A DNA stretch of 63,062 nt from a virus. The position numbers and the translations under genes were made by a program. The notes beneath the pieces were generated by a model. The model ran no database searches. It was given only the letters and a program-made list of their open reading frames with translations, and was not told the DNA's origin. The stretch spans positions 1 to 63,062 of IMG/VR virus record IMGVR_UViG_3300033429_000003. The stretch is one strand, 5' to 3'. This document shows positions 1 to 63,062 of this stretch, piece by piece (the first letter of the stretch is position 1; each line of letters begins with the position of its first letter).

Positions 1-948
1 GGCGTGCCCACCGAGTTTGTCTACGGTGGGATGCAGTTCTCTGGGTCCAACGTATCTATGCGGATACTGGAGAACCACTTCCTCGACCAGAAGGCTCAGC
101 GCAAGCAGCTCATCGACGACTTCATTCTGCCGAACGTCGGGGCGTACATGGGGTGGGACGTTGTCCCTTGCCACTACAAGCGTTTCAAGATGGCTGACGA
201 CCTTCAGCGGTCGGCTCTCTACCTCCAGCTCAACCAGGCCGGCAAGTTGTCCGACAAGAGCTTGCTTGAGGACCTGGACTGGGAGTCCAGCAAGGAGGCC
301 AACACCATCGAGGTCGAGCGCAACCAGGTGCTCGAGGCCCAGCGGCGCCAGGCCATTGCCCAAGCCAACATCCAGGGCGAGGCTCAGCTTGCAGCCATGA
401 AGTACCAGATGCGCGGGCAGAAGATGATGATGGAGCAGGCTCCCCCCGACGCGGCTGCCCAGGGCATGCCCGCCGAGCCCCCCAATCCTGCTGCTGGGGT
501 GCCGGGACAGATGAGCCCCATGGCCGCCGGCGGCATGCAGAACTCTGAGATGGGGATGATGAACCAGACGGGGCAGTTCCCGACCATGGAGGTCCCGCCG
601 GCAGGAGGACCTCAGGCAGGCGCGCCCCCTGGAGAAGCTCCTGCCCAACCTCAGCAAGCCCCGCAGGAAGCTGCCATGCAGCCCGCTCAATCTCAGCTGC
701 AGGCTGGACAGCAGGGTGGCGGGTATGATCTCCAGATGGTCGCGCAGCAGGTTGTGTCGTGGCTCGATCAGCTACCCGAGCACGAGCGCAACCACGAACT
801 CATCAACATGCAGCAACAGAACCCGCAGCTCTACTCCATGGTGCTGCAGATGCTGCAAACGCGTGCCGGCGCCGAGCAGAACTCAGCAGCGGCCCCACTA
901 CCCGAGCAGCGACCCCCTAGACGGGGACCTGAAGCAGCCATGGTGTGA
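1..948 (+). CDS. Portal protein, C-terminal part (gene cut by window start)
   Basis: The reading frame is already open at base 1, so the true start lies upstream. The first 100 residues resemble the C-terminal clip and stem end of large-phage portal proteins: a glycine- and serine-rich GVPTEFVYGG stretch, a long helical segment, then KMADDLQR and a short linker before an acidic helix. The last 170 residues are a low-complexity tail rich in Gln, Pro, Met, Gly and Ala, probably disordered. A portal forms the dodecameric DNA channel at one capsid vertex. The rest of a late module follows in the window, which supports the call. The assignment rests on family resemblance recalled, not on a search. 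Confidence 0.68.
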   Translation, partial: GVPTEFVYGGMQFSGSNVSMRILENHFLDQKAQRKQLIDDFILPNVGAYMGWDVVPCHYKRFKMADDLQRSALYLQLNQAGKLSDKSLLEDLDWESSKEANTIEVERNQVLEAQRRQAIAQANIQGEAQLAAMKYQMRGQKMMMEQAPPDAAAQGMPAEPPNPAAGVPGQMSPMAAGGMQNSEMGMMNQTGQFPTMEVPPAGGPQAGAPPGEAPAQPQQAPQEAAMQPAQSQLQAGQQGGGYDLQMVAQQVVSWLDQLPEHERNHELINMQQQNPQLYSMVLQMLQTRAGAEQNSAAAPLPEQRPPRRGPEAAMV

Positions 949-1018
949 CCCTATAGGGGGCACCTTTCCTGCCCACAATTCTCTTTGACTCAACGCGTCA
1001 TGTAAGTGAGGGCTAAGA

Positions 1019-1037
1019 GAGGGCGCTGGGCCCCCTC
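1019..1037. terminator. Weak hairpin between convergent genes
   Basis: GAGGG (1019-1023) and CCCTC (1033-1037) can pair around a nine-base GC-rich loop. It lies between the plus-strand portal gene and the minus-strand gene ending at 1041, where a bidirectional terminator would be expected. There is no clear T-run, so the call is tentative. Bases 949-1040 hold nothing else recognisable. Confidence 0.3.
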
Positions 1038-1040
1038 GTG

Positions 1041-1280
1041 TTACGCGGTCTTCGTCCAGCAATCTGGGCAGAGCATAGTTCTCAGGCTGTCTACCTCCTT
1101 TTGGATTCGGTCGCTGTGGACCTCGTCGTATAGGTAGTCGGCTAGGCACTCGGCGCAGCAGAAGTCCATTTCGGTCTCAGTGGCTTGCTCGAAGAAGCGG
1201 TGGGTGATGCGGATGTGTTCTGTCTTGAGGGGCAGGGCACATCCGTCGCACACGAGTAAGCCCATCTTCCCTACCGACAT
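1041..1280 (-). CDS. Small cysteine-rich putative zinc-binding protein
   Basis: A 79-residue protein with three cysteine pairs: CDGC near the N-terminus, CCAEC in the middle and CPDC close to the C-terminus. This is the look of one or two zinc ribbons of the kind found in phage DNA- or RNA-binding accessory proteins. The start at 1280 was preferred over an earlier one at 1343 because it overlaps the upstream gene's stop by only ten bases and has a GGAAAGAG stretch upstream. It is the last gene of a three-gene minus-strand cluster that divides portal from polymerase. Function unknown; other cysteine-rich folds are possible. Confidence 0.7.
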   Translation of the reverse strand: MSVGKMGLLVCDGCALPLKTEHIRITHRFFEQATETEMDFCCAECLADYLYDEVHSDRIQKEVDSLRTMLCPDCWTKTA

Positions 1281-1693
1281 GGCGGCACGTCTCTTTCCAG
1301 ACTCCAGTTCCAGATTGGGAGGTCCCAGTCGTCTACAACGCACATGATGTGCACGTGGCCCACGTTGAGACAGTCGTGGGCAAGAAGTCCTAACCGGTTC
1401 TGTCGAATCTTCAGCTCTTCTACCCTAACTACTACGTCTGGGCAGTCAGATTCCCCCTCCATCTCGAACTCCTGACTACACAGGGTGCAATACTCTTCAT
1501 CCAGGTAGAGGGTAAGGATGCCTCTTTCGTGTGCGCATGAAGTACATAGCCACTTGAGGGACTCTCCGTCTTCAAACCGGTCTTCTTCAAACTCCAGGCC
1601 GCTGTGGCCTAGGTAGAGTGATACTACTTGCAATCGGTGGAAGACGCTTCCTGGCGTAAGGTCTATTGGTTCTTGGCAGGCTAAACATTGCAT
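1271..1693 (-). CDS. Cysteine-rich hypothetical protein
   Basis: A 140-residue protein with CLAC at the very N-terminus, CTSC near residue 50 and CTLC near residue 69, giving paired cysteines suited to zinc binding, in an otherwise acidic, tryptophan-containing sequence. The ATG at 1693 is preceded by GGAGA at good distance. It overlaps the next minus-strand gene by ten bases, so the two are probably translationally coupled, and both are cysteine-rich. A strong hairpin at 1704-1754 lies just upstream. I do not recognise the family. Confidence 0.7.
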   Translation of the reverse strand: MQCLACQEPIDLTPGSVFHRLQVVSLYLGHSGLEFEEDRFEDGESLKWLCTSCAHERGILTLYLDEEYCTLCSQEFEMEGESDCPDVVVRVEELKIRQNRLGLLAHDCLNVGHVHIMCVVDDWDLPIWNWSLERDVPPCR

Positions 1694-1703
1694 TACATCT
1701 CCG

Positions 1704-1754
1704 GTGAAAGACAGGAGGGCCGGTTCTCCAGTCCGACCCTCCTGGTTCTTTCAC
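1704..1754 (-). promoter_or_regulatory. Long intergenic hairpin in the minus-strand cluster
   Basis: GTGAAAGA plus CAGGAGGG (1704-1719) pair with CCCTCCTG (1737-1744) and TCTTTCAC (1747-1754), leaving only a two-base bulge: 16 base pairs closing a 17-base loop. On the minus-strand transcript it falls between the stop of the acidic peptide gene and the ribosome site of the next gene. There is no T-tract after it, so it may be a processing or partial-termination element that sets different expression levels for the flanking genes. Confidence 0.5.
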
Positions 1755-1763
1755 TGACGTGGA

Positions 1764-1874
1764 CTACATATCCTCCTCGTAGTCCTCTTCCTCCGGTTCC
1801 AGCTCTAGGTCAGGTTCTTCCTCCATAGTGAAGTCTGAGAAGTCATCGTCCAATTCATACTGGGCATCTGACAT
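1764..1874 (-). CDS. Very acidic 36-residue peptide
   Basis: A short gene starting at ATG 1874, preceded by a purine-rich GGGGGAAA ribosome site seven bases upstream. About half of its residues are Asp or Glu, in the C-terminal two thirds especially, with almost no basic residues. It is transcribed divergently from the RNA polymerase gene. Small acidic phage peptides can be DNA mimics or bind polymerase, but nothing in the sequence proves that here. The longer open frame reaching to 2519 is antisense to the polymerase and not believed. Confidence 0.55.
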   Translation of the reverse strand: MSDAQYELDDDFSDFTMEEEPDLELEPEEEDYEEDM

Positions 1875-1886
1875 TCTATTTCCCCC

Positions 1887-1911
1887 AGACGGCAATCTAT
1901 TAGGGCCGTCT
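1887..1911. promoter_or_regulatory. Hairpin in the divergent region before the polymerase gene
   Basis: AGACGGC (1887-1893) and GCCGTCT (1905-1911) form a seven-pair stem with an eleven-base loop, followed on the plus strand by ACTTTTCTT. It could end stray plus-strand transcription or lie in the leader of the acidic peptide. A second six-pair hairpin, CGGAAG/CTTCCG, lies at 1981-1998 in the polymerase leader. Confidence 0.35.
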
Positions 1912-1948
1912 ACTTTTCTTATACCGAGTTTCCTTGCTTCCTTTCTGA

Positions 1949-1978
1949 TTGACCCGTATGGTTCAGCGCTCGTAAGAT
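1949..1978 (+). promoter_or_regulatory. Candidate sigma70-like promoter for the RNA polymerase gene
   Basis: TTGACC at 1949-1954 and TAAGAT at 1973-1978 are separated by 18 bases, and lie about 70 bases before the polymerase start. A host-type promoter here would fit a gene that must be expressed before phage-polymerase transcription. Only the consensus match supports it. Confidence 0.35.
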
Positions 1979-2045
1979 AGCGGAAGTCTGAGCTTCCGAG
2001 CCTAGACAGAGACCACTGTCCGGAATGGCAAGAAGGGAGTCGGAG

Positions 2046-5000
2046 ATGGCGCACCTGCAGCCGGTCGACGCATTTGAAACTCTCAAAGATAGAACTTCCA
2101 AGACAATATCGAGCTACTTCCCGATCGAGGGTAAGAAGAGTACCCTCCGGGCCAAGAAGGTGTGGGTGGACGACAACCTTGCATGGGGGGACTTGCGTAC
2201 TCAGAAAGACGCAAAGCTCAAGGGGCGCTCGTGGGCGGTACCTGTCCGGGCGGAGCTCGAGTTGGTCGACAAGACTACGGGGAAGGTGAAGGACACCCAG
2301 ACGGTCACTCTGGCGCAGATACCCAAGATAACAAATCGGTACAGCTACATCGTGGGCGGCAACGAGTACCAGGTGACCAACCAGTTCCGCTTGAAGGCGG
2401 GGGCGTACACTCGGGTGCGGGCCAACGGTGAGCTGACCACGCAGTGGAACCTTCCTGAGGGCGGGCTTGGGTTCGACGTCAACTTCGACCCTCGAACAAA
2501 GAAGATGACGATGCGACACGTGGGGAAGGGGTCCAACATTGCCCTGTACCCTGTGCTCAAATCCTTGGGGATGGACGACGACACGATAGAGAGGCAGTGG
2601 GGCCGGGAGATATTCAACGTCAACAAGAAGGAGAACGAAGAGGTGGCCCTCAAGAAGTTCTACAAGACCTTCAAGGGCACCAACCCCCCGAGCATGGATG
2701 CAGCGAAAAGCCTGGTAGTGGAGGAGATGGGGCGCACCAAGCTTCGTCCGGATGCCACGGCTCTCACCCTGGGTAAACCGTTCACACAGGTTACGGGCCC
2801 TGCTCTGATGGCGGGTTCCCGCAAGCTATTGCGCGTGTCCCGTCAGGAAGAGAAGCCAGACGACCGCGACGCGCTGCAGTTCAAAGACATTCTCTCCGCT
2901 GAAGACTTGGTGAGCGAGCGCTTGGAGCGTGGGCAGACCCGACGCGTCATCACTCGGAAGATAACCAACACGTTGGACAAGCGTACCAAGGTGAAAGAGA
3001 TCGTAAATCCCGACTTCTTTGGGAAGCCGGTCAGGTACTTCTTCACCAACTCTACCCTGTCAGAACGGTCTGACCAGACCAACCCGGTCAGTTTCCTCGT
3101 TGGGAACCGGCGGACAACCATAATGGGCGAGGGCGGCATCTCCAGCGACTTGCAGCTCAGCAACGAAGCCAAGTCCGTCAACCCCAGCCACATGGGTTTT
3201 CTCGATGTTATCCAAACTCCCGAGGGGGAAAAGACCGGTATTTCTCTGCAGTTAGCGATGGGCGCCCGGAAGTATGGGAAGGAGCTGAAGACTCAGGTCT
3301 ACGATGTCAAGAAGGGCAAGAACATCAACGTGACGCCGCTTCAGGCTTTGAAGGCCAACCTGGCGTTCCCCGATCAGTACAAGTGGAAGGGAAACAAGGC
3401 GACGCCTGTGGGCCCGTCCATCAAGGTGGCTGACAAGAATGGGGATATAACGACCGTCAAGCCCTCAGAGGTAGATTACGTCATGAAGTCGGCGAAGGGC
3501 GTCTTTGACATCGGGGCTAACATGATTCCCTTTCTGCAGAACGACCAAGGGAATCGAACGATGATGGGGGTGAAGCAGATCGAGCAGGCTATCGGCCTAG
3601 CAAGTAGGGAAGCTCCTCTGGTTCAGGCAGCCGGTGAGGGGGGCCGCACGGCTGAAAGGATCGTGGGTCGATTCGTGTCCCAGAGGTCCCCGGTAGACGG
3701 CGTGGTTTCCAGGGTAACCACGGAAGCCGTTTACGTGAAGGACGCGGCAGGCCGGGAGCACGAACGTCAGATCTACGACAACTTCCCGCTCAATGAGGAC
3801 AAGAGCAAGCTCCACTCCACCCCCTTGGTGAAAGTGGGAGACACCGTTAAGGCGGGGCAGACTTTGGCTGACTCCAACTTCACCCGTGGGGGTGACCTGG
3901 CGTTGGGCACCAACCTGCAGGTCGCCTACATGCCCTACAAAGGCTACAATTTCGAGGACGGAATTGTTGTCTCGGAGTCGGCAGCAAAGAAGCTGACCTC
4001 CGACCACATGTTTCGCCAGGGCATCACGGCTGAGAAGAACACCATCCTCAACAAGAAGAAGTTCCTTGCTGAGACGGCCGGGTCAGTTACGCAGGAACAG
4101 GCTGACAAGCTTGACGACTTCGCTATCGTCAAACCTGGGATGACGGTAAACCAGGGAGACGTTCTTATCGGGGCAATGAAGAAGCAGGAGGTCACCCCCG
4201 AGCAGAAGAAGCTTGGTATGTTCTCCAAATCCTTCCTACGGCCGGCTAGACCGAATGCTCTTCGGTGGGAGAAGGAAACACCGGGTGTTGTCACGCGAGT
4301 GGTCAAGCACGGGAAGGACACAACTGTCTACGTTAATACTCAGGCCCCTGCTACCATCGGGGACAAGATCGTGGGTCGGCACGGTAACAAGGGGATCATA
4401 ACGCACGTCTTGCCAGACCATGAAATGCCTAAGACCAAGAGTGGTAAGGTGGCGCAGGTACTGCTGAACCCAACTGGGATCCCCTGTTACGACGAGGAGA
4501 CGGAGTTCCTGACCACGGACGGTTGGGTGGCGGCCCAAGACATCTCTATGGACCATACCTTCGCCACCCTGAACACAAAGACGTTGGTCATGGAGTTCCA
4601 GGAACCTGAGGAGGTGTACCACATGCCCCACAAGGGGAGCATGTACTGCCTCAGGAACCAGCAGTTGGATATGATGGTGACCCCCAACCACAAGCAGTTC
4701 TCTGCTCGCCGGGGCAACCAAAAGCTGTACGGGTCCATTGACCTAGATGACCCGGAGCTGCCTTCCCTCTTCGAGTTGAAAGAGTCTAGGGAGATCGCAC
4801 GTGAGCCGCGAAGGTACTTGAAGGCTGCCAAGTGGCAAGGAGACCGAGAGTTCTTTTACTACATACCGTCCGGGTCTCCGTCAGGGGGTGGCAAGCCCGC
4901 AGCAGGGATCAATGTATCCTCGATAAGGTGGGCAGAGTTCATGGGCTGGTACCTCTCTGAGGGCAGCACCTATTTCAACCAGTCCAACTATGGGTACATC

Positions 5001-8000
5001 ACTGAGATATCTCAGAGTCGATACGCGAACCCCACGAAGTACGAGAGGGTAGAGGCCCTTGTCCAGTCGATGATGGGAGACGCCTACGAGGCGGTGGAGA
5101 GGGGCATAAGGATCAAGCACAAGGGGCTGTACGAAAAGCTATCTCCTCTGGGGAGGGCGAGGGACAAGTTCATACCTAGAGAGATTCTGGACATGCCGCC
5201 AGACCACTTGAGCGTGTTCTTGGGCGCTCTCATGGCAGGAGATGGTTCCGAATATTGGAATGAGGAGACCGGGCATTACGGGTGTAGGACGTACTGGACG
5301 TCGTCCAAGCTGCTTGCGGACGGCGTCCAAGAGGTTGCTGCAAAACTGGGGATAGCTGCCAACATCAAGAGGGAGACTCGGAATGGGGATGAGGCCTGCT
5401 ACTACCTCTCCTTGAGTGGCAGTCGCATAGCCCCTTGGGTGAACTGGTCTACCACTACCAAGGCGCACCAGTACGAAGAGTGGGTCCAGTACGACGGAAT
5501 GGTCCACTGTACTACGGTACCGAACGGAGTCTTGTTGGTACGCCGCAATGGCAAGGCCGTATTCAGCGGGAACAGCCGTATCAACGTGGGGCAGGTCTTG
5601 GAAACGGCTGCGGCCAAGATAGCGGAGAAGACGGGGAAGACTTACGAGGTCAACAACTTCGACCCTAACAACAAGGACTATACCAGGAATCTGTTGAAGG
5701 AGCTCAAAGCACACGGCATCAAGGACACTGAGGAGATGGTGGACCCGGCGACGGACAAGTCTTTTGGCCAGGTTCTCTTTGGCCCCCAATACATTCTCAA
5801 GCTCCACCACACTGCGGCCAAAGGTCTGATCGCTCGCTCACGGCACTCCTACGATTCGAACATGGTTCCTACCCGTGGTGGCCCGAAGGGTGGTCAGACC
5901 CTGGACGCCATGGGCATGTACGCTTTGCTGGCGCACAACGCTAGGGAAAATATCCGTGAGGCTCAGACCTACAAAAGCGACAATAACGACAAGTTTTGGG
6001 AGATGATTCAGTCTGGAGACTCACCACCGACGCCGAAGGTTCCTTTCGTCTTCAAGAAGTTTGAGGGGTACCTCCGGGGTATGGGCGTGGACACCGTTAA
6101 GGAGGGCAACGACTTAATCTTGCAGCCCTTGACGGACAAGAAGACTCTCGAGATGAGCAATGGCGAAATCAAGAACCCGAGCCATTCACTACGAGCGAAG
6201 GACCTAAACCCTGAACGCGGTGGTATATTCGACCCCAAGGTTACAGGGACAAAGAGTGTCACCAAAGGACTTGGCGCCAAGTGGTCTCACATAAAGCTGT
6301 CCGAGCGTATGCCGAACCCCGTCTTTGAGAAACCGATTGCTGCCTTGTTGGGCATCCCCGAGAAGCACGTGGGGGCCGTCGTGGCGGGAAGGAAGGAACT
6401 CGAAGGCAAAACGGGGCCAGAAGCTATCTCCAGCGCCTTGAACAAGATCAATGTCGACAAGGAGGCGGAGGCCTTAAGGGCTGCTCTGCCTACCATGCGA
6501 ACGTCGCACTTGAACAAGGCCAACAAGAAGATGAAGCACCTACGTGCTCTACAGAAGGCGGGAATGAGTCCTGTGGACGCGTACATGATGAGGCACCTGC
6601 CCGTGCTGCCACCTACTATGAGGCCCGTCAGCATACGGGACAGCGGAGACCTTGTATTCGACGACCTCAACAATCTCTACACCTCTATCGGGAAGACCAA
6701 CTACCAACTCAACACCATGGACCCGGCGATGCCGGAAGAGGAGAAGAGGCCTCTACAAGAGTCCATGTATGATGAGCTCAAGGCCCTTACCCTCACGGGG
6801 ACAGAGAGCCAGGGCAGACATCTAAACGGTATCGCTGAAACCATTGCGGGCAGGGGAAGCCCCAAGGAAGGGTTCTTCCAGCAGAAGGTGATCGGCCGTC
6901 GGCAAGACCTGTCGATGCGGGGCACCATTGTTCCTGAACCGTCTCTTTCCCTGGACGAGGTGGCTATTCCTCGCAAGGCTGCCGCCGAGCTCTACAAGCC
7001 TTTTGTCGTGGCCAACCTTGTGAGTCGCCGGGGCTACTCTCCACTTATGGCCCAACAGAAAGTGAAGGAAGACGGGGTGGAATCCAGGTCAGCTTTGGAC
7101 GAGGTGGCGGCAGAGCGCCCACTTTTACTCAAGCGCGACCCCGTACTTCACAAGTATGGCGTGCAGGCGTTCAAACCCAAGCTGGTGTCCGGGCAGGCAA
7201 TCAAGATCCATCCCCTGGCTACCACGGGATACAACGCAGACTTCGACGGGGACAAGATGTCTGCCTACGTCCCTGTCAGCCAGAAGGCCGTCCAAGAAGC
7301 CTGGAAGATGATACCTTCCAACAACTTGTTTAGTCCCTCTACCGGCTTCGTGATGTTCAAACCAACCCAGGAGTCCATGCAAGGGTTGTTCAAGCTGACA
7401 GAGATGGGCAAGAAGACCAACAAGTCCTTCAAGACTGCCGGTGCGGCCGCGCGGGCTGTAAAGAGTGGGGAGATAGGACTCGACGATGTAGTTACGATTC
7501 AAGACTTCAGTGGGGTGTCCAACTTGGACAAGCTGGCAGCGGCCCCCAAGCGGACGACGGTGGGCCGAATGATGGTCTACAACGCGCTCCCAGAAGAGGT
7601 CCGATCAGAGTCTATGCTGACTGACAAGAACTTCGTCCTCAATAAGGGAAACCTGCAAGACCTGCTGACGAACGTGGCTGCGATGGATAAGGGGAGCTTC
7701 GGCACGGTGTCCGACAAACTCAAAGACTTAGGCAACTCCCGGTCTACAGGGATGTCTATAAGCTTGGAGGACTTCCTGTCAGACCATGAAGACCGGGATA
7801 GGGTCATGAATCAAGCCCGTAAGGTGGAGAATCAGATCCGAGCTGACAAGAAGCTTTCCCCTGCAAAGAGGGATGAAAAGATAGTACAGCTCTACGTCGG
7901 CGCCGGGAAAGAGATAGACGCAAAGACCAAAGCAAGGGCTGACGCCAAGCCCAACCGGATGTACGATTGGGTACGGTCGGGGGCCAGAGGAAGTTGGGAC

Positions 8001-9308
8001 AACTACAAGCAGATGGTTGTGACTCCTCTCTTGGTTGCAGATACTAAAGGCAAGCCGATCCCTGTCCCCATCGACAGGTCCTACTCGGAAGGACTGGACA
8101 TCGGGTCCTACTGGGCTTCGATGTACGGGGCCCGCATGGGGACCCTCAGCAGGACAGAAGGGACCTGGCGCCCCGGGTACATGTCAAAGCAGATGATGGC
8201 CTCAACCATGAACCAGATGGTTGTCTCGGACGACTGCGGTACCAAGAAAGGGCTGGCGCTACCCCTCGATGAGCGGGACATACTCGGACGCTTCACCGCC
8301 AACGATATCCGCCTGAAGAAGGGCGGCAAGGCAGAGGTTATCCCCGCTGGGACCCTTGTTGATCCCGACGTGGTCAATCGCCTGAAGAACAACCGGGTCA
8401 CCGAGGTACCCGTACGCACCCCGCTCCGCTGCCTGCACGGGAAGGGGATGTGTGCAAAGTGCTATGGCCTGGACGAGAACGGGCAGCTGCCCCAGAAGGG
8501 GGTGAACGTTGGAGTGATAGCGGCCCACGCTCTAGGTGAGCCCGCCACTCAGCTCAGCATGAACGCGTTTCATACGGGAGGTATAGTAGGTGCCAAGGGG
8601 ACAGCAGCGCAGGGGACGTTTGACCGAGTGGACCAGCTGCTGCAAGTCCCCACCATCCTGCCGGGGTCTGCCACGCTCTCCAAGGTAGACGGCACGGTAG
8701 ACAAGGTCGACAAGGACCCCGCCGGTGGGTGGAGCGTCTACGTCAGCGGGCAGCGGCACTACGTCCCCCCGACAAGAGACCTGATTGTGAAGAAGGGGCA
8801 GCCCGTGAAGAGGGGGGAGTCTGTGTCCTCTGGCGTGAAGAACCCGAGAGAGATGCTACCTCTTACGGGCATGCCCACTGTTCAGCGGTACATCACCGAC
8901 GAGCTCCACGGCATCTACAAGGAAGTAGCCCCGGTGAAGCGCCGCAACACGGAGACCTTTGTCCGTGCGATGACCAACTTGAGCAAGGTGACCGACCCGG
9001 GCGACCACGACACCTATCTTCGTGGAGACACTGTTCCTGCTACGGAGGTGGCCCAGTACAACAGTCAGAAAGCATCGGACGCTAAGCCAGTACGCGCTGA
9101 CCCCATCCTACACGGTGTGTCCACCCTACCCCTGGAAGTACAGACGGACTGGCTGGCCCGCATGCAGGCTACCAACCTTCGACGTACCGTTCTGGACGCG
9201 GCGGCAGAGAGGTGGGGGTCCGCCCTGCATTCTACGCATCCGGTGCCCGGCATGGCTTACGGTGCGGAATTTGGTAAGGGGACCCCAGAGAAACCTTGGC
9301 TGTACTAG
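2046..9308 (+). CDS. Single-chain RNA polymerase, beta and beta' fused, with an intein
   Basis: A 2420-residue protein joining the two catalytic halves of multisubunit RNA polymerase. In the beta half, FEDGIVVSE (residue 636 on) and GDKIVGRHGNKG (772 on) match the beta double-psi barrel and its conserved lysines. In the beta' half, NADFDGD (1730-1736) is the metal-binding catalytic loop. C2064, C2129, C2136 and C2139 match the second beta' zinc site, followed by GVIAAHALGEP and FHTGG of the trigger-loop region. An intein fills residues 814-1176, so the mature chain is about 2057 residues, shorter than bacterial beta plus beta' (about 2750 in E. coli). I chose ATG 2046 over 2025 because AAGGGAG lies six bases before it. 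The catalytic motifs are intact, so it should be active. No alpha, omega or sigma gene is visible nearby. Confidence 0.93.
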   Translation: MAHLQPVDAFETLKDRTSKTISSYFPIEGKKSTLRAKKVWVDDNLAWGDLRTQKDAKLKGRSWAVPVRAELELVDKTTGKVKDTQTVTLAQIPKITNRYSYIVGGNEYQVTNQFRLKAGAYTRVRANGELTTQWNLPEGGLGFDVNFDPRTKKMTMRHVGKGSNIALYPVLKSLGMDDDTIERQWGREIFNVNKKENEEVALKKFYKTFKGTNPPSMDAAKSLVVEEMGRTKLRPDATALTLGKPFTQVTGPALMAGSRKLLRVSRQEEKPDDRDALQFKDILSAEDLVSERLERGQTRRVITRKITNTLDKRTKVKEIVNPDFFGKPVRYFFTNSTLSERSDQTNPVSFLVGNRRTTIMGEGGISSDLQLSNEAKSVNPSHMGFLDVIQTPEGEKTGISLQLAMGARKYGKELKTQVYDVKKGKNINVTPLQALKANLAFPDQYKWKGNKATPVGPSIKVADKNGDITTVKPSEVDYVMKSAKGVFDIGANMIPFLQNDQGNRTMMGVKQIEQAIGLASREAPLVQAAGEGGRTAERIVGRFVSQRSPVDGVVSRVTTEAVYVKDAAGREHERQIYDNFPLNEDKSKLHSTPLVKVGDTVKAGQTLADSNFTRGGDLALGTNLQVAYMPYKGYNFEDGIVVSESAAKKLTSDHMFRQGITAEKNTILNKKKFLAETAGSVTQEQADKLDDFAIVKPGMTVNQGDVLIGAMKKQEVTPEQKKLGMFSKSFLRPARPNALRWEKETPGVVTRVVKHGKDTTVYVNTQAPATIGDKIVGRHGNKGIITHVLPDHEMPKTKSGKVAQVLLNPTGIPCYDEETEFLTTDGWVAAQDISMDHTFATLNTKTLVMEFQEPEEVYHMPHKGSMYCLRNQQLDMMVTPNHKQFSARRGNQKLYGSIDLDDPELPSLFELKESREIAREPRRYLKAAKWQGDREFFYYIPSGSPSGGGKPAAGINVSSIRWAEFMGWYLSEGSTYFNQSNYGYITEISQSRYANPTKYERVEALVQSMMGDAYEAVERGIRIKHKGLYEKLSPLGRARDKFIPREILDMPPDHLSVFLGALMAGDGSEYWNEETGHYGCRTYWTSSKLLADGVQEVAAKLGIAANIKRETRNGDEACYYLSLSGSRIAPWVNWSTTTKAHQYEEWVQYDGMVHCTTVPNGVLLVRRNGKAVFSGNSRINVGQVLETAAAKIAEKTGKTYEVNNFDPNNKDYTRNLLKELKAHGIKDTEEMVDPATDKSFGQVLFGPQYILKLHHTAAKGLIARSRHSYDSNMVPTRGGPKGGQTLDAMGMYALLAHNARENIREAQTYKSDNNDKFWEMIQSGDSPPTPKVPFVFKKFEGYLRGMGVDTVKEGNDLILQPLTDKKTLEMSNGEIKNPSHSLRAKDLNPERGGIFDPKVTGTKSVTKGLGAKWSHIKLSERMPNPVFEKPIAALLGIPEKHVGAVVAGRKELEGKTGPEAISSALNKINVDKEAEALRAALPTMRTSHLNKANKKMKHLRALQKAGMSPVDAYMMRHLPVLPPTMRPVSIRDSGDLVFDDLNNLYTSIGKTNYQLNTMDPAMPEEEKRPLQESMYDELKALTLTGTESQGRHLNGIAETIAGRGSPKEGFFQQKVIGRRQDLSMRGTIVPEPSLSLDEVAIPRKAAAELYKPFVVANLVSRRGYSPLMAQQKVKEDGVESRSALDEVAAERPLLLKRDPVLHKYGVQAFKPKLVSGQAIKIHPLATTGYNADFDGDKMSAYVPVSQKAVQEAWKMIPSNNLFSPSTGFVMFKPTQESMQGLFKLTEMGKKTNKSFKTAGAAARAVKSGEIGLDDVVTIQDFSGVSNLDKLAAAPKRTTVGRMMVYNALPEEVRSESMLTDKNFVLNKGNLQDLLTNVAAMDKGSFGTVSDKLKDLGNSRSTGMSISLEDFLSDHEDRDRVMNQARKVENQIRADKKLSPAKRDEKIVQLYVGAGKEIDAKTKARADAKPNRMYDWVRSGARGSWDNYKQMVVTPLLVADTKGKPIPVPIDRSYSEGLDIGSYWASMYGARMGTLSRTEGTWRPGYMSKQMMASTMNQMVVSDDCGTKKGLALPLDERDILGRFTANDIRLKKGGKAEVIPAGTLVDPDVVNRLKNNRVTEVPVRTPLRCLHGKGMCAKCYGLDENGQLPQKGVNVGVIAAHALGEPATQLSMNAFHTGGIVGAKGTAAQGTFDRVDQLLQVPTILPGSATLSKVDGTVDKVDKDPAGGWSVYVSGQRHYVPPTRDLIVKKGQPVKRGESVSSGVKNPREMLPLTGMPTVQRYITDELHGIYKEVAPVKRRNTETFVRAMTNLSKVTDPGDHDTYLRGDTVPATEVAQYNSQKASDAKPVRADPILHGVSTLPLEVQTDWLARMQATNLRRTVLDAAAERWGSALHSTHPVPGMAYGAEFGKGTPEKPWLY
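4485..5573 (+). mobile_element. LAGLIDADG intein in the beta part of the RNA polymerase
   Basis: A 363-residue in-frame insert beginning with Cys and ending with Asn, followed by Ser as the first downstream host residue. It splits the highly conserved beta motif NPTGIP/SRINVGQVLE, which becomes contiguous after splicing. Block B shows TPNH about 65 residues in. Two endonuclease motifs are visible, FMGWYLSEGS and LGALMAGDGS, so this is a full intein with a LAGLIDADG homing domain. The C-terminal end reads FSGN, with Gly instead of the usual penultimate His, a known but less common variant. Splicing must work for the polymerase to function. Confidence 0.92.
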
Positions 9309-9317
9309 GAGGGCCTC

Positions 9318-10451
9318 GTGTCCAGTAGCCACATAGAGTCCGGTTACCTGCCCGCCGTTGTTGAGACGGTGCGCGTTGTCAACGTGAACATCGACGCGTG
9401 GTCCGTGGACGTCGTCTCGGAGTACGGCAACAAGAGGTGGTTCGACATCCAGGTGATGACCCCCTACTTCCACTACGTGAACGGGGAGGGCATCTATGTC
9501 ATGCCAGAAGTAGGGGCCCTCGCATGGCTCTGCAAGAGTAGTGCGGGGGACCGAGCAGAGGCTTTCATCCTTGGGTTCCAGTCCCCCTACGATGAGAGTG
9601 AGGACGGGTTCAGAGATGGTAGGTCTGCGCTGAACCCGGGTGACATCATGATGGCTACACGGGATGAGAACTTCATCATCCTTCGGCGGGGAGGAGTTGT
9701 ACAGCTAGGTTCTACCCCCATCTGCCAGACGATGTATGTCCCCATCAACAACATTATCAGGCACTTCTGCGAGAAGTTTGAAATCAATGCCTTTGGTGGA
9801 GAGCTTCTATGGGAAACATGGAGGCGGGAGGAATCATCGGATGAAGATGTTTTCACCACCTTCTACCTCAATGCTAAAGAGAAAGCGGACGACCCGGGGC
9901 ACGTCGCTAAGTTGTCTATCGGTTCCCACGGGGACGGAGATCCTCTTAGACTACAACTGACCATGTACCCAGACGGTACGGAGGGCGCCGAGTTTGTGGC
10001 CGACTTGCAGATTGATAATGAAGGCAACGTGACGTGGGACTCCCGGTTCAACTACACCATAGTCGCTGCCAAGAACTTCACCGTGACAACGGAGGAGGAG
10101 AGCATAACCCTGGACTCGGCCAAGGATTTCTACGCCAAGTCTGCAGAGGCTATGAACATGGAGTCGGGGGGTGACATGGTGGCCGCCTCGGGAGGAAAGT
10201 CAGAGCTTACTGCCGCGAAGGGCATGACCGTGGATGGGCAGACAATCAAGATAGGGGCGGGCGCCTCGGCGGAGAAGATGGTCCTCGGGACCCAGCTCCA
10301 GAATGTGCTGAAGCAGCTGTGTATCGCCATCAAGAGCTTGGTATCAGTGCCGGGCGTCTCCGGTGGCCCTCTTCCCAACGCGGCCGCAGTGATTGCCCCT
10401 GTGGAAGCTAGTATTCAATTGATCATTTCGCAGAAGACCTCGGTGGAGTAG
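9318..10451 (+). CDS. Baseplate or spike-like structural protein
   Basis: A 377-residue protein starting at GTG 9318. The AGGAGG ribosome site overlaps the stop codon of the polymerase gene, implying coupled expression. The N-terminal 100 residues (VVNVNIDAWSVDV, then a segment ending GALAWLC and FILGFQ) look like the OB-fold domain of phage baseplate hub or gpV/gp5-type spike proteins. The middle is beta-rich with repeated short strands (FTVTTEEESITLDSAKDFYAK region), as in the beta-helix of spikes. I infer a role in the tail tip or baseplate. Its position directly after the polymerase, away from the sheath gene, is unusual. Confidence 0.6.
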   Translation: MSSSHIESGYLPAVVETVRVVNVNIDAWSVDVVSEYGNKRWFDIQVMTPYFHYVNGEGIYVMPEVGALAWLCKSSAGDRAEAFILGFQSPYDESEDGFRDGRSALNPGDIMMATRDENFIILRRGGVVQLGSTPICQTMYVPINNIIRHFCEKFEINAFGGELLWETWRREESSDEDVFTTFYLNAKEKADDPGHVAKLSIGSHGDGDPLRLQLTMYPDGTEGAEFVADLQIDNEGNVTWDSRFNYTIVAAKNFTVTTEEESITLDSAKDFYAKSAEAMNMESGGDMVAASGGKSELTAAKGMTVDGQTIKIGAGASAEKMVLGTQLQNVLKQLCIAIKSLVSVPGVSGGPLPNAAAVIAPVEASIQLIISQKTSVE

Positions 10452-10459
10452 GAGATACC

Positions 10460-12448
10460 ATGGACACCCAGCCTCTCTTTCTTGACCACGAGCTTCGCTT
10501 CCAGGGGGAAGAGAAGCTTGCAGGTACCTTGACACGCCTCAGCGATAACACTGACCTCTGGTCACAAGAGATCATGCAGGAGGCGTACAAGCAGCTCCCA
10601 TACCTGAGTCATTTCGAAGCGTCTGTTGCCCTCGACAAGGTAGACGAGGAGAGGGGGTATGCTCACGGCTCCATCGTGGTGCAGCCGAAGACGGCAATGA
10701 CCGTCGAGGAGCAGGAGAAGACCCCGCTCGACAAGGTTCACATCCCCATCTTCATCCGAGACCAGATGCTGGCCCCGCTCGACATCTTCCTCAAAGGGCA
10801 GCGCTACCAACACCTGACAGAAGGTAGGCTACGGGCTGCTCTTTTCCGCCCAGAAGCTTTTGACGCAGTGCGGCGCAAACCACTGGAGCCGAGCATCATC
10901 AACGAGCTTCGGCCGCCGTTGGACGACGTTGGGGGCTCGGCCAAGATGAGCTCGGCGGAGGTCTCGACTCTGCCCTTGCTTCCGCAACTTCAGGGCAGAG
11001 TGGGGCAGAGTCACGTGGACCGCTTGAAAGAGGCCATGGCAGATCCTGCTTTGGTTTCAGCGGTTTCGAACGGACATGCAGGGGTAGCAGCCGCATTTGA
11101 CTCTGCCCTTTCTCTGGCACCTACCGACCAGGAGAAGACTGCCCAGGTCCTTGCCGACCGTCTCCGGCCGAATGTGGTCCAGCTGCGAAAGTTGGCGAAC
11201 GGCAACGTGATGGTGAAGTGGGCCAACACCGGGGCGTTCGCACCCCAGCAGGAAGAGGTACCAGAGTCGGTGGCGCAGGACATGGCCGGCGACGTGGACA
11301 CCGTTCCTCAGATGGAGGCGGGTGGCACCATCACGGCGAGCCCGGATGCCGCGGTCAAGAAGACGCTCGAGGCCGAGGAGGTGAAGGTCGCCGACAGCTT
11401 TGGACTCTGGAAGGTCCAAGATGTCAATGGCAATACCATGATTGGTTGGGTGTTCCCCAAGGTCCTGTCTCTTGAGCTCACCCCGCTCCCTCTCTCCCTG
11501 TTCAACAACGGCTCCCAGTACGCCCTGCAGGAACACATCGCTGGGGAGATGGCGGGCAAGACCACAGACATCCCGAAGGGCATCCCGAAGGGGTACGGCT
11601 CGCTCTACTACATCGACCACGGGACGGCGAAGGCGCTGGTGCCTCTGCGTGTCACGTCCTCCTACCGGGACCCCAACGGAACAGTGAAGTACATGGGGGA
11701 CACGGACCTGGGCGACAAGGTCATGTTCTCCTTTGCTGACGGACTCAAGACGGTGGTGAAGGTCGGCCCCGGGGAGTACGCGGTCCCGGCCAGCTTTAAC
11801 TGGATGCCCCTGCGTGGGGAGTGCGAGCTGGTCAGTGAGCCCATGTCCTTCTCGAAGACGGCAGTGGCCAACTGGATGGGGCATGCCGAGCTGGTGGGGG
11901 ACGGTGACCTATTCTCCTTCCGTGGCCCTGCGGTAGCCAAGGTGAAGGAAGCCCACACCAAGTTCTTGGGCCGAGCCGAGACGGAGTTCATGGGGGTAGC
12001 CCTCGGGCTCCACCCGGTCTTCTGCAAGGAGGCTATGGACCGGGCGAGCAGAGGGGAGAGGATTGCCCTGAAGGGTTTGCGTTCGATCACTCCTCTTTCC
12101 GTGAAGCTAGCGTCTGCTCGAGCAGATATCCGCAAGGCGCTCGATGAGCTCGACCCCCCGATCCACAACTACTTCCTGGTTAAGGAAGCCGCCATCCTTG
12201 ACGACGCCTTGACGGCGGACAAGATCTTGGGCCTCGGCTTCCTGAACGCTGAGAACGTGGCGGCGTTCGTGGACATGCTCCCCGCCCTGGATGCCACCTC
12301 GAGCAAGCTGGCCGAGTTGCTCTTTGCCATCCGTATTGGGCTCAAGGAGGTTCCTGAGGTTGCGGTCGAGCGCATGCTTGTCGCCCTTGAAGACGTCATC
12401 CAAGGGCTCAAGGCCCTGCAACAGAAGGAAGTATCCTTCTCGAATTGA
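10460..12448 (+). CDS. Large hypothetical protein, probably virion-associated
   Basis: A 662-residue protein with a good AGGAGA ribosome site. I recognise no family. It has no signal peptide or membrane segment. The N-terminal third is mixed alpha/beta, the middle (about 235-430) is beta-rich with glycine turns, and the C-terminal 150 residues are helical and end in a charged tail. The segment AFRPEAFDAVRRKP-like region near 130-145 and the phrase KVHIPIFIRDQMLAPLD near 90-105 are the most distinctive. It begins an uninterrupted run of plus-strand genes with the baseplate-like gene, so a structural or virion-cargo role is the simplest inference. Confidence 0.6.
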   Translation: MDTQPLFLDHELRFQGEEKLAGTLTRLSDNTDLWSQEIMQEAYKQLPYLSHFEASVALDKVDEERGYAHGSIVVQPKTAMTVEEQEKTPLDKVHIPIFIRDQMLAPLDIFLKGQRYQHLTEGRLRAALFRPEAFDAVRRKPLEPSIINELRPPLDDVGGSAKMSSAEVSTLPLLPQLQGRVGQSHVDRLKEAMADPALVSAVSNGHAGVAAAFDSALSLAPTDQEKTAQVLADRLRPNVVQLRKLANGNVMVKWANTGAFAPQQEEVPESVAQDMAGDVDTVPQMEAGGTITASPDAAVKKTLEAEEVKVADSFGLWKVQDVNGNTMIGWVFPKVLSLELTPLPLSLFNNGSQYALQEHIAGEMAGKTTDIPKGIPKGYGSLYYIDHGTAKALVPLRVTSSYRDPNGTVKYMGDTDLGDKVMFSFADGLKTVVKVGPGEYAVPASFNWMPLRGECELVSEPMSFSKTAVANWMGHAELVGDGDLFSFRGPAVAKVKEAHTKFLGRAETEFMGVALGLHPVFCKEAMDRASRGERIALKGLRSITPLSVKLASARADIRKALDELDPPIHNYFLVKEAAILDDALTADKILGLGFLNAENVAAFVDMLPALDATSSKLAELLFAIRIGLKEVPEVAVERMLVALEDVIQGLKALQQKEVSFSN

Positions 12449-12456
12449 GGTAGCAA

Positions 12457-13344
12457 ATGGGCCACCCAGCAGAACACTACGTGAAGTACGCCCTGGCCGC
12501 CAAGTGGGGCACCTCGGGTCAGGAAGAGACCACGGACATCAATGAGCTCAACCAGTCCCTCAAGGTGTTGGGCATTCCTGGACTCCTGGAGAGGCACTTC
12601 AACCACATCTGGTCCCGCTTCGACCCGCCGGAGGGGTTCTGCCTGCAAGACCACTATCACGAGCCCACCGCCCAGTTCATGGAGGACCACAAGCTCACAG
12701 CCATGTGGCGGGGGGACCCCGAGCTGACCCGGGCCATCGACGAGGTCATAATCAAGAGGCCCCAACTCCAGTTCCGGGTCAACGTCCTGTTGCTGGGTCG
12801 TCTACCCTCGAAGGTCATAGCCGAGAAGCTCAGTGATAAGTTTCACATCTTCCCGTCGATGACCGAGAGGATGGTGGACCTGTACAAGCACTACTTCTGG
12901 AAGGTTGACCAGGCCGGCTACGATGAATGGGATGAGCTGCTGGCGACCAGCGCCTACCACGACCACTACATGTCCTCGCTCTACAACGGGGAGTCTCAGG
13001 CCATGTGGAGGGCGGGGTTCTCCCCCAAGGTGGACGTCAAGAAGGCTCTCAAGGAAGCCCAGAAACACATCTACTTCCGGCTCAAGGCGCTTGAGGCCCA
13101 GCCCAGCAGCAAGTTCGTTCTGGACCAGACCATCAAACTGGCCCGGGAGCTACGCTACCTCTACGCCGCTCTCTACGCCGAGGGGGAGGCGCTACCAGAG
13201 CGCCTGCGCGAGCTGCGGGTCTTCCTGATGAAGCACGACATCCCAGATGTCAAAGACCTCGAGCAGATTGTCGACAAGGAAGAAGGCGGCGGGTTCTCCG
13301 GTGACGGGGCCCATGAAGAGGAAGAGGAGGCACCGCTCCAATGA
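12457..13344 (+). CDS. Hypothetical helical protein
   Basis: A 295-residue, mostly alpha-helical protein rich in aromatic and histidine residues (for example NHIWSRFDPPEGF and YKHYFWKVDQAGYDEWDELL), ending in a glutamate-rich tail. It has no cysteine motif or Walker motif. GAGGTAG precedes the start. Its stop overlaps the next start as ATGA, so it is co-translated with the zinc-ribbon protein that follows. Helices near 120-165 resemble a small helix-turn-helix, which might mean DNA binding, but that is not secure. Confidence 0.6.
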   Translation: MGHPAEHYVKYALAAKWGTSGQEETTDINELNQSLKVLGIPGLLERHFNHIWSRFDPPEGFCLQDHYHEPTAQFMEDHKLTAMWRGDPELTRAIDEVIIKRPQLQFRVNVLLLGRLPSKVIAEKLSDKFHIFPSMTERMVDLYKHYFWKVDQAGYDEWDELLATSAYHDHYMSSLYNGESQAMWRAGFSPKVDVKKALKEAQKHIYFRLKALEAQPSSKFVLDQTIKLARELRYLYAALYAEGEALPERLRELRVFLMKHDIPDVKDLEQIVDKEEGGGFSGDGAHEEEEEAPLQ

Positions 13345-13898
13345 CATATGAACCAGCCCCTAGCATGCCGATGCCGGAGTGGGCAGACGAATCCAAAGGC
13401 AGCCTTCAAGAGATGATAGGAGATGTTGCCACACCTTTCTCGGTGAAGGAGATGCAACCCATCACCGACTTCAGCACTCACTTTGCTGAGTACTACGTCG
13501 AAGGGGGCGACTTCGTCCTCCACCTCTTCCCCCGCAACGGCCCAAGCGACCGTTGGGAGGAGGGCCACTACATCCCTCGGTGTCGGTCCTGCCGCAGCGA
13601 AGTGCCCTTGCCGGAAGGAAAGATGAAGCCCTGCCCCCGGTGCGGGCACGCCGGGTTGGTCTACATCCCGGGTCGGAAGGAGGAGAAGGCCACCGTGGTC
13701 TTCCCCGGCGACATGCGGGACAGGATCTTGAAGGCGGCCGACGCGAGCTGGATGGGGGACGTGGCGATCGACCTCGTTGTCGAGCTGGGCGCCTACGCGG
13801 TCCAGTTCCAGGGGGCCAAGGACGCCGCCCGCCTCTCCGGCTACGACCGGTTCGCTGACGGATTCTGTTCGGTGTTGGACGATCTGCTTGAGGAGTAG
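13341..13898 (+). CDS. Zinc-ribbon hypothetical protein
   Basis: A 185-residue protein whose centre (about residues 76-107) holds CRSC and CPRCG separated by about 17 residues, a classic four-cysteine zinc ribbon. The flanking parts are acidic, and the C-terminal 60 residues form an alpha/beta segment of unknown kind. The start overlaps the previous gene's stop by four bases. Its place between a helical protein and a helicase suggests a nucleic-acid or assembly accessory role, which is inference only. Confidence 0.65.
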   Translation: MTYEPAPSMPMPEWADESKGSLQEMIGDVATPFSVKEMQPITDFSTHFAEYYVEGGDFVLHLFPRNGPSDRWEEGHYIPRCRSCRSEVPLPEGKMKPCPRCGHAGLVYIPGRKEEKATVVFPGDMRDRILKAADASWMGDVAIDLVVELGAYAVQFQGAKDAARLSGYDRFADGFCSVLDDLLEE

Positions 13899-13901
13899 AC
13901 C

Positions 13902-15398
13902 GTGGACCTACTGGCGTTCCAAGACGAGTTGGAGAAGATAGCTAGTCTTCGGTCGTCAGTTACCCTGCGACCTCACCAACAGGAGGCAGTTGACTTCATC
14001 CTAGACAATGGGGGTAGGGGCCTTCTGGCACACGCTACGGGCTCAGGAAAGACCTTTTCATCTCTAGCCGTCATAGAGAAGCTCAGGGAGAAAGGGGAGG
14101 CGGGCAAGACTCTCGTGGTGCTCCCCGCGTCCCTTAAAACCAACTTCTCCAAGCGAGGGGTAGAAAAGTTTACCGACCGTAGTCACGGGGACGTTGGCTC
14201 TGGGGCAGACTATCAGATTGTGTCTCTAGAGAAGTTCAGGAAGGACCCGTCCGGGGTCTTGGGGGCTTCAGGGGCTGACTCTGTGATCCTAGACGAGGTT
14301 CACAGAGCGAAGGACCCTTCTACAGCTACGCATAAGGCGTACAAGGAGATAGCCCCAAAAGTAAAGAACCTAGTAGGGCTTACCGGCTCCTTTATCTCCA
14401 ACCATCCTCGAGAGCTTGTACCGGTTATGGACATCATCAACCCGGAGCATACTCTGGGGTCTCAGGCAGGTTTCACCAAGAAGTACACGAAGCGGGAGAT
14501 GGTGTCTGGGGGCGGGTTCTTGAAAAGGAGCCCGAAGTACCGCACTACCCTGAAAAACCGCAGGCCTCTCCACGGTAAGATTAAGGGGAAGCTCCACTAC
14601 CTCGGCCATGACGAACTGAAAGATTTGCCGGCTCTGGACGTGCAGGATGTGCAAGTCCCCATGTCAGAGGAGCAGGACAAGCATTATAGGTTTGCGATGG
14701 GCTCGCTTTCTAGCAGGCAGAGGAAAATGATTAGGGATGGGCTTCCTGTCAGTCAGCGAGAGGCCCAGATGATTCTGCCCATGATTTTAAGGGCCCGGCA
14801 GGCGTCCAACTCTATCGGGGTGCACGCAAAAGTGCCCGACGCCGACGCCGCAGAGCTGACCCCCAAGCTCAAGAAGGTCATGGATGACATGGAGAAGCAC
14901 CTCAAGGAGACCAAGGATGGGCGGGCAATAGCCTACACGAACTTCGTTGACGGAGGGGCTAGGGAGCTCCATGCAGGACTGAAAGCCCGGGGGTTGAAAC
15001 CGGCTCTCTATTCGGGGGTCAACAAGAAGACCAGGGACAGCGAGCTAGAAGAGTTCAAGAAGGGGAAGCGGCGGGCTATCGTGCTGACACCTGCCGGCGG
15101 AGAGGGTATCAGTCTGGATAACGCTACCTTCTTTGCAGAGGTTGACCGGCACTACAACCCGGAGAGAAACCAACAGGCGGTAGCAAGAGGTAGGCGCCTA
15201 GGTGGGCTGGCGCATAGACTCCCTGAAGACCGGACCTTGCAGGTGCGGCGGTACTACTCTACTCCTAATACTTCCTGGTTCAGACGACTCATTGGGGCAG
15301 AGGACGTAGGAGTGGACGAGTGGGTCGGCATGGTAGCCAAGGAAAAAGACATCCTCAATGAGGAAATGAGGGCGGTTGCCAGAGGGAGCAAGTCGTGA
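13902..15398 (+). CDS. SF2 helicase of SNF2-like type
   Basis: A 498-residue helicase. Walker A reads ATGSGKT with Lys at residue 50, Walker B is DEVH at 131-134, and the C-terminal RecA domain carries the QAVARGRRLGG motif VI plus a TPAGGEGISL motif V. GTG 13902 is the start, with GAGGAG overlapping the previous stop. Its first residues, LLAFQDELEKIA, contain a short motif shared by several other late proteins in this genome, so it may be packaged or processed with the virion. The next gene starts inside its stop codon (GTGA). It probably remodels DNA-bound proteins or DNA branches, but the substrate is unknown. Confidence 0.85.
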   Translation: MDLLAFQDELEKIASLRSSVTLRPHQQEAVDFILDNGGRGLLAHATGSGKTFSSLAVIEKLREKGEAGKTLVVLPASLKTNFSKRGVEKFTDRSHGDVGSGADYQIVSLEKFRKDPSGVLGASGADSVILDEVHRAKDPSTATHKAYKEIAPKVKNLVGLTGSFISNHPRELVPVMDIINPEHTLGSQAGFTKKYTKREMVSGGGFLKRSPKYRTTLKNRRPLHGKIKGKLHYLGHDELKDLPALDVQDVQVPMSEEQDKHYRFAMGSLSSRQRKMIRDGLPVSQREAQMILPMILRARQASNSIGVHAKVPDADAAELTPKLKKVMDDMEKHLKETKDGRAIAYTNFVDGGARELHAGLKARGLKPALYSGVNKKTRDSELEEFKKGKRRAIVLTPAGGEGISLDNATFFAEVDRHYNPERNQQAVARGRRLGGLAHRLPEDRTLQVRRYYSTPNTSWFRRLIGAEDVGVDEWVGMVAKEKDILNEEMRAVARGSKS

Positions 15399-16339
15399 AC
15401 CTACGTCTGTCGGCTTTTCAGGACGAGTTGTCGGCCATGCAGAAGGAGGCGGCCAGGGATGAGGAAGAGGCCGAGAGGGAGGCCAAAGCCTTGGCCGGGG
15501 CTGCCATCGCCGCATCTGGGATGGTGGGAGGGGCCGCGGTGCTGGGGGTTCACCATGCGGTCAGCAAGTCTTTGGAGAAAGCCCCGACTCAAGCCCTAGG
15601 CACCTCGGTAGACGCCCTTGCGTTGAAGATGGGCATTAAGCCCCCGGCGCGAGCAAAGTACAAGAAGTTCGCCTACCTACACCCGAGCAGGGTCAAAGGT
15701 AAAGTGCTCAACAAGTTCAAGAACTTTACGGCGGGAGACCTAGCACGGGCTAGGGAGTCGGGCGTCATCCTTGGTCCGTGGCAGGGTCGCCCAGAATCGG
15801 TAGCGCACGAGATGGGTCATGCCGCCAACGCAGTGAAGAACAAGGTTCTGACTGCGCTGGCGAACACGACCCGAAGGATGGGGGCGGCGGTCCCTATGGC
15901 AGGCGCGGTGGCTGGGGGACTCATGGCAATAGCCCCAGAAGACGCAGAGTCCCTGGTGGTCAAGGCTGCGCCACTTATGCCAGTTTTGGCATACGCTCCG
16001 ATCCTTGCCGATGAGGCCCTTGCGTCTGTCCGGGCTGTCAAGGGGATGAAAGCTATGGGCACGCACAGCTCCAAGGTTCTTAGGAAGGCAAAGGGCAACC
16101 TCGTCAAAGCTTTTGGTACCTACCTGCTGGACGCGGCAGCTATGGCAGTACCCGTGGCTGCCGTAGCTGTTGGGCGCGTGGTGGGGTCTACGTCGAAGAA
16201 GGAGAAAACGGCGGGTGTCTCAGCCTACAGAAGAGTCCTACCCTCCCTCTTTGCACACGCCTACAAGGAAGACGAGGACTTCCGAAAGGTGGTGAGGAAC
16301 ACTCTCTCAACCGACCCCAACACCCGGAGATGGCAATGA
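15395..16339 (+). CDS. Putative HExxH metallopeptidase-like membrane protein
   Basis: A 314-residue protein starting at GTG, overlapping the helicase stop. It has a short N-terminal charged helix with the recurring AFQDEL motif, then a glycine/alanine-rich hydrophobic segment (about 30-55), a HEMGH zinc-peptidase motif at residues 138-142, and two or three more Ala/Gly-rich hydrophobic stretches (about 165-220 and 245-270). The HExxH could make it a zinc protease acting on a membrane or capsid substrate. A third zinc ligand is not obvious, so catalysis is uncertain. Expressed in the late module, it could be a virion-packaged enzyme for DNA entry. Confidence 0.6.
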   Translation: MNLRLSAFQDELSAMQKEAARDEEEAEREAKALAGAAIAASGMVGGAAVLGVHHAVSKSLEKAPTQALGTSVDALALKMGIKPPARAKYKKFAYLHPSRVKGKVLNKFKNFTAGDLARARESGVILGPWQGRPESVAHEMGHAANAVKNKVLTALANTTRRMGAAVPMAGAVAGGLMAIAPEDAESLVVKAAPLMPVLAYAPILADEALASVRAVKGMKAMGTHSSKVLRKAKGNLVKAFGTYLLDAAAMAVPVAAVAVGRVVGSTSKKEKTAGVSAYRRVLPSLFAHAYKEDEDFRKVVRNTLSTDPNTRRWQ

Positions 16340-17262
16340 GGGGGCCCTTCCACGAGATTGAGAAGACAGCTTTTCTAGAAGAGCTGAAGGAGATAGTGAA
16401 GGAAAACCCCGTGGCCGTAGGAACCGCAGGGGTAGCGGGGGGAGCTGCTCTGGGGCTTGCCAGGAACCCCGGCATTCGCAGAGCAGTGTGGCATCACCTG
16501 AAGAGTCTTGCTACGGGGGTCGAGCCACGTGCTGCAGAAATGGGGGGTGCCATTCCTAAAGCGGTGGATGCCGCGGCCAAGGAGACGGTAAAGCTCCTGC
16601 GCAGACACGGGGTAGACCCCTCAAAGGTACGCATCGCCGTATCGGGCGCAGGAGGTACAGGCAAATCGACGTTTGCAAGAGCGCTGGAAAAGGAGACGGG
16701 CCTGGGAAGACTACACCTAGACCCGTATGTGCGGGCGCGGGACCTGTACGGCTCCCGTAAAGCGTATGGCCTGGGGTCCAAGGGATTCGAGCCCTCGGTG
16801 ATAGAGCAGAGTCACCTCATAAATAGGGTGAACCCTGACAAATTCGATGTTGTCGTGCACATGAGCAAAGACCCGAAAGTTGTTAAGAAGCAATTGTTCA
16901 GTCGGGGTAGGGGGGCTCAGCAGGCGGACCTGTATGATGACAAGAAACTGCGGAAGGCTCTTAGAGCGTCGTTTGATTCCATGGAAGGCAAGGCTTTTTC
17001 TCCTGCTCCTGGGGTGGAAGTAAAGCTAAAAGCTCAAGGTGGGTTTAAGTCCGAGCAGCGGCTGGCAGATTCATTGCGGCGTAAAGGGATAGACCCGGAG
17101 GGAATGACTCGTCAACAGATGGTCATCTCGGAGGGCACCGGTAAAAAGGAATGGTTGGACGGTATCCTTCCATTCCTCAAGCCGAAAGCTCTAGAAGCTG
17201 TTGTTTACCCCGTAGCATTTGGGGCCGCCGGGGTTGGTGCCTCCAAGGCCTTGAAGGACTAG
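16336..17262 (+). CDS. P-loop kinase-like protein with N-terminal helical domain
   Basis: About 308 residues. After an N-terminal helical, Gly/Ala-rich part, GAGGTGKST (Lys about 110) is a Walker A motif, followed by RLHLDPYVR, a typical kinase Asp after strand two. The fold therefore looks like a nucleoside, shikimate or toxin-zeta-type small kinase. The substrate is unknown. ATG 16336 has GGAG six bases before it, better than ATG 16330. The N-terminus EKTAFLEEL resembles the motif on other late proteins. Its last 72 bases overlap, tail to tail, the minus-strand RNase HII gene. The C-terminus is again hydrophobic and glycine-rich. Confidence 0.65.
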   Translation: MRGPFHEIEKTAFLEELKEIVKENPVAVGTAGVAGGAALGLARNPGIRRAVWHHLKSLATGVEPRAAEMGGAIPKAVDAAAKETVKLLRRHGVDPSKVRIAVSGAGGTGKSTFARALEKETGLGRLHLDPYVRARDLYGSRKAYGLGSKGFEPSVIEQSHLINRVNPDKFDVVVHMSKDPKVVKKQLFSRGRGAQQADLYDDKKLRKALRASFDSMEGKAFSPAPGVEVKLKAQGGFKSEQRLADSLRRKGIDPEGMTRQQMVISEGTGKKEWLDGILPFLKPKALEAVVYPVAFGAAGVGASKALKD

Positions 17263-17868
17263 CTCCCCCCTCTTTATCATGTTCTTCAGGAATGTTATTC
17301 GGTGGTAGGGCGAGGGCCCTGCGGTTTTCAGCTGTGCGTAGTGCGCGGGAGTGGGATAGCCGACGTTCTTGGCCCAGCCATAGGCAGGGAACCGGGTGGC
17401 CATGTCCATCATATCCCTGTCGCGTATTGCTTTGGCGACTATGCTAGCGGCGCTCACGAACCAACAAGTGGCGTCGGCCTTCTTGACCGTTTCAACCGTG
17501 CCGACCCATTCTGCGGGTAGGTGGGTTGGTGCCACGACCCCATCTACAATCAGGGTCGTCCGGTTTGGTATTCGTGCCAGAGCTTGTTTCGCAGCAAACT
17601 GCCATGCTTCGGATATCCCCTTCTCATCTATTAGTTTGGGCCCTGCCCACCCCACTCCTACATAGACAGCCTCTTCCATGATGAGGGGGGTTAGTGCCTC
17701 TCTCTTGGTCCTAGTTAGCTTCTTGGAGTCTCGTACGCCTTCGATGGGGCAGCCGTCTTCTCCTACCTTGAAGACTGTAACTGCTACAACGACGGGGCCT
17801 GCCAGGGACCCCATGCCCACCTCATCTAGGCCTCCTTTCAAAGCGACGGCCTCCCTTGAATCTACCAT
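17191..17868 (-). CDS. rnhB: Ribonuclease HII
   Basis: A 225-residue enzyme of the usual RNase HII size. It cuts the RNA strand of RNA-DNA hybrids and single ribonucleotides in DNA. Catalytic residues are all present: D15 and E16 in GLDEVG, D109 in IVDG and D132 in KADATCW. DSKKLT (47-52) and the SAASIVAK helix are also typical. In a phage it would remove replication primers. It sits on the opposite strand inside the late region, with a 72-base convergent overlap of the kinase-like gene, and shares about 47 bases with the upstream minus-strand gene. The late-gene direction suggests separate, earlier expression. Confidence 0.92.
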   Translation of the reverse strand: MVDSREAVALKGGLDEVGMGSLAGPVVVAVTVFKVGEDGCPIEGVRDSKKLTRTKREALTPLIMEEAVYVGVGWAGPKLIDEKGISEAWQFAAKQALARIPNRTTLIVDGVVAPTHLPAEWVGTVETVKKADATCWFVSAASIVAKAIRDRDMMDMATRFPAYGWAKNVGYPTPAHYAQLKTAGPSPYHRITFLKNMIKRGELVLQGLGGTNPGGPKCYGVNNSF

Positions 17869-18184
17869 GTGCGTCTCTCTCCAGATGTCTATGCTGGGTC
17901 AGGACCTCCGCCTGAACGTAGCTGTCAGTGATGTTGATGATCGGCAACTCGCAGCCCTCCATTTCAGCCCAGCACCGGAGGTAGGTGCGGAGCGGCTCCC
18001 GGGTTGCCTTACTGATCTTTCTTGTGAGCCGGAGCTTGAGGATAAGTCTGATAGGGTCCACAGTGGGAAAGATGCCCATCCTCTCGTCAATGACTGGGTC
18101 CCCGATGGCCCGGATGATGCCTTGCCTGGCAGGCTCGAGCCAGGTAAAGCGTTTCTCTATGATCTTTTTGCTAACATGGTCCAT
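17822..18184 (-). CDS. Hypothetical protein upstream of RNase HII
   Basis: A 120-residue basic protein with no recognised domain. The C-terminal 30 residues are rich in Arg, His and Gly and could bind nucleic acid. It overlaps the RNase HII gene by 47 bases and surely shares its message. Its ATG at 18184 lies only 26 bases from the divergently transcribed terminase start at 18211, so both promoters, if present, would have to overlap one of the genes. Confidence 0.6.
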   Translation of the reverse strand: MDHVSKKIIEKRFTWLEPARQGIIRAIGDPVIDERMGIFPTVDPIRLILKLRLTRKISKATREPLRTYLRCWAEMEGCELPIINITDSYVQAEVLTQHRHLERDAHGRFKGGRRFERRPR

Positions 18185-18210
18185 CTGTTACCTTATACCC
18201 GGAAAGTAGC

Positions 18211-21200
18211 ATGCCAATCGTTGAGCTCAAATCAGAAACCACTCCGTACGACTATATGGAAGAGGATGAGAGTGTTCATAGCGTCGAGTGGGCAGACGAG
18301 GAAGAGGAACGGCAGCACTACGACTTGGACGTGCCTGCGGGAGTCCGGCCGTCGGAGTTCGTGGAGTTCGCGGTTTACATGCCGGGGGGCGGGGACCTCC
18401 ATCAGTTTAGCTTCAGGGACCGCCAGTACCTGAAGACCATCTACAACTCGCCCGCAAAGCGCAAGCTCTTGATGGCGGGACGTCAGGTAGAAAAATGCGA
18501 GTGTTTACAAGGACTTACGTCACTCAACTCTGGGTACCTCAAGAAAGCCGGGGACGTCAAGATAGGTGATTGCCTGGCCTCGATGACTCGTCCGGACACA
18601 GAGATGGGCACGGGCCGTGTGTCATGGCTGTCGAAGATATACACCAAGCCATGTGTCAAGATAACTACCAGGCAGGGGCACGAGACGTGGGTGGCGAAGA
18701 CGCACCCCATGCGTCTGTTTGGTAGATGGGTGCCCGCAGGGGAATTGACGTCAGGTACTCGTCTGTCCGTGGTGCGGAAGTGCGGAGAGTTCCTCCAGCT
18801 CAAGGAAAGCGTCGAGCGCATCAAGGCCACGGCGTACTTGCTGGGAGACGGAGGCCTGGGAGGCCCCTGTGTCTTGTTCCATTCCAAGTCTGCTACGAGG
18901 ATGCAGGAGTTCAAGAGCCTGGTGGCGGGTGTTGGGGACACGGGTCGAGTGGAGGGCGACCACTCCTACCGCGTGCATCGGGGGATTATCCGAGGATGGC
19001 TAGAAGATGATGGTCTCCTAGGCAAGCTCTCTGCGGACAAGTTCATTCCCGAGTGGGTGTTCAACCTCTCTAGGAAAGACACCGCCCTGTTCCTACGCAC
19101 TCTCTGGTCCACAGATGGCCATATCAAGAAGGTCTCCCGGTCCAAGCACGACATTGTCTACTCCTCCATCGCCAAGCGCCTGGTCCTCGACGTTCAAGCC
19201 CTCTTGTGGAAGTTCGGCATCCCGACCGGGCTGCGCTCTTACGTGCCCGAGGTCTATGAGGGGGCTGACAAGGTGCACTGGATGCTGCGGGTTGAGACTC
19301 AGGATGGCATCAACCGTTTCCTCAGCGAGATATCTAATGTGGGCCGCGACGGGTACTTGGTGGCCTCTGCAGACATGCCCGAGAACAACAATCGGGACAC
19401 TTACCCGATCGAAATCAATGACCTGCTCGTGCGCATCCAGGAGAGCGGAGACGATTCGTGGCAGGGGCGCCGAGGTCGGAGCCTACATGCTTCGGGCCTA
19501 CGTAGGACGCTGAAGTCCCCGCCCACCCGGGGCAAGCTTGAGAAGTATTGGGACTTCTTCCTCGAAGGTGGATACGACCAGCAGCTAGTAGACGAGTTGA
19601 GAGCGCACATCTTCACAGACCTCTATTGGGATGAGATAGAAACCATCGAAGATGTAGGGGAGCAGGAGTGCGTAGACTTTGAGGTAGAGGACACGCACAA
19701 CTTCGTGCTGGATGGGTTCGTCACCCACAATAGCACCCTGCTGGGCAACGAGAACTTGGCGTACATGGCTATCACCAACTACTTCCGGTGCCTGTACGTT
19801 AGCCCTTCTAACACGCAGACCAAGGTCTTCAGCCGGGACCGCATTCAGGAGCCCATTGATACCTCTCCTGTGCTGAGCCAGTTTACCAATGGCAGGCTGC
19901 TCAAGAACGTCTTCGAGAAGAAGTTTGTCAACGGTTCTCAAATCACCATGCGGTTCGCGTTTCTCAACGCAGACCGCGTGCGCGGCATTCCTGCGGACAA
20001 GATTACGATCGACGAGTTCCAGGACATCCTCCTGGACAACGTGCCTGTCATTGAGGAGTGCGCTTCGCACTCCGAGTACAAGTTGTTCACCTATGCGGGC
20101 ACACCGAAGTCGTTGGACAACGCCATCGAGCACTACTGGGCCCGCTTCTCTACTCAGAACGAGTGGTCGGTCCCCTGCAAGCATCACGGCACGCCGAAGA
20201 ATTCGTCTTCGTGGTTCTGGAACGTCTTGGCGGAAGACAACATAGGAGACGACGGGCTTATCTGCAGCAAGTGCGGCAAACCCATTTCTCCGAAAGACCC
20301 CGACTGCTCATGGGTGTCACTCAACCCCAACCCGAAGGTGGAGAAGCCCTACGAGGGGTACCGCATCCCCCAGTTGATGGTTCCCTGGATAGATTTCAGC
20401 GACATCAAGGACAAGCAGAAGAAGTACAGCCGGGCCAAGTTCTACAACGAGGTGCTCGGCCGCAGCTACGACTCTGGTACCCGACCCCTCACGCGCACCG
20501 ACATGATTCGGAACTCCTGGTCTGAGCTGTCGATGACGTACTACCGAGAAGTCATCCAATATTGCCAGCAATATCCAGTATTTATGGGACTTGACTGGGG
20601 CACGGGAGAGGGCTCGTACACGGTGATGTCGCTTGGTGGGTACCTTCCGTTTGCCCCGGATCTCTTCACGTTCTTCTACCTCTACCGGTTCGAAGGGATG
20701 GAGTCCGAGCCCAAGGAGCAACTCCGCATCATCAAGCAGCACGCGCGAGAGTTCAATGTGCGCTACATCGGGGTTGACTACGGCGGCGGTTTCTGGCCCA
20801 ACGACGAATTGGTACGTGAGTTCGGTGCAGACAAGATCAAGAAGTACCAGTGGGTTGGCAACGTCAAGAAGAAGATTCAGTTCGACCCTAAGCTAGGCGT
20901 CCCACGGTTCTTGTGTCACCGTACTGAGGTCATGTCGGACATGTTCAACGCCGTCAAGCGGGGCAACGTGTTCCGCTTCCCTCGGTGGGAGGAATTCGAG
21001 GACCCCTACGCCAGGGATTTTCTCAACATCTTCTCGGAGTACAATGAGCGAATGCGGATAAACGTCTACAAGCATGCTCCGGGGAGCCCGGATGACACGT
21101 TCCACTCATGCTGTTTCGGATTTTTGGCTTCCTTCTATTATCGTGCGCGCCCAGACGTTATCCTACCCTCAAAGGAAGTGGAGAGGGAATACAGGTCCAA

Positions 21201-21222
21201 TGAACCGAATGACATCACGTGA
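18211..21222 (+). CDS. terL: Terminase large subunit, interrupted by an intein
   Basis: A 1003-residue precursor; the mature protein is about 591 residues. It is the ATP-driven DNA packaging motor and genome-cutting nuclease. Walker A GRQVEK/ST is rebuilt by splicing (K95 next to S508). Walker B reads ITIDEFQD. The RNase H-like nuclease domain shows FMGLDWG, YIGVDYGGG and a distal PDDTFHS acidic motif. A CSKCGK and CKHHG region in between gives a possible zinc finger. GGAAAG precedes the start. All catalytic motifs appear intact. No small terminase subunit could be identified in the window. Confidence 0.95.
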   Translation: MPIVELKSETTPYDYMEEDESVHSVEWADEEEERQHYDLDVPAGVRPSEFVEFAVYMPGGGDLHQFSFRDRQYLKTIYNSPAKRKLLMAGRQVEKCECLQGLTSLNSGYLKKAGDVKIGDCLASMTRPDTEMGTGRVSWLSKIYTKPCVKITTRQGHETWVAKTHPMRLFGRWVPAGELTSGTRLSVVRKCGEFLQLKESVERIKATAYLLGDGGLGGPCVLFHSKSATRMQEFKSLVAGVGDTGRVEGDHSYRVHRGIIRGWLEDDGLLGKLSADKFIPEWVFNLSRKDTALFLRTLWSTDGHIKKVSRSKHDIVYSSIAKRLVLDVQALLWKFGIPTGLRSYVPEVYEGADKVHWMLRVETQDGINRFLSEISNVGRDGYLVASADMPENNNRDTYPIEINDLLVRIQESGDDSWQGRRGRSLHASGLRRTLKSPPTRGKLEKYWDFFLEGGYDQQLVDELRAHIFTDLYWDEIETIEDVGEQECVDFEVEDTHNFVLDGFVTHNSTLLGNENLAYMAITNYFRCLYVSPSNTQTKVFSRDRIQEPIDTSPVLSQFTNGRLLKNVFEKKFVNGSQITMRFAFLNADRVRGIPADKITIDEFQDILLDNVPVIEECASHSEYKLFTYAGTPKSLDNAIEHYWARFSTQNEWSVPCKHHGTPKNSSSWFWNVLAEDNIGDDGLICSKCGKPISPKDPDCSWVSLNPNPKVEKPYEGYRIPQLMVPWIDFSDIKDKQKKYSRAKFYNEVLGRSYDSGTRPLTRTDMIRNSWSELSMTYYREVIQYCQQYPVFMGLDWGTGEGSYTVMSLGGYLPFAPDLFTFFYLYRFEGMESEPKEQLRIIKQHAREFNVRYIGVDYGGGFWPNDELVREFGADKIKKYQWVGNVKKKIQFDPKLGVPRFLCHRTEVMSDMFNAVKRGNVFRFPRWEEFEDPYARDFLNIFSEYNERMRINVYKHAPGSPDDTFHSCCFGFLASFYYRARPDVILPSKEVEREYRSNEPNDIT
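18496..19731 (+). mobile_element. LAGLIDADG intein in the terminase Walker A motif
   Basis: A 412-residue insert starting at Cys96 and ending with the canonical His-Asn (VTHN), with Ser508 as the downstream nucleophile. It lies exactly between Lys and Ser of the P-loop, so the unspliced protein cannot bind ATP. Block B-like KTHPMR, endonuclease motifs TAYLLGDGG and FLRTLWSTDG, and the block F FVLDGFVTHN are all visible, so both splicing and homing domains look complete. Confidence 0.94.
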
Positions 21223-21466
21223 ACATCCAGGGGAGCACTTTCTCGATTTCTCTTCTTCTCTGGAGTGGAGTCCCTCCAAGGGAGCTTTTATTCTTGGAGG
21301 ATTGATACCTGTGGACGCTGTCTAGAGTGATATAGGTCTTGCTGTCGTCGGGGAAAGTAGCTTTGACAAGGACACCGTTGGCTAGAAGCCGATGAATAGT
21401 AGCTTTCGACTTCTTCAGGATCTTCATCGCCTCGGACTTCGTGACGACATTGTCGTTCCTTCCCAC
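21215..21466 (-). CDS. Small helix-turn-helix protein
   Basis: About 83 residues. KSEAMKILKKSKATIHRLL followed by a short beta segment and TLDSVHRYQ is the layout of excisionase or MerR-like winged HTH domains, so it should bind DNA. There is no ATG. GTG 21466 follows a GGGGG stretch and is my choice, with TTG 21469 as the alternative. It overlaps the terminase stop by eight bases, tail to tail, and diverges from the gene at 21543. A lone minus-strand regulator within a late operon looks like a moron-type insertion or a late-gene repressor. Confidence 0.6.
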   Translation of the reverse strand: MGRNDNVVTKSEAMKILKKSKATIHRLLANGVLVKATFPDDSKTYITLDSVHRYQSSKNKSSLGGTPLQRRREIEKVLPWMFT

Positions 21467-21542
21467 CAAAAAACCCCCATGCTAGGTTTGATGGACACGG
21501 TATCCCTTAGGATGGCAGTCCACAAGCCTTTGTGAGGTAGCG

Positions 21543-23300
21543 ATGCACGACGAAATGCCCTTCGGCTTGGCTCGACAGACGAAGTACGCGGCTCTCAGCT
21601 CTGAAGACCTCAACACCATGGGGAAGCAGGCTGCGAACTCCTACCTGTCGTGTGGTGTTCCACTGAACAAGGCTGTGGTGAAGCTGGCCCAGGAACACCC
21701 GAGCATTTCCCCCCACCAGGTCAAGCGCGTAGTTGAGTACGCGAACCAGGAGACCTTCCAGCGTCTCTTCGATGACAACGAGAAATACGCCTGTGACAAG
21801 AACATCGATTTCCCGCTGGCTGACCCTCGCATCGTCCTCCACGAGCTCAACGACGGGGCTCGAGCCCACATCATGACCCCGCCGCCAGACGACTACTCCC
21901 AGGCGCCCGTGAAGTTGGCCCATGCAGACGTCGAGGCTGACCTTGAACTCTGCCGGGTCTTCGGGGTGGAGCCCGAGTCTCCTGGGATGGAAAAGGAAGC
22001 GAAGGCCCGGTACCTCAAGGATATAGTTAAGAGGTACTCGCGGAACCCGGACTACGTACATGAGGGCTCGTTGGCAGTCCATAAGGGGGCGATGAAGCTC
22101 CTAGGAGGGCGGAGAGCGGGTAAGGACATCTCAAAGCTGCGCAGTTGGGGCTCCAAAGGTGGGAGCGTTCGCAAGGGGGTGGCAAAGGCCACTGAGAGGG
22201 TACTTGCCAAGGGCACTGCCAAGCTCGGTTCTGCCGACCTAGAAGTGGTGGATCGCATCCTTGGTGTGGAGAAAGACGCGGGCGTGGCGGCCCTAAAGGG
22301 TCTTGGAAAAGGCCTCTGGGCTGCTGGTAGGGCCGCAGGTCGGGGGCGATTCGGAATGGCCGGTAAGGCTCTGGGCGCCGGGGCTCGCCGCTTTGGTGCC
22401 TCCCCCGGTTCTGGGATGCTGGCGGGGGCGGGCATAGGCGCTGCCACGGGGGCTGCCGCAGCGGGCCCAGACCGACGTCTCAAGGGGGCTCTTACCGGGG
22501 GCCTCCTGGGGGCTGCCGGCGGTGCTGCGGCAGGAACGGGGGCTGGGAGCCTGAAGAACTTGTGGAGCAAGGGGAAGGTCACTACGCCCTTTGCCGCCAT
22601 GAAGCCTGGGTGGCGCTCAGCGGCTGGTGCCGGGGCTGCTGGTTTGGGCGGTGGGGTGCTCATGCAGAAGGGCTCGAGCGCCGAGTTTGCCAAGGAAGCC
22701 ATGGACTACGCCAAGGTCGGCGGTTCCAAAGCCGGGCTCGTCTTGGACGACATGCGGGCAGCGACCGCCGTTGAGCGCATCAAGCAGGCCACCGCTGACC
22801 GGGGGGCTTATCCGGAAGCCAATCCTTACGGAGAGCTCATCCGGACCAAGCAGCGGCTCACCAAGATGGCCCAGGGCGCCCGGGACGCCGTCGCAAAGAA
22901 TGAGTCGCTCTACCACGAGGCCCTGGAGAAGCTGGCCTTCGAGGTCAAGCAGCACTTGCTCCGGGGTGGAAACCTGGGGTCTGTCACCCACGCGATGAGC
23001 TCTGTGACTCCGCCCGACGCCGTCAAGATTGCAATGCGGGCTATCCTCCCCAACCTGAAAGACCACGGGCTGGACCCCGCCCTAGCGCAGGCCGAGATGG
23101 TGAAGTACGAGATGGTCAAGGGGGCCAGCGCTAGGGTCCTGAACCCGGGGCACCCCGTCGTTCAGGCGTATGCCAACATGGTCAAGCTGGCTGAGGGGCA
23201 GGCGACGCTCGAGCACAGCTTTGGCCAGCTCCACAGTGCCCTGTCCGAGGTGGAGAGCACCCTGAAGGAAGCGATGGTGAACCATGCTACTGCGTGCTAG
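21543..23300 (+). CDS. Hypothetical virion-associated protein with Gly/Ala-rich core
   Basis: A 585-residue protein with GAGGTAG upstream of ATG 21543. The N-terminal 165 residues are a mixed helical domain (SYLSCGVPLNKAVVKLAQEH near 33-52). The middle (about 240-380) is a chain of Gly/Ala-rich hydrophobic stretches that could span or perturb membranes. The C-terminal 200 residues are helical and charged. The plan of a soluble head, glycine-zipper core and helical tail recurs in several nearby genes. It follows the terminase in the late operon. I infer an internal virion or DNA-ejection protein; no homologue is recognised. Confidence 0.62.
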   Translation: MHDEMPFGLARQTKYAALSSEDLNTMGKQAANSYLSCGVPLNKAVVKLAQEHPSISPHQVKRVVEYANQETFQRLFDDNEKYACDKNIDFPLADPRIVLHELNDGARAHIMTPPPDDYSQAPVKLAHADVEADLELCRVFGVEPESPGMEKEAKARYLKDIVKRYSRNPDYVHEGSLAVHKGAMKLLGGRRAGKDISKLRSWGSKGGSVRKGVAKATERVLAKGTAKLGSADLEVVDRILGVEKDAGVAALKGLGKGLWAAGRAAGRGRFGMAGKALGAGARRFGASPGSGMLAGAGIGAATGAAAAGPDRRLKGALTGGLLGAAGGAAAGTGAGSLKNLWSKGKVTTPFAAMKPGWRSAAGAGAAGLGGGVLMQKGSSAEFAKEAMDYAKVGGSKAGLVLDDMRAATAVERIKQATADRGAYPEANPYGELIRTKQRLTKMAQGARDAVAKNESLYHEALEKLAFEVKQHLLRGGNLGSVTHAMSSVTPPDAVKIAMRAILPNLKDHGLDPALAQAEMVKYEMVKGASARVLNPGHPVVQAYANMVKLAEGQATLEHSFGQLHSALSEVESTLKEAMVNHATAC

Positions 23301-23577
23301 TCGGGCCACCGAAGTACTTACCAAGGAAGCCATCACGGGGGCCCTCGCCCGGATTGGTAGGGTTGGCAGGAAGGTGGGGGGCTTCACGTGGAAGCACAAG
23401 AAAGGTTTGGGCGTAGGGGGTATGGTGGCGGGCATGGGGGGCATGGGTGCCGCCGAAGCCATGAGAAGGGGCAACGTTGGTATGAGCCGTGGGTGGACTG
23501 CCGCTCGTATGCGCGGTCAAGTTCCTATGGCTCCTGGCATGTCTAGCTTTAACCGCGGCTGGGGACGTACGAGGTAA
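23284..23577 (+). CDS. Small basic Gly/Met-rich protein
   Basis: A 97-residue, strongly basic protein with a central glycine/methionine-rich hydrophobic stretch (about 40-62) flanked by Arg- and Lys-rich ends, suggesting one membrane-interacting helix. It overlaps the previous gene by 17 bases and ends three bases before the next. A late structural or holin-like role is possible, but nothing in the sequence is diagnostic. Confidence 0.5.
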   Translation: MLLRASRATEVLTKEAITGALARIGRVGRKVGGFTWKHKKGLGVGGMVAGMGGMGAAEAMRRGNVGMSRGWTAARMRGQVPMAPGMSSFNRGWGRTR

Positions 23578-23580
23578 TTC

Positions 23581-24366
23581 ATGAACCCACTTCTTGAGAA
23601 GCTGGCCCAGAGCGGCCTTACCGAGGAGCAAGTCCAACGGGCCCAGGAGCGGGCAGAGGACTTCCTGAAGGCCGCTAGTAGCAACGGGTCTTTGAGGAAA
23701 GAGCTCATGGAGAAGATGGGCTTCTCCCCCTGGTCTACCGTGAAGTCGGTTGGACAGACGGCTGGGAAGATGTTTGCCCCCGTGATGGGGCAAACTCTTG
23801 CCTACACCGCTGCTGGTGCTGCTCTCGGTGGGGGTGCTTTTGCTGCCCGGAGGGGATACGAGGCGATTGAGAGTCGGCTGGGTAAAGCCAAAGCCTACAA
23901 GGAGATGGTGGAGGCTCGTCCGGAGCTGAAAGACCGGGACCCCAAGGCGGTTCAGAGGGCCTTTGACAGCTTGTACCGGTTCAACCCCCGCTACGCCAAG
24001 GACCCGCTCGTGGCCGGCTCGTTCGTGGACTCAGTGTCCTCCAGTGAGCGGCTGGACCTCGGGACCGTCAACGCTCTTGTCTCCGCCCGTAAGGGTCTGG
24101 ACGGGGCCCCGTTCGACCCGAGCAAGTATGTGTCCATGAAGGTTCCTGGGCCGGAAGAAATGTCCATCCGGCAACAGCAGGAAGGGCGGAGTGCGGAGGA
24201 GCACAAGGCCAAGATGGAGCAATACGACCAATTGCAGCGTCATAGGGGAGAAGAGCACCCGGTCAAGATGGAGGACTACGCTAGGAAAGAAGAGAAGCAT
24301 GAGTGGGATAGGCCCAAAGAGAAGCATGTAGACCCTATGACCACGATGTATACGGGCGGGAAATGA
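23581..24366 (+). CDS. Conserved-looking phage structural protein
   Basis: A 261-residue protein. It has an N-terminal helical region, a hydrophobic Ala/Gly stretch near 75-90, a conserved-looking core (KAVQRAFDSLYRFNPRYAKDP and VAGSFVDSV, about 120-150) and a highly charged C-terminus rich in Lys, Glu and His. I recall similar core phrases in structural genes of other large phages, which makes a virion role likely. Its stop overlaps the next start as ATGA, coupling it to the protease fusion. Confidence 0.62.
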   Translation: MNPLLEKLAQSGLTEEQVQRAQERAEDFLKAASSNGSLRKELMEKMGFSPWSTVKSVGQTAGKMFAPVMGQTLAYTAAGAALGGGAFAARRGYEAIESRLGKAKAYKEMVEARPELKDRDPKAVQRAFDSLYRFNPRYAKDPLVAGSFVDSVSSSERLDLGTVNALVSARKGLDGAPFDPSKYVSMKVPGPEEMSIRQQQEGRSAEEHKAKMEQYDQLQRHRGEEHPVKMEDYARKEEKHEWDRPKEKHVDPMTTMYTGGK

Positions 24367-27300
24367 TCACAAAGCTAGCCACTTTCCGCGGGGTGACCGA
24401 CCGAGGGGACCCGCTCGTCCAGGTTTTCCGCCAGGGGAGCTCGGTCACCAAGGTGGCGGGCAACCTCATGCAGCCCATTCAGGACTGGCTGGGCGCCTAC
24501 AAGTCTGACTCCCGGAAGATAGCTATCCTAGTCAATGCCCTTGGCGCCTCAGAGTTCTGGGGGCAGAACGTCAACGGGGACATCTTCCCAGAAAGCGCTC
24601 TCATCCACGACTGCCGCTGCCACCCTGGCGAGCAGCACCCCGTGGATGACTTCTCGGGTAAAGTGGTTCCTCCCTACGGCTATTGGACCTTCCTCAACGC
24701 GTTCCCCTACGTCCACCACCGGAACAAAGACCCGACGAGGGCCTTCGGGAAGGTGGCGGTGGCTTGTTGGAACCCGAAGATGAAGCGGGTCGAGCTCGTC
24801 GTGCTCATTGACCGCCACCTGGCAATGCAACATGACGCTCAGCACATAGTCGACCGCGTCGACCGCGGAGATTATCCAGATGTTTCAATGGGTTGTAGGG
24901 TACCGTATGACGTCTGCACCTGCTGTGGCAACAAGTCTAAGACCCGCAACGATTACTGCTCGTGCATCAAGAACATCGGCATGGGCAAAATCCTCGACGA
25001 CGGGAGACAAATCGGGGTCGTCAACACCTACCCGAGGTTCTTCGACATCAGCTTTGTTTTCATCGGGGCGGACAAGACCGCCAAGATGATGTGCAAGTTG
25101 GGGTCCGCCGGGGCGCCCCAATCTGTTCTCGACGCCGAGCGCGTCTACAACTTCGAGGAGACCCCGGAAGGCCTCATCAAGGCAGCTTGCGGCCGGAAGG
25201 GTGGGTGTTCTGAGTGCCCCGGTAAGTGTAAGGTCGCCGAGCCTCGTATTGCGGGAGTCTCCTTGGAAGAGTCGGACAGGATACTCTCGGGATTGAGGGG
25301 GGCGGCTGCAGGGGCGGTGCAGGGGCACACTCCTGCGGACGCGGCGCTGAAAGCAGCTCGAGGGGCGGCCAAGCGCATTGGCCTGGACAAGGCAACCAGG
25401 CCCGCCTCTCTCAAGGTTAAGGGGGTGCCCAAGCGTATGTCCCAGAAGCGGGAGGCGCAAATGGCCGAGAAGCTCCTCAAGAAGGTCTCTGCCGAGCAGT
25501 CCCGGTTCACCGCCGAGGTGTATTCCGAGGGCACCGGCGAGCCTACCCAGCATAAGAAGCTGACCAAGGAGACCGAGGACGGTCTGAGCAAGACCATCCT
25601 CCGGCGATTCGCCCCGCCGCCCCCGTCTTCCCAGACCGTCTATGGGAGGGAGGACCCCCAGGACGATGAGGGGATGCGTGTCCTGCCTACGAATGAGAAC
25701 ACTCCAACCGACGGGGTAGACGACGACACCAAGTTGTCAAGCGCCGTATCCCACGTGCTGCCCCACGCCGTCGAGCGCGTCTATCATCTGCGGGGTCACC
25801 CGGAGACCCTGGAGAACCTGGACAAGCAGCTTTTGATGATGCAAGCGGCAGGTAGCTGGGGGGCCAGTAGGGGCATTCGGAGCTCGATTGACGGCGACGG
25901 ACATGAGTGGCTGAAGGTCAAAGGGGCCCCTGGCAGTCTGGAAAAGGAAAAGCTCAAGAAGGAGATGGACAAGAGCGAGGTCGATGTCCACTCCCTCAAG
26001 AAGGAAGCGAAGATAGTAGGGGAAGGGGGAGGCACCTCAAGCGGCGAAAAGACCTATCTTACGGAATTCAGGACGGGTAAGAGATTCAAGTACGGCGACG
26101 ATTTCATAGTCGAAGAGATGTTGCCTGCAGACTCTGATATCAAGAGGAGGAAGGCCTACATGCTGCGGTCGTCTAAGGACGGGCAGCTGTTGGCCCAGAC
26201 GGGCACTGACGACTTTGGCTCCTATATACGACTAGCATTTCAGCACACCCCAAAAGAGCACAGGCGTAAAGGGTACGGGACAAGCCTCCTAGCAGCGGTT
26301 GGCAGGCTCAACCCGGACAAGAAGTTTGTGGCGGTTCCTGACCCCTTCATGGACAGGTCTGCCTCTGTAGAGGACCTGACCAAGTTCTACAAGGAGAGCG
26401 GTTTTGGGGTAGCAGGCGACTATGGTGATGGACGACCTCTCATGGTTCGGGCCTCCTACAATGCTGCAAGGAACTACCACAAGGAGAAGAGCGCCGCCTT
26501 CAAGATGGGCCCTCCGCCGAGCCCGAACAGGGACAAGTTCCCGTTCGTTGGCACCATCAACTTTCGTGGGCTGCTCATCTACGTCGAGAACGCCCCGGGC
26601 ACCTGGCGCACCGGACCTGGCTGGAAGACTCTGATGAAGGTCCCCTACGGGGAGTTCGCCCGGTCACTGGGGACAGACGGGGACAAGCTGGACGTCTACG
26701 TGGGACCGGACAGGAACTGCGAGAACGTCTTCATCGTCCACCAGAACTTTGTTCGTGGGCCAAAGAAGGGCGAGTACGACGAGGACAAGACGCTTCTAGG
26801 TTTTTCCTCCCCAAAAGATGCCAAGAGTGCGTACTTGGCTCACTATGACAGCCCGGACTTCTTTGGCTGTATGTCCATGATGCCTTTTTCTGAGTTCAAG
26901 AGGCGGTTGGACCGCTCGAAGGGGGGATATGTAGAGCATTCAGAGTATTCCCATCCGTTTGAACCCAGCGCGGATCGCTTGCACGGTAACCCCGAACTTG
27001 CTCGCGATTTCGTCAATAGTATGTTTCTCTTTGTAGAGGGCCGCCGCCTCATCTCTGTCCCAAAGTCTGCGCTCGGGGCACGTACGGTTTTCACGAGAGG
27101 TGGGAAGCCCCCGTCTGGAGAATACTCTGAACACCGCAGAGGTGCTTACCCCGAGCTTCCTCGCGACCTTCTCGATAGAAAGACCCTCATCCCAAAGAAC
27201 CAGCGCCTCCTCCATCGACCAAAGACGCGGGCCTCCGTGAAGACGGCGGTGCTCGGATTGAGTGATTATTTCCAGGTTGTCAACGGCGTTGTTAAGCCCA

Positions 27301-28772
27301 TTCCCATCGCGGTGGTGGACAATCTCGGTGCGGCACAGCTTGCGCCCAAGTACCCGCTCCATGACAACCCGGTGCTCCAAGCGTTGTACACGGTCAACGT
27401 AAATCAACCTGTACTGTGTGTTACCCCCAAGGGTTCTGGTATGCGCCATGAATCTGGGCATTACATTACGATCGTTGAGGGTCAAGAGAAAAAGGCAGCT
27501 GCTCATCTTGAGGAGCTCGCAGCAGACACCGCTTTGGGGGGCCTGTTCCAGGGAGAAGTAGATGGTGAGAAAGTGGCCAGCCGGCGTGGAGAGATCATGG
27601 CCTTCTATCTCGCAAGGGCGCGAGGGGAATCACCTACTCCCCCAGGAGGGGTAGATCGCCGAGGTGAGGTAGTATCCCACTACTTAGAGAAGACGGCTGA
27701 AAGCTTGAGGCTGGAAGACCTCTTTGACTCAGCTACTACGGAGAACTCGGTCAGAAGAGAGCGGACCTGGCGGGACAAGACCACGAACAAGGAGACCAAC
27801 GTCACCGGTTCGGGGATGGGTAGCTGGGAGAAGACGAAGACGGCGTCCGTCAAAGTCTGCAGCCCAATGGACCTCTACAAGCTGTCGACGGAGGACAAGG
27901 AGGCGGCGAAGAGGAAGTGGGCTGAGATCATAAAAGAGGTAGGCCCGAGTAAGGCAGTGGGGCAAACGTCACCGTTGCTGTCGGACTCGGAGCCCAGTAT
28001 TCCCCGAGAGGCACTAGATGCCATGGGGGCAAAGGGACTGGAGTCGGCTCTAGCAACTCCATCTCTCATGGGTATGGTACTGAAGCCGAAAGAGTTCCAG
28101 AGGATCTCTCTTGTCCATATGGGCAAGAAGGACCTAGCGGACCAGCTGGATGACGCGGGTGCATGCTTCAGGCCTCGAATGGGAGAGGAGGGTCCTTGTA
28201 CTAGCTTGGAGCCCCATCATGCGGACATGGATCTCTTGAAGATGCTATTGCCGCTCCTCTCCCAGCGCTCTTACTTTGGTCCGGTGGTGCGACGTCGCAT
28301 CATCCGCATCACCATGGTGAAGCCCAAGCCTCAGGTTCCGGAGCAGGAAGTAGATTCTCCTCTTCTCTCGAAAGTGGCATCTGCCTACAATTGGTATCGT
28401 CGAGAGCAGATGAAGGTAGCGACCGACTCTTTGGATAGGGTAACAGCCATCCCAGAGCTCCACGCTGCCATTTACGGGCTGGAGGATGCAGACCTGTTCA
28501 AGACGGCGGGGCTGCCAGACAGAACAACGATGGGGATGATGTTGGGGGCCATACCCCTCACGCTGATGTATTCAGCCCATCTCCGTTCTGAACAAGAGCA
28601 AGGAAGAGATGTTGGTACCATAGGGAGGTTCGTAGCAGATCATCCATGGCTTACGTCCATGGCGGCCGTATCTGGGACTCGGGCCCTTATGGAGACACCG
28701 GCGGTTAGGCAGCACATCGACGAGGGGATAGACAGGGCCGCAAGAGCGGGCCAAGCCCTTCGTGGTCACTGA
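24363..28772 (+). CDS. Multidomain prohead-protease-like, GNAT and pyrophosphatase-like protein
   Basis: A 1469-residue protein. Residues 1-250 resemble phage head-maturation serine proteases: NVNGDIFPE, a candidate His at 118 or 119 in YVHHRN, and Ser175 in DVSMGCRVPYDVC, followed by a CTCCG cysteine cluster. Residues 560-700 form a GNAT acetyltransferase-like domain with RRKGYGTS at 634. Residues 716-855 match the inorganic-pyrophosphatase-like domain of phage polyvalent proteins (GDKLDVYVGP at 773, then YDEDKTLLGF and PFSEFKRRL). Residues 860-1048 are antisense to an HNH gene. The rest is helical, with a hydrophobic C-terminus. The protease would process the capsid scaffold. Whether this is one chain, or the frame is only formally open through the HNH insertion, cannot be settled here. 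Confidence 0.72.
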   Translation: MITKLATFRGVTDRGDPLVQVFRQGSSVTKVAGNLMQPIQDWLGAYKSDSRKIAILVNALGASEFWGQNVNGDIFPESALIHDCRCHPGEQHPVDDFSGKVVPPYGYWTFLNAFPYVHHRNKDPTRAFGKVAVACWNPKMKRVELVVLIDRHLAMQHDAQHIVDRVDRGDYPDVSMGCRVPYDVCTCCGNKSKTRNDYCSCIKNIGMGKILDDGRQIGVVNTYPRFFDISFVFIGADKTAKMMCKLGSAGAPQSVLDAERVYNFEETPEGLIKAACGRKGGCSECPGKCKVAEPRIAGVSLEESDRILSGLRGAAAGAVQGHTPADAALKAARGAAKRIGLDKATRPASLKVKGVPKRMSQKREAQMAEKLLKKVSAEQSRFTAEVYSEGTGEPTQHKKLTKETEDGLSKTILRRFAPPPPSSQTVYGREDPQDDEGMRVLPTNENTPTDGVDDDTKLSSAVSHVLPHAVERVYHLRGHPETLENLDKQLLMMQAAGSWGASRGIRSSIDGDGHEWLKVKGAPGSLEKEKLKKEMDKSEVDVHSLKKEAKIVGEGGGTSSGEKTYLTEFRTGKRFKYGDDFIVEEMLPADSDIKRRKAYMLRSSKDGQLLAQTGTDDFGSYIRLAFQHTPKEHRRKGYGTSLLAAVGRLNPDKKFVAVPDPFMDRSASVEDLTKFYKESGFGVAGDYGDGRPLMVRASYNAARNYHKEKSAAFKMGPPPSPNRDKFPFVGTINFRGLLIYVENAPGTWRTGPGWKTLMKVPYGEFARSLGTDGDKLDVYVGPDRNCENVFIVHQNFVRGPKKGEYDEDKTLLGFSSPKDAKSAYLAHYDSPDFFGCMSMMPFSEFKRRLDRSKGGYVEHSEYSHPFEPSADRLHGNPELARDFVNSMFLFVEGRRLISVPKSALGARTVFTRGGKPPSGEYSEHRRGAYPELPRDLLDRKTLIPKNQRLLHRPKTRASVKTAVLGLSDYFQVVNGVVKPIPIAVVDNLGAAQLAPKYPLHDNPVLQALYTVNVNQPVLCVTPKGSGMRHESGHYITIVEGQEKKAAAHLEELAADTALGGLFQGEVDGEKVASRRGEIMAFYLARARGESPTPPGGVDRRGEVVSHYLEKTAESLRLEDLFDSATTENSVRRERTWRDKTTNKETNVTGSGMGSWEKTKTASVKVCSPMDLYKLSTEDKEAAKRKWAEIIKEVGPSKAVGQTSPLLSDSEPSIPREALDAMGAKGLESALATPSLMGMVLKPKEFQRISLVHMGKKDLADQLDDAGACFRPRMGEEGPCTSLEPHHADMDLLKMLLPLLSQRSYFGPVVRRRIIRITMVKPKPQVPEQEVDSPLLSKVASAYNWYRREQMKVATDSLDRVTAIPELHAAIYGLEDADLFKTAGLPDRTTMGMMLGAIPLTLMYSAHLRSEQEQGRDVGTIGRFVADHPWLTSMAAVSGTRALMETPAVRQHIDEGIDRAARAGQALRGH
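26940..27506 (-). CDS. HNH homing endonuclease, antisense inside the protease fusion gene
   Basis: Up to 188 residues; starts at 27461 or 27449 are also possible and none has a strong ribosome site. LEHRVVMERVLGRKL, then EIVHHRDGNGLNNAVDNLEII and SEHRRLHGG, is the HNH_3 family core with both His and Asn residues in place. Two small helix-turn-helix repeats follow (WSMEEALVLWDEG...GVSTSAVFRV and a second copy), as in the DNA-binding tails of homing nucleases. It reads opposite to the surrounding gene, which stays open across it. Probably a recent mobile insertion. Confidence 0.82.
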   Translation of the reverse strand: MSSCLFLLTLNDRNVMPRFMAHTRTLGGNTQYRLIYVDRVQRLEHRVVMERVLGRKLCRTEIVHHRDGNGLNNAVDNLEIITQSEHRRLHGGPRLWSMEEALVLWDEGLSIEKVARKLGVSTSAVFRVFSRRGLPTSRENRTCPERRLWDRDEAAALYKEKHTIDEIASKFGVTVQAIRAGFKRMGIL

Positions 28773-28806
28773 AAGAAGGCAGCCGAGGCATGAGAGGAAA
28801 ATTCAT

Positions 28807-28861
28807 CCTTGATGATGTGCCAGGCGTTACTGGGAACGATACTTCCATTAAAACATCAAGG
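28807..28861 (+). promoter_or_regulatory. Inverted repeat that could mask a ribosome site
   Basis: CCTTGATG (28807-28814) can pair with CATCAAGG (28854-28861). The right arm contains the first bases of the AAGGAG ribosome site of the gene starting at 28873, so folding could control its translation. Bases 28773-28872 hold no gene. Confidence 0.35.
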
Positions 28862-28872
28862 AGACCGTTGTG

Positions 28873-29781
28873 ATGAACGAGTTCCTGGCAGAAATGTACA
28901 ACACCCGCGAGAACATTGGTGCGGAGGGCAGCGCCAGCGACATCGAGAAGATGGCGGAAGCCCAAATCCTCTCTGACGAGCTGGCCGCCGAGGGCTATGA
29001 TGCCAGCCAACTTCCCTCTGAAACCCTCATGAAGGTCGCCTACGAATTGTGGGGCGAGGACAGTGCCATCGTCAAGTCTGCGGCGGAAGGCATGAAGGCC
29101 GAGGAGGAAGAGGAGGAAGAGGAGGAGGAGGAAGAGGGTGAGGAGAAAGAAGGCTCCTTCGAGACGAAAGTCGCCGAAGCTGACTTCCTGGGCCGCGTGA
29201 TGGCTCACTCGTTCGTCAACGAGCAAAACTCCATGGAGAAGGAAGCTCTGGGGAAGGCTCAGGCGGCTAAGGCCGTCCGGTCCATTTTCGGCGGCGGCGG
29301 CAACATCTCCCCAAGGGCGGCTAAGGCGTTTGAGAGCGCCACCAAGGCAGAGCGCGCAGCGGCTCGTTCCGCGGGGGCATACGGGGGCGCGGCAAGGGCC
29401 GGCAGTGGCGCCAGTGGGGCTACGAATATTGGCCCCACGGTCAAAGAGCGGCTCCAACAGTTTGCCAAGACGGCCCCGGGCCGGGCTAAGGAGAAGGGCC
29501 TTGCAGCCGGCAAGAAGAGCTGGGAGCACGTCAAGGCCAACAAGGGCAAGTACATGGCCGGCGGCGCCGGCGGTGCAGGGGCCTTGGGTCTGGCCGGAGG
29601 GGCGTACGCTCTTGGCAAGAAGAAGGCAGCCTCGGCTCTCGACGCCCTGGCTGAGCAGCGCGCCATGGAGATGCTGAAGGAAGCCGGCTACGAAACGGAG
29701 AGCGAGGAGGACCGTCTCAAGGAAGCGGTCGACCATCGTGCCCTGGAGATGCTGGCGGAAGCGGGATACCTCAAGGAGTAG
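28873..29781 (+). CDS. Acidic/Gly-rich hypothetical virion protein
   Basis: About 302 residues; ATG 28873 has AAGGAGA eight bases upstream (GTG 28870 is an alternative). The sequence is a helical N-terminus, a run of about 13 acidic residues near 80-95, an Ala/Gly/Lys-rich middle, a glycine-zipper-like hydrophobic stretch near 235-250, and a C-terminal pair of similar helices (RAMEMLKEAGYE and RALEMLAEAGYL) forming a short repeat. The acidic and Ala-rich make-up next to the protease and capsid genes fits a scaffold or internal head protein. Confidence 0.6.
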   Translation: MNEFLAEMYNTRENIGAEGSASDIEKMAEAQILSDELAAEGYDASQLPSETLMKVAYELWGEDSAIVKSAAEGMKAEEEEEEEEEEEEGEEKEGSFETKVAEADFLGRVMAHSFVNEQNSMEKEALGKAQAAKAVRSIFGGGGNISPRAAKAFESATKAERAAARSAGAYGGAARAGSGASGATNIGPTVKERLQQFAKTAPGRAKEKGLAAGKKSWEHVKANKGKYMAGGAGGAGALGLAGGAYALGKKKAASALDALAEQRAMEMLKEAGYETESEEDRLKEAVDHRALEMLAEAGYLKE

Positions 29782-29787
29782 GCGGCA

Positions 29788-30027
29788 ATGAACCCTGAGA
29801 TGCTAGCAGCGTTCGCGGATGAGTTGGCAAAGGTGGCCGCCTTGAACATCGCGGTTCCACAGCCGGCTTCCCCTGCCAAACCGCCGCCATCGCCCGGCAT
29901 CAGTATGGGGAAGAATCCGGCTGCCAAGCCCACGAACTATTCCGTTGTCCACTCCGTGTCCCCTCCGGCAGCATTCGGGTCGTCAGCCCCTGCAAAGGCT
30001 ACGCCCCCGCCACCGGTTAGGACCTGA
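29788..30027 (+). CDS. Small Pro/Ala-rich protein with the late N-terminal motif
   Basis: A 79-residue protein. After MNPEMLA it reads AFADELAKVA, the clearest small example of the recurring AF.DEL.K.A motif, followed by a Pro/Ala/Ser-rich, probably unstructured tail. It begins seven bases after the previous stop with GGAG upstream. So little follows the motif that the motif itself is likely the functional part, for example as a head-targeting peptide. Confidence 0.6.
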   Translation: MNPEMLAAFADELAKVAALNIAVPQPASPAKPPPSPGISMGKNPAAKPTNYSVVHSVSPPAAFGSSAPAKATPPPPVRT

Positions 30028-30041
30028 GAAGGAGACCGAGC

Positions 30042-31712
30042 ATGCGAAAGTCAGTCTTTGAAATGGTCGGCGAGGTTCTCCAGGAGTCGCGCGAGAAGCT
30101 TGAGAAGGAAGCTTCTGCGGCCCCCGAGAATCCTCCGGTCAGCTTCGACGACGATGCCGGCTCCTCTGAGAAGATTGCGGGTCACTACACCTTGGAGGAT
30201 CTTGACAAGATCTCTGCAGCGTGTGACCACTTGGCGGACAACCTCCACCTTGTGGTCGACGACCGAACTCCTCAAGAGAAGCTGGCGGAATACGCCCTCA
30301 TCCACCAGGCCCTCACCAAGAAGGCCTTTGAGGGTGGGGACAAAGCCCACCAGACACAGCAAGCCAACCCCGAGAGCGATCCACCGACCAACCCGCCCCT
30401 GGATTCAGGGGGGGTGAACCCGGGTGGGCCGTCATCGGCAATGGCTGCGGGTGAGACCAACACCCCTGGCACGTCACTCGACGCCGGTGAGTCAGGTCAG
30501 GCTACGCCTGGCAACATGCCTGACAAGGTGACGGCGCCTTCGGAGAAGCCGAATCCTTTGGATGCCGGTAATGCGATGGCGACCAACAAAGAGATGATGA
30601 TGCCGGAGCAGCCTGAGGATGTCCTCAAGCAGGCGGCCGCCGCCCGCAAAGCAGAGCTCGTGGAAGCCATGAAGAAGGAGTCCATGGGCTGGATGATGCG
30701 GATGGGCGGTAGGGGACTCAGAGCTGCGGGCGGGGCTGCTGCGAAGAGGTCTTCGCAAGTGAAATCGCTAGCGCGGAAGGCTCAGGCGTCCGGAGGGGCG
30801 GCTGCAGCTCCTAAGCGCATGACCATGGGGGAAGCCTTCAAGCCGGTTGGCGCCATGCCTAAGGCGGCGTCGGCGGCTGAGGTTCTGAAGTGGAAGTACG
30901 CTCAGGCCAGGGCCAAGTTGGCTGAGGACGCCATCAACCCAGCCACTATCTCCAGCGGGACGGCACCCCTACTTCAGTCCAACCCTGGTTCCCCCAGTGT
31001 GCATAGCCAGGGGTCTGAGGTGGGCGTCAACACCCCAAGGGAAACGGCGCCGACGACCGGTGAGGCTTCCGGCCGTCAGCACCTGCAGAGCAATGAGTCG
31101 GCCATTGCAGCGACGAAGGGCGGCACCAAAAAGCCCAACGTCCTGTCGGCCATGAATGAGCTGCTCACGGAGCCGGCGATGTCGTCGGCTCACGACAAAA
31201 CGCTCCAGCAGTCGCTGGATAACGCCTCCGGAGCAGGCGTGAAAATTTCTGCGGCGAGGGAGCTCATTGAGCGGTTTGCCAACCAATCGCTTGAGCACAG
31301 GCACTACGTGGACTCACTCGTGAAGCGAGCCGAGGGTGAGGAGGCGGCGGCAACGACCGGCGCAGATTCTGAGGTACCGCCAGAAGCGGCGATGCCTCCA
31401 GAAGCTGCGGGCGGGGAGTTGCCCGTCTCTGAGGAGGCCCTGCAAGCGGCGGCGGCGGGAGTGAACCCGGAGGACCTGGCGCAGGCGAAGGTGCTTTTGG
31501 ACGCCGCTGCTGAAGAGGAAGCTGCTGCAGCCGAGGCTGCTCCGGCTGCTCCTCCACCGGCAGCGCCCCCAGTAGCACCGCCGGCAGCCGCCCCTGGGGA
31601 GGAAGAGAAGGTCAGCCAAGGCATGATGGGTGGGTTGTCGGGCGCCGGTATGGGCTCGGTGGACTCAGCCAGTGCCAACGCTGGGGCTTCGACGCCTCCT
31701 CCGACGATGTAG
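30042..31712 (+). CDS. Putative scaffold or internal head protein
   Basis: A 556-residue protein with an AAGGAG ribosome site. The N-terminal 110 residues are helical and carry repeated tripeptides of the K-x-A kind (EKEASA, EKIAG, DKISA, TKKAFEG). The middle is low-complexity Gly/Pro/Thr. Another helical section (KWKYAQARAKLAEDA) follows, and the C-terminus is an Ala/Pro/Glu repeat tract. It lies just upstream of the decoration and major capsid genes, the usual place of scaffold proteins, and the composition agrees. The antisense open frames here are shadows of the repetitive composition. Confidence 0.55.
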   Translation: MRKSVFEMVGEVLQESREKLEKEASAAPENPPVSFDDDAGSSEKIAGHYTLEDLDKISAACDHLADNLHLVVDDRTPQEKLAEYALIHQALTKKAFEGGDKAHQTQQANPESDPPTNPPLDSGGVNPGGPSSAMAAGETNTPGTSLDAGESGQATPGNMPDKVTAPSEKPNPLDAGNAMATNKEMMMPEQPEDVLKQAAAARKAELVEAMKKESMGWMMRMGGRGLRAAGGAAAKRSSQVKSLARKAQASGGAAAAPKRMTMGEAFKPVGAMPKAASAAEVLKWKYAQARAKLAEDAINPATISSGTAPLLQSNPGSPSVHSQGSEVGVNTPRETAPTTGEASGRQHLQSNESAIAATKGGTKKPNVLSAMNELLTEPAMSSAHDKTLQQSLDNASGAGVKISAARELIERFANQSLEHRHYVDSLVKRAEGEEAAATTGADSEVPPEAAMPPEAAGGELPVSEEALQAAAAGVNPEDLAQAKVLLDAAAEEEAAAAEAAPAAPPPAAPPVAPPAAAPGEEEKVSQGMMGGLSGAGMGSVDSASANAGASTPPPTM

Positions 31713-31737
31713 GCCCACGTCAGAAGGAGATACGGCC

Positions 31738-32088
31738 ATGGAAAAGATCAGTTCTCAGGACGCAAAGGCCCTCCTCAAGACGGCGGGGGCCGCGATCCGG
31801 GCAGTGACTGAGGAGAACGCTTCTCTTCGAGAGAAGGTGGCGTCCTACGAGCGTTACACCCGAGTCGAGAAGATTGCCCGGGACATGGAGGACAAGGGTT
31901 TGAACCCAGACCTCGACTTTCAGCAGAAGGTCGCGGCTCTGAGTCACGCCCAGAACCTCGATGTCACCGAGGAAGCCATCAAGATGGCCGCCCCACAGGG
32001 TCGGGTCTTGGGCGACGTCGGTGAGGTGCCGGGGCAGGGGATGAGTTCCTTCGAGTCCTACATTATGACCGGTGAAGACCCGGCGTAG
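31738..32088 (+). CDS. Small helical protein before the capsid genes
   Basis: A 116-residue protein starting at ATG 31738, twelve bases after AAGGAGA-rich sequence; the longer open frame upstream belongs to another gene's shadow. It has a coiled-coil helix (about 5-40), then ARDMEDKGLNPDLDFQQKVAAL and a C-terminal segment ending in an acidic stretch. I recall similar short proteins preceding capsid operons in large phages, sometimes described as scaffold or head-assembly factors. Function not shown by the sequence. Confidence 0.6.
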   Translation: MEKISSQDAKALLKTAGAAIRAVTEENASLREKVASYERYTRVEKIARDMEDKGLNPDLDFQQKVAALSHAQNLDVTEEAIKMAAPQGRVLGDVGEVPGQGMSSFESYIMTGEDPA

Positions 32089-32121
32089 GCTCGACGCAGA
32101 AACCACGGAGGTAAAAGACTC

Positions 32122-32592
32122 ATGTTGGACTTCGATCTCAAGAGCGAGTTCCAGACGATCCAGCGCCGATCCTTCGAGCTGGCGACGCCTGCAATCCTCA
32201 ACCCGAACAACGCCAACCCAATCGTTATGGGCGAGTTCCTGCAGCTCGACACGGCGTACAAGATGGCGCGTGGTTCGGCGGATGGTCTGTTGCCGGCGTT
32301 CTGCTACTTTGCGGAGCAGGGTCGGTACGAGACCCAGGCCATTCAGAAGGGCCCGTTCCTCTACCTGGGGGCCTACGAGGCAGACACCAAGATCATGGAC
32401 ACCACCCTGGAGGCGACCATCACTGCCGTTGGGCAGGCCCTGATGGTCAACGACGTCTCCATCGGTGGCGTGAACAAGCGTGGTCTGAGCGCCCTGCCTG
32501 CTAGTCCGGCGGGGACAGAGTACGTCGTCGGTTTCGTCACGAGGCTGCCGGCCAACAACAACGGCTACCTGCGGTTCATCCGTACGCTGTAG
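32122..32592 (+). CDS. Probable capsid decoration/stabilisation protein
   Basis: A 156-residue beta-rich protein directly upstream of the major capsid gene, with GGAGGT as ribosome site. It has no catalytic motif or membrane segment. The glycine-rich strand pattern and a C-terminal hydrophobic-aromatic end (GYLRFIRTL) suit a small trimeric capsid cement or decoration protein, as this gene position often encodes in tailed phages. Assignment is by context. Confidence 0.6.
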   Translation: MLDFDLKSEFQTIQRRSFELATPAILNPNNANPIVMGEFLQLDTAYKMARGSADGLLPAFCYFAEQGRYETQAIQKGPFLYLGAYEADTKIMDTTLEATITAVGQALMVNDVSIGGVNKRGLSALPASPAGTEYVVGFVTRLPANNNGYLRFIRTL

Positions 32593-32649
32593 CAGAACTG
32601 TAGGACCGTTGGCTGAGTAACCCTCGAAGGAACCCAAAGGAGTAACCCG

Positions 32650-33765
32650 ATGAGTATCGTTCAAGCAAGCATCGAGCTCTTCAATCAGCGGCTCGATAGC
32701 CAGGAAGGCAAGACCAAGATTGCAGAACTGGGCGGGTCCTGGATCCGTGACAGGCTGCGTGAAGTGGCGTACTCGCGTCACATCTTGCCGCCAGAGCAAG
32801 TCACCCGTGCCGACTGCCAGCGCTCGGTCAACCACGACACGTTGGTCAAGATCGTGGACGTCGAGCCCCAGAGCCGTGCCATGGCTATCACGTTCCGTGA
32901 CCAGCCGACGGCTCGGTTCATCCGTGGCCCCAAGGCGGAGATCCCCTTCTTCACCATCTCCTCGGAGAAGTTCGAGAAGACGGAGCAGGAGCTCCTCGCC
33001 TACGAGATGCCCATCACCAAGGTCATCGAAGACAACTCGGTGAAGGACATCCAGGAGATCGAGGACCATCAGTTCACCCGTCACATCGAGACGGCGGTCC
33101 AAGCTCTCCAGCTGGAAGTCAACGGCACAGGCACGGGCTACAACGCCACGGCCGTCAGGGCCGGCACAGAGGTGGCAGTGTCCATCGTCAAGGGCGAGCT
33201 TGCCCTGGCGGCGGACGGTATCACCTTCACCGACTTCCCCATCCAGCGCCCGGACTTCGTGGCCCTCTTCAAGCTGCTCGACAACAACCGCTTGCGGTCG
33301 GAGCGAGTGCTCATCACAGAGGGTGACCACGACGACGTGCTGCAGTGGACCACGGAAGACTTCGGCGACAAGATTGCGTCGGAGACGGTGGTCGACGGCT
33401 ACAAGTACAACACGCTGCTCGGCCGCAAGGTCGTCCGGACCATCAAGACGGACATCCTCCGGGTCGGCAACGTGTACTGCTTCGCCGCTCCACAGTTCTT
33501 CGGCAAGTTCTACATCCTCAACAACACCAAGTTCTACATCGACAAGATCGCCAACGTCATCACCTGGCAGAGCTGGGAAGACATCGGCATGGGCTTGGTC
33601 AACATCTCCGCCGTGCGCAAGCTCGAGCTCTACAGAGGCTCGGTCAAGCCGTCCGACACCGACACCGGCTTCGCAGCCAAACTGCCGCTGGCGGAAGAGG
33701 ATCTTGGCGCAGAAAACAATCGGGTTGATCAGGGGCTCCATTACCCTGACGTGCAACAATACTAG
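32650..33765 (+). CDS. Major capsid protein (HK97 fold)
   Basis: A 371-residue protein starting after AAAGGAG. It has the features of HK97-fold coat proteins: an N-terminal helical arm, a beta-rich centre with RFIRGPKAEIPFF near 95, a long spine helix (RHIETAVQAL near 142), and a C-terminal half with LLGRKVVRTIK, YCFAAPQFFGKF and WEDIGMGLVNISAV strands. No large N-terminal scaffold domain precedes the coat domain, so a separate scaffold is expected from the genes upstream. A hairpin and an HNH gene follow directly. Confidence 0.88.
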   Translation: MSIVQASIELFNQRLDSQEGKTKIAELGGSWIRDRLREVAYSRHILPPEQVTRADCQRSVNHDTLVKIVDVEPQSRAMAITFRDQPTARFIRGPKAEIPFFTISSEKFEKTEQELLAYEMPITKVIEDNSVKDIQEIEDHQFTRHIETAVQALQLEVNGTGTGYNATAVRAGTEVAVSIVKGELALAADGITFTDFPIQRPDFVALFKLLDNNRLRSERVLITEGDHDDVLQWTTEDFGDKIASETVVDGYKYNTLLGRKVVRTIKTDILRVGNVYCFAAPQFFGKFYILNNTKFYIDKIANVITWQSWEDIGMGLVNISAVRKLELYRGSVKPSDTDTGFAAKLPLAEEDLGAENNRVDQGLHYPDVQQY

Positions 33766-33782
33766 CAATTCCGGGTAGTTAG

Positions 33783-33846
33783 GCACACGGGAGGTTTGGT
33801 TGTTTTCAGACTGCTAGCAGTTATTGACGACACCACTCCCGTGTGC
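33783..33846 (+). promoter_or_regulatory. Hairpin with inner palindrome after the major capsid gene
   Basis: GCACACGGGAG (33783-33793) pairs perfectly with CTCCCGTGTGC (33836-33846). The 42-base loop contains a perfect 12-base palindrome, ACTGCTAGCAGT, at 33810-33821, so a two-armed structure is possible. It ends 13 bases before the HNH start. No T-run follows, so it may act as an RNA-stability or attenuation element for the abundant capsid message, or as the boundary of the HNH insertion. Confidence 0.5.
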
Positions 33847-33859
33847 TAGCCCGGGGTTC

Positions 33860-34699
33860 ATGAAAACTTGCTCAACTTGCTCTAAGAGTCTTCCGGATGA
33901 CGCTTTCTACGCTAAGTACAATCAGTGCAAAGTCTGCAGGAAGAAGAAGGCAGACGAGCGTAGGGAGCGCCTCAAAGCGCTCGGTTCCTGTCCTCGGTGT
34001 AGGAAACCTACGGGCGACGGAAAGCACGTCCTGTGCGCTAGCTGCCAAGAGTACGGCAAGTTCTACTACCGCCAGAAACACGGCCTGTCTGAGCGGGACA
34101 AGATCCTGCAGGGCGCTCCTCCGGGCACCCGGTACTGCACGACGTGTGAGGACTACCTCCCCCTGGAGGAGTTCCATGCTAGTGACAATCGGGGGGTCAC
34201 AAGGTGTGCACGCTGCAAGGCCAAGAAGGTTGCTGAGTACCATCAGCGTCTCAAGGAAGACCGCAGGTGTTACCACTGCCGAGTGCCTCTTGAGGAGGAT
34301 GACGAGAGCCTCTGTGACCTTTGCAGGGCTCGAGCCCGTAAGAGGTACCACGAGAATGGGGACGAGCGCAGGGCTGGGAACAGGGAGCGTAAGCGTCGAC
34401 TCAAGGCTCTGGTGTTCGACGCTTACGGTGGCCCAAAGTGCGTCTGCTGCGGCGAGGAGACCTTGGACTTCTTGTCCATCGACCACATCAATGACGATGG
34501 GGCCGACCACCGTAGGAAGTTGAAAGAGAGGCACGGCTACACCATGGACATGTACCGCTGGCTCAAGAACCATAACTTCCCGGAGGGGTTCCAGGTCCTG
34601 TGCTTCAACTGCAATTTCGCCAAGGGCCATTTTGGCATTTGCCCGCATGAAGTTGAGCGCCGCCGGGCGAACATGAGAACGGTTAGGAGTAACCTGTGA
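33860..34699 (+). CDS. Free-standing HNH endonuclease with zinc knuckles
   Basis: A 279-residue protein. Three cysteine-pair modules occupy the N-terminal 170 residues (CSTCSKSLPDDAFY, CPRC, CTTCEDYLPLEEFH, CYHC, CDLC). The C-terminal nuclease core reads CVCCGEETLDFLSIDHINDDG, then HGYTMDMYRWLK, QVLCFNCNFAKG and CPHE: the HNH/endonuclease VII type with two zinc pairs. ATG 33860 has only a weak GGGG upstream; the frame is open further upstream through the hairpin but lacks a better start. Placed next to the capsid gene, it is most likely a homing endonuclease that targets an allele lacking it. Confidence 0.88.
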   Translation: MKTCSTCSKSLPDDAFYAKYNQCKVCRKKKADERRERLKALGSCPRCRKPTGDGKHVLCASCQEYGKFYYRQKHGLSERDKILQGAPPGTRYCTTCEDYLPLEEFHASDNRGVTRCARCKAKKVAEYHQRLKEDRRCYHCRVPLEEDDESLCDLCRARARKRYHENGDERRAGNRERKRRLKALVFDAYGGPKCVCCGEETLDFLSIDHINDDGADHRRKLKERHGYTMDMYRWLKNHNFPEGFQVLCFNCNFAKGHFGICPHEVERRRANMRTVRSNL

Positions 34700-34718
34700 C
34701 TTTTGAAGGAGACCCCAG

Positions 34719-35276
34719 ATGACATCTGCTGCGAGTCCCGAGAAGACGGAGGCCATTAGCGTGGTCGACGCGGTCAATTGGGCACGAGAGGACGGCTACG
34801 TCCTAGTGCGTCACATGTGCCGCAGCCCTCTTACTCGAACCAAACGAGCAGCCCGCGCCGGTCATCGCCGGCAGGGCGTGGTGCTTGCGCATGGCAAGCG
34901 CATCCGCAAGAGGAGTCGCCGCCAGCTGGACGTGGTTGGGCTGGCCGAGCTCATTGCGGGCGCTGAACGGGTGCTGGAGTACGTTCGGGTTGGGACGTTG
35001 GAGGTCTGCGACCCCCGAACCATCACAGTCATCCCCTACGAGATGCTCCCTGCACTTCTCTGCCCGGGTGCGGCTGTCCAACCTGCGCCTCCCCCAGCGT
35101 CCAAGCCTCCTCCACCCCCGGCGGCCGAAGGGTACACGGAGGAGGAGCTCGAGAAGAAGACTCGAGGCGAGCTCAACAAGATCGCAATGGAGTTTGGTAT
35201 CAAGGAACCTGACAGGCTGCCCAACAAACCTGCAGTCATTGACGCCATCTTCACCGCGTCCACTGGAGAGGAGTGA
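34719..35276 (+). CDS. Head-completion-type protein with C-terminal SAP/Rho-N-like domain
   Basis: A 185-residue protein. The N-terminal half is basic (RTKRAARAGHRRQG, KRIRKRSRRQLD), followed by a Pro/Ala linker (about 125-140) and a C-terminal helical module, GYTEEELEKKTRGELNKIAMEFGI, like small Rho-N or SAP nucleic-acid-binding folds seen in phage connector proteins. AAGGAGA precedes the ATG. Its place after the capsid gene suggests a neck or head-completion role. The DNA-binding idea is inference. Confidence 0.58.
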   Translation: MTSAASPEKTEAISVVDAVNWAREDGYVLVRHMCRSPLTRTKRAARAGHRRQGVVLAHGKRIRKRSRRQLDVVGLAELIAGAERVLEYVRVGTLEVCDPRTITVIPYEMLPALLCPGAAVQPAPPPASKPPPPPAAEGYTEEELEKKTRGELNKIAMEFGIKEPDRLPNKPAVIDAIFTASTGEE

Positions 35277-35281
35277 GAGCC

Positions 35282-35665
35282 ATGGCACAGAAGGTCTGGA
35301 ATGTCAGTGATGACCCGAGTACCGAGGTTCCGGCACGAACCCTCATGGTCCTCGGGAAAACCGTCCTGCCTGGCCGCTTCATCTACGTGGATGACAAACG
35401 GCTGGCGCGGGCCCACAAGGTCAAGAAGGATGTCGAGGCTGGTCTACTCTTCGTAGGGCCCCGGCTACCGGCGAACTACCTGGCCTCCAAACAGTCTAAG
35501 GTCCACCTCAAGATGCCCGCCGGCCACAAGCGAGCCCACGGGCCCGATAAGGTCGCCCCTAAAGTCAAGGCGGCCAAACCGGCGAAGCCAGCCCCCGAGG
35601 CCCCGCCGCCGCCGAAGGTTGGGAAGACTGAGGACAAGAAGAAAGACAAGTCCTGGAAGGAGTAG
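35282..35665 (+). CDS. Small protein with Lys/Pro-rich tail
   Basis: A 127-residue protein with a compact beta-rich first half (about 1-75) and a Lys/Ala/Pro-rich tail (about 80-127) ending in KKKDKSWKE. ATG 35282 follows GGAGAGGAG; a nearby upstream GTG overlapping the previous stop is less likely. The basic tail could touch DNA or the inner capsid. Context suggests a neck or head-completion protein. Confidence 0.6.
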   Translation: MAQKVWNVSDDPSTEVPARTLMVLGKTVLPGRFIYVDDKRLARAHKVKKDVEAGLLFVGPRLPANYLASKQSKVHLKMPAGHKRAHGPDKVAPKVKAAKPAKPAPEAPPPPKVGKTEDKKKDKSWKE

Positions 35666-35668
35666 CCC

Positions 35669-36157
35669 GTGGCGGTCAGCTTGAACGACCCCAACCTCGT
35701 GATGCTGGCGGCCTACGCCCGTGAGTTCATGAGGGACCATCCGGAGCTCAATCGGCTGACCGCTGGCTACGACCATAGTACGCGGCTCCTGAAATGGGCG
35801 GTGCTCGACACGCTCAGTGACTGGTCGAGCACCCCTCCATTTCTTGGTCAGGACCTTAGCTTGGTCGTAGAACGGAACTTCGTCAGCATCTTCACGCGTG
35901 GTGTCGTCATCACAGCCCTGGAGTCGCTGGGTATCCTTCACATGCGCAACCACCTCTCCTACTCTGACGGCGGGGTGAACGTGCAGACGGAGAACCCTCA
36001 GATGATTCAGGCCTGGCTGCAGATGATGAAGGGTGAGTACGAGAACAAGAAACAGAGGGCTCTGATAGCTCTTAACTTGGAGAACGCCCTGAGCACGCAA
36101 ACACACGGAGTTCACTCGGAATTGTATTTTGTGAACAGTTTCTACGGTCTTTTGTGA
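35669..36157 (+). CDS. Hypothetical neck or virion protein
   Basis: A 162-residue helical protein starting at GTG 35669 with AAGGAG in the end of the previous gene. Hydrophobic faces such as LKWAVLDTLSDW and FVSIFTRGVVITALESLGI suggest an amphipathic bundle rather than membrane segments. Near-identical repeats GTGAACAGTTTCT and GTGAAACAGTTTCT occur at its end (about 36131-36167). It lies in the connector region between capsid and sheath. Confidence 0.58.
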   Translation: MAVSLNDPNLVMLAAYAREFMRDHPELNRLTAGYDHSTRLLKWAVLDTLSDWSSTPPFLGQDLSLVVERNFVSIFTRGVVITALESLGILHMRNHLSYSDGGVNVQTENPQMIQAWLQMMKGEYENKKQRALIALNLENALSTQTHGVHSELYFVNSFYGLL

Positions 36158-36200
36158 AACAGTTTCTTTGACAACTATCACTTTGGCCAGGGGATAAACG

Positions 36201-36326
36201 GTGACTGCGATCAGCTTTGGAAGCCCGGACGAGTTGGCCGACTATGTGACGACCAGCGCAATCCCGAACTCGGACATTGCAGCTATCGTCGTCAAGGATG
36301 GTCGCTGGCACCTGTTCCACTACTAG
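36201..36326 (+). CDS. 41-residue protein related to the next gene
   Basis: A short gene starting at GTG 36201, preceded by AGGGGAT, ending nine bases before the next start. The N-terminus SFGSPDELADYV and the C-terminus VKDGRWHLFHY parallel the ends of the following protein (QFDSPDDLAAF and HVDGRWYLAYEV), which has an extra beta-rich domain between them. TTGACA occurs at 36168-36173 upstream. Function unknown. The pair looks like a duplication with domain gain or loss. Confidence 0.6.
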   Translation: MTAISFGSPDELADYVTTSAIPNSDIAAIVVKDGRWHLFHY

Positions 36327-36334
36327 GGGGTGGC

Positions 36335-36712
36335 ATGCCACTGCGGGTTCTACAGTTCGACTCCCCCGACGACCTGGCAGCGTTCACCAACGTGGCACAG
36401 GAGGCCCTGACCGCGGCAGTTGCGTCAGGGGGCATCGGCTACCAGGTGGGTGACATCCTCCACGTGGTTGGTGGGGCCTTCGAGGCCCCAGTTCGTCTCG
36501 AAGTCACCGCTGAGGTGGGCAACGTCATCACGGGCGTTTCCATCGATGTTGAGGGCGCTTATTCTTCGGCCCCGTCTAGCCCAGTCTCAGTGACGGGGGG
36601 TTCAGGTGCGGGTGCCACGTTCAACCTCACCTGGGGCCCTGCGGTTCAACAGGCTGACGTGTGCCGTATCAAGCACGTCGATGGCCGATGGTACCTAGCC
36701 TACGAGGTGTAG
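36335..36712 (+). CDS. Small beta-rich structural protein
   Basis: A 125-residue protein. Its ends resemble the 41-residue protein just upstream. The inserted middle (about 35-105), running from GIGYQVGDILHVVGG to SVTGGSGAGATFNLTWG, is a glycine-rich beta domain of a type I recall in phage tail and fibre proteins, often repeated there. Two bases separate its stop from the next start. I infer a virion surface or neck component. Confidence 0.6.
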   Translation: MPLRVLQFDSPDDLAAFTNVAQEALTAAVASGGIGYQVGDILHVVGGAFEAPVRLEVTAEVGNVITGVSIDVEGAYSSAPSSPVSVTGGSGAGATFNLTWGPAVQQADVCRIKHVDGRWYLAYEV

Positions 36713-36713
36713 C

Positions 36714-37964
36714 ATGTACGAGAAGAGGGGCAACGGCTCTGAGGAGTCGGGGGGAAAGGCTCCCTCCATTGGAAGAGTGGCCCATTTCCTGAAGGAGAAC
36801 CCAAGCCCTACGGACGACCAGTTCCACGAATGGGCAGAGGCGCATGGGTTCAACGTCCATCGGGCGGAGGAGAAGGTCTACCAGCTTGCGTCGTCAATGG
36901 CGAAATCATCCGGGGTGAACCTCGTTGGGGAGGCCGACAAAAAAGGTCTTACAAAATCTCAGGTCCGGGCCAGCGAGCTCAAAAAGGGCGTCAAGGTTGA
37001 GCTCGAGCACACCAGCGACCGTGGTTTGGCCAAGCAGATAGCCATGGACCACCTGGCCGAGATGCCCGACTACTACACGCGCCTCCACAAGATGGAGCAA
37101 GAGGGCAAGAAAAAGACCTCCGCGGCGCTTGATGCTCTGTGGTTGGAGTACGGGCCGGGGCTGCAGAAGCATGCTGCCGCCGACTACCTCTACCGGGTAA
37201 CCAAGCCAGAGAGGGATGCTGAAGCCCTTACTCCGCAGTTCTGCAAGCTGTCCTCTGCCTTTGGCATGGACCCTTGGGCGCTGGCAGACGAGGTGGCCGA
37301 GAACATCAGCGACTTTTCCTACGTGGCCAAGCACGCTTCGGACCCTAGAGCCCAGGAGATGGCTAAGTTCTATGTGACTTGGGCCAAGGACCTTGAGAAG
37401 CGCGCGGGTCTGGCCCTGCTGAAAGGTATCGGGGGCGCTATCCGAGGCGGGGCTAAGGCCTTGAAGGCAGGGGGTGGAGTGGCTCGCCCGTCATTCAAGA
37501 CTCTCACTTCGACGGGCGGTGTGAAGCCTACGATGCTCCAAGGCATGTCAAGCGGCTACCGCAAGGGGGTACAAAGGCACGCTTTCCGCACGGCGCAGGG
37601 TGGTGGTAGCGCTGCTCGGGGTGGAAAGGTGGTACAACAGCGGGCTGCCCGGATGAAGCCTCACCAAGGGCCTCCACCTCGGGCCCCGGTGCAACAGCGT
37701 CCCCCACCTCCTGCTCCTGCAGGCCAGGCGGCGGCACCCGCTGGGGCCCCGGCAAGCATGCCAGCGGGCACCTCGGCAGGGACTGTCACGAAGGCCCCAT
37801 CGAACGCTCCTGTCAACACGCCGGCCGGGTCTCCAACCCAGAGTGCGGCTGCTGCGAAGGCTCCCAAGCACGACTGGAGAGATGTAGCCCTTGGTGGTGG
37901 TATTGTGGGTGTGCCCACTGCAGCATACCTTACGAGCGGCCCCAGTGGGGCCCCGACTTACTAG
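36714..37964 (+). CDS. DUF5661-like domain protein with Pro/Ala-rich tail
   Basis: A 416-residue protein. Residues 20-60 (FLKENPSPTDDQFHEWAEAHG) and 80-135 (ELKKGVKVELEHTSDRGLAKQIAMDHL, DYYTRLHKME) resemble DUF5661-type modules common in large phages. They are followed by a helical part with KK-x-A sites (KKTSAAL), a glycine-rich stretch, and a long Pro/Ala/Gln-rich disordered tail (about 300-390). The C-terminus has a Gly-rich hydrophobic segment. Function is unknown; a virion protein is likely from context and composition. Confidence 0.62.
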   Translation: MYEKRGNGSEESGGKAPSIGRVAHFLKENPSPTDDQFHEWAEAHGFNVHRAEEKVYQLASSMAKSSGVNLVGEADKKGLTKSQVRASELKKGVKVELEHTSDRGLAKQIAMDHLAEMPDYYTRLHKMEQEGKKKTSAALDALWLEYGPGLQKHAAADYLYRVTKPERDAEALTPQFCKLSSAFGMDPWALADEVAENISDFSYVAKHASDPRAQEMAKFYVTWAKDLEKRAGLALLKGIGGAIRGGAKALKAGGGVARPSFKTLTSTGGVKPTMLQGMSSGYRKGVQRHAFRTAQGGGSAARGGKVVQQRAARMKPHQGPPPRAPVQQRPPPPAPAGQAAAPAGAPASMPAGTSAGTVTKAPSNAPVNTPAGSPTQSAAAAKAPKHDWRDVALGGGIVGVPTAAYLTSGPSGAPTY

Positions 37965-37973
37965 GAGAAGACG

Positions 37974-38867
37974 ATGTCGTTGGACAGCTATCTCGAGGGC
38001 CTCACCAAGGAGGCTGAGCAGCAGAAAGTGGAGCAGGTCTATCTCAAGACGGCATCCGTCGACGAGCTTAAGGCGCTGCTTGGCATGAGCAAGACGGCCA
38101 AGAAGAAGGAGTCTGCCCTGAACTTGGGCACCATCAGTGGTGCCATGGAGGCTGGGGAAGGCCGTAGGTTCGCTGGTGGTGTTGCTGGCACCGCGGGGGG
38201 CGTAGTAGGGGGCGCTGCCGGTGGGTTGGCAGGTATGGGCGCTGGCGCCGCGTTGGGGGCTTTGGTCCGAAGACCTAGACTGGGGGCTATTTTAGGTGGC
38301 ATTCCGGGCTCCTTGGCTGGGCAGTGGAAAGGCGGAAAGTCTCTTGGCCAAGCCATGAAGAAACCGGAGGTGCCCAGCAAGACGGCCGCCCTCGAGGTTG
38401 GCGATGCTGCGGGTCGAATCCTTGCCAAGATGGCGGCAATCGGTACTCCCCAGATGACTCCCGAGGAACTTCAGGAAGCCTACCAGGCTGCCGTAGCACG
38501 GGAAGACATCCCTGGCCGAGCCAAGAGGTGGGGGCGCGCCGGTGGGGCTCTCGGGGCTGGGGTCGGAGCAGGGGCTGGGGCCACCCTGGGGCACTACGTC
38601 AGCAAGGCCCTCGGGGCGAAGAGCGGGCTGCCCGGGTTGATAGCCGGCGGGGTCGGATTGGGCGCTGCTGGTGGGTTGCTGGGCGCGCGTGTTGGCCGAG
38701 CCGAGGGCGCCGAGGAGGCAGCGGCTGACCGTCTTCTCTCTCAGATGAGGGCCCGACATAGTATGCAGCGCGGAGCAAGGTTGGGGTACATGGCTGGTGC
38801 GGGGCGCGCAGCGGCGCAACAGGCTGCACAGCATGTAGGAGGCCGCCCTTTTCCCCAAGGACGCTAG
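37974..38867 (+). CDS. Gly/Ala-rich membrane-type virion protein, zero-frame product
   Basis: A 297-residue protein with AGGAGA upstream. The N-terminus is charged, with several K-x-A tripeptides (LTKEAEQQ, LKTASVDEL, MSKTAKKKESA). Then come three glycine-zipper-like hydrophobic blocks (about 60-115, 180-215 and 220-245). The frame stops at TAG 38865, inside the stem of a candidate frameshift signal; a -1 shift would give a 398-residue form with the same composition. Such proteins may insert in membranes during DNA entry. Role inferred from composition only. Confidence 0.62.
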   Translation: MSLDSYLEGLTKEAEQQKVEQVYLKTASVDELKALLGMSKTAKKKESALNLGTISGAMEAGEGRRFAGGVAGTAGGVVGGAAGGLAGMGAGAALGALVRRPRLGAILGGIPGSLAGQWKGGKSLGQAMKKPEVPSKTAALEVGDAAGRILAKMAAIGTPQMTPEELQEAYQAAVAREDIPGRAKRWGRAGGALGAGVGAGAGATLGHYVSKALGAKSGLPGLIAGGVGLGAAGGLLGARVGRAEGAEEAAADRLLSQMRARHSMQRGARLGYMAGAGRAAAQQAAQHVGGRPFPQGR

Positions 38868-38906
38868 CGAAAGAGGGTGGGGTCGGTAAGGCCCTGCTAG
38901 GCGTCC
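38837..38906 (+). promoter_or_regulatory. Candidate programmed -1 ribosomal frameshift signal
   Basis: All the parts of a -1 signal are in order. A Shine-Dalgarno-like AGGAGG lies at 38837-38842. A slippery heptamer C CCT TTT lies at 38846-38852, in the correct phase with the zero frame. A six-base spacer follows. Then comes a ten-pair stem, GGACGCTAGC (38859-38868) with GCTA (38896-38899) and GCGTCC (38901-38906), with one bulged G and a 27-base loop. The zero-frame stop is inside the stem. The geometry resembles the dnaX signal. Confidence 0.72.
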
Positions 38907-39169
38907 TGAAACACCCTGCAACCATTGGTGCCGGTGTTGGCGGTGCTGGTGGCGCTGGAATTGGTGCTCTGTCCGCCGACGAAGGCGAACGGATGCGTGG
39001 GGCTGCAGTGGGAGGGGGGGCTGGTGCTTTGATGGGGACCGGCTTTGGCGCCCTGATTGGGGGCGGCAAACGTCTGGTCACTGAGGCAGAGGTTCGCAAC
39101 AGAGCTAGGGAAGCTGCACAGAGGGGCTATGACCTAGCAATCTCGCACGTACAGCGGGGACTTGCGTGA
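38852..39169 (+). CDS. -1 frame extension of the Gly/Ala-rich protein
   Basis: A 105-codon frame with no ATG, GTG or TTG before 38993, so it needs a frameshift to be translated in full. It reads FSPRTLAKEGGVGKALLGV, then glycine-zipper blocks (GAGVGGAGGAGIGALSA, GGGAGALMGTGFGALIGGG) and a charged C-terminal helix: the same style as the zero-frame part. Its TGA overlaps the GTG start of the next gene by four bases (GTGA), the usual coupling in this genome, which supports the frame being coding. A sequencing indel or recent mutation is the alternative. Confidence 0.68.
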   Translation, partial: SPRTLAKEGGVGKALLGVLKHPATIGAGVGGAGGAGIGALSADEGERMRGAAVGGGAGALMGTGFGALIGGGKRLVTEAEVRNRAREAAQRGYDLAISHVQRGLA

Positions 39170-40044
39170 TTACGGTCACTTCGCTGAAGGTGAGGAGCTT
39201 TGACCTCGACCACCTCGACCTCTACTGGGAGATCCCAGAGACGGACGAGGTGATAGAGCAGTACGACTTCTTCGTCCTTCGTAGTGGCGATGGGGCCGGC
39301 GGGCCCTACGAAACTCTCGCCGGCCCCTTCTACAACGTCTACCACTTCCGGGATTCAAACGTTCACCAGCTACACCGGTGGCGCGACTACTACTACAAGG
39401 TCCGGGTTGTCCACCGGGCCAGTGGGGATGCGCAGGAGTTCGGGCCCGAGTGGCTGAGAGCTCCTCCGGACTTGATCGGGCTGGAGATACAGCGCAGAGA
39501 GCGCCACCTGTTCCAAGAATGGGCGGGGAGGTCGGCTCTTGTTTTCCCTCGGCTCACATTCGGGCAACGATGCGGGCACTGCTGGGACGCCGGTAGTCGG
39601 GGAAACACCATAGGTAGGGTCAAGCAGCAGAACTGTGCCACTTGCTTCGACAGTTCCTTCGTGGGGGGCTATGCTACCCCCATGAGGGTCTTCATCCAAA
39701 TTGACCCTGCGCCAATTCAACCCCAGCGCACGGACTTGAAGGAGCATCAGTTCGTTGAGACGTCGGCTAGGACCACCGCGTTTCCTCCCATCTTCCCCAA
39801 GGCGATGCTCGTCGAGGCGGAGAACAAGAGGTGGGAGGTTCAGCGGGTGAGCTACACGCAGAAGCACCGAGCAGTGGTAAGGCAGGAGCTGGTGCTATGG
39901 GAGGTCCCCAAGGGGGATGTCCGCTACAAGGTTCCGATCAACTACGACACACTGGCTGACTTCACGCCCCCCAAATCGATGAAGAGACTCCACAGCCTCC
40001 AGACGGACGTGAGTGAGCCACTACCTGACCTGTTTGGAGAGTAG
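39166..40044 (+). CDS. Neck/connector-type protein with FnIII-like domain and zinc cysteines
   Basis: A 292-residue protein from GTG 39166. Residues 1-105 form a fibronectin-III-like beta sandwich (LDLYWEIP, YYYKVRVVH). Residues 130-160 hold CGHCWDAG and CATCFDS, a four-cysteine zinc site. The remainder is beta-rich and resembles conserved neck proteins in myoviruses. It precedes two more small neck genes and the sheath, in line with a head-tail connector or tail-completion role. Confidence 0.6.
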   Translation: MITVTSLKVRSFDLDHLDLYWEIPETDEVIEQYDFFVLRSGDGAGGPYETLAGPFYNVYHFRDSNVHQLHRWRDYYYKVRVVHRASGDAQEFGPEWLRAPPDLIGLEIQRRERHLFQEWAGRSALVFPRLTFGQRCGHCWDAGSRGNTIGRVKQQNCATCFDSSFVGGYATPMRVFIQIDPAPIQPQRTDLKEHQFVETSARTTAFPPIFPKAMLVEAENKRWEVQRVSYTQKHRAVVRQELVLWEVPKGDVRYKVPINYDTLADFTPPKSMKRLHSLQTDVSEPLPDLFGE

Positions 40045-40045
40045 G

Positions 40046-40417
40046 ATGGACCCCAACTTCAAGACATTCACCGACCAGCTCCTTCTGATAAAGCTATCGG
40101 CGGAACGCCCCGAGGACATGGAACGTCCAGATGTTGTCAATCCCTTCTACAAGAGGATTGGCAAGAACGCCCTAGCTTTCAGTGCCGGGGCCGGCTTGGG
40201 CATGGGTGGGGCGGTCTTGCTGAGCGACAAACTGCTTCCCAAGATCTTGCCCAAGCTGAGCCCGAAGCAGCGGTCCGTCCTAGCAGCAGGGGCGGCCTTG
40301 TTGTCTGGAGCCGCCACGGGCCTTACTACCCTAACGGCGTCGAGAACTTTGCAACAAGCGGAGAAGGAAGAGGACGAGTGGTTGGGGAAAAAGAAGTTGT
40401 GGAAAGGTCAGAAATGA
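40046..40417 (+). CDS. Small Gly/Ala membrane-type protein
   Basis: A 123-residue protein starting at ATG 40046, directly after GGAGAGTAGG; an in-frame GTG at 40013 lies inside the previous gene. The N-terminus NFKTFTDQLLLIKLSAE is a variant of the recurring late motif. Two hydrophobic Gly/Ala/Leu stretches follow (about 48-66 and 77-98), then a Lys/Glu-rich end. Perhaps a virion-packaged membrane-active protein. Confidence 0.55.
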   Translation: MDPNFKTFTDQLLLIKLSAERPEDMERPDVVNPFYKRIGKNALAFSAGAGLGMGGAVLLSDKLLPKILPKLSPKQRSVLAAGAALLSGAATGLTTLTASRTLQQAEKEEDEWLGKKKLWKGQK

Positions 40418-41197
40418 ATGGTCAAGAGCGCCACATCACGGCCCTTCTCTCCCATAGACGACCCTGGGCTAGATAACGACCCCGTTGTCCACCTCACGCG
40501 CGTCTTCGTCTACTTCCTACAAAACCTGTTCCGCGACTTCCCCGAAGGGTGCGGGATGACTTGGAGGCCTCAGGAAGAGAACACGGAGATTATTATCACT
40601 GCCGAGAAACCTCGGTGTGACGCCATTGAGAAGTTACCACATATAACGTGTGTACTGGGGGCGAGTCGATGGTCTGGCGTGGGCATGGACCAAATGCAGT
40701 TCCTCCGGTACTCGGACGCACAGCGAACTCATACAGACCTCATGCCTGTGACGATGACTTATCATTGCCAGGCAAAGGAGGGCCTAGTAGCTCGCAGAAT
40801 CGCGTGGAATGCGTCTTTCTACACCGTTGTCCTGCGTCGCTTTATCATGCGGGTAGGTGGTATCTTTCAGGTAGGTGGTAACCACGATATCAGCGCCGAG
40901 ACTCCTCCCACGGCATTCACGGGACCCAAGGCTTCGGACGAACTTGTGGCCGTCACAGTAACAGTTCCGTTCTATTGGCAACCCCAGTGGCGTATAAGAA
41001 AGGCATCCGAGGTTTGGCGGAACATGAAGATGTCCTTTCACATCAATGGGGCGGCGCCGATGTACAGTGCGGGCAGAACGAACGCTTTACGCCCTCCGAT
41101 GGTGAACGGCGTGCCTGTCAATACACGTCCTCTAGATCCGCCTTCCGAATCGTTTGTCCAAGAAGTGCGTGAAAGCAATTACCTTGGAGAGGAGTAA
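40418..41197 (+). CDS. Tail-completion or neck protein
   Basis: A 259-residue protein whose ATG follows the previous TGA without a gap. It is beta-rich with many aromatic residues (RVFVYFLQNLFRDFPEG, TVPFYWQPQWRI). It has no catalytic motif. It directly precedes the tail sheath gene, the usual position of the tail terminator or completion protein that joins the neck to the tail. The assignment is by position; I do not recognise the family. Confidence 0.55.
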   Translation: MVKSATSRPFSPIDDPGLDNDPVVHLTRVFVYFLQNLFRDFPEGCGMTWRPQEENTEIIITAEKPRCDAIEKLPHITCVLGASRWSGVGMDQMQFLRYSDAQRTHTDLMPVTMTYHCQAKEGLVARRIAWNASFYTVVLRRFIMRVGGIFQVGGNHDISAETPPTAFTGPKASDELVAVTVTVPFYWQPQWRIRKASEVWRNMKMSFHINGAAPMYSAGRTNALRPPMVNGVPVNTRPLDPPSESFVQEVRESNYLGEE

Positions 41198-41200
41198 ACC

Positions 41201-44200
41201 ATGGCGGGTGCAGCAGAGCTTCCTCGTCCCGGAGTAGAGGTAATCCAGGAGTTCACCTCGACCACTCCAACCATCGTCACACCGACGTTGGTCCCGTGCA
41301 ACGTAGCCCCGTTCTTTGAGGTCATTGATGCCTTGGAGTCCGACGGTACGTTGAACGAGGACGCGAAGTTGGAGGACCAGTACGAGCAACTGGAGCTGAC
41401 CGTTGCCCAGTCGTCGTTTCCGTCCCCACGCGGAAACATCGATGAGGTGGACGTGCTCGAAGATTCCGTTCGGGTCTTCTTCGAGTTCGGCGGTTCGCTT
41501 CTGGAGCTCGAGAGGGATTCAGCATTCCTGACATCCTTCGTGGACCCCACGGTATCCAAGCAACCTTGGATCCTGGGAACTGTGACTGAGCCGGTGAGTG
41601 GCTATGACATCGACGGGCGGACGTTGGTCGTCCAGTTCGACAGCCACAACGCTTTGCCGCCGACGGCTGCCGACGTGCCAGCCGCGGAAAAGGTCACCAT
41701 CACGTTCGCCGGCGCGACTCCGGGCGCCAAGCTCACGCTGGACCAAGTCATCGATCAGATCAATGCGGTCATTCCCGGTATCGCCTCGAAGGGGGGTGTG
41801 GGAACTGATCAGCTTCTCCTCTCCTCTACAGCGTATGGCGCAGGCGCCTCAGTCTGCGTGCGGGCAGAAGGAACGGCCAACCCGGCTACCCTTCCGGGCT
41901 CCGAGGAAGGTCTGGGCTTCAGCTCCACGGCCGACCAGATTGCCATCGGTTCGGGCTTCTACGCCTATGATGACAACGACGGAGATCGGACCAGCCCCCG
42001 GCTGCGCATTTACGAGGGCACCTCGGAGGTGGATATCCCGCCCAGCGGGGCCATCACGGCTTCGCCACTCATTGCCCCCTCGAGCTTCAAGTTCACGGAT
42101 GCCTCGATCCAGCCGGGCGATGCAGTGGTTGCTGACGGGGTAGACATTGGTGAGGTCGTCGAGGTCGAGAGTCTGCAGCTCACCATGGCAGTGGAGCAAA
42201 ACTTGCCACTGCACGACAACCCCTTCGCGCCTCGGAGAGTGGCTGTCCAGGCCAACGGGCTCGTTTACCCCGCGCCCGCCTCCAGTGCAGCTGCCACAGT
42301 CACCGGCACCAGGCAGACGGCTGCGGCCACTGCAGCCTACATTGTGGGCACGACGGCCCCGACCTACGGCCCCATCCCTCTGGGTGAGGCCTTCACGGTC
42401 GAGGTGTACGCGGCGGGTGTGAGCTTGGGTCAAGAGTCCGTGACGGTCACCGGCACGGCCTGGTCAACCCTGGCGAATGTGACGAGCGGCATCAACGCTG
42501 CTGCCACGACCTTCGAGGCTTATGCCTGCAACGAGAATGGCGTCGAGCAGGCGGACGGCACCTTCCTCGGGTTGCGGACGAAGGCGGACAATACGGGCAG
42601 CGATGCCAGTATCACCTTCGTGAGTCAGACCAGCGGCATGACCATAGGGTTTGACTCGGGCCCGTACGCCGACGTTGGTGAGAACATCCGGTTCTTGCCG
42701 GGGACCCCCGCGGCCATGACCAGCCGGGATACCTGGGCCAATCTCTTGACGGCAGGCTTGGTCATCACGGATGTCACGGCGACAACCGTGCACGTCAAGA
42801 ACCCCATCACTGGGGTCTGGGGGGACGAGACAGACAGTGTCACCTGGAATGACGCTAGCTCGGTCCCGGCCACCGTCGACGATGCAGTGACGTTCTGGAA
42901 CGCGAATGCCCAGTACACCACTGCGTACAAGTCGGACTCGGCCGGCGTTGCGAGCTCGACCGGCACCTACCTCTCCATCAAGACACACGGGGAGAGCGTG
43001 GGAGCGGACGCCCAGATTGACACCACAGCAGATACGGTTGCCGGGGGCTCCCCAGGTGTGTTTGGCGCGGCCCCGCAGACAGCCAACGGCTCCGACGACG
43101 ACTTGGACGGCACCACCTTCAAGTGGTCGCTTGACAACAACCCTCATGTCTACATGGTGACTCTCATCGCCGACGAAGACGACGGGGGCACCTCGCTCCA
43201 GCAAATCCTGGACAAGGTCAACGACCTTACCCCCGGGGTTGCCAGTGCGAGTGCGGACTCTCCGCCCTACCTCAAGCTGGACAGCCAGAAGAAGGGTGAA
43301 GCGTCTAAGGTGGCAATCGTCGACGGGACGGCCAACAGCTCTCTAGGGCTCACCGACGACAGCAACACAGTCGGTGCCGGGCGGCCGGAACCGGACCTGG
43401 CGGTGGACATCAGTGGCAACGTGGTCATCCAGAGCCAAATCCTGCGGGACGGCCTGACCAGCGTGCCATTCGACCAAGGCTTCGCACCCATCGTTGTGTC
43501 GTACAAGGGCCTGCGCCTCGACCTCAGTCCAGACGCGGACAACCCGAGCTTGCTGGTGGTCAGCGATACGACGACCCTCGAGGAAGCCGCAGACCCCATC
43601 AGCACGGACAACCCTGGCGCCCTGATGACCTATCTGTCGCTCCTGAACGCCCCGACCGTCTCCGTGGCGGCCATCGGCGTACCGGAAATCTCGGCAGACG
43701 CCCCCGAGGGTACCCCGCTTGGTTACTCTAAGTGTGCGGACTTCCTGGAAAATGAGGAAGTCTACGCCATCGCAACGGGTACTCACAGTCCTGTCGTGCA
43801 TCAGGCATTCATGACGCACGTCAATGCGATGAGCGAGCCAGAGCAGAAGGGCGAGCGCATCTACTTCTTCAACCCGCAGATCCCGGACAGAGCCTTGCCG
43901 ACTCTGGTGGGCTCGGGCACGGATGCCAATTCGACGGCCAACGACAACGAGGTCACGGTCGAGGTCAACCTTGCTCCGACCCTCATTGCCAACGGCATCG
44001 ACCCGAACTTGGACATCAACCCGACCACCGGCGCCATCGAGAACGAGGTCTACCTGGACCTCGGAGGGGACGACCAATACTACCTCGTCCAGAAGGTGAC
44101 GGCCGGTACAACGGTCACGCTCCGGACTACCTTTGCTACCGGTGAGAACGCCGATGCCTTCTATTCGTCAACTACTTTGACGGGCAGCATCATCAGCGAC

Positions 44201-44899
44201 GACTGGTCGGTGAACATCCGGGGTGAGCCGCTGTTGCTTGCGGGCACGGACAAGCCGGACCGGGAGAGGATTGCAGAGACCATCCAGGCGTCTGCTCAGG
44301 CATACGGCTTCCGTCGTGGTTTCTACGTCCACCCGGACCAGTGCGGCATCAACGTCACTGGCCTAGAGCAACTGGTCGAAGGCTACTACGCCACCGCCTG
44401 CGTTGTGGGCATGGTGGGGCAGCAGCCGCCACAGCAGGGCTTCACGAACTTCCCCATTACGGGTCTGACACGGGTTGTCGGGTCGAACGACAAGTACACG
44501 AACCGGCACCTCAACGTCATGGCAGCCGGCGGGGTCTACATCCTGGTGCAGGACGCTCAAGGGGCGCCGGTCACAAGCCGGCATCAGCTCTCGACGGACC
44601 TCACGTCCATCGAGGCCCGCGAGCTCTCCATCACCAAGGTGGTCGACTTCACCGCCAAGTTCATGAGAACCGGGCTGCGGAACTACATCGGCCGGTCCAA
44701 CATCACCCAACCGTTCCTGGACAACCTCTCAACGGTCATCCAGGGCCAGATTGGGTTCCTGGAGGACACCGGTGTGCTCATCGGAGGCGCAATCAACAAC
44801 ATCATCCAGGACGCCGACGCCCCGGATACCGTGTTGGTGGACGTCACTTTGGACATTCCGTACCCTTGCAATTACATTCGCCTTACCTTGGTGGTGTGA
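41201..44899 (+). CDS. Contractile tail sheath protein, enlarged
   Basis: A 1232-residue protein, about twice the usual sheath length. The N-terminus (LPRPGVEVIQEF) and the C-terminal 230 residues (NRHLNVMAAGGVYILVQD, ELSITKVVDFTAKFMRTGLRNYIG, and a final beta strand with NYIRLTLVV) match contractile sheath proteins, whose N- and C-terminal strands interlock with neighbours. Between about 155 and 720 lie four related beta modules (near 156-248, 390-484, 520-612 and 640-720), each with a pattern of helix plus ...S...G.. strands, likely decorating the tail surface. This defines the phage as a myovirus. Confidence 0.85.
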   Translation: MAGAAELPRPGVEVIQEFTSTTPTIVTPTLVPCNVAPFFEVIDALESDGTLNEDAKLEDQYEQLELTVAQSSFPSPRGNIDEVDVLEDSVRVFFEFGGSLLELERDSAFLTSFVDPTVSKQPWILGTVTEPVSGYDIDGRTLVVQFDSHNALPPTAADVPAAEKVTITFAGATPGAKLTLDQVIDQINAVIPGIASKGGVGTDQLLLSSTAYGAGASVCVRAEGTANPATLPGSEEGLGFSSTADQIAIGSGFYAYDDNDGDRTSPRLRIYEGTSEVDIPPSGAITASPLIAPSSFKFTDASIQPGDAVVADGVDIGEVVEVESLQLTMAVEQNLPLHDNPFAPRRVAVQANGLVYPAPASSAAATVTGTRQTAAATAAYIVGTTAPTYGPIPLGEAFTVEVYAAGVSLGQESVTVTGTAWSTLANVTSGINAAATTFEAYACNENGVEQADGTFLGLRTKADNTGSDASITFVSQTSGMTIGFDSGPYADVGENIRFLPGTPAAMTSRDTWANLLTAGLVITDVTATTVHVKNPITGVWGDETDSVTWNDASSVPATVDDAVTFWNANAQYTTAYKSDSAGVASSTGTYLSIKTHGESVGADAQIDTTADTVAGGSPGVFGAAPQTANGSDDDLDGTTFKWSLDNNPHVYMVTLIADEDDGGTSLQQILDKVNDLTPGVASASADSPPYLKLDSQKKGEASKVAIVDGTANSSLGLTDDSNTVGAGRPEPDLAVDISGNVVIQSQILRDGLTSVPFDQGFAPIVVSYKGLRLDLSPDADNPSLLVVSDTTTLEEAADPISTDNPGALMTYLSLLNAPTVSVAAIGVPEISADAPEGTPLGYSKCADFLENEEVYAIATGTHSPVVHQAFMTHVNAMSEPEQKGERIYFFNPQIPDRALPTLVGSGTDANSTANDNEVTVEVNLAPTLIANGIDPNLDINPTTGAIENEVYLDLGGDDQYYLVQKVTAGTTVTLRTTFATGENADAFYSSTTLTGSIISDDWSVNIRGEPLLLAGTDKPDRERIAETIQASAQAYGFRRGFYVHPDQCGINVTGLEQLVEGYYATACVVGMVGQQPPQQGFTNFPITGLTRVVGSNDKYTNRHLNVMAAGGVYILVQDAQGAPVTSRHQLSTDLTSIEARELSITKVVDFTAKFMRTGLRNYIGRSNITQPFLDNLSTVIQGQIGFLEDTGVLIGGAINNIIQDADAPDTVLVDVTLDIPYPCNYIRLTLVV

Positions 44900-44981
44900 C
44901 ACTAAGTGTGCTGAATCCGGGGAGAATGCTGACAACTTTCTCAGGGTGTGAGATGATACTCTGAGTTTGAGGGAGTTTTAG

Positions 44982-45683
44982 ATGTCACGAGCAATGAGAG
45001 ATCAGGGGGCGGCGATTCCCCATCTGAGTAAGGGGGAGATCCGGGACCTACGCTTGGACGTGGATGAGGCGTTTGGTGTGCTTGAGGACCGTCCGGTTCT
45101 CACTCGCATCACTGGTGGTTCAACGGCGCTGTCGATTACGGGCCTACCCACCGCCAAACCGTTGGTGGGGGTCGGGCTGCTGGTAGGGAAGGCAAAGGCA
45201 TCCCTTGTCATCAATGCGGGGACCACGGCGGAGCTCACGTTCACGGCCCAGCGCCCTGGCAGCGATGGCAACGACATCACCGTGGCCATCGTGGACTCGG
45301 CTGGGGGTGGCTTGGCTGTCTCCGTGGTGGGTACGGACATCGAGATCGACCTTGGTGGCGCTACGCCGGACGCGGCGACCATCCTGGCCGCTCTTGACGC
45401 CGACGCCGACATCCTCAATCTCATCGACACGGCGCATGACGGGGTGGCCGGTGCTGGACTCCCCGGAGTCGAGGCGCAGGCCAACTTGGCTGGCGGCACG
45501 GGGGACGGGTTCTCGGTGAAGGTGAACGGCATCGAGCAGAAGGTGAACGGCCCGGTGACGGATACCGCCGTACCGATGCTGGTCGATGACCTCACCGGTG
45601 CGGCGAACCTGGATGAAGCCAGGGTCGTTGTCACCACGGATGGAATTGAGCTTGCGTCCATGCAGATCGCTGTCGTCACCTGA
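44982..45683 (+). CDS. Beta-rich tail-associated protein
   Basis: A 233-residue protein with GAGGGAG upstream. The N-terminal 60 residues are charged. The main part (about 75-175) is a beta domain (AELTFTAQRPGSDGNDITVAI, then EIDLGGATPDAATILAAL and ANLAGGTGDGF) of a type I recall from phage tail and sheath decoration proteins. It lies between sheath and tube-like genes, so a tail-surface or tube-accessory role is inferred. Confidence 0.58.
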   Translation: MSRAMRDQGAAIPHLSKGEIRDLRLDVDEAFGVLEDRPVLTRITGGSTALSITGLPTAKPLVGVGLLVGKAKASLVINAGTTAELTFTAQRPGSDGNDITVAIVDSAGGGLAVSVVGTDIEIDLGGATPDAATILAALDADADILNLIDTAHDGVAGAGLPGVEAQANLAGGTGDGFSVKVNGIEQKVNGPVTDTAVPMLVDDLTGAANLDEARVVVTTDGIELASMQIAVVT

Positions 45684-45736
45684 TGGAGCGAGGCTCTTGC
45701 AAGGAAGTGGAAACCTGAGAAAAAGGAGTCGTGCTC

Positions 45737-46456
45737 ATGGCTAGGTTGTCGGAGTGGTCACCATACACCAGGTATGTGCAAGCTGGCCTGGTTGATGGCC
45801 AGTTCCTGAATGCGTCGTTCACCCTGCTGGCAGCGGGCCCGCCGAGGCTTGCCAACGTGGGTGGGGCGACGGCGATTGGCGCCGAAGGTTCTGCCAACGA
45901 GCTGGTGTTTCCCATCGGCATCGTCCAGAACTTCAATCTCGGCCACAACCGGCAGTTCAACCGGGTGTGGGAGGTTGGTTCTGAGCGAAGCTTCTTCATC
46001 AGTGGCAGGACCATGGGGCAGCTCAGTTTGAGCCGCATCATGTATCATGGCCCATCGCTGCTGCGCGTGCTGTACGCCTACTACCAGGACTTGTTCCCGC
46101 CGACGTTGATCCCCTCAGCCATCGGCGCGAACAACCTGGGGGCTTTGACGGTGGCGAACGCCCACAACGTCAAGATCCCTGCCGGCTTCGAGAACATGTA
46201 TCTGAACCTCGCTTCAGACCTGTTCGGTCAGCCAATCGGGATGATGGTGTACTTCCGGGACAGCAACGAAGACACGATGGGCTCCATCTACCTTGAGGGC
46301 TGTGTCATCCCGAACCACTCTTTGGGCACAGACGCCCAGGGAACCATCATCCAGGAGAACGCCGGGGTGCAGTTCGAGCGGACAGTGCCTGTTGCGGTGA
46401 GCGCGCTTGCACTGGTCGGGCTCAACGCCTCGGATGAAGCACTCGCCGGTTTCTAG
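45737..46456 (+). CDS. Probable tail tube protein
   Basis: A 239-residue protein starting at ATG 45737 after AAAAAGGAG; an in-frame GTG six bases earlier is less likely. It is beta-rich, with FPIGIVQNFNLGHNRQFNRVWEVG and RSFFISGRTMGQLSLSRI strands as in tube or tube-like proteins, which build the inner rigid tube of contractile tails. It follows the sheath, the standard order. The C-terminus is hydrophobic and flexible. A tail-fibre or baseplate component is the alternative. Confidence 0.62.
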   Translation: MARLSEWSPYTRYVQAGLVDGQFLNASFTLLAAGPPRLANVGGATAIGAEGSANELVFPIGIVQNFNLGHNRQFNRVWEVGSERSFFISGRTMGQLSLSRIMYHGPSLLRVLYAYYQDLFPPTLIPSAIGANNLGALTVANAHNVKIPAGFENMYLNLASDLFGQPIGMMVYFRDSNEDTMGSIYLEGCVIPNHSLGTDAQGTIIQENAGVQFERTVPVAVSALALVGLNASDEALAGF

Positions 46457-46465
46457 GGGTAACTG

Positions 46466-46678
46466 ATGCTCTTGAAGCTGTCACGCCTGGCGGCGAAGTT
46501 GGCCGCTAGTGTACCCGGTATCCCCAACTTGGCTGGGGAGAACGGGGCGCACTTGCTTGGCCAGAACCCCCACGGCACGGAAGGCCGCCTTCAGCGCTTG
46601 GCTGCCCCGAGAGCAAAGCTCAAGAAGATGGAGGGCCCTCGGGCCTATGCTCCCAGGCTGGGGGCGCCCAGTCCTTAA
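46466..46678 (+). CDS. Small basic protein at the end of the tail module
   Basis: A 70-residue protein, ATG 46466, with GGGGTAAC upstream. The N-terminus MLLKLSRLAAKLAAS is an amphipathic basic helix with K-x-A triplets, then a Gly/Pro/Arg-rich tail. It is the last gene before a strong terminator at 46730, so it closes the late operon. Function unknown. Confidence 0.5.
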   Translation: MLLKLSRLAAKLAASVPGIPNLAGENGAHLLGQNPHGTEGRLQRLAAPRAKLKKMEGPRAYAPRLGAPSP

Positions 46679-46729
46679 GATCGGGGTCTCCTTTTGTCAT
46701 GGTCTCCCAACCAGGATAAGCTGACCCTC

Positions 46730-46765
46730 CCCCAGACCGAGTGACTCCATCCTCTCGGTCTGGGG
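46730..46765 (+). terminator. Strong hairpin terminator after the tail genes
   Basis: CCCCAGACCGAG (46730-46741) pairs perfectly with CTCGGTCTGGGG (46754-46765), 12 pairs with a 12-base loop, followed by the pyrimidine-rich ACTTCTCTTTCTCC. It separates the late operon from the gene block starting at 46869. Confidence 0.7.
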
Positions 46766-46807
46766 ACTTCTCTTTCTCCTGTGAAAACATTTGATAGTTG
46801 CGCGGGA

Positions 46808-46837
46808 TAAGACTTGTGTACGTCTTACCTGTATAAC
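46808..46837 (+). promoter_or_regulatory. Possible promoter and operator before the second gene block
   Basis: An inverted repeat TAAGAC (46808-46813) / GTCTTA (46822-46827) with eight bases between lies just before TATAAC at 46832-46837, which is preceded directly by TG. No good -35 is seen, so this would be an activated or phage-specific promoter. It is about 30 bases before the start at 46869. Confidence 0.3.
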
Positions 46838-46868
46838 TGACGTTCTCACGGTTCTCATAGGAGATCAC

Positions 46869-47216
46869 ATGGCCGAAAAGAAAGAAGAAAAGAGAATAGA
46901 CGTCCGCAAGGACCACCTGTCCAACCCCCGGACCCGGCTGTGGTTGGGGGCTCTGGTGTCTGTACAACTGCAAGCGGTGGGTACTATTACTTTATTCCTG
47001 GGAGAGGACGGAAAGGTTAGAGTTGCCAACCCCTTACACGTTTACCTTGGGCCACAGGCAATGATAGATGACGAATCTGAAGATGAAAGACCTTTCAGGT
47101 GGGTGAGGCCGGTGATAGGGGAGGCCAAGCCCCAGTTCGCAGCGTGGCGGGACGACACTCTTTGGGAGATAGAGTTCACAGATGGGCACAGCAGCAAGGA
47201 AGAAACAGGCGACTGA
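46869..47216 (+). CDS. Small hypothetical protein, first of the second gene block
   Basis: A 115-residue protein, ATG 46869, following AGGAG after the terminator region. The sequence is a charged N-terminus, a hydrophobic beta segment (LWLGALVSVQLQAVGTITLFLG), then an acidic middle and WRDDTLWEIEF strands. No family recognised. It may be an early or middle gene by its place after the terminator. The next gene overlaps it by 35 bases. Confidence 0.6.
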   Translation: MAEKKEEKRIDVRKDHLSNPRTRLWLGALVSVQLQAVGTITLFLGEDGKVRVANPLHVYLGPQAMIDDESEDERPFRWVRPVIGEAKPQFAAWRDDTLWEIEFTDGHSSKEETGD

Positions 47217-47592
47217 CATCATCACCAGCGTGTTCAGGGGCATCAAAGAGGCGGAAGTGGGGGTGGCGGGCGTCCACATTACGATAGACGCGCGGCTTGC
47301 CGGTAGGATGATGGTGAGCATCTATCGGCTCTTGACGGGAGAAATGCCTCAGTCGCCGGGCATTGAGATTGAATTCCGGGCCGACGAGCTACCTGCCGTG
47401 GAACTTGCCTCTCCTACTGAGAGGGGCCCGAACCGGGCGTTGTACGTTCAGGCAGGAGGAGGACCTGGCGAGCCGGACGTCATTTGGGAAGAGGGAGACC
47501 ATGCCGAAGAAGGAATCGGAAGTAGCTTGGACGGAGCTCGACCATATCAGGGTGCAAGAGGGCTTCAACCTCCGAAGAAAGGTAAAGCCTGA
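47182..47592 (+). CDS. Hypothetical protein overlapping its neighbours
   Basis: A 136-residue protein. It overlaps the previous gene by 35 bases and the ParB-like gene by 92 bases, but no other gene would explain 47217-47500, and its alpha/beta sequence (TDIITSVFRGIKEAEVGVAGVHITIDARLAGRMM) looks natural. The last 30 residues, inside the overlap, are low-complexity and may have arisen by loss of an earlier stop. Function unknown. Confidence 0.55.
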   Translation: MGTAARKKQATDIITSVFRGIKEAEVGVAGVHITIDARLAGRMMVSIYRLLTGEMPQSPGIEIEFRADELPAVELASPTERGPNRALYVQAGGGPGEPDVIWEEGDHAEEGIGSSLDGARPYQGARGLQPPKKGKA

Positions 47593-48343
47593 CCCGGAGT
47601 TGGTGACGAGGATCAAGAAGGATGGAGTCCTTCATCCGATCCATATCCGCAACGTCCCCGAAGGCACGCACTACCTGCTCGTTGACGGTGAGCGCCGCTA
47701 CCGAGCCGCCAAGGAGGCGGGGCTCAAGAGTATTCCTGTCATCCTTCACGACTCGATGTCGGATGAAGAGGCGATGCTCTTCTCTTACCGGGCGAACGAG
47801 GCACAGAAACCTTGGACGACAGGTCAGAAGTTCAAGATGTTCCTGCGGCTGAGCGAGCTCGGGTGGGAACCAGACAAAATTGGAGAGGCCTTGCTGGTGA
47901 GCAGCAAGACCGTGCTGGAGTACCTCAGAACCAAGGAGAAGGGCTCTCTGAAGATCAAGGAGGCCCTGGAGAACGATGAGGTCTCCTCAAGGGTATCTTC
48001 GAGGGTATCCGGCCTCCCGAAGAGGAAACAGGTCAAGGTTCTGGGGAAGATAGCAGGTAAGAAGACGAAGGAATCCCTGCAGCTGGTGCAGGAAGAGGAA
48101 CTCAAGGAGAAGTCCAAGGGAAAGGATAGGTCGAAGGTAGAACACAACTACCATTTGCCCGAAGACGTGGTTGACCGCTTCCGCGAGCTAGAGAAGCTGA
48201 TCCACCAACAACTGGACCTGGCACCACGTCACAAGGTGCTTAAAGGTCAGTTAGACGTGATACGAGTACTGAAGGGTAAAAAGACGTTGGAGGACATATT
48301 CCCCGACTACGTTATGGAACTCAGGAGAAGTCATGGCGGGTAA
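47501..48343 (+). CDS. ParB/Sulfiredoxin-fold nuclease-like protein
   Basis: A 280-residue protein from ATG 47501 with GGGAGA upstream. Residues 30-85 (LVTRIKKDGVLHPIHIRN, HYLLVDGERRYRAAKEAG, IPVILHD) are the ParB N-terminal domain with the nucleotide-binding GERR motif. A helix-turn-helix follows (IGEALLVSSKTVLEYLRTK), then a long charged coiled region and a helical C-terminus. Plasmid ParB proteins bind centromere sites and CTP. In phages they may serve replication, segregation or regulation. No ParA is visible, so a partition role is uncertain. Confidence 0.82.
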   Translation: MPKKESEVAWTELDHIRVQEGFNLRRKVKPDPELVTRIKKDGVLHPIHIRNVPEGTHYLLVDGERRYRAAKEAGLKSIPVILHDSMSDEEAMLFSYRANEAQKPWTTGQKFKMFLRLSELGWEPDKIGEALLVSSKTVLEYLRTKEKGSLKIKEALENDEVSSRVSSRVSGLPKRKQVKVLGKIAGKKTKESLQLVQEEELKEKSKGKDRSKVEHNYHLPEDVVDRFRELEKLIHQQLDLAPRHKVLKGQLDVIRVLKGKKTLEDIFPDYVMELRRSHGG

Positions 48344-48713
48344 CACGAAACTCATCGGGTTTATGGGTAGCCAGGTGGTACTCGAGCGGTGGGGTGAGAA
48401 AGTGACGGTGGAAGTGGGCAAAGAGGCCGTGCAAGCCATTCACAAGGCTTGCGCCGATGACCTTCCTCGAAGGCCTCTTTCTCATCAGGTAGGGCGTTTC
48501 AATCTAAGCGTGGAGTACGACACCCTCTACGGGCAAGGTGTGTTGAGGATGAACCCGAAGGTCTTGGACCTGTTCGAGGACTTCCTGCATCAAACCATGG
48601 CGGAGGTACCCCCCGGCTTTGCCCAGTACCACCGAGAAATGGTGTCGGATGTAGAGAGGGTGCTGAAGGAGCACCGAGAGTACACCAGCACTGATGAGCC
48701 GGGGTTGCCATGA
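48333..48713 (+). CDS. Hypothetical protein
   Basis: A 126-residue protein whose start overlaps the ParB-like stop by eleven bases; its own end overlaps the HAD gene start as ATGA. The first half is beta-rich (KLIGFMGSQVVLERWGEKVTVEV), the second half is helical with many Glu and His. No motif recognised. It is clearly part of one transcript with ParB and the nucleotidase. Confidence 0.6.
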   Translation: MAGNTKLIGFMGSQVVLERWGEKVTVEVGKEAVQAIHKACADDLPRRPLSHQVGRFNLSVEYDTLYGQGVLRMNPKVLDLFEDFLHQTMAEVPPGFAQYHREMVSDVERVLKEHREYTSTDEPGLP

Positions 48714-49240
48714 AGATACTGATGGACGTGGATGGGGTGGTGGCCGACACTGCCAACCATTTGTTTGACTTACTGGGCATCAGTCAGGAGGAAAGGAAGA
48801 AGTTCAGGAAGTGGGCGTTCCTGTCTGAGCTGAGCGAGGAAGATGAGAAGAGGGGGCGGGCGCTGCTCAAGGACCCACACTTCTGGGAGACCATCCCCCT
48901 CATGGAGGGGGCGAAGCGGGGCATTAGAGAGATCAAGCACCTAGGACACCGCATCACGTGGCTGACCGCTCCGTATACCTCTTGTCCAGAGTGGGGAGCG
49001 GTGAGGAGAAGGTGGGTAAACAGGAACTTTGGGGGTGGCGAGCCGGTCATCATCGAGAAGGAGAAGGAGAAGATAGATGGGGACGCCCTGATCGATGACA
49101 AGCCAGACAACATTCGAAAATGGTACAAGGCCCGCCCTCTCGGCCATGCGGTCCTTTTTGACACGCAGTTCAACCGAGACTTCGAGTGGCGCACTCGGGC
49201 GAACTGGTCGAACATGATCAAGACGCTAAAGTGGCTATGA
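48710..49240 (+). CDS. 5'(3')-deoxyribonucleotidase-like HAD phosphatase
   Basis: A 176-residue protein. MDVDGVVADT near the N-terminus has the catalytic Asp6 and Asp8 of HAD phosphatases. TWLTAP is motif II, and LIDDKPDNI is motif III/IV with the metal-binding aspartates. Its size and the N-terminal cap region fit 5'(3')-deoxyribonucleotidases (NT5C type), which dephosphorylate deoxynucleoside monophosphates. In a phage this could tune nucleotide pools together with the dNMP kinase downstream. Coupled by ATGA to both neighbours. Confidence 0.85.
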   Translation: MKILMDVDGVVADTANHLFDLLGISQEERKKFRKWAFLSELSEEDEKRGRALLKDPHFWETIPLMEGAKRGIREIKHLGHRITWLTAPYTSCPEWGAVRRRWVNRNFGGGEPVIIEKEKEKIDGDALIDDKPDNIRKWYKARPLGHAVLFDTQFNRDFEWRTRANWSNMIKTLKWL

Positions 49241-49656
49241 ACCCACTTGACGCCTCGTGGGCCCGCAAGAAGCGCCCTCCCAAGAAGGAAGAGCCCGCCA
49301 AGGGCGACGCCCCGTTCTTGGGGGTCCGCAACGAGGCTCAGGTAGCCTGCGGGGAAGTAGTAGTCTTCGAGGTGCGGGGAGTCTCTGGGCTCCAGTCTGG
49401 GCACTACAAGCTGCGCTACAGCCCCGGTGCGTCACTCAGGTGGTATCTTAGGTGCCTGAGAATGCTCAACGTCGCCACTAGAGTAGCCATTTACGATGTG
49501 GGCCTGCCGGGCAAGGGTAGGCTCCGGCTGCGCTACCGGCCCGCCCCCACCTCCAAGATCCTCCTCCTGCCCCCCGGGCTCAGCCCGAGCACGCATCTTC
49601 AGAGGTCCTCGGTGGACGCCCAACGAGTGGCGTCCAAGATGGATACAGACCAGTAG
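49237..49656 (+). CDS. Hypothetical basic protein
   Basis: A 139-residue, strongly basic protein. ATG 49237 overlaps the previous stop as ATGA. A Lys/Pro-rich N-terminus (KKRPPKKEEP) leads into a beta-rich core (ACGEVVVFEVRG, HYKLRYSPG, LRLRYRPAP). It may bind nucleic acid. No family is recognised. Confidence 0.55.
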   Translation: MNPLDASWARKKRPPKKEEPAKGDAPFLGVRNEAQVACGEVVVFEVRGVSGLQSGHYKLRYSPGASLRWYLRCLRMLNVATRVAIYDVGLPGKGRLRLRYRPAPTSKILLLPPGLSPSTHLQRSSVDAQRVASKMDTDQ

Positions 49657-49678
49657 TACAACCCAAAAGGATGGAAGA

Positions 49679-50758
49679 ATGATTAACCGGAAAAAGGCAC
49701 AAGAACGTCTACAAGACCTGGTCAACCAGGGTAAGAGTCAGGGCGTCAAGCTTCTTCAGCACCTACGAGACAACATACCGAAAGACTACAAGGTTCCTCA
49801 CAACAAGCTGGACTTCCGGTGTACTGGGATAAAATGGGACTCGGTGAAGTTGGAGGTAGGAGGTGGTGGCGGGCTGAGCCTGCATAGGAACGCCCTGAGC
49901 CAGATTTGCCAGAAGGCTGGAGTCCCTAAGAAGTATGCGGACACACTTCTGGCTGACGGTCAGGCGGACCTCCTTGCTCATAACCTCTACAACCGATTCC
50001 ACCGTATGGTGCCGGGCAAGAGAGGAGAAATCCCCACATTTCTTGTGAGAGAGGTGAACGGCGAAGTCCGTGGGTTCCTGAGTGACAGGTACAAGCGTTG
50101 GGACTCATGCGGCATCATCGAGGCTTTCACGGGTGTTGCGGGCGCGGTGAGAGCAGTACCAGTCCAGGCTAGCGCCCTGGATACCAAGTTCTTCCTCAAG
50201 GTTGTGATGGATAAGATTTTCGACGTGGGGAAGGACCTATTCCTGTTTGGTGTCTGCTTGCGGCACAGCGACTTCGGGGATGGGGCGCTCAGCTTGATGT
50301 CCTACATCACCCGGCTCGTCTGCAACAACGGCATGCTCGGGGACGACAAGTTCAGGAAGATTCACCTGGGTGCTCGCATTGACGACAACGTGGATTTGAG
50401 CGAGAGGACCTATCAGCTTGACTCCCAGACGATGATAAGTGCGGTCAAGGATATTACTTCTGCGATGCTGAATGAGGACATGGTCGCGGTCAAGCTGCAG
50501 AGGATAAAGGAGGCACAAGAGAGGGTAATAGACGCCACCGAGAAGCTCCAGGTGTTGCGCAAGAGCAGCAAGATCACAAAGCCGGAAGAGGAGAAGATTT
50601 CAGAGCTCTACCGCTCGGCCGAGGTCGAGCTCCTCCCTCCGGGCAACTCCGTCTGGCGGCTCTCCAACGCTGTCAGCCTGTTCGCGCAGGACGTTGAGCC
50701 CGCCCGTGGGCTCGAGCTCGAGTCCCTGGCTGGTTCCCTGATTGGCATGGCCGCGTAG
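49679..50758 (+). CDS. DUF932-like phage/plasmid protein
   Basis: A 359-residue protein from ATG 49679 with AAAAGGA upstream. The middle (FLVREVNGEVRGFLSDRYKRWDS, about 120-145) and the later part (FGVCLRHSDFGDGALSLMSYITRLVCNNGM) recall the DUF932 / phage-plasmid-like family often linked with recombination or anti-host functions, whose biochemistry is poorly known. The C-terminal 110 residues are a coiled coil. The family call is from memory of the pattern and not secure. Confidence 0.6.
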   Translation: MINRKKAQERLQDLVNQGKSQGVKLLQHLRDNIPKDYKVPHNKLDFRCTGIKWDSVKLEVGGGGGLSLHRNALSQICQKAGVPKKYADTLLADGQADLLAHNLYNRFHRMVPGKRGEIPTFLVREVNGEVRGFLSDRYKRWDSCGIIEAFTGVAGAVRAVPVQASALDTKFFLKVVMDKIFDVGKDLFLFGVCLRHSDFGDGALSLMSYITRLVCNNGMLGDDKFRKIHLGARIDDNVDLSERTYQLDSQTMISAVKDITSAMLNEDMVAVKLQRIKEAQERVIDATEKLQVLRKSSKITKPEEEKISELYRSAEVELLPPGNSVWRLSNAVSLFAQDVEPARGLELESLAGSLIGMAA

Positions 50759-50767
50759 GAGAATGAG

Positions 50768-51019
50768 ATGGAATTGAAACACTGCGTCATGGACCTCGAG
50801 GACATCGTTCGGGGAATGCATGAGCGCATACAGCACAACGTAGACGATGTCAGAAAGATGGACAGGGCCCTGACCCCGGTGGAAGACGCCCGCTTTGAGG
50901 TGGGCACCCTGCTGCTGAAGGACGTCGTGGACGACCTCGAACAAGTCATAGCTGCGTGGAAAGACAATGCGCCTGCTAGGCGCGTGACAGAAATAGCTAT
51001 CAAAGAGGAAGGAACCTAG
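50768..51019 (+). CDS. Small acidic helical protein
   Basis: An 83-residue all-helical protein, with AGGAG overlapping the previous stop and start. Long amphipathic helices (about 5-35 and 45-68) suggest a small dimeric bundle or a partner for the DUF932-like protein or the DinG-like helicase. A stable hairpin follows 12 bases after its stop. Confidence 0.55.
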   Translation: MELKHCVMDLEDIVRGMHERIQHNVDDVRKMDRALTPVEDARFEVGTLLLKDVVDDLEQVIAAWKDNAPARRVTEIAIKEEGT

Positions 51020-51031
51020 AAACTGTTGGGG

Positions 51032-51057
51032 AGAGAGGGGGCTACGGCCCCCTCTCT
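51032..51057 (+). terminator. Stable UACG-tetraloop hairpin between operon parts
   Basis: AGAGAGGGGGC (51032-51042) pairs perfectly with GCCCCCTCTCT (51047-51057) around TACG, giving a C(UACG)G tetraloop of the extra-stable UNCG class. There is no T-run, so it may be a pause, processing or partial-termination site between 51019 and the DinG-like gene at 51073. Confidence 0.5.
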
Positions 51058-51072
51058 GTCCGGGAGACCGTT

Positions 51073-53082
51073 ATGGGAAAATCGTTAGAGTTCAGCCGTT
51101 TGGAGGAAAATGACGTACCGCGGGTGAGTAATATCATTCAGGAAGGAGGGCTTCTCTCAAAACACTTAGTGGGCTACAGGCCTCGGCCGGGTCAGCGTGA
51201 GTTGGCTGAGGCGGTAGAGACGTCCATAGCAGGTCGCCATCACCTCCTGGCGGAGGCTGCAACCGGTGTGGGAAAAAGCTGTGGGTACGGGCTGCCAGCG
51301 GCCCTACACGCCGTCGTCAACGTGGAGACCGTCGTCATCGCCACAGCCAACATCACCCTGCAAGAGCAACTCAGCGGCAAGGACCTGCCTTTAATTGCTG
51401 AGATCGTGGAAGAAGCCACCGGAAAAGACCTAAACTTCAAACTTATCAAGGGGATGAGTAATTATCTCTGTCTTGACAGGCTGAGCGAGGCTACGGGCGA
51501 GGAGGAGTGGTATGACGACGTTCGGGGGTGGGCTGAGGACACGGAGACCGGAGACAAGAGCGAGCTGGAGGTGGAGTACCCGCCGGCCGTCTGGGGCAAG
51601 CTCTCCACTAATTCGGAGGATTGCCTGCGGGGCAAGTGCAAATTCATCGAGCAATGCTTCGTGTACAAAGCAAGGGGAGCCGAGGAGTTCCCCCATATCG
51701 TAGTGACCAACTACCATATGCTTTTTACGGACCTGGCGGTGCGGGAGGCGACTGAAGGTCACGTAGGCGTGCTGCCGCCCTACGACATCCTCATCATGGA
51801 CGAGGCGCACGAGGCCAAGGACATCGCCATGGCCTTTCAGGGGTTCGAGTTTACTGGGGGCAAGGTCCGGTGGCTGGCCAACCGGCTACGGGGGACGAAG
51901 ATTGAGGGGGCCTCTGCCCGCGCGGACCGCCTGCTCAACATCTCGGAGCATTTCTTTAACCGCCTGGTGTCGTATCAGGACCCACAGAGGAGGGACGCCA
52001 TCATTCGTGGGCCCCTCGGGTGGGATGAGGGGTTGGTAGCGAGCCTGAAGAACACCTCTGACTTCCTGCGCAATCACGCCAAGAGCGAGAAGCCCGAGGA
52101 TGACGACGCCAAGAATGCCCTTGCGCGCATCGAGAAGCTTGGTGAGGTGTTCCTGCGGAGACATGCCGAGCTGAGCGGGGTGTGCTTTGGGATAGGAGAC
52201 CCTCCCGCGCTTCCCCCAGGGATGGTCTACTACGTGGAGAAGCGCCAGCGTGGGGACGTGAGCTTGTGCTGCAAGGGAGTGGAGGTACAGCAGTTCCTCC
52301 GAGACCACCTGTTCGACAAGAAGACGGTCATCGGTACGTCGGCGACGATGACGACGAATGGCCACTTCATGTTCATCGCTTCCGAGCTCGGGCTCGAGCA
52401 GGGGGACTACGCAGCTCTCGTAGTTTCTAGCCCCTTTGACCCCCAGAGAATGCTGGTGCTCCTTCCCTCGAGCATGCCTGACCCTCGGGACCGTGAAGCG
52501 CACATGCAGGCAGTTGCGGAGGCTGTGGTCTACCTGAAGGAGCAGTTGGGTGGGCAAATCATGGCCCTGTTCACCAGCTACAAGGCCATGAACCATGCAG
52601 CCCAACTCCTCAAGAGGCGGCGGCCCAAAGACTACATCCTGGTGCAAGGGGAGCTGCCCAAGTCTCGCATCATCGAGTGTTTCAAGAGTACCGACAAGGC
52701 GGTCATCATGGCTACTTCCTCTTTTTGGCAGGGAGTAGACATTCCTGGAAAAGCGTTGAGTTGTCTGATAATAGACAAGTTTCCCTTCCTTCCTCCGACA
52801 GACCCTGTACTGAAGTACATGGAGGACCGGTTGGGGTCAGACGGCATGTCTGCCTTCTTCGACTACAGCGTGCCGAAAGCGGTCATCTCGATGAAGCAGG
52901 GGGTTGGACGCCTGATCAGAACCGAAACTGACGTCGGGGTGGTGGTGCTGTGCGACAACCGCCTAACCACCAAGGGCTATGGAGCCCAGTTTGAGCGGGC
53001 CCTCCCCTATGGGCACTACAGGTCCAATAGACTATCTGATGCCAAAGCCTTCTTAGATGAAATGTCTGATAGCCTGTCGTAA
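51073..53082 (+). CDS. DinG/XPD-family helicase with Fe-S cysteines
   Basis: A 669-residue superfamily 2 helicase. Walker A ATGVGKS (Lys68), DEAH at 243-246, a TSATM motif near 420, and motifs V/VI (FWQGVDIPGKAL and QGVGRLIRTETD) are all present. Cysteines 133, 184, 189 and 195 form the four-cysteine iron-sulfur pattern of the family. Such enzymes unwind DNA 5' to 3' and resolve D-loops, R-loops or G-quadruplexes. In the phage it likely serves replication or recombination. GGGAG precedes the ATG. All catalytic residues appear intact. Confidence 0.92.
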   Translation: MGKSLEFSRLEENDVPRVSNIIQEGGLLSKHLVGYRPRPGQRELAEAVETSIAGRHHLLAEAATGVGKSCGYGLPAALHAVVNVETVVIATANITLQEQLSGKDLPLIAEIVEEATGKDLNFKLIKGMSNYLCLDRLSEATGEEEWYDDVRGWAEDTETGDKSELEVEYPPAVWGKLSTNSEDCLRGKCKFIEQCFVYKARGAEEFPHIVVTNYHMLFTDLAVREATEGHVGVLPPYDILIMDEAHEAKDIAMAFQGFEFTGGKVRWLANRLRGTKIEGASARADRLLNISEHFFNRLVSYQDPQRRDAIIRGPLGWDEGLVASLKNTSDFLRNHAKSEKPEDDDAKNALARIEKLGEVFLRRHAELSGVCFGIGDPPALPPGMVYYVEKRQRGDVSLCCKGVEVQQFLRDHLFDKKTVIGTSATMTTNGHFMFIASELGLEQGDYAALVVSSPFDPQRMLVLLPSSMPDPRDREAHMQAVAEAVVYLKEQLGGQIMALFTSYKAMNHAAQLLKRRRPKDYILVQGELPKSRIIECFKSTDKAVIMATSSFWQGVDIPGKALSCLIIDKFPFLPPTDPVLKYMEDRLGSDGMSAFFDYSVPKAVISMKQGVGRLIRTETDVGVVVLCDNRLTTKGYGAQFERALPYGHYRSNRLSDAKAFLDEMSDSLS

Positions 53083-53148
53083 GGTCTTTCATTCATTGAT
53101 AAAGTGTGGTTAGGCTCATACGGATGAGAGGTCATGAAGAGGTTCTAG

Positions 53149-53697
53149 ATGAAAGGGAAGGTAGTCCATCTTCCTGATGAGGTTCACAAGCTGCTCAAGG
53201 AACGTTGTGAGGAAGCCGCCGTTTCGATGACGGAGTTCGTGACAGCTCTCATCAAGGATGAGCTTACCAAGCCGGCAGGAAGAGTAGGTTACCCCGTACC
53301 TAGAAAGAAGCTACTCACCTTGTCGGATGAACATGAGGAACTTCCTGTATACTCACTGCCCCCGTTTTGGGCAATGAGAGGGAGACCTAGGGAGGCCCGC
53401 AATGAGCAATCTGAAAGAGTTGAAGGCTGTGCAGGGGCGTTTGGTGAAGGACCGGAAGAGGGCCGAGGGCGAGGTGAAGAAGATCGAGTCTACCTTGCAG
53501 AAGATAGAGGCGGCTATTTCGGAGCTTCAGGGCGTGAGCAAGAAGGAGAAGAGCCCTTCGACGAAGGGTGCAAAGGGGGAGGTTGGACGACGGACTTGGA
53601 CGGAGGAGCAGAAGAGGGAGGCGGCGGAGCGGATGAAGAGGATTTGGGCGAAGAAGAAACGGGCGAAGAAGAAGGCGGAAAGAGACGGATTGTCTGA
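53149..53697 (+). CDS. RHH-like regulator with an overprinted C-terminal extension
   Basis: Residues 1-45 (VVHLPDEVHKLLKERCEEAAVS then MTEFVTALIKDEL) look like a ribbon-helix-helix DNA-binding domain. From about residue 85 the sequence becomes Gly/Glu-rich and overlaps the next gene by 296 bases in a different frame. The purine-rich codons of that gene explain the composition. The original stop was probably lost near 53400, so the extension may be non-functional read-through. GAAGAGG precedes the ATG. Confidence 0.55.
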   Translation: MKGKVVHLPDEVHKLLKERCEEAAVSMTEFVTALIKDELTKPAGRVGYPVPRKKLLTLSDEHEELPVYSLPPFWAMRGRPREARNEQSERVEGCAGAFGEGPEEGRGRGEEDRVYLAEDRGGYFGASGREQEGEEPFDEGCKGGGWTTDLDGGAEEGGGGADEEDLGEEETGEEEGGKRRIV

Positions 53698-53764
53698 GTC
53701 CCAGGGAGGCGAGGGAGCCGCAGTGCGGCCAGAGATGGTTGTCCCGCCCCAGGCTGTAGCGTAG
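53402..53764 (+). CDS. Small coiled-coil basic protein
   Basis: A 120-residue protein. AGGGAGG precedes the ATG. Residues 1-45 are a coiled coil (ELKAVQGRLVKDRKRAEGEV). Residues 60-95 (RRTWTEEQKREAAERMKRIWAKKK) match a short basic helical module common in phage and plasmid DNA-associated proteins. It is the preferred frame in this overlap because its natural start, ribosome site and composition are better than those of the competing extension. Confidence 0.68.
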   Translation: MSNLKELKAVQGRLVKDRKRAEGEVKKIESTLQKIEAAISELQGVSKKEKSPSTKGAKGEVGRRTWTEEQKREAAERMKRIWAKKKRAKKKAERDGLSESQGGEGAAVRPEMVVPPQAVA

Positions 53765-53794
53765 CCTTGGAGTGGTAACTTAGGCGTCAACTAG

Positions 53795-53832
53795 GGGCGC
53801 CCACTGATTGCCAGTGGGCGCCCTTTATTTTT
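53795..53832 (+). terminator. Rho-independent terminator
   Basis: GGGCGCCCACTG (53795-53806) and CAGTGGGCGCCC (53812-53823) make a perfect 12-pair stem with the five-base loop ATTGC, followed by TTTATTTTT. It is the clearest terminator in the window, ending the transcript that includes the DinG-like gene and the two small genes after it. Confidence 0.92.
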
Positions 53833-53842
53833 GGGGGACATC

Positions 53843-54148
53843 GTGAAACACGAAGACGCGTCGTTGGACTACAAGGAGTTGGCACTAGAAGGGATGGAGA
53901 TCCTATCCAATCCTCGCATCAACAAGCAGCACAGAACCCGCCTGAGAGAAATCATACGAGACATCTGCTCCCAATTCGGTGAGACTGCTTGTGAGTTACG
54001 TTCTCTTGAGATGGCGGGCCTGAACGGCAAGGACAAGATCAAGCTAGCTAGGCTCCAGAGCTTGCACAACCGTGTGGTCAACATCCAGGTCTGCCCGGAG
54101 TGTAAAGAGCAATTTGATTCCTTGTTAGAGGAGTCCAGATACCTCTGA
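53843..54148 (+). CDS. Small helical protein with C-terminal CPEC
   Basis: A 101-residue helical protein. GTG 53843 with GGGGGA upstream is preferred, only 11 bases after the terminator's T-run. A single cysteine pair, CPEC, near the C-terminus and an earlier pair of isolated cysteines may bind zinc. It starts a new cluster with the dNMP kinase, whose gene follows nine bases on. Confidence 0.6.
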   Translation: MKHEDASLDYKELALEGMEILSNPRINKQHRTRLREIIRDICSQFGETACELRSLEMAGLNGKDKIKLARLQSLHNRVVNIQVCPECKEQFDSLLEESRYL

Positions 54149-54156
54149 GGTATGAA

Positions 54157-54717
54157 ATGAAGCCAAGAGTCATAGGATTCGGGCATCAGGCCCGGGTGGG
54201 AAAAGACACTGCAGGCAGGTACCTACTTTACAAAATCATGGGTACTAAGCGTCGGGCCTTTGGGGACTCCATAAAAGAAGCCTGTGCCGCGATCTTTGGA
54301 TTTACTGACGCGCAACTCCATGGGAACATGAAGGAGGTGGTAGACCCTTTCTGGGGGGTGACCCCGAGAAGTATGCTCCAACGAGTAGGAACGGAAGCTA
54401 TAAGAAATGAGGTGGGCAAGGACGTTTGGGTGAAATCGTGGGAGAGCTACCTGAACAACCACAGTCATTTTAATAGACTGTGGGTTGTACCTGACGTGCG
54501 ATTTCCGAATGAAGCTGACGCTGTGAAGAGGGCGGGGGGTATAGTGGTAAGGATCGACCGACTGGCAAAGTTGAGAGACAAAGTTCCCGACCATGAATCG
54601 GAGAGGGCGCTCATTCACTACGATGACTGGGATTATGTTGTCAACAACGACGGGAGAACTCTGGACTCATTCTTCAAGAAGATGGACGAGTTCATAGAGG
54701 AGTTCCGCCTTTTGTAG
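54157..54717 (+). CDS. Deoxynucleoside monophosphate kinase
   Basis: A 186-residue protein related to T4 gp1-type kinases, which phosphorylate dNMPs for phage DNA synthesis. QARVGKDTAG (about 12-20) is the P-loop, and TPRSMLQRVGTEAIRNEVG (70-88) is the substrate-binding region. VPDVRFPNEAD carries the conserved Arg and Asp. The sequence appears complete. GAGGTATGAA precedes the start. It pairs logically with the HAD nucleotidase. Confidence 0.88.
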   Translation: MKPRVIGFGHQARVGKDTAGRYLLYKIMGTKRRAFGDSIKEACAAIFGFTDAQLHGNMKEVVDPFWGVTPRSMLQRVGTEAIRNEVGKDVWVKSWESYLNNHSHFNRLWVVPDVRFPNEADAVKRAGGIVVRIDRLAKLRDKVPDHESERALIHYDDWDYVVNNDGRTLDSFFKKMDEFIEEFRLL

Positions 54718-54729
54718 CGGGGTCTGTTA

Positions 54730-54951
54730 ATGATCAAAGCTCTGGGTAGTACCGAAGGTAAGCCCTGTGTGCTCTTGGGCATGACTCTAGAAGACCTAGA
54801 ACCGCTGAAGCCTGGTGGCGGGGGGCACTGGTTGAGGATCGACCTGCAAGACTTAGGGATGGAATTGTGTGTGACACTGATAGTAGGTGAAGACCTCGAG
54901 TCCCTTGTTGGGCAGTTCGATTCGATGAAGAGCCCCCAGACCTTGAATTGA
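54730..54951 (+). CDS. Small hypothetical protein
   Basis: A 73-residue protein, ATG 54730, 12 bases after the kinase stop, with a weak GGGGTCTG upstream. It is beta-rich (LRIDLQDLGMELCVTLIVG), has two isolated cysteines and no known motif. Likely a single-domain accessory protein of the same transcript. Confidence 0.55.
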   Translation: MIKALGSTEGKPCVLLGMTLEDLEPLKPGGGGHWLRIDLQDLGMELCVTLIVGEDLESLVGQFDSMKSPQTLN

Positions 54952-54968
54952 CACTTTTGGAGGCCGCC

Positions 54969-55199
54969 ATGCCCCAAGTCACGTACAAGTTTGACCTGCC
55001 AGAGGAAGTAGAAGAACTGGATGACTTCTCGAAGGGCCCTAGCTACCGAAAAGCATTCCGTGAAGTGTGGTTTAGGGTGCGAGACAAATGTAAATACGGG
55101 GGCGACTCTTTGTCAGAGGATGAGCTCAAAGCGTACAACCAGGTGAGGGACTGGATTTGCGGCTCTTGCAGTGATGAAGGGGTAGAGGTGCCCTGGTGA
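54969..55199 (+). CDS. Small acidic protein with C-terminal CxxC-like pair
   Basis: A 76-residue protein with TTTTGGAGG upstream of ATG 54969. It is helical and acidic, with a C-terminal CGSCSDEG that could bind metal. Its end overlaps the next gene's GTG start. No family recognised. Confidence 0.58.
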   Translation: MPQVTYKFDLPEEVEELDDFSKGPSYRKAFREVWFRVRDKCKYGGDSLSEDELKAYNQVRDWICGSCSDEGVEVPW

Positions 55200-55702
55200 G
55201 CACTTGGGAGATAATCCTGTTGGTGGTTGCCATCAACTGGCTGTCGCCCTTGCTGCTGTGGCTCTACCCACTGGTGATGCTCCTGCGCAAGGAGTTCGTC
55301 TTTGACGGCTTCTACGGCCCATGGGCGAAGTTCAAGCTGGCCAGCCCAGCTACGGACTCATGGCACACCAGGCGGTGGAGAGGATGGGGAGGAGTGGGTC
55401 TGTATGGCTTCATGTGCTACCGACTTATTCCCAACTGGAACATCTTCACGAGACAGAGGATAATACTCCATGAGGCAGCGCACTGCCGGCAATGGGCAGT
55501 ACTTGGTTTGAGCTTCCTCTTGTTCTACGCAGCGCACGTGGCTTGGATCCTGGTCACCCAGAAGTTGAAAGGACCACCGTACACAAGGCACCCCTACTTC
55601 GATTGCTGGTTTGAGGAGCGTGCTCGGAAAGCTGCAGGTCAAAGGGTTGTTATCCCGCCGCGCGACTGGCCCGGAGGTAAAGAAGACCTGTGGCCCTGGT
55701 AA
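55196..55702 (+). CDS. Membrane protein with HExxH motif
   Basis: A 168-residue protein starting at GTG 55196 within the previous stop. A long hydrophobic N-terminal segment (about 4-30) is a transmembrane helix, and a second hydrophobic stretch lies near 103-122. Between them, LHEAAHCRQW (about 90-99) is an HExxH zinc-peptidase motif. It may be a small membrane peptidase acting on host envelope or signalling proteins, or a remnant of a lysis-related enzyme. Third metal ligand unclear. Confidence 0.62.
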   Translation: MSTWEIILLVVAINWLSPLLLWLYPLVMLLRKEFVFDGFYGPWAKFKLASPATDSWHTRRWRGWGGVGLYGFMCYRLIPNWNIFTRQRIILHEAAHCRQWAVLGLSFLLFYAAHVAWILVTQKLKGPPYTRHPYFDCWFEERARKAAGQRVVIPPRDWPGGKEDLWPW

Positions 55703-55714
55703 CGAAAGGACCGC

Positions 55715-55894
55715 ATGAAACCAACCACCCTCAACAAAATCCTCGCCCACGGGACATCCTGTTCCAACAAATCGTTTGTCAGACGTGAACAACTGAAGGA
55801 GGGCACAAAGCTCATCCACGTCTTCTGCTGTGACAAGTGCGGGTGGAAAACGACGGAGCTAGTGGGAGTCTACGAAAGCAAGACCGCAGCATAG
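55715..55894 (+). CDS. 59-residue protein with CDKCGW
   Basis: A short gene from ATG 55715 with AAAGGA upstream. KPTTLNKILAHGTSCSN precedes a basic stretch, and VFCCDKCGWKTTE near the C-terminus holds a cysteine cluster suited to one zinc. It falls between two clearly coding genes, with good spacing, and fills an otherwise empty stretch. Probably a small zinc-binding protein. Confidence 0.62.
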   Translation: MKPTTLNKILAHGTSCSNKSFVRREQLKEGTKLIHVFCCDKCGWKTTELVGVYESKTAA

Positions 55895-55901
55895 TGCTTC
55901 T

Positions 55902-55943
55902 CAGGCGGCATGCAGGGACCTAGCATGGACTGCATGCCGCCTG
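55902..55943 (+). promoter_or_regulatory. 14-bp perfect hairpin over the start of the zinc-finger gene
   Basis: CAGGCGGCATGCAG (55902-55915) pairs with CTGCATGCCGCCTG (55930-55943), leaving a 14-base loop. ATG codons in the same frame lie in the left arm (55910), the loop (55925) and the right arm (55934). It may end the upstream transcript or hide the start codons of the following gene. Confidence 0.55.
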
Positions 55944-56113
55944 TGTCTCTCCCACTGTATAAGTGCCCCTTCTGCAAGGCGCTCTTCTACGACAGAGAGA
56001 CGGCCAAGAGCCATATCAAGGAGAAGCACTACTCGCAAATGACGAAACAAGCGGCCTCAACGGCTTCTTTTTTTAACCGGAGTTCATATGCCACGAAAGG
56101 ACCAAGCGAGTAG
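55925..56113 (+). CDS. C2H2-type zinc finger protein
   Basis: About 62 residues. YKCPFCKALFYDRETAKSHIKEKH is a classic C2H2 finger (two Cys, two His with the usual spacing), followed by a short basic, Ser/Ala-rich tail. ATG 55925 was chosen because AGGGA precedes it and it lies in the hairpin loop; 55910 and 55934 are alternatives. Single C2H2 fingers in phages are often DNA-binding regulators. It overlaps the next gene by 26 bases. Confidence 0.68.
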   Translation: MDCMPPVSLPLYKCPFCKALFYDRETAKSHIKEKHYSQMTKQAASTASFFNRSSYATKGPSE

Positions 56114-56402
56114 GCACGTCAAAGCGCATGGTGGAAGCTACCTCAAGGTGGCAGCGGCAGTGGGGGCCTTGGCCACTGCAATCAACGGCTACGTGGACCT
56201 GCAGAAGAACCAGGAAGCCCTCCTGCAGACGATTGCCGTTAGGATCAATTCCCTCACGGCCAAGGTGTCCTACCTAGAGGGGCAACTGGGAAGGCGCGTT
56301 GGGCCCCCCAGGCCGATCACAGATGATGGGGCATACCGGAAGGTACCCAAGAACTTCAAGGAGCTCAGAAAGAGCCTCCAGGGCCCTCAGGAGGGGAAAT
56401 GA
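56088..56402 (+). CDS. Small membrane-anchored coiled-coil protein
   Basis: A 104-residue protein with a basic N-terminus, one hydrophobic segment (about 18-34), a heptad-like helix (LLQTIAVRINSLTAKVSYLEGQLG) and a basic C-terminus. The ribosome site is weak (CCGGAG). Such small one-helix proteins can be spanin- or holin-like, but there is no lysis gene beside it. It is coupled by ATGA to the nuclease gene. Confidence 0.58.
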   Translation: MPRKDQASRHVKAHGGSYLKVAAAVGALATAINGYVDLQKNQEALLQTIAVRINSLTAKVSYLEGQLGRRVGPPRPITDDGAYRKVPKNFKELRKSLQGPQEGK

Positions 56403-56839
56403 CCCTGGAAGATATGGAAGACCGCCTCTACTGCTACAGGGCTACCTGTAGGACGGTCGTGGACGGTGACACGCTCGACCTCTACATCGACCTGGGACTG
56501 CGTATGTCCTGCCGGCAACGGTGCCGCTTGCTCGGGCTCGATGCACCAGAGATCCATGGGGTAAAAAAAGGTACCAAGGAGTTCCAAAAAGGGGTTGACG
56601 CAGCCAGCGAATTGGCGGGCCTGCTCCAGCCCGAATACCTGGGTCACGGGTTGGACAAGCACATCCCCCCAGAGTTGTACTCAGGCCCAAGCGCCCCTCT
56701 ATGGGTTGAGACGGTCAAGGATAAGGTAGGGAAATACGGACGCTTTTTGGTAAAGGTGTGGGTCTGGCAGGGCAGCGAAATACTCTACCTCAACCAGCAT
56801 CTCATAGATAAGGGGTTTGCCGAGAAGAGGCGGTACTGA
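56399..56839 (+). CDS. Staphylococcal nuclease-like (SNase) protein
   Basis: A 146-residue protein with the SNase OB-fold signature: TVVDGDTLDLYIDLG with the catalytic Asp pair, RCRLLGLDAPEIHG with conserved Arg and Glu, and GKYGRFLVKVWV. The family cleaves DNA and RNA with calcium. It has no signal peptide, so it would act in the cell, for instance in host DNA breakdown. The whole catalytic core is present. Confidence 0.88.
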   Translation: MTLEDMEDRLYCYRATCRTVVDGDTLDLYIDLGLRMSCRQRCRLLGLDAPEIHGVKKGTKEFQKGVDAASELAGLLQPEYLGHGLDKHIPPELYSGPSAPLWVETVKDKVGKYGRFLVKVWVWQGSEILYLNQHLIDKGFAEKRRY

Positions 56840-56906
56840 TACCTACCCACCCTTCGATTCCCCTTGGCGACCGCCCCTTTACGCTCGAGCGTACGTCATA
56901 TGTATC

Positions 56907-56934
56907 TTGCAAAATCTGTGTAATCTAATAGAAT
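56907..56934 (+). promoter_or_regulatory. Candidate sigma70-like promoter
   Basis: TTGCAA at 56907-56912 and TAGAAT at 56929-56934 with a 16-base spacer, in a locally AT-rich stretch 18 bases before the small gene at 56952. It is among the better host-type promoter candidates in the window. Confidence 0.5.
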
Positions 56935-56951
56935 AAGGGCAGGTGATTGTC

Positions 56952-57110
56952 ATGTTGATGAGAGAACCGAAAGTCTGGTCGCACGTTGGGGCGGGTGAGC
57001 TGAAGAAGCTGACGAAGGAAGCTCAGGATGAGCTGACGCGTGAGCATCTCAGGAAGCTCCAGGTTGCGTGGAAAAAGCCGAGGCGGGCCAAGAAGCTCGA
57101 AGCTGCCTGA
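56952..57110 (+). CDS. 52-residue basic helical protein
   Basis: A short gene, ATG 56952, with AGGTGA upstream and its own candidate promoter. The sequence is a charged amphipathic helix (GELKKLTKEAQDELTREHLRKL) ending in a Lys/Arg-rich tail (WKKPRRAKK). It may bind nucleic acid. It converges with the minus-strand gene ending at 57161. Confidence 0.6.
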   Translation: MLMREPKVWSHVGAGELKKLTKEAQDELTREHLRKLQVAWKKPRRAKKLEAA

Positions 57111-57160
57111 CCCACCGCGGCCCGGGAGACTAGGCTGCACCTGCCAGCAGCCATGCTCCC

Positions 57161-57382
57161 CTATTCCCAACCATGGTCTTCAGCTAGCCAACGGGGGATG
57201 GATACTTCCCCAGGTGTCTTTTTGTCGTGTTCCTCGATGTCCTCGAGGTTATCGATTTGACTCTTGGGGATCCATTCTTCCGACCCCTCAATCTCAAAGA
57301 GCACGGCTCTGTCTGTGATGTGGATAATGCGCTCGAACCCCACTTCAACAGGCTCTTTCCGTTCAGCCCATTTAGTGCTCAT
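57161..57382 (-). CDS. Small conserved-looking phage protein
   Basis: A 73-residue protein. The core (VEVGFERIIHITDRAVLFEI, then EEWIPKSQIDN) is a compact beta domain of a kind I recall in many phage early regions, function unknown. Its start overlaps the coiled-coil gene's stop as ATGA, so both share one message. Confidence 0.62.
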   Translation of the reverse strand: MSTKWAERKEPVEVGFERIIHITDRAVLFEIEGSEEWIPKSQIDNLEDIEEHDKKTPGEVSIPRWLAEDHGWE

Positions 57383-57900
57383 GCTGCCCCCGCTACGGAC
57401 ATCTTCTTCTGGACATCTGCCGCTCTCTCCTCAAGGACTTCAACCGCCCGCCTGTGCTCTTCCTTGAGGGTCTCTAAGGCTTCGCTACGTTCATTCTCGC
57501 AACCTGCTATGTCGCTATTGTACTTCTTTGTCAGGATATTAGAATGCCTGTTGAACTCTTCGAGTGCCTTCTCGATCTCTCTCTGGCACGTGTCAATAGC
57601 TTTTACCTTGCCATCCTTGAAAGCCTGCTCTGCCGCCTTGACCGCTTTCTTCCTCTCTTCGTCCAACCCGTTGAGCCTGGAGACAAGAGAAGCTTGAGCT
57701 TTCTCCTGGGCTTTCTTCTTGTCTACCTGGAAGGGCTTGATGCGGTTGGTTGCCGTAACTCTGACGTAGGACAGCTTCTCCTTCCACTGTCGGTGGAAGT
57801 CATCCAAAGCCTTCTCTTGAACAGCCCTCAGCCGGGCTTGCTCCCTTGATAGCTCTCGTAGTTCTTGCCTCATACCTTCGAGCTCTGCCCTGGTAACCAT
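57379..57900 (-). CDS. Coiled-coil protein
   Basis: A 173-residue protein. ATG 57900 was chosen, with GGAGGGG directly upstream, over the longer frame from 57936. Almost the whole length is heptad-like helix with many Glu, Lys, Arg and Ala (AQASLVSRLNGLDEERKKAV, EFNRHSNILTKKYN). It may form a rod-like dimer, perhaps related in role to recombination or structural maintenance proteins, but there is no ATPase part. Confidence 0.62.
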   Translation of the reverse strand: MVTRAELEGMRQELRELSREQARLRAVQEKALDDFHRQWKEKLSYVRVTATNRIKPFQVDKKKAQEKAQASLVSRLNGLDEERKKAVKAAEQAFKDGKVKAIDTCQREIEKALEEFNRHSNILTKKYNSDIAGCENERSEALETLKEEHRRAVEVLEERAADVQKKMSVAGAA

Positions 57901-57967
57901 ATCCCCTCCGATGGTCTCACAAAATGAGACCCCCAATCCTAGTAAAATCAGCTACTTAACTAATAGC

Positions 57968-58168
57968 CTAACTGTTACTTGTAGTCTCATGAGACAGGGT
58001 TAATGTCAAGGTCTGTCCGTCGTCCAATACCACGTGCAGCTTTTCTGGGTCCTCTATCAGGGCGGCTTCTACTCGTCTCCCGTCGAAGGTCCAGTCCGTG
58101 CGGTTGTACAGCTCATTGGCTATGGTGTTTAGCACCTCGTTATATACCCCTGGTAGATTATGCTCCAT
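57968..58168 (-). CDS. Small hypothetical protein
   Basis: A 66-residue acidic protein, start ATG 58168, overlapping the upstream gene by eleven bases. It is alpha plus beta (VYNEVLNTIANELYNR then KLHVVLDDGQTLTLTL) and compact. No family recognised. The 67 bases to the next minus-strand gene hold no obvious terminator. Confidence 0.55.
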   Translation of the reverse strand: MEHNLPGVYNEVLNTIANELYNRTDWTFDGRRVEAALIEDPEKLHVVLDDGQTLTLTLSHETTSNS

Positions 58169-58514
58169 CTTCTACGACCCCCAACTTAGCACACCAGTCT
58201 TGTAGTAGCTCCGAGAACCTCTCAGCTTCTTGCCGGGACGGTACGGGTACTCTCTCGTCCCGTGTTCGCATCCACAGGTCGTCAGCATACCGCTTCATAT
58301 CTTCTAGCAACGGGTTGACGGTGCTCCTCGCGTTTTCCTTCCAGTCTTCCAGGTCTCCCAGCTTGTCACTGTCAACTTCGAACCGGTCCCTCGCTTCCCG
58401 AAGCTCAGTCAGTTCCCTGTCCATGTCCAACTGCGCTCTGGACAGAGACTCTACTTGGTTTCTGAGGTACCCTATTACCTCCTTTAGCCTCTCCATTACA
58501 TCACGGTCTTCCAT
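58158..58514 (-). CDS. Small coiled-coil protein
   Basis: A 118-residue acidic helical protein with GAGGGGG upstream of its ATG. An N-terminal heptad helix (MERLKEVIGYLRNQVESLSR) is followed by another charged helix and a C-terminal segment with one cysteine. Possibly a partner of the larger coiled-coil protein on the same strand. Confidence 0.58.
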   Translation of the reverse strand: MEDRDVMERLKEVIGYLRNQVESLSRAQLDMDRELTELREARDRFEVDSDKLGDLEDWKENARSTVNPLLEDMKRYADDLWMRTRDERVPVPSRQEAERFSELLQDWCAKLGVVEDGA

Positions 58515-58533
58515 GGCCCCCTCGCACGGTGAA

Positions 58534-58755
58534 TTATCTTCGGTGAACTACCAAGTCTTCCCTTCTACCTGGGTGTTCCTTACCCGTCTTCGATAACCTT
58601 ATCCAGTAGACATTCCCCCTAGCATACGGCTCTATTCGAGTTACCACCCCTTCACCACCAGGAGCTCTGTGCTTTGTCCCCTCGCCGAATACACCTATCA
58701 GAGCCCTACGACGAAGGCGAACGAAGGAGCCCACCTCAATGCTTGTCTTTGTCAT
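58534..58755 (-). CDS. Small basic beta-rich protein
   Basis: A 73-residue protein, ATG 58755 with GGAG eight bases before it. VGSFVRLRRRALIGVFGEGTKH and VYWIRLSKTGKEH suggest an SH3- or KOW-like beta barrel able to bind nucleic acid. It overlaps the 49-residue upstream gene by 20 bases. Confidence 0.58.
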   Translation of the reverse strand: MTKTSIEVGSFVRLRRRALIGVFGEGTKHRAPGGEGVVTRIEPYARGNVYWIRLSKTGKEHPGRREDLVVHRR

Positions 58756-58885
58756 ATTTGTAGCTCCACTTCCTCAATATTGTGATCTTAGGTTCTTCCG
58801 GTGGAGGGCGCACCGTTATCACTCCGATTACCGCCTCTCCTACCTTCCTTGCTTCCTTTTCCATCTTCTTGAGTTGTTCCCACAT
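58736..58885 (-). CDS. 49-residue hypothetical protein
   Basis: A short gene from ATG 58885 with GAGAG upstream, in a frame different from the neighbour it overlaps. The sequence, starting MWEQLKKMEKEARKVGEA and ending WSYKYDKDKH, looks like a natural helix plus beta end. It gives the region 58736-58787 a gene, which the competing frame does not cover. Confidence 0.5.
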   Translation of the reverse strand: MWEQLKKMEKEARKVGEAVIGVITVRPPPEEPKITILRKWSYKYDKDKH

Positions 58886-59099
58886 CTCTCTGTAGTCTGT
58901 CACTCTCTTCCCCCGTCCATGCTTGTTCCAGCGTCTGCTTTATAGCATCCAGCGTTGCTGCCCACTTATCCGGATCGAACCCACTCATAGGGTCGAAGTC
59001 CCCATAGTGCCTCTCCCGAACAAGGTAAGCCTTACTAGATACCGCCGAGATTAACTCCACCCATTCACCCTCACTCAATTCCAACTCAACCTTTGCCAT
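58788..59099 (-). CDS. Small acidic helical protein with low-complexity end
   Basis: About 103 residues; ATG 59099 has GGAGGGG directly before it. Residues 1-60 (VELELSEGEWVELISAV, FDPDKWAATLDAIKQTLEQAW) are natural-looking helices. The last 40 residues are Gly/Asp/Arg-rich and overlap the 49-residue gene in another frame, so the original C-terminus was probably shorter. Confidence 0.55.
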   Translation of the reverse strand: MAKVELELSEGEWVELISAVSSKAYLVRERHYGDFDPMSGFDPDKWAATLDAIKQTLEQAWTGEESDRLQRDVGTTQEDGKGSKEGRRGGNRSDNGAPSTGRT

Positions 59100-59197
59100 C
59101 TCCCCTCCAGTTACCCGTAAGGACGCCCACAAGCCTTATACCCGATTGGTATTTTCCTTTATCACTGATGTGCTAGCATTAGGTAAAGGAGGCTGTC
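59100..59197. promoter_or_regulatory. Divergent intergenic region
   Basis: It separates the minus-strand cluster from the plus-strand gene at 59198. It is AT-richer than its surroundings, with TATAAG reading leftward as a possible -10 and no convincing -35 on either strand. Strong ribosome sites at both edges show that two transcripts diverge here. Confidence 0.35.
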
Positions 59198-59422
59198 ATG
59201 GTAACAGGTCTTAGCTTGGCTGTCCTTGCCCTGATCGTAGCCTTGGCCGTTAGCTGGAAAGAATCCACAGCGGTAAGAAAGGAGTTAGAAGCCCTGTGGG
59301 AAAGGACTAGGGACTTGCACAACAAGGTGGAAGGTCTAGAAGAAAAGCATTGTTCATCAGCCGGAGAGCTTAAGAGGGTTAGGGAGTTCACCCTCAGACT
59401 GCAGAAGGACATACATCAATGA
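59198..59422 (+). CDS. Small membrane-anchored coiled-coil protein
   Basis: A 74-residue protein with AAAGGAGG upstream of the ATG. One N-terminal transmembrane helix (LSLAVLALIVALAVSW) is followed by a charged heptad helix with one cysteine. This is like inner-membrane spanin or Rz-like parts in shape, but it lacks a partner outer lipoprotein here. Its stop overlaps the next start. Confidence 0.6.
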   Translation: MVTGLSLAVLALIVALAVSWKESTAVRKELEALWERTRDLHNKVEGLEEKHCSSAGELKRVREFTLRLQKDIHQ

Positions 59423-59613
59423 GAGAGATACTCGTGTTAGACGGAGAGACCGGGATGCCCAAACGAATAGATGGTACGATACCTGAGTGGGCATTAGACC
59501 GTAAACGCCGAGCAGAAGCTTATTGTGATAACAAAGGTTGGCCTTCCGACCTCAAGATGCTGACACTCGAGCAGCTACACGAGCTCCAAGACGCCATCGG
59601 GAACACTCCGTAG
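59419..59613 (+). CDS. 64-residue hypothetical protein
   Basis: Starts in an ATGA overlap with the membrane protein. The sequence begins ILVLDGETGMPKRIDG, then a helix with one cysteine, and ends LHELQDAIGNTP. No motif recognised. It is the last gene before a 0.93-kb stretch without believable genes. Confidence 0.58.
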   Translation: MREILVLDGETGMPKRIDGTIPEWALDRKRRAEAYCDNKGWPSDLKMLTLEQLHELQDAIGNTP

Positions 59614-59654
59614 ACGCACAAATCGCCACCCACCAAAAAACAAGCACTTACACG

Positions 59655-59782
59655 TTTTGGTCGATTGAAACGGTCGAAGTCGTTGAATTGAAAGAGGAAT
59701 CACGGATCCCACGGACACGTGTCCGTGGGATCCCGAATTTCCCTTTAGGCACAAGGAGTTTCGCCGTTTCGATCGACCAAAA
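59655..59782. repeat. Long imperfect inverted repeat with a 30-bp perfect palindrome
   Basis: Outer arms at 59655-59673 (TTTTGGTCGATTGAAACGG) and 59764-59782 match as reverse complements with one mismatch. The centre, 59704-59733, is a perfect 30-base palindrome with GGATCC at both ends and ACACGTGT in the middle. The sequence between arms and centre keeps weaker symmetry, so the whole 128 bases is one dyad. It could be an origin element, a protein-binding site, a cruciform, or the remnant of a small palindromic mobile element. Confidence 0.85.
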
Positions 59783-59789
59783 TGGCCTA

Positions 59790-60541
59790 TTCCCCCCCAC
59801 CCCTGCCTTGCAGGACCCGCCAACCCGCGACCTCCTAGCCTTGCCTGCCCTGCCTCGACCACCGTGCCGCGACTCGCCTACCGCTCCTAGCCCTGCCTTG
59901 CCTGCCACGTGCGCCTTGCCTTGAACCGCCTCGCCGAGCCTGCCGTGCCGTGCACTCCTTACGCCGCCGCAGCCCGCCTTGCCTGCCCAGCCTTACCTCT
60001 CATGCCTAACCTAGCCCGCCCCACCACACCGCGCATCGCCGAGCCCCTCGAGCCATGCCCGCCGAGCCAACCCCGACCCGCCGGGCCGCGCCTTGCCATC
60101 GCGGCCACGCCTGCCCTGACTTGCCACTCCAAGAGTGCCCAAACTCGCCCGTCCTTGCCTGCCTTGCCTCCCCTTCCATGCCAGGCCTGGACTCGCCTCG
60201 ACCCGCCTCACCTTCCATGCCATGCCGGCCCCGCCCAGCCTCAGTGCGCCTCGCCGTTCATGCCTCGCCCCAAGCACCATGCCACACCTGCCATGTATCG
60301 CCCCGCCGCTCCCTACCTTCCTGACCACGACAAGCCTCGCCTGCCACGTCTAACCATGACACGTCCACCGAAACGTACCTCAACATGCCTTGCCTGCCAG
60401 AACACACCAAGCCTCAACAGACCATGAGAGCCTAGCCTTACCAGCCCCACCCAGCGTACCTTACCTTGCCAAGCCTCGCCGGCCCTCCACGCCTAGACGT
60501 ACCCGGCCTCTACAAGCCTAGCCACCCAAGCCTCGCCTGCC
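59790..60541. repeat. Degenerate five-base-periodic C-rich tract
   Basis: About 750 bases made of GCCNN-like pentamers (GCCTT, GCCTC, GCCTG, GCCAT and similar). In runs the G residues are spaced exactly five bases apart, for example six in a row at 59913-59938 once aligned, with phase slips between runs. The plus strand is strongly C- over G-rich. Open frames here are by-products of the repeat and have no ribosome sites. The tract ends at the stop of the minus-strand gene at 60542. Function unknown. Confidence 0.75.
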
Positions 60542-60820
60542 TCACCATCCTGCGAGTTCTAGCGACTCGACCACGGAGTTGCCCTCCGGCTCGGTTGGAG
60601 TTGCATCGGACAAAGCCACACAGACGCTGCTGCCGTTCTCCCAGATGCGGAGGTTGGCATCCAAAGGAGTTCCCCCTGGGGCGTCGAAGAGACGAAAGAT
60701 TTGGCCCTTCTTGATGTCCGAGAAATGCACGGCCTTCCAGGTCCCCATCATCTTGTCCGCTATCTGATCGTGCCTGATGTTTGACAGCACCTCGCACCGC
60801 CTGAGTTCGAGCTCTCCCAT
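60542..60820 (-). CDS. Small hypothetical protein
   Basis: A 92-residue protein, ATG 60820, preceded by GGGGGTTAGGG. It is mixed alpha/beta (MMGTWKAVHFSDIKKGQIFRL, then NLRIWENGSSVCVALSDA) with a conserved-looking FDAPG turn. No family known to me. It is followed on its strand by the pentamer tract, and lies six bases after the stop of the larger gene upstream. Confidence 0.6.
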   Translation of the reverse strand: MGELELRRCEVLSNIRHDQIADKMMGTWKAVHFSDIKKGQIFRLFDAPGGTPLDANLRIWENGSSVCVALSDATPTEPEGNSVVESLELAGW

Positions 60821-60825
60821 TTGCC

Positions 60826-61455
60826 CTAACCCCCTGTCTGGTACTTCTTGGCCTCTTCTGCGCCAGCCACATGGAAGCGACCGTTGCGCCCATCCTTCTC
60901 AGGGCGCCACTCACCCACGCCCACGCCAAAACCCGCCGTATTGAAGATGTTGACAAGCTGGTCTCGGCTGATGGCGCTGGCGTTGTACTCTATGTCAATG
61001 GTGGCCCACCACTTCTTGAACTCGCCACGGTAGCGCAGGTCGGCAGTGCCCATGCCTACACGCACCATGTCTTCACGCATGACAGGCTCACCACCGTGTA
61101 TCTGAATGAGGTCACCTCCGAGGATGTGGAAGGTCTGGCGGGCGAACACTTTCTTCACCCCGTCAATCTGGCTGCAGGCAGTGACGGCCGCTGCCTTGAA
61201 GGCCACGGCAGGGAAACCGTAGCCGCCCTCCATATGGTAGAGGGACTCTTGGAAATCCTTCTCGGGGTCTCGGATCTCCTTGCCCTTGCTAGCTTTCTTC
61301 TGCTGTTTGTCTAGCATCGCTTGCTTGGCCTTCTTCGACCAAGCGTGGACGATGAGAGGGGAGTCACCTACGAGGGTGAGAGTGAGCTTCCTAATGTTGA
61401 GGGTGGGAACTTTGATTTCTTGCTCTGAAGCTGTCTTTGCTTTTGCAGTTGCCAT
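60826..61455 (-). CDS. Conserved phage protein of unknown function
   Basis: A 209-residue protein from ATG 61455 with AAGGAG six bases before; ATG 61476 is an alternative. PLIVHAWSKKAKQAML, then EKDFQESLY, GFPAVAFKAAAV, MREDMVRVGMGTADLRYR and AGFGVGVGEWRPEKDG form a pattern I recall as a conserved phage family with no proven function. The fold looks like an RRM-type alpha/beta domain, so RNA or DNA binding is possible. Sited in an early-type cluster. Confidence 0.68.
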   Translation of the reverse strand: MATAKAKTASEQEIKVPTLNIRKLTLTLVGDSPLIVHAWSKKAKQAMLDKQQKKASKGKEIRDPEKDFQESLYHMEGGYGFPAVAFKAAAVTACSQIDGVKKVFARQTFHILGGDLIQIHGGEPVMREDMVRVGMGTADLRYRGEFKKWWATIDIEYNASAISRDQLVNIFNTAGFGVGVGEWRPEKDGRNGRFHVAGAEEAKKYQTGG

Positions 61456-61515
61456 TGAGGTCTCCTTGGTTGCCATGTCTCCCGAGCGGGGTAATAGCAA
61501 CCAAGGAGGTTATGT

Positions 61516-61743
61516 TCAAGGCCTGCTTTTATCTCTTATCGCTAATAGGACGTCTACCAACTCTCTTATTAGCTTGGTGTCCTCCCTATTTCGGCAATCA
61601 AAGCCGAGTTCGATCTCTAGGCTCAGCCCCACATGCGGGTTGAACCTGAACCTCGTTGGCCGCCCCCAGTCCTTGCCTCTGCCGTACTCAGGGGTGGGCT
61701 TGGCCCGACTCTGCGAGTACTTCCACTTGCGGATGTCGAACAC
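61516..61743 (-). CDS. Small hypothetical protein
   Basis: A 75-residue basic protein starting at GTG 61743 with GAGGAGG upstream. RKWKYSQSRAKPTPEYGRG leads to a beta strand (RFRFNPHVGLSLEIELGF) and a C-terminal helix (LIRELVDVLLAIRD). Unknown family. The 60 bases before the next gene on its strand hold no clear signal. Confidence 0.58.
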   Translation of the reverse strand: MFDIRKWKYSQSRAKPTPEYGRGKDWGRPTRFRFNPHVGLSLEIELGFDCRNREDTKLIRELVDVLLAIRDKSRP

Positions 61744-61776
61744 ACCCGTCCTCCTCTCTAGCTCCTTGATGAGCCC

Positions 61777-61884
61777 CTAACCGCATTCCAATCCTAGGGC
61801 CCTTGCTATCAGGAAGGCCGCGCTCAGGAGCGTGCTAGAACACACCACACCGGCCACAACCCCTAACCAGAACTGTTCATTCAT
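61777..61884 (-). CDS. 35-residue membrane peptide
   Basis: A short gene at ATG 61884, overlapping the previous stop as ATGA, with GAGGGG upstream. The sequence is almost one hydrophobic helix (FWLGVVAGVVCSSTLLSAAF) with a short polar end. It could sit in the inner membrane, perhaps as a small holin-like or regulatory peptide. Coding is supported by coupling and spacing. Confidence 0.55.
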   Translation of the reverse strand: MNEQFWLGVVAGVVCSSTLLSAAFLIARALGLECG

Positions 61885-62111
61885 CCTGTGCCCCTCTCGT
61901 AGACCTCTACCAGGTTCCCACGCTCGAGGATGAACCTGGTAGCCTGCGCCCTCCCCATGTCCTTGAGCGTCCTGTCAGAGACTTCTACGATGGCGTAGGA
62001 GGGGAGGTCGAGTGGGTCCTCGAACCCCACCACGATGCCTACCCTCTTGCCTCGCCAACGGATGTGCTCTGTACGCCGGTAGGTCCGGTCAGCCAGCAGG
62101 CGTATCCGCAT
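61881..62111 (-). CDS. Small hypothetical protein
   Basis: A 76-residue basic protein, ATG 62111 with AAGGAA upstream. It is beta-rich (GKRVGIVVGFEDPLDL, YAIVEVSDRTLKD) with a helical end, perhaps a KOW/SH3-like barrel. It overlaps the acetyltransferase by 23 bases and the membrane peptide by four. Confidence 0.6.
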   Translation of the reverse strand: MRIRLLADRTYRRTEHIRWRGKRVGIVVGFEDPLDLPSYAIVEVSDRTLKDMGRAQATRFILERGNLVEVYERGTG

Positions 62112-62445
62112 CGCTATTTCCTTCCCACGTCATCTCTCTCCCAGGTGCCCCTACGAAGTCGTGGCGGGCGTAGAATGCCCTCTGTACCTCATAGGGGACG
62201 TCATACCCCCCAGGAGCCACTACAATCGGCTCAGAGCTCATCTCTCGCACCAGCTCGACGGCGCGCATGAGGCACCGTGAGCCGAAGCCCTGGCGCCTGA
62301 AAGGCTCCTTGACCACCACCCTCGAGACCCACCAATGGTCTACCACATGGTCGATGCTTGCATTGGCTACCCCCACGTGGCCTACCTGCAAGTTGACCGA
62401 CACGTGCTCAGGCTGCTGTACCTCTATTGCCCTCGGCTCCTTCAT
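62089..62445 (-). CDS. GNAT-family acetyltransferase
   Basis: A 118-residue protein. WVSRVVVKEPFRRQGFGSRCLMRAVELV is the acetyl-CoA-binding core (RRQGFGS loop), followed by IVVAPGG and an AFYARHDFVG segment typical of GNAT folds. The domain is short but complete. Substrate unknown; phage GNATs may modify host proteins or detoxify compounds. It overlaps the cysteine-cluster gene by 38 bases, so co-translation is likely. Confidence 0.85.
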   Translation of the reverse strand: MKEPRAIEVQQPEHVSVNLQVGHVGVANASIDHVVDHWWVSRVVVKEPFRRQGFGSRCLMRAVELVREMSSEPIVVAPGGYDVPYEVQRAFYARHDFVGAPGREMTWEGNSDADTPAG

Positions 62446-63062
62446 GTTTGGCTTCCTCCCTAGCCATAGCCTTCTTGAACCAGTTTTCTGGTAGGTCCAA
62501 GCCCTTCACTGCTTTCTCCATGAACTTCTTGGCCTCTTCGGTCTCTGCCCTTTTCCTCATGCACCAGACCAGCATCAGGGGCAGAGGTGTCGTCAGCGAG
62601 CTATTCGTGGCCTGCACGCACAATCCCAGTGTAGCTCTCCTGAACTGCCTGTTGTCCAGCATGGCTACCTTCTTCGTCGTGTTGAGCTTTGGGTCACACA
62701 GCTCTACAGGTGACGACACGTAGTACCACCGGCAGGGCCCGGGCCGAAACTCATAGAGCATGCAGTCGTTCGAGCTCTGGTTCAGCAAGGGGCAGGTGAT
62801 GTCCAGCTTGAAGTACTCCCTGCTGTCATAGATGCCCTGCCCTGCAATGGAAGCTTCCCTGGCAGACATGGCGACCCGCTTCCAGTCTGGAAGCTTGAGG
62901 GCGTTGTCTGCTAGCAGGAGCCCCTCCAGAAGGTGGACAGTGGCCATCATGCTGCAGCAGTGGGTGCAGCCGCGCTTGCACGTGGGCCCTATGCCTGACT
63001 TCCTCATGAATTGGTGGAGGAGCGGGCCCAGCCCCTCCCAGAGCTTTAATAGCTCTCCAGTC
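62408..63062 (-). CDS. YkgJ-like cysteine-cluster protein, 5' end outside window
   Basis: The frame stays open to the window edge, and the extra residues (LLKLWEGLGPLLHQF) look genuine, so ATG 63007 is probably not the start. CKRGCTHCC, then CPLL, NDCMLYEFRPGPCRWY and two later cysteines match the YkgJ / zinc-iron chelating cysteine-cluster family. Role in phages unknown, possibly metal binding or an enzyme modifying host components. At least 218 residues are inside the window. Confidence 0.78.
   Translation of the reverse strand, partial: TGELLKLWEGLGPLLHQFMRKSGIGPTCKRGCTHCCSMMATVHLLEGLLLADNALKLPDWKRVAMSAREASIAGQGIYDSREYFKLDITCPLLNQSSNDCMLYEFRPGPCRWYYVSSPVELCDPKLNTTKKVAMLDNRQFRRATLGLCVQATNSSLTTPLPLMLVWCMRKRAETEEAKKFMEKAVKGLDLPENWFKKAMAREEAKHEGAEGNRGTAA

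Follow-up and report, generated by a model that had tools for sequence, protein, structure and literature searches.

A fused beta-beta' RNA polymerase in a large family of tailed phages, possibly carried in the virion with its own sigma factor

Analysis of a linear IMG/VR record of 63,062 bases, a phage genome fragment (the whole stretch is hereafter called the window), revealed an RNA polymerase (RNAP) gene in which beta and beta' are joined in a single chain, and comparison with relatives showed that this fusion is a general trait of a large, barely described phage family. The reading we favor, at a probability of roughly 70%, is that the enzyme is the single-chain virion holoenzyme of a myovirus family and serves early transcription. 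A broader proposal, for which we see slightly better than even odds, is that virions of a widespread tailed-phage family bring along a full transcription apparatus, comprising a one-chain core free of alpha and omega, a FliA-like sigma, and an early promoter of the form AA-N16-GGTATAAG-N5-TG. If true, we know of no earlier example of a bacterial-type core that depends on a sigma, consists of one polypeptide, and does without alpha, and the enzyme would also be a virion holoenzyme. In cells, RNAP is assembled from several polypeptides on an alpha scaffold; should the phage enzyme be active, a natural core of one chain served by its own sigma would offer a minimal model for the working and evolutionary assembly of sigma-dependent transcription and possibly an orthogonal expression tool. 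The analysis also ties an isolated virus, Salmonella phage Arash, to a large uncultured family and supplies a candidate early-promoter code, open to testing, for genomes that are mostly unannotated.

One plus-strand frame is open from an ATG at 2025 (2,427 aa) to a stop at 9308 in the ORF list, and the ATG at 2046 is the likely gene start because it has a better ribosome site (GGGAGTCGGAG) than that at 2025 (Table 1). Pfam assigned Rpb2 domains 3 and 6, Rpb1 domains 2 and 5, and LAGLIDADG_3 to the frame (best E 3e-53), while the Rpb1 domain 1 match of 38.4 bits fell just under the 39.7 cut-off; chance is ruled out for a frame of such length with these domains. An intein occupies frame residues 821-1183 (363 aa, C1...GN/S, slashes marking junctions) inside the conserved beta motif NPTGIP/SRINVGQ, and its removal from 2,420 residues leaves the single beta-beta' chain of 2,057 residues that the first-pass annotation of the DNA had described. 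The intein is lacking in the relative L004, whose chain is otherwise the same (2,173 aa; 41.8% identity across the whole length), and in many other relatives.

Table 1. Features of the window discussed in the text (positions in the 63,062-base stretch).
Feature	Position	Strand	Basis
Portal protein, C-terminal part, cut by window edge	4..948	+	BLAST: Arash gp204 portal E 6e-7, L004 portal E 3e-45
Small acidic ORF, 36 aa, read from promoter-like site 1925-1918	1764..1874	-	ATG 1874, GGGGGAAAT upstream
Promoter-like GGTATAAG, pointing away from RNAP gene	1918..1925	-	motif scan
Fused beta-beta' RNA polymerase gene	2046..9308	+	ORF, Pfam, alignment; 2057 aa after intein removal
Beta part before intein, including NFED and GDKIVGRHGNKG (DNA 4359-4394)	2046..4484	+	bacterial beta alignment; Pfam PF04565, PF00562
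Intein with LAGLIDADG homing endonuclease	4485..5573	+	PF14528 E 6e-8; boundaries C1...GN/S
Beta C-terminal part up to junction (LRGMGVDTVKEGND)	5574..6086	+	alignment
Beta' part without first zinc ribbon	6087..9305	+	alignment; AlphaFold model; PDB matches
NADFDGD	7233-7253	+	spliced residues 1367-1373
Bridge helix	about 8130-8205	+	beta' alignment
Zinc Cys codons	8235-8237 and 8430-8462	+	beta' alignment
Trigger loop	about 8510-8590	+	beta' alignment
SNF2-type helicase, homologue of Arash particle protein gp217	13902..15398	+	PF00176 E 2e-16; BLAST E 5e-45
Second GGTATAAG copy	18192..18199	-	motif scan
Terminase large subunit (TerL) with own intein	18211..21222	+	PHROG 675 E 2e-56; Intein_splicing and LAGLIDADG_3
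Major capsid protein homologue (Arash gp226)	32650..33765	+	BLAST E 8e-36
Third GGTATAAG copy, then GGAGGGGAG and minus-strand ATG	59135..59142	-	motif scan

Alignment with bacterial proteins spans essentially all of beta and then passes directly to the beta' N-terminus with no linker domain, the junction reading ...FKKFEGYLRGMGVDTVKEGND / LILQPLTDKKTLEMSNGEIKNPS... with its second part matching the bacterial beta' N-terminus. The residue alignment shows the first zinc ribbon and about 35 further residues deleted from beta', and an estimate from BLAST bounds of ~170 absent N-terminal residues was rejected on this ground. The first ribbon is missing in all aligned family members. Exactly four cysteines are found in the spliced chain (1701, 1766, 1773, and 1776), corresponding to the second bacterial beta' zinc site, which 29-30 of the 32 aligned sequences retain; the beta' zinc cysteines claimed from the sequence alone therefore hold for the second site and not for the first. 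In L029, the cysteines of the second site are also replaced, giving an RNAP without either zinc site. The active-site elements are preserved in the alignment, including both double-psi-barrel (DPBB) domains, the Asp triad of NADFDGD, the beta GDK/NKG lysines, and NFED, and the bridge helix and trigger loop (QLSMNAFHTGG) are retained by alignment and fold match. The barrels, NADFDGD loop, and trigger-loop region listed in the first-pass annotation were all recovered by Pfam and alignment, and the catalytic triad, whose loss it had named as contrary evidence, is intact. The chain also has a flap whose tip reads TPEQKK and a stretch aligning with the clamp coiled coil, to which sigma region 2 binds in bacterial enzymes. 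An AlphaFold model of 5574-9170 with 28 relatives (pLDDT 84.7, pTM 0.80) had bacterial beta' chains as its best PDB matches (TM about 0.74). The identity of the polymerase as a bacterial-type two-barrel beta/beta' RNAP is firm.

A profile scan yielded 215 viral stretches with relatives, of which 80 were kept and joined by L004 to give 81 loci. One frame of at least 1,900 aa was held by 71 of them (54 distinct), and most of the remainder are cut by contig ends. An independent sample of 80 loci, picked by a DNA pattern for NADFDGDxM, contained 24 clear fusions nearest the window's family, one deeper (basal) fusion with an adjoining portal (L205, 2,328 aa), stand-alone beta' genes in about 20 other loci, and a phiKZ-like break in several more; no rpoBC fusion was found among 65 sampled bacterial loci. 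A portal homologue was detected by HMM upstream of the RNAP in 54 of 59 testable related loci, and family records hold one RNAP locus each. The window agrees with both features by which we define these Arash-like fused-RNAP phages: its portal gene lies ahead of the polymerase, and the fused chain has lost the first zinc ribbon. The enzyme is no isolated oddity, fusion being the rule in a large family.

The beta tree and the beta' tree, both unrooted and with bacteria as their cellular members, each separated the fused phages from 25 bacteria drawn from many phyla (SH-aLRT 100), and the suggested phylogeny of both halves thus sets the phage clade outside every sampled bacterial group. When split-RNAP phages were added, nearly all of them fell in separate groups; the sole split-RNAP locus nested among the fused phages, L206, is a fused gene interrupted by an in-frame TGA. 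This codon (1028-1030 of L206) lies near the beta C-terminus and may reflect recoding, real fission, or a sequencing error. Relatives of the Cobetia/Yersinia and Rhizobium enzymes were not found in the scans. Some public "phage" records are bacterial chromosome with rpoB/rpoC (L007 and L009; CAKLQH020000005 and OR844998), and top hits bearing the names Acinetobacter phage MD-2021a and "Staphylococcus phage SA 1306 Kay" were set aside as bacterial chromosome.

The myovirus Arash belongs to the same family and has homologues of the window's portal, RNAP, SNF2 helicase, TerL, capsid, and baseplate-region genes, whose order is mostly conserved; this agrees with the contractile-tailed origin proposed for the window. 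Arash differs in having its RNAP in two genes and an AADYDGD active site: gp206 comprises beta together with the N half of beta' and gp216 supplies the remainder of beta', the chain being broken once, inside beta', after the beta' DPBB/NADFDGD region. In Arash and Vibrio phage D69 (L003 and L008), this break falls roughly 100 residues past the active site, near the phiKZ-type beta' split, and the IMG/VR loci L196, L213, L227, L247, and L266 end at about the same point. Mass spectrometry of Arash particles detected 116 proteins including metabolic enzymes, among which gp206 had the most spectra (3,516) and unique peptides (128) of any protein, with 40 unique peptides for gp216, 24 for the sigma gp10, 38 for the helicase gp217, 32 for the portal, and 30 for the capsid; the authors called gp206 and gp216 beta and beta', did not note the fusion, and left carry-over of abundant proteins open (PMC10585845). 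Per 100 residues, the unique peptides amount to 8.4 for gp206, 6.6 for gp216, 10.3 for gp10, 8.1 for gp217, 5.5 for the portal, and 9.8 for the capsid, against 0.2-1.4 for likely carry-over such as primase, ligase, reductase, and other replication or metabolism enzymes. RNAP and sigma peptides thus occur at capsid-like density in the particles of a relative with its RNAP in two chains, and the earlier suggestion of virion packaging gains support from this one relative. By analogy, the polymerase is probably packaged in the virion of the window's phage.

A promoter-like element, AA-N16-GGTATAAG-N5-TG, whose core reads CTTATACC on the plus strand and includes a host-like -10 (TATAAG), was first picked out from Arash upstream regions, and the window, the IMG/VR loci, and the strand counts served as tests on other data. 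The window holds three copies against 0.46 expected (0 of 100 shuffles reached three); on the minus strand, the copies at 1925 and 59142 each lead into a ribosome site and ATG. Of 60 distinct loci, 22 have the core beside the start of the RNAP gene (1.2 expected), and 11 family records contain 130 copies compared to 38 of the reversed pattern, oriented 109:21 opposite to the RNAP gene (p 2e-15). Three phages whose RNAP gene is not fused showed no enrichment (9 vs. 17 reversed). Of the 31 copies in Arash, 30 have minus-strand orientation, and 25 of these lie 12-60 nt upstream of minus-strand gene starts (12.8% expected, p 3e-18), where the next NNTATANN word occurs twice compared to 25 times for GGTATAAG. 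Outside Arash, 40 sites share AA at -18/-17 and TG at +13/+14. The Arash minus strand carries nucleotide-metabolism and replication genes and the plus strand most structural genes, and the minus-strand (non-structural) genes are probably the early genes. An initial candidate, CTTATACC as promoter of the RNAP gene, was rejected since the strand counts and Arash gene starts show the opposite direction. Together, these patterns suggest that the phage enzyme may use GGTATAAG as a promoter.

Neither alpha (PF01000) nor omega (PF01192) was detected in 24 records each, the window itself being a fragment. Pfam sigma models gave few matches, and with Arash gp10 as query a sigma homologue was identified in 18 of the 21 long fused-RNAP contigs and in D181, with the gp10 family profile adding an edge fragment in one more long contig. 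Sigma regions 2, 3, and 4 are represented in the family (2 and 4 weakly in single members), and FliA/WhiG models are among the best matches; Arash encodes a second sigma, gp196. No gp10-type sigma was found in the 63-kb window, for which its being a fragment is the best explanation. Of the first-pass statement that alpha, omega, and sigma genes are not visible, the part on alpha and omega was upheld and that on sigma was overturned by a divergent FliA-like sigma in most long relatives. The "simplified assembly" suggested for the fused enzyme is plausible, and co-occurrence and the FliA-like profile suggest a possible link between the gp10 sigma and the GGTATAAG motif. The sigma gene of G006, G014, G015, and G021 lies close to a contig end, perhaps a physical genome end or repeat.

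In the favored model of a virion holoenzyme, the RNAP would be made late together with the structural genes, the precursor chain would shed its intein, and the spliced chain would fold alone or with few partners before entering the particle together with the gp10-type sigma and, perhaps, the SNF2 helicase. The packed RNAP would be injected and start early transcription without host RNAP at GGTATAAG promoters, which would mostly face away from the structural strand, and the late genes would be read by the host enzyme or by the phage core with another sigma (gp196 in Arash).

The polymerase could instead be produced in the infected cell to transcribe middle or late genes, without serving in the virion, and have reached the Arash particles by the carry-over that the Arash authors named as possible. 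We consider this unlikely: the metabolic enzymes in the particles fit it, as does the single RNAP per genome, from which it follows that late genes also need a polymerase, but the peptide density of RNAP, sigma, and SNF2 helicase equals that of portal and capsid and is far above likely contaminants, the RNAP gene lies next to the portal gene in the structural block, and the motif marks the non-structural strand. We give little credence to a precursor cut into beta and beta' at particle assembly, such that the working enzyme is not one chain. Maturation proteases often cleave phage head proteins and beta' of Arash and D69 has a natural break; however, the junction aligns without a linker, signs of cleavage were not found, and the breaks known so far are not at the junction but past the NADFDGD region.

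The GGTATAAG element might also have nothing to do with the phage enzyme and serve as a host-sigma promoter or a repressor/operator site, which we regard as somewhat unlikely. Its TATAAG is one base from the host -10 consensus TATAAT and a bound repressor could equally conserve such a site, but neither readily accounts for the excess over the next NNTATANN word on Arash minus-strand genes, the conserved downstream TG with a -35-like AA in place of TTGACA, the same element in Arash and many unrelated contigs, and the lack of enrichment in phages with a non-fused RNAP gene. A recently captured bacterial rpoBC fusion of the Helicobacter/Wolbachia kind, or an assembly join, was rejected as extremely improbable: bacterial rpoBC fusions exist, but the sampled bacterial loci are unfused (0/65), the trees place the phage clade outside, no aligned member has the first zinc ribbon, and the same join recurs in many independent contigs.

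Phage multisubunit RNAPs, single-chain phage RNAPs, and bacterial rpoBC fusions are already known. The Helicobacter and Wolbachia fusions have beta then beta' in one chain as in the window, but are cellular and come with alpha, omega, and the first zinc ribbon. The crAss single-chain RNAP is virion-packaged. The P23-45 single-chain enzyme is virion-packaged too, and the crAss-like, YonO, and P23-45 DPBB RNAPs resemble the window enzyme in being single chains (PMC7481178; PMC10770324) but are highly divergent from cellular RNAP, whereas the window enzyme keeps a nearly complete bacterial domain set and, in contrast to those systems, its family's genomes encode a sigma. The phiKZ/AR9-type RNAPs likewise lack alpha and omega and include a virion form for early genes, but have beta and beta' each split, at least four polypeptides, and two RNAPs per genome (PMC7598289) compared to one fused ORF here, and no sigma homologue was reported for them (PMC7824862). 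The multi-subunit RNAP-encoding Caudovirales (mReC; Weinheimer and Aylward, 2020; PMC7481178) are similar in their IMG/VR source, their phage beta and beta' clade beside bacteria, and the kept NADxDGD, and differ in being described as having two subunits, with fusion never mentioned. The mReC capsids were reported as PF07068 (PMC7481178), which was found in 0 of 24 fused-RNAP records (the window, 21 IMG/VR contigs, Arash, and D181) and in all 3 phages whose RNAP gene is not fused; some of the 97 published mReC contigs may belong to the fused-RNAP family. Reports of the fusion, the family sigma, or the promoter were not found in the open-access literature searched, which is weak evidence of absence.

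Several further features accompany these genes. Inteins within the beta' catalytic motif were identified in L067 and L061, and also in L062, L065, and L066; the host sequence in L067 and L061 reads ADFDGN/C...VWD/TM, so that ordinary splicing would leave Asn at the third catalytic Asp position, and the context in L064 differs (NADFDGD/QQ...SN/T). No introns were found with Rfam in six related loci. The intein of the window TerL also carries a homing endonuclease. Between portal and RNAP, downstream of GGTATAAG, two small Cys-rich (zinc-finger-like) ORFs lie on the minus strand at 1041-1693, and a 1,469-aa protein at 24363-28772 has an inorganic pyrophosphatase-like domain (PF18823) and is partly homologous to the Arash particle protein gp222.

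Follow-up and report, generated by a model that had tools for sequence, protein, structure and literature searches.

The window, the whole 63,062-nucleotide stretch of viral DNA analysed here (IMG/VR record IMGVR_UViG_3300033429_000003), carries an open reading frame (ORF) at 2025-9308 in which RNA polymerase beta domains come first and beta' domains second (Pfam Rpb2_6 3e-53, Rpb1_2 4e-26, and Rpb1_5 3e-21; NCBIfam beta/beta'). Judged by its sequence, the product is a tailed-phage RNA polymerase in which beta and beta' are fused; it combines the beta and beta' domains of the multisubunit-type phage enzymes and has the catalytic NADFDGD motif. Vibrio phages D69 and D181 and Salmonella phage Arash carry a similar RNA polymerase, in one or two pieces. 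The polymerase domains (Pfam, NCBIfam) flank an insertion on both sides: residues 821-1183 of the ORF, 363 aa without a stop, preceded by ...VLLNPTGIP and followed by SRINVGQVLE, all within one 2427-aa frame. The initial annotation had called this insertion an intein at 4485-5573, and these coordinates are exact: the translation starts CYDEETEFLTTDGW and ends NGKAVFSGN. The locus is laid out as follows, all on the + strand.

2025..9308, +: precursor ORF, fused RNA polymerase beta-beta' plus intein; 2427 aa, or 2064 aa without the intein
2025..4484, +: N-extein, most of beta, ending ...LLNPTGIP; relatives with an empty site align gaplessly
4374..4394, +: GRHGNKG active-centre motif of beta (E. 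coli K1073 region), 30 residues upstream of the insertion
4485..5573, +: intein, 363 aa (translation, alignment of relatives, predicted structure)
4485..4526, +: splice block A, CYDEETEFLTTDGW, with nucleophile Cys1; C1, T6, T10, and G13 invariant
4680..4691, +: splice block B, TPNH (TxxH; T66, H69); T66, P67, and H69 invariant
4911..5432, +: LAGLIDADG homing endonuclease domain, about aa 143-316 (Pfam; I-DmoI aligned to model residues 143-316)
4938..4964, +: first LAGLIDADG motif, FMGWYLSEG, acidic E159 (alignment)
5217..5246, +: second LAGLIDADG motif, FLGALMAGDG, acidic D253 (alignment)
5502..5546, +: splice block F, VHCTTVPNGVLLVRR, with Cys342; V340 and C342 invariant, R353 nearly so
5547..5573, +: splice block G, NGKAVFSGN, with the Gly362-Asn363 end; G362 and N363 invariant
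5574..5576, +: +1 nucleophile Ser (AGC) of the C-extein, equivalent to E. coli beta S1105 by gapless alignment
5574..9308, +: C-extein, the end of beta followed by the fused beta' (ORF translation, Pfam, NCBIfam)
7233..7253, +: NADFDGD catalytic motif of beta', intact (sequence)

Pfam Intein_splicing gave no match to the polymerase insert, and the splice blocks were assigned from an alignment of 16 inteins, the window intein and 15 relatives. The conserved blocks on which the initial annotation had staked its reading all align across this set, in which C1, T6, T10, G13, T66, P67, H69, C342, G362, and N363 are invariant. The terminal Asn363 is followed by Ser at +1 in the window and by Thr in the corresponding inteins of three other loci (L025, L041, and L043). 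An AlphaFold2 model of the intein (pLDDT 90.2, pTM 0.89) is closest among solved structures to the TliVMA intein (7qsu; Z 27.4, 310 aligned, rmsd 3.9), followed by 2cw7 (Z 26.8), 1dq3 (21.4), and PI-SceI (21); all are endonuclease-bearing inteins, and with solved inteins matching at Z 20-27 the predicted fold is of the HINT type. TliVMA and PI-SceI (PDB 7qsu, 1vde) have this fold and a two-motif LAGLIDADG domain in common with the window intein, but they are only about 15-20% identical to it and reside in vacuolar ATPases. Inteins of this class have the usual His-Asn end. Phage inteins match the window intein over its full length, with E-values down to 3e-27. Together with the structural matches and the gapless empty sites in 78 of 80 related loci, this makes the identification as an intein far beyond chance. 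Class 3, whose members have no Cys/Ser at position 1 and carry the W-C-T triplet, was considered and rejected: Cys1 is invariant, and although the family has a block-F Cys, its position G:5 is variable.

The LAGLIDADG domain had been described as intact, and the evidence agrees: Pfam LAGLIDADG_3 matches at 3.7e-9, both motifs keep their acidic residues (LSE159G and GD253G), and the endonuclease half of the predicted model matches I-DmoI on its own. We weighed the possibility that the intein has nonetheless decayed and no longer splices, leaving the polymerase dead or split. The penultimate His is missing (Gly362 takes its place), as are the block-F His and the Intein_splicing match, all of which would suit decay. 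Set against this are an open frame, invariant splice residues, the retained acidic residues of the endonuclease, and a polymerase that retains GRHGNKG and NADFDGD. Moreover, comparison with the L025 intein (dN 0.22; dS 2.2, which is saturated) indicates that the intein is constrained like the extein. We regard decay as the most improbable of the readings considered here.

The Gly-Asn end had been flagged as atypical. It is real, but it is not special: it is common to all full-length relatives whose junction was read, 20 of the 22 related inteins listed, and the remaining two are blast alignments that stop short of the end. One of these two (L005/L032) reads CGN/S once extended (a slash marks a splice junction here and below). 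The same end occurs in five isolate-phage inteins, located in ThyX, terminase, DNA polymerase, portal, and an unannotated Lak phage gene. In class 1 inteins a His at the penultimate position is frequent rather than obligatory. By sequence comparison, then, the missing penultimate His is an old family trait and not a local oddity, and since Gly-Asn is the rule in the family it gives no sign of special chemistry in the window intein. The ThyX intein of Corynebacterium phage P1201 belongs to this family: it is 345 aa long, starts CYSSDTEVLTSEGW, ends VRRNGKPVWSGN/S, is of the LAGLIDADG type, and is 35% identical to the window intein over matched pieces. It differs in its host gene (thymidylate synthase) and insertion site, and falls outside the clade described below. 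Against efficient splicing stand the missing penultimate and block-F His, and another Gly-Asn intein, Ceu ClpP, reportedly spliced poorly in E. coli.

The same phage carries a second intein (18496-19731, +; 412 aa, C...HN/S) inside a terminase ORF (18211-21222). It interrupts the large-terminase Walker A motif (GRQVEK/STLLGNE), is of the usual His-Asn type, and matches Pfam Intein_splicing (1e-9) and LAGLIDADG_3 (1e-10). At L025, a neighbouring 1113-aa ORF (L025:999-4337, +) has a LAGLIDADG stretch of its own (E 3e-15) that probably marks a further intein.

The insertion site, the NPTGIP/SRIN junction that we call site C, is equivalent to E. coli beta P1104/S1105 in a gapless alignment (query 26-100 on 1051-1125). 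It lies 30 residues past GRHGNKG, directly ahead of the Ser and of the counterpart of E. coli R1106, an arginine that contacts the incoming nucleotide. The initial placement of a LAGLIDADG intein exactly in a conserved beta motif is borne out by the Pfam match, the fold match, and the gapless empty sites. Because the insertion adjoins active-centre residues (GRHGNKG, S1105-R1106), the unspliced precursor is probably inactive, and we can soundly infer from the insertion site that the polymerase needs splicing to work.

A timing or environment switch had been proposed on this basis. Under that reading, splicing would be slow or would depend on redox, temperature, or metals, and the polymerase would mature at a set time or under certain conditions only. 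In its most explicit form, a redox- or temperature-sensitive splicing step involving Cys1 and the invariant Cys342 would gate maturation and so time the polymerase-dependent genes. The position in the catalytic core, the probable inactivity of the precursor, the potential redox sensitivity of Cys1 and the block-F Cys342, and the absent penultimate His all lend themselves to such a switch, and other inteins have been reported to be stress-responsive (PMC6195587, PMC6805012). However, the Gly-Asn end and the block-F Cys are family-wide and recur in terminase, ThyX, portal, and DNA polymerase inteins; their presence in unrelated host genes means that they are not tuned to the polymerase.

The distribution of the intein also bears on this question. 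In a first residue-by-residue reading of relatives, nine were uninterrupted at site C and L025 was occupied. A wider search, in which left and right flanks were located separately, covered 80 polymerase loci, some of them near-duplicates. Relatives with an empty site, which the initial annotation had suggested seeking, make up 78 of these: 77 have a gap of exactly zero and the other, L096, carries an intein elsewhere. The two occupied loci, L126 and L138 (contigs of L041 and L043), have inteins of 1089 and 1098 bp, and with the window and L025 they bring the occupied alleles to four. Empty-site relatives join exactly at P followed by S, T, or G. Over the segment that follows the site, two of them, L028 and L026, share 64-65% identity with the window, and the polymerases of L025 (occupied) and L028 (empty) share 85% protein identity. 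With so many relatives lacking the intein, including an 85% identical polymerase, and with a phylogeny that points to homing, the timing or environment switch finds no support and is very unlikely.

L096 was rejected as a further site-C occupant: its intein lies 26 residues upstream, after HGNKGIIT, and its site C, where the +1 residue is Gly, is uninterrupted. A strict scan for the junction pattern N/[SCT]R[MIV]N.GQ..E matched three viral contigs (those of L041, L025, and L043). The same pattern gave 12 matches in a one-genome-per-species collection, none of them an intein junction, so that no cellular RpoB intein at site C was found there. Cellular RpoB has Ser at the residue equivalent to +1. 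Across the 80 phage loci (L061-L140) the +1 residue is Gly in 56, Ser in 13, and Thr in 11, with Ser or Thr at the occupied loci, in keeping with what splicing requires chemically. Gly at this position, which may reflect defence or drift, would bar intein splicing at site C.

The histories of intein and polymerase differ. The four site-C inteins, which we compared as other occupants of the same beta site, form one clade (support 100/99). In that clade L041 groups with the window and L025 to the exclusion of L043 (100/99), whereas in the polymerase (extein) tree L041 and L043 are sisters (100/99). Forcing L041 and L043 together in the intein tree is rejected (p-AU 0.02), with the rooting behind this conflict depending on distant outgroup inteins. 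In the polymerase tree, occupied L025 and empty L028 are also sisters, and well supported branches force three gains or losses of site-C occupancy. The window and L041 are 66% identical in their inteins and 47% in their polymerases, with distances of 0.56 for the intein and about 1.28 (summed branches) for the extein. A fast-evolving extein may account for the lower intein distances: between L026 and L031, at another site (site B, below), the intein path (about 1.0) is likewise shorter than that of the extein (about 1.3).

These data can also be read as vertical inheritance, in which one ancient insertion was lost repeatedly, without recent homing. A single intein clade at site C agrees with this, one gain plus two losses could account for the three changes in the extein tree, and the intein may simply evolve more slowly. 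Yet the conflict between the intein and extein trees (p-AU 0.02) speaks against it, exact and repeated loss from an essential motif is hard, and each additional empty relative raises the number of losses. We consider vertical inheritance with repeated loss unlikely, though the least so of the alternatives. Patchy occupancy, the 85% identical pair, and the tree conflict fit homing between phage lineages, as far as sequences can tell.

Taken with the predicted structure, the evidence makes it very probable that the insertion is a full-length, class-1-like LAGLIDADG intein of the Gly-Asn phage family, maintained as a selfish mobile element within the beta portion of this fused phage polymerase. 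This selfish-element reading explains all of the observations. We infer both splicing and cutting from the anatomy. The precursor would fold, and the N-S shift at Cys1 would be helped by TPNH; Ser+1 would then take over the chain, Asn363 would cyclise despite lacking the customary His before it, and the polymerase would be joined at NPTGIP-SRIN. The endonuclease would cut the empty site in co-infecting relatives, into which the intein would be copied.

Site C is not the only target. Members of this phage polymerase family carry inteins at six or more further sites, within conserved motifs or close to them:

After GGIP: L033
After TPE (site B, TPE/S): L026, L031, L032, L033, and others
After HGNKGIIT: L096
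Next to NADFDGD: L031, L041, and L043
Two points three residues apart in the QLSMNAFHTGG region: L026 and L031

Flank spacing suggests occupancy of TPE in 5 of 76 loci, NADFDGD in 7 of 78, and QLSMN in 6 of 75, counts that include several near-duplicates and for which only some junctions were read. L031 carries three inteins within one polymerase. The site-B inteins (L026, L031, L032, and L033) share the family, Gly-Asn end, and host gene of the window intein, but form a separate clade (100/99) at another site and are 27-32% identical to it. Sites B and C carry separate intein lineages, which makes this polymerase a repeated intein target, like eukaryotic RPB2.

Polymerase genes of this family are interrupted in other ways too. 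In D181, a group I intron (L039:2446-3357; Rfam RF00028, 100.7 bits) breaks the gene, and a homing endonuclease gene comes after it; in its relative, Vibrio phage D69, the gene is uninterrupted. Rfam at gathering scores found zero RNA elements in the whole window, and hence no sign of an intron. In L032, L033, and L040, the fused polymerase is split within beta' into two ORFs with other sequence or genes between them; in L032 and L033 the split falls after extein position about 1465. Split inteins were rejected as the cause in these two, as the ORF ends and starts are polymerase sequence. L032 also has an in-frame insertion of ~340 aa near its N-terminus (residues about 248-590) that is not intein-like.

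Inteins in RNA polymerases have precedents. Goodwin 2006 (PMC1635734) describes six intein sites near the active centre of eukaryotic and algal-virus RPB2-type genes. These RPB2/RPA2/RPC2 inteins occupy several highly conserved sites in the homologous second-largest subunit, and an RPO intein fragment, EhV163, also ends in Gly-Asn; the host here differs in being a phage fused beta-beta' enzyme. Green-algal chloroplast rpoB inteins (PMC5784728) resemble our case in their bacterial-type RpoB and differ in their plastid hosts. The literature searched contained nothing direct on phage RNA polymerase inteins or Salmonella phage Arash; the window intein is without earlier report there, and the kind of element is already known.

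With this finding, the range of RNA polymerase inteins grows to include a family of fused beta-beta' phage polymerases, one invaded at no fewer than seven conserved sites. The occupied and empty alleles of this family offer natural material for measuring how inteins home from phage to phage. In addition, the variation among Ser, Thr, and Gly at +1 allows one to test whether a host becomes intein-proof through loss of the nucleophile.
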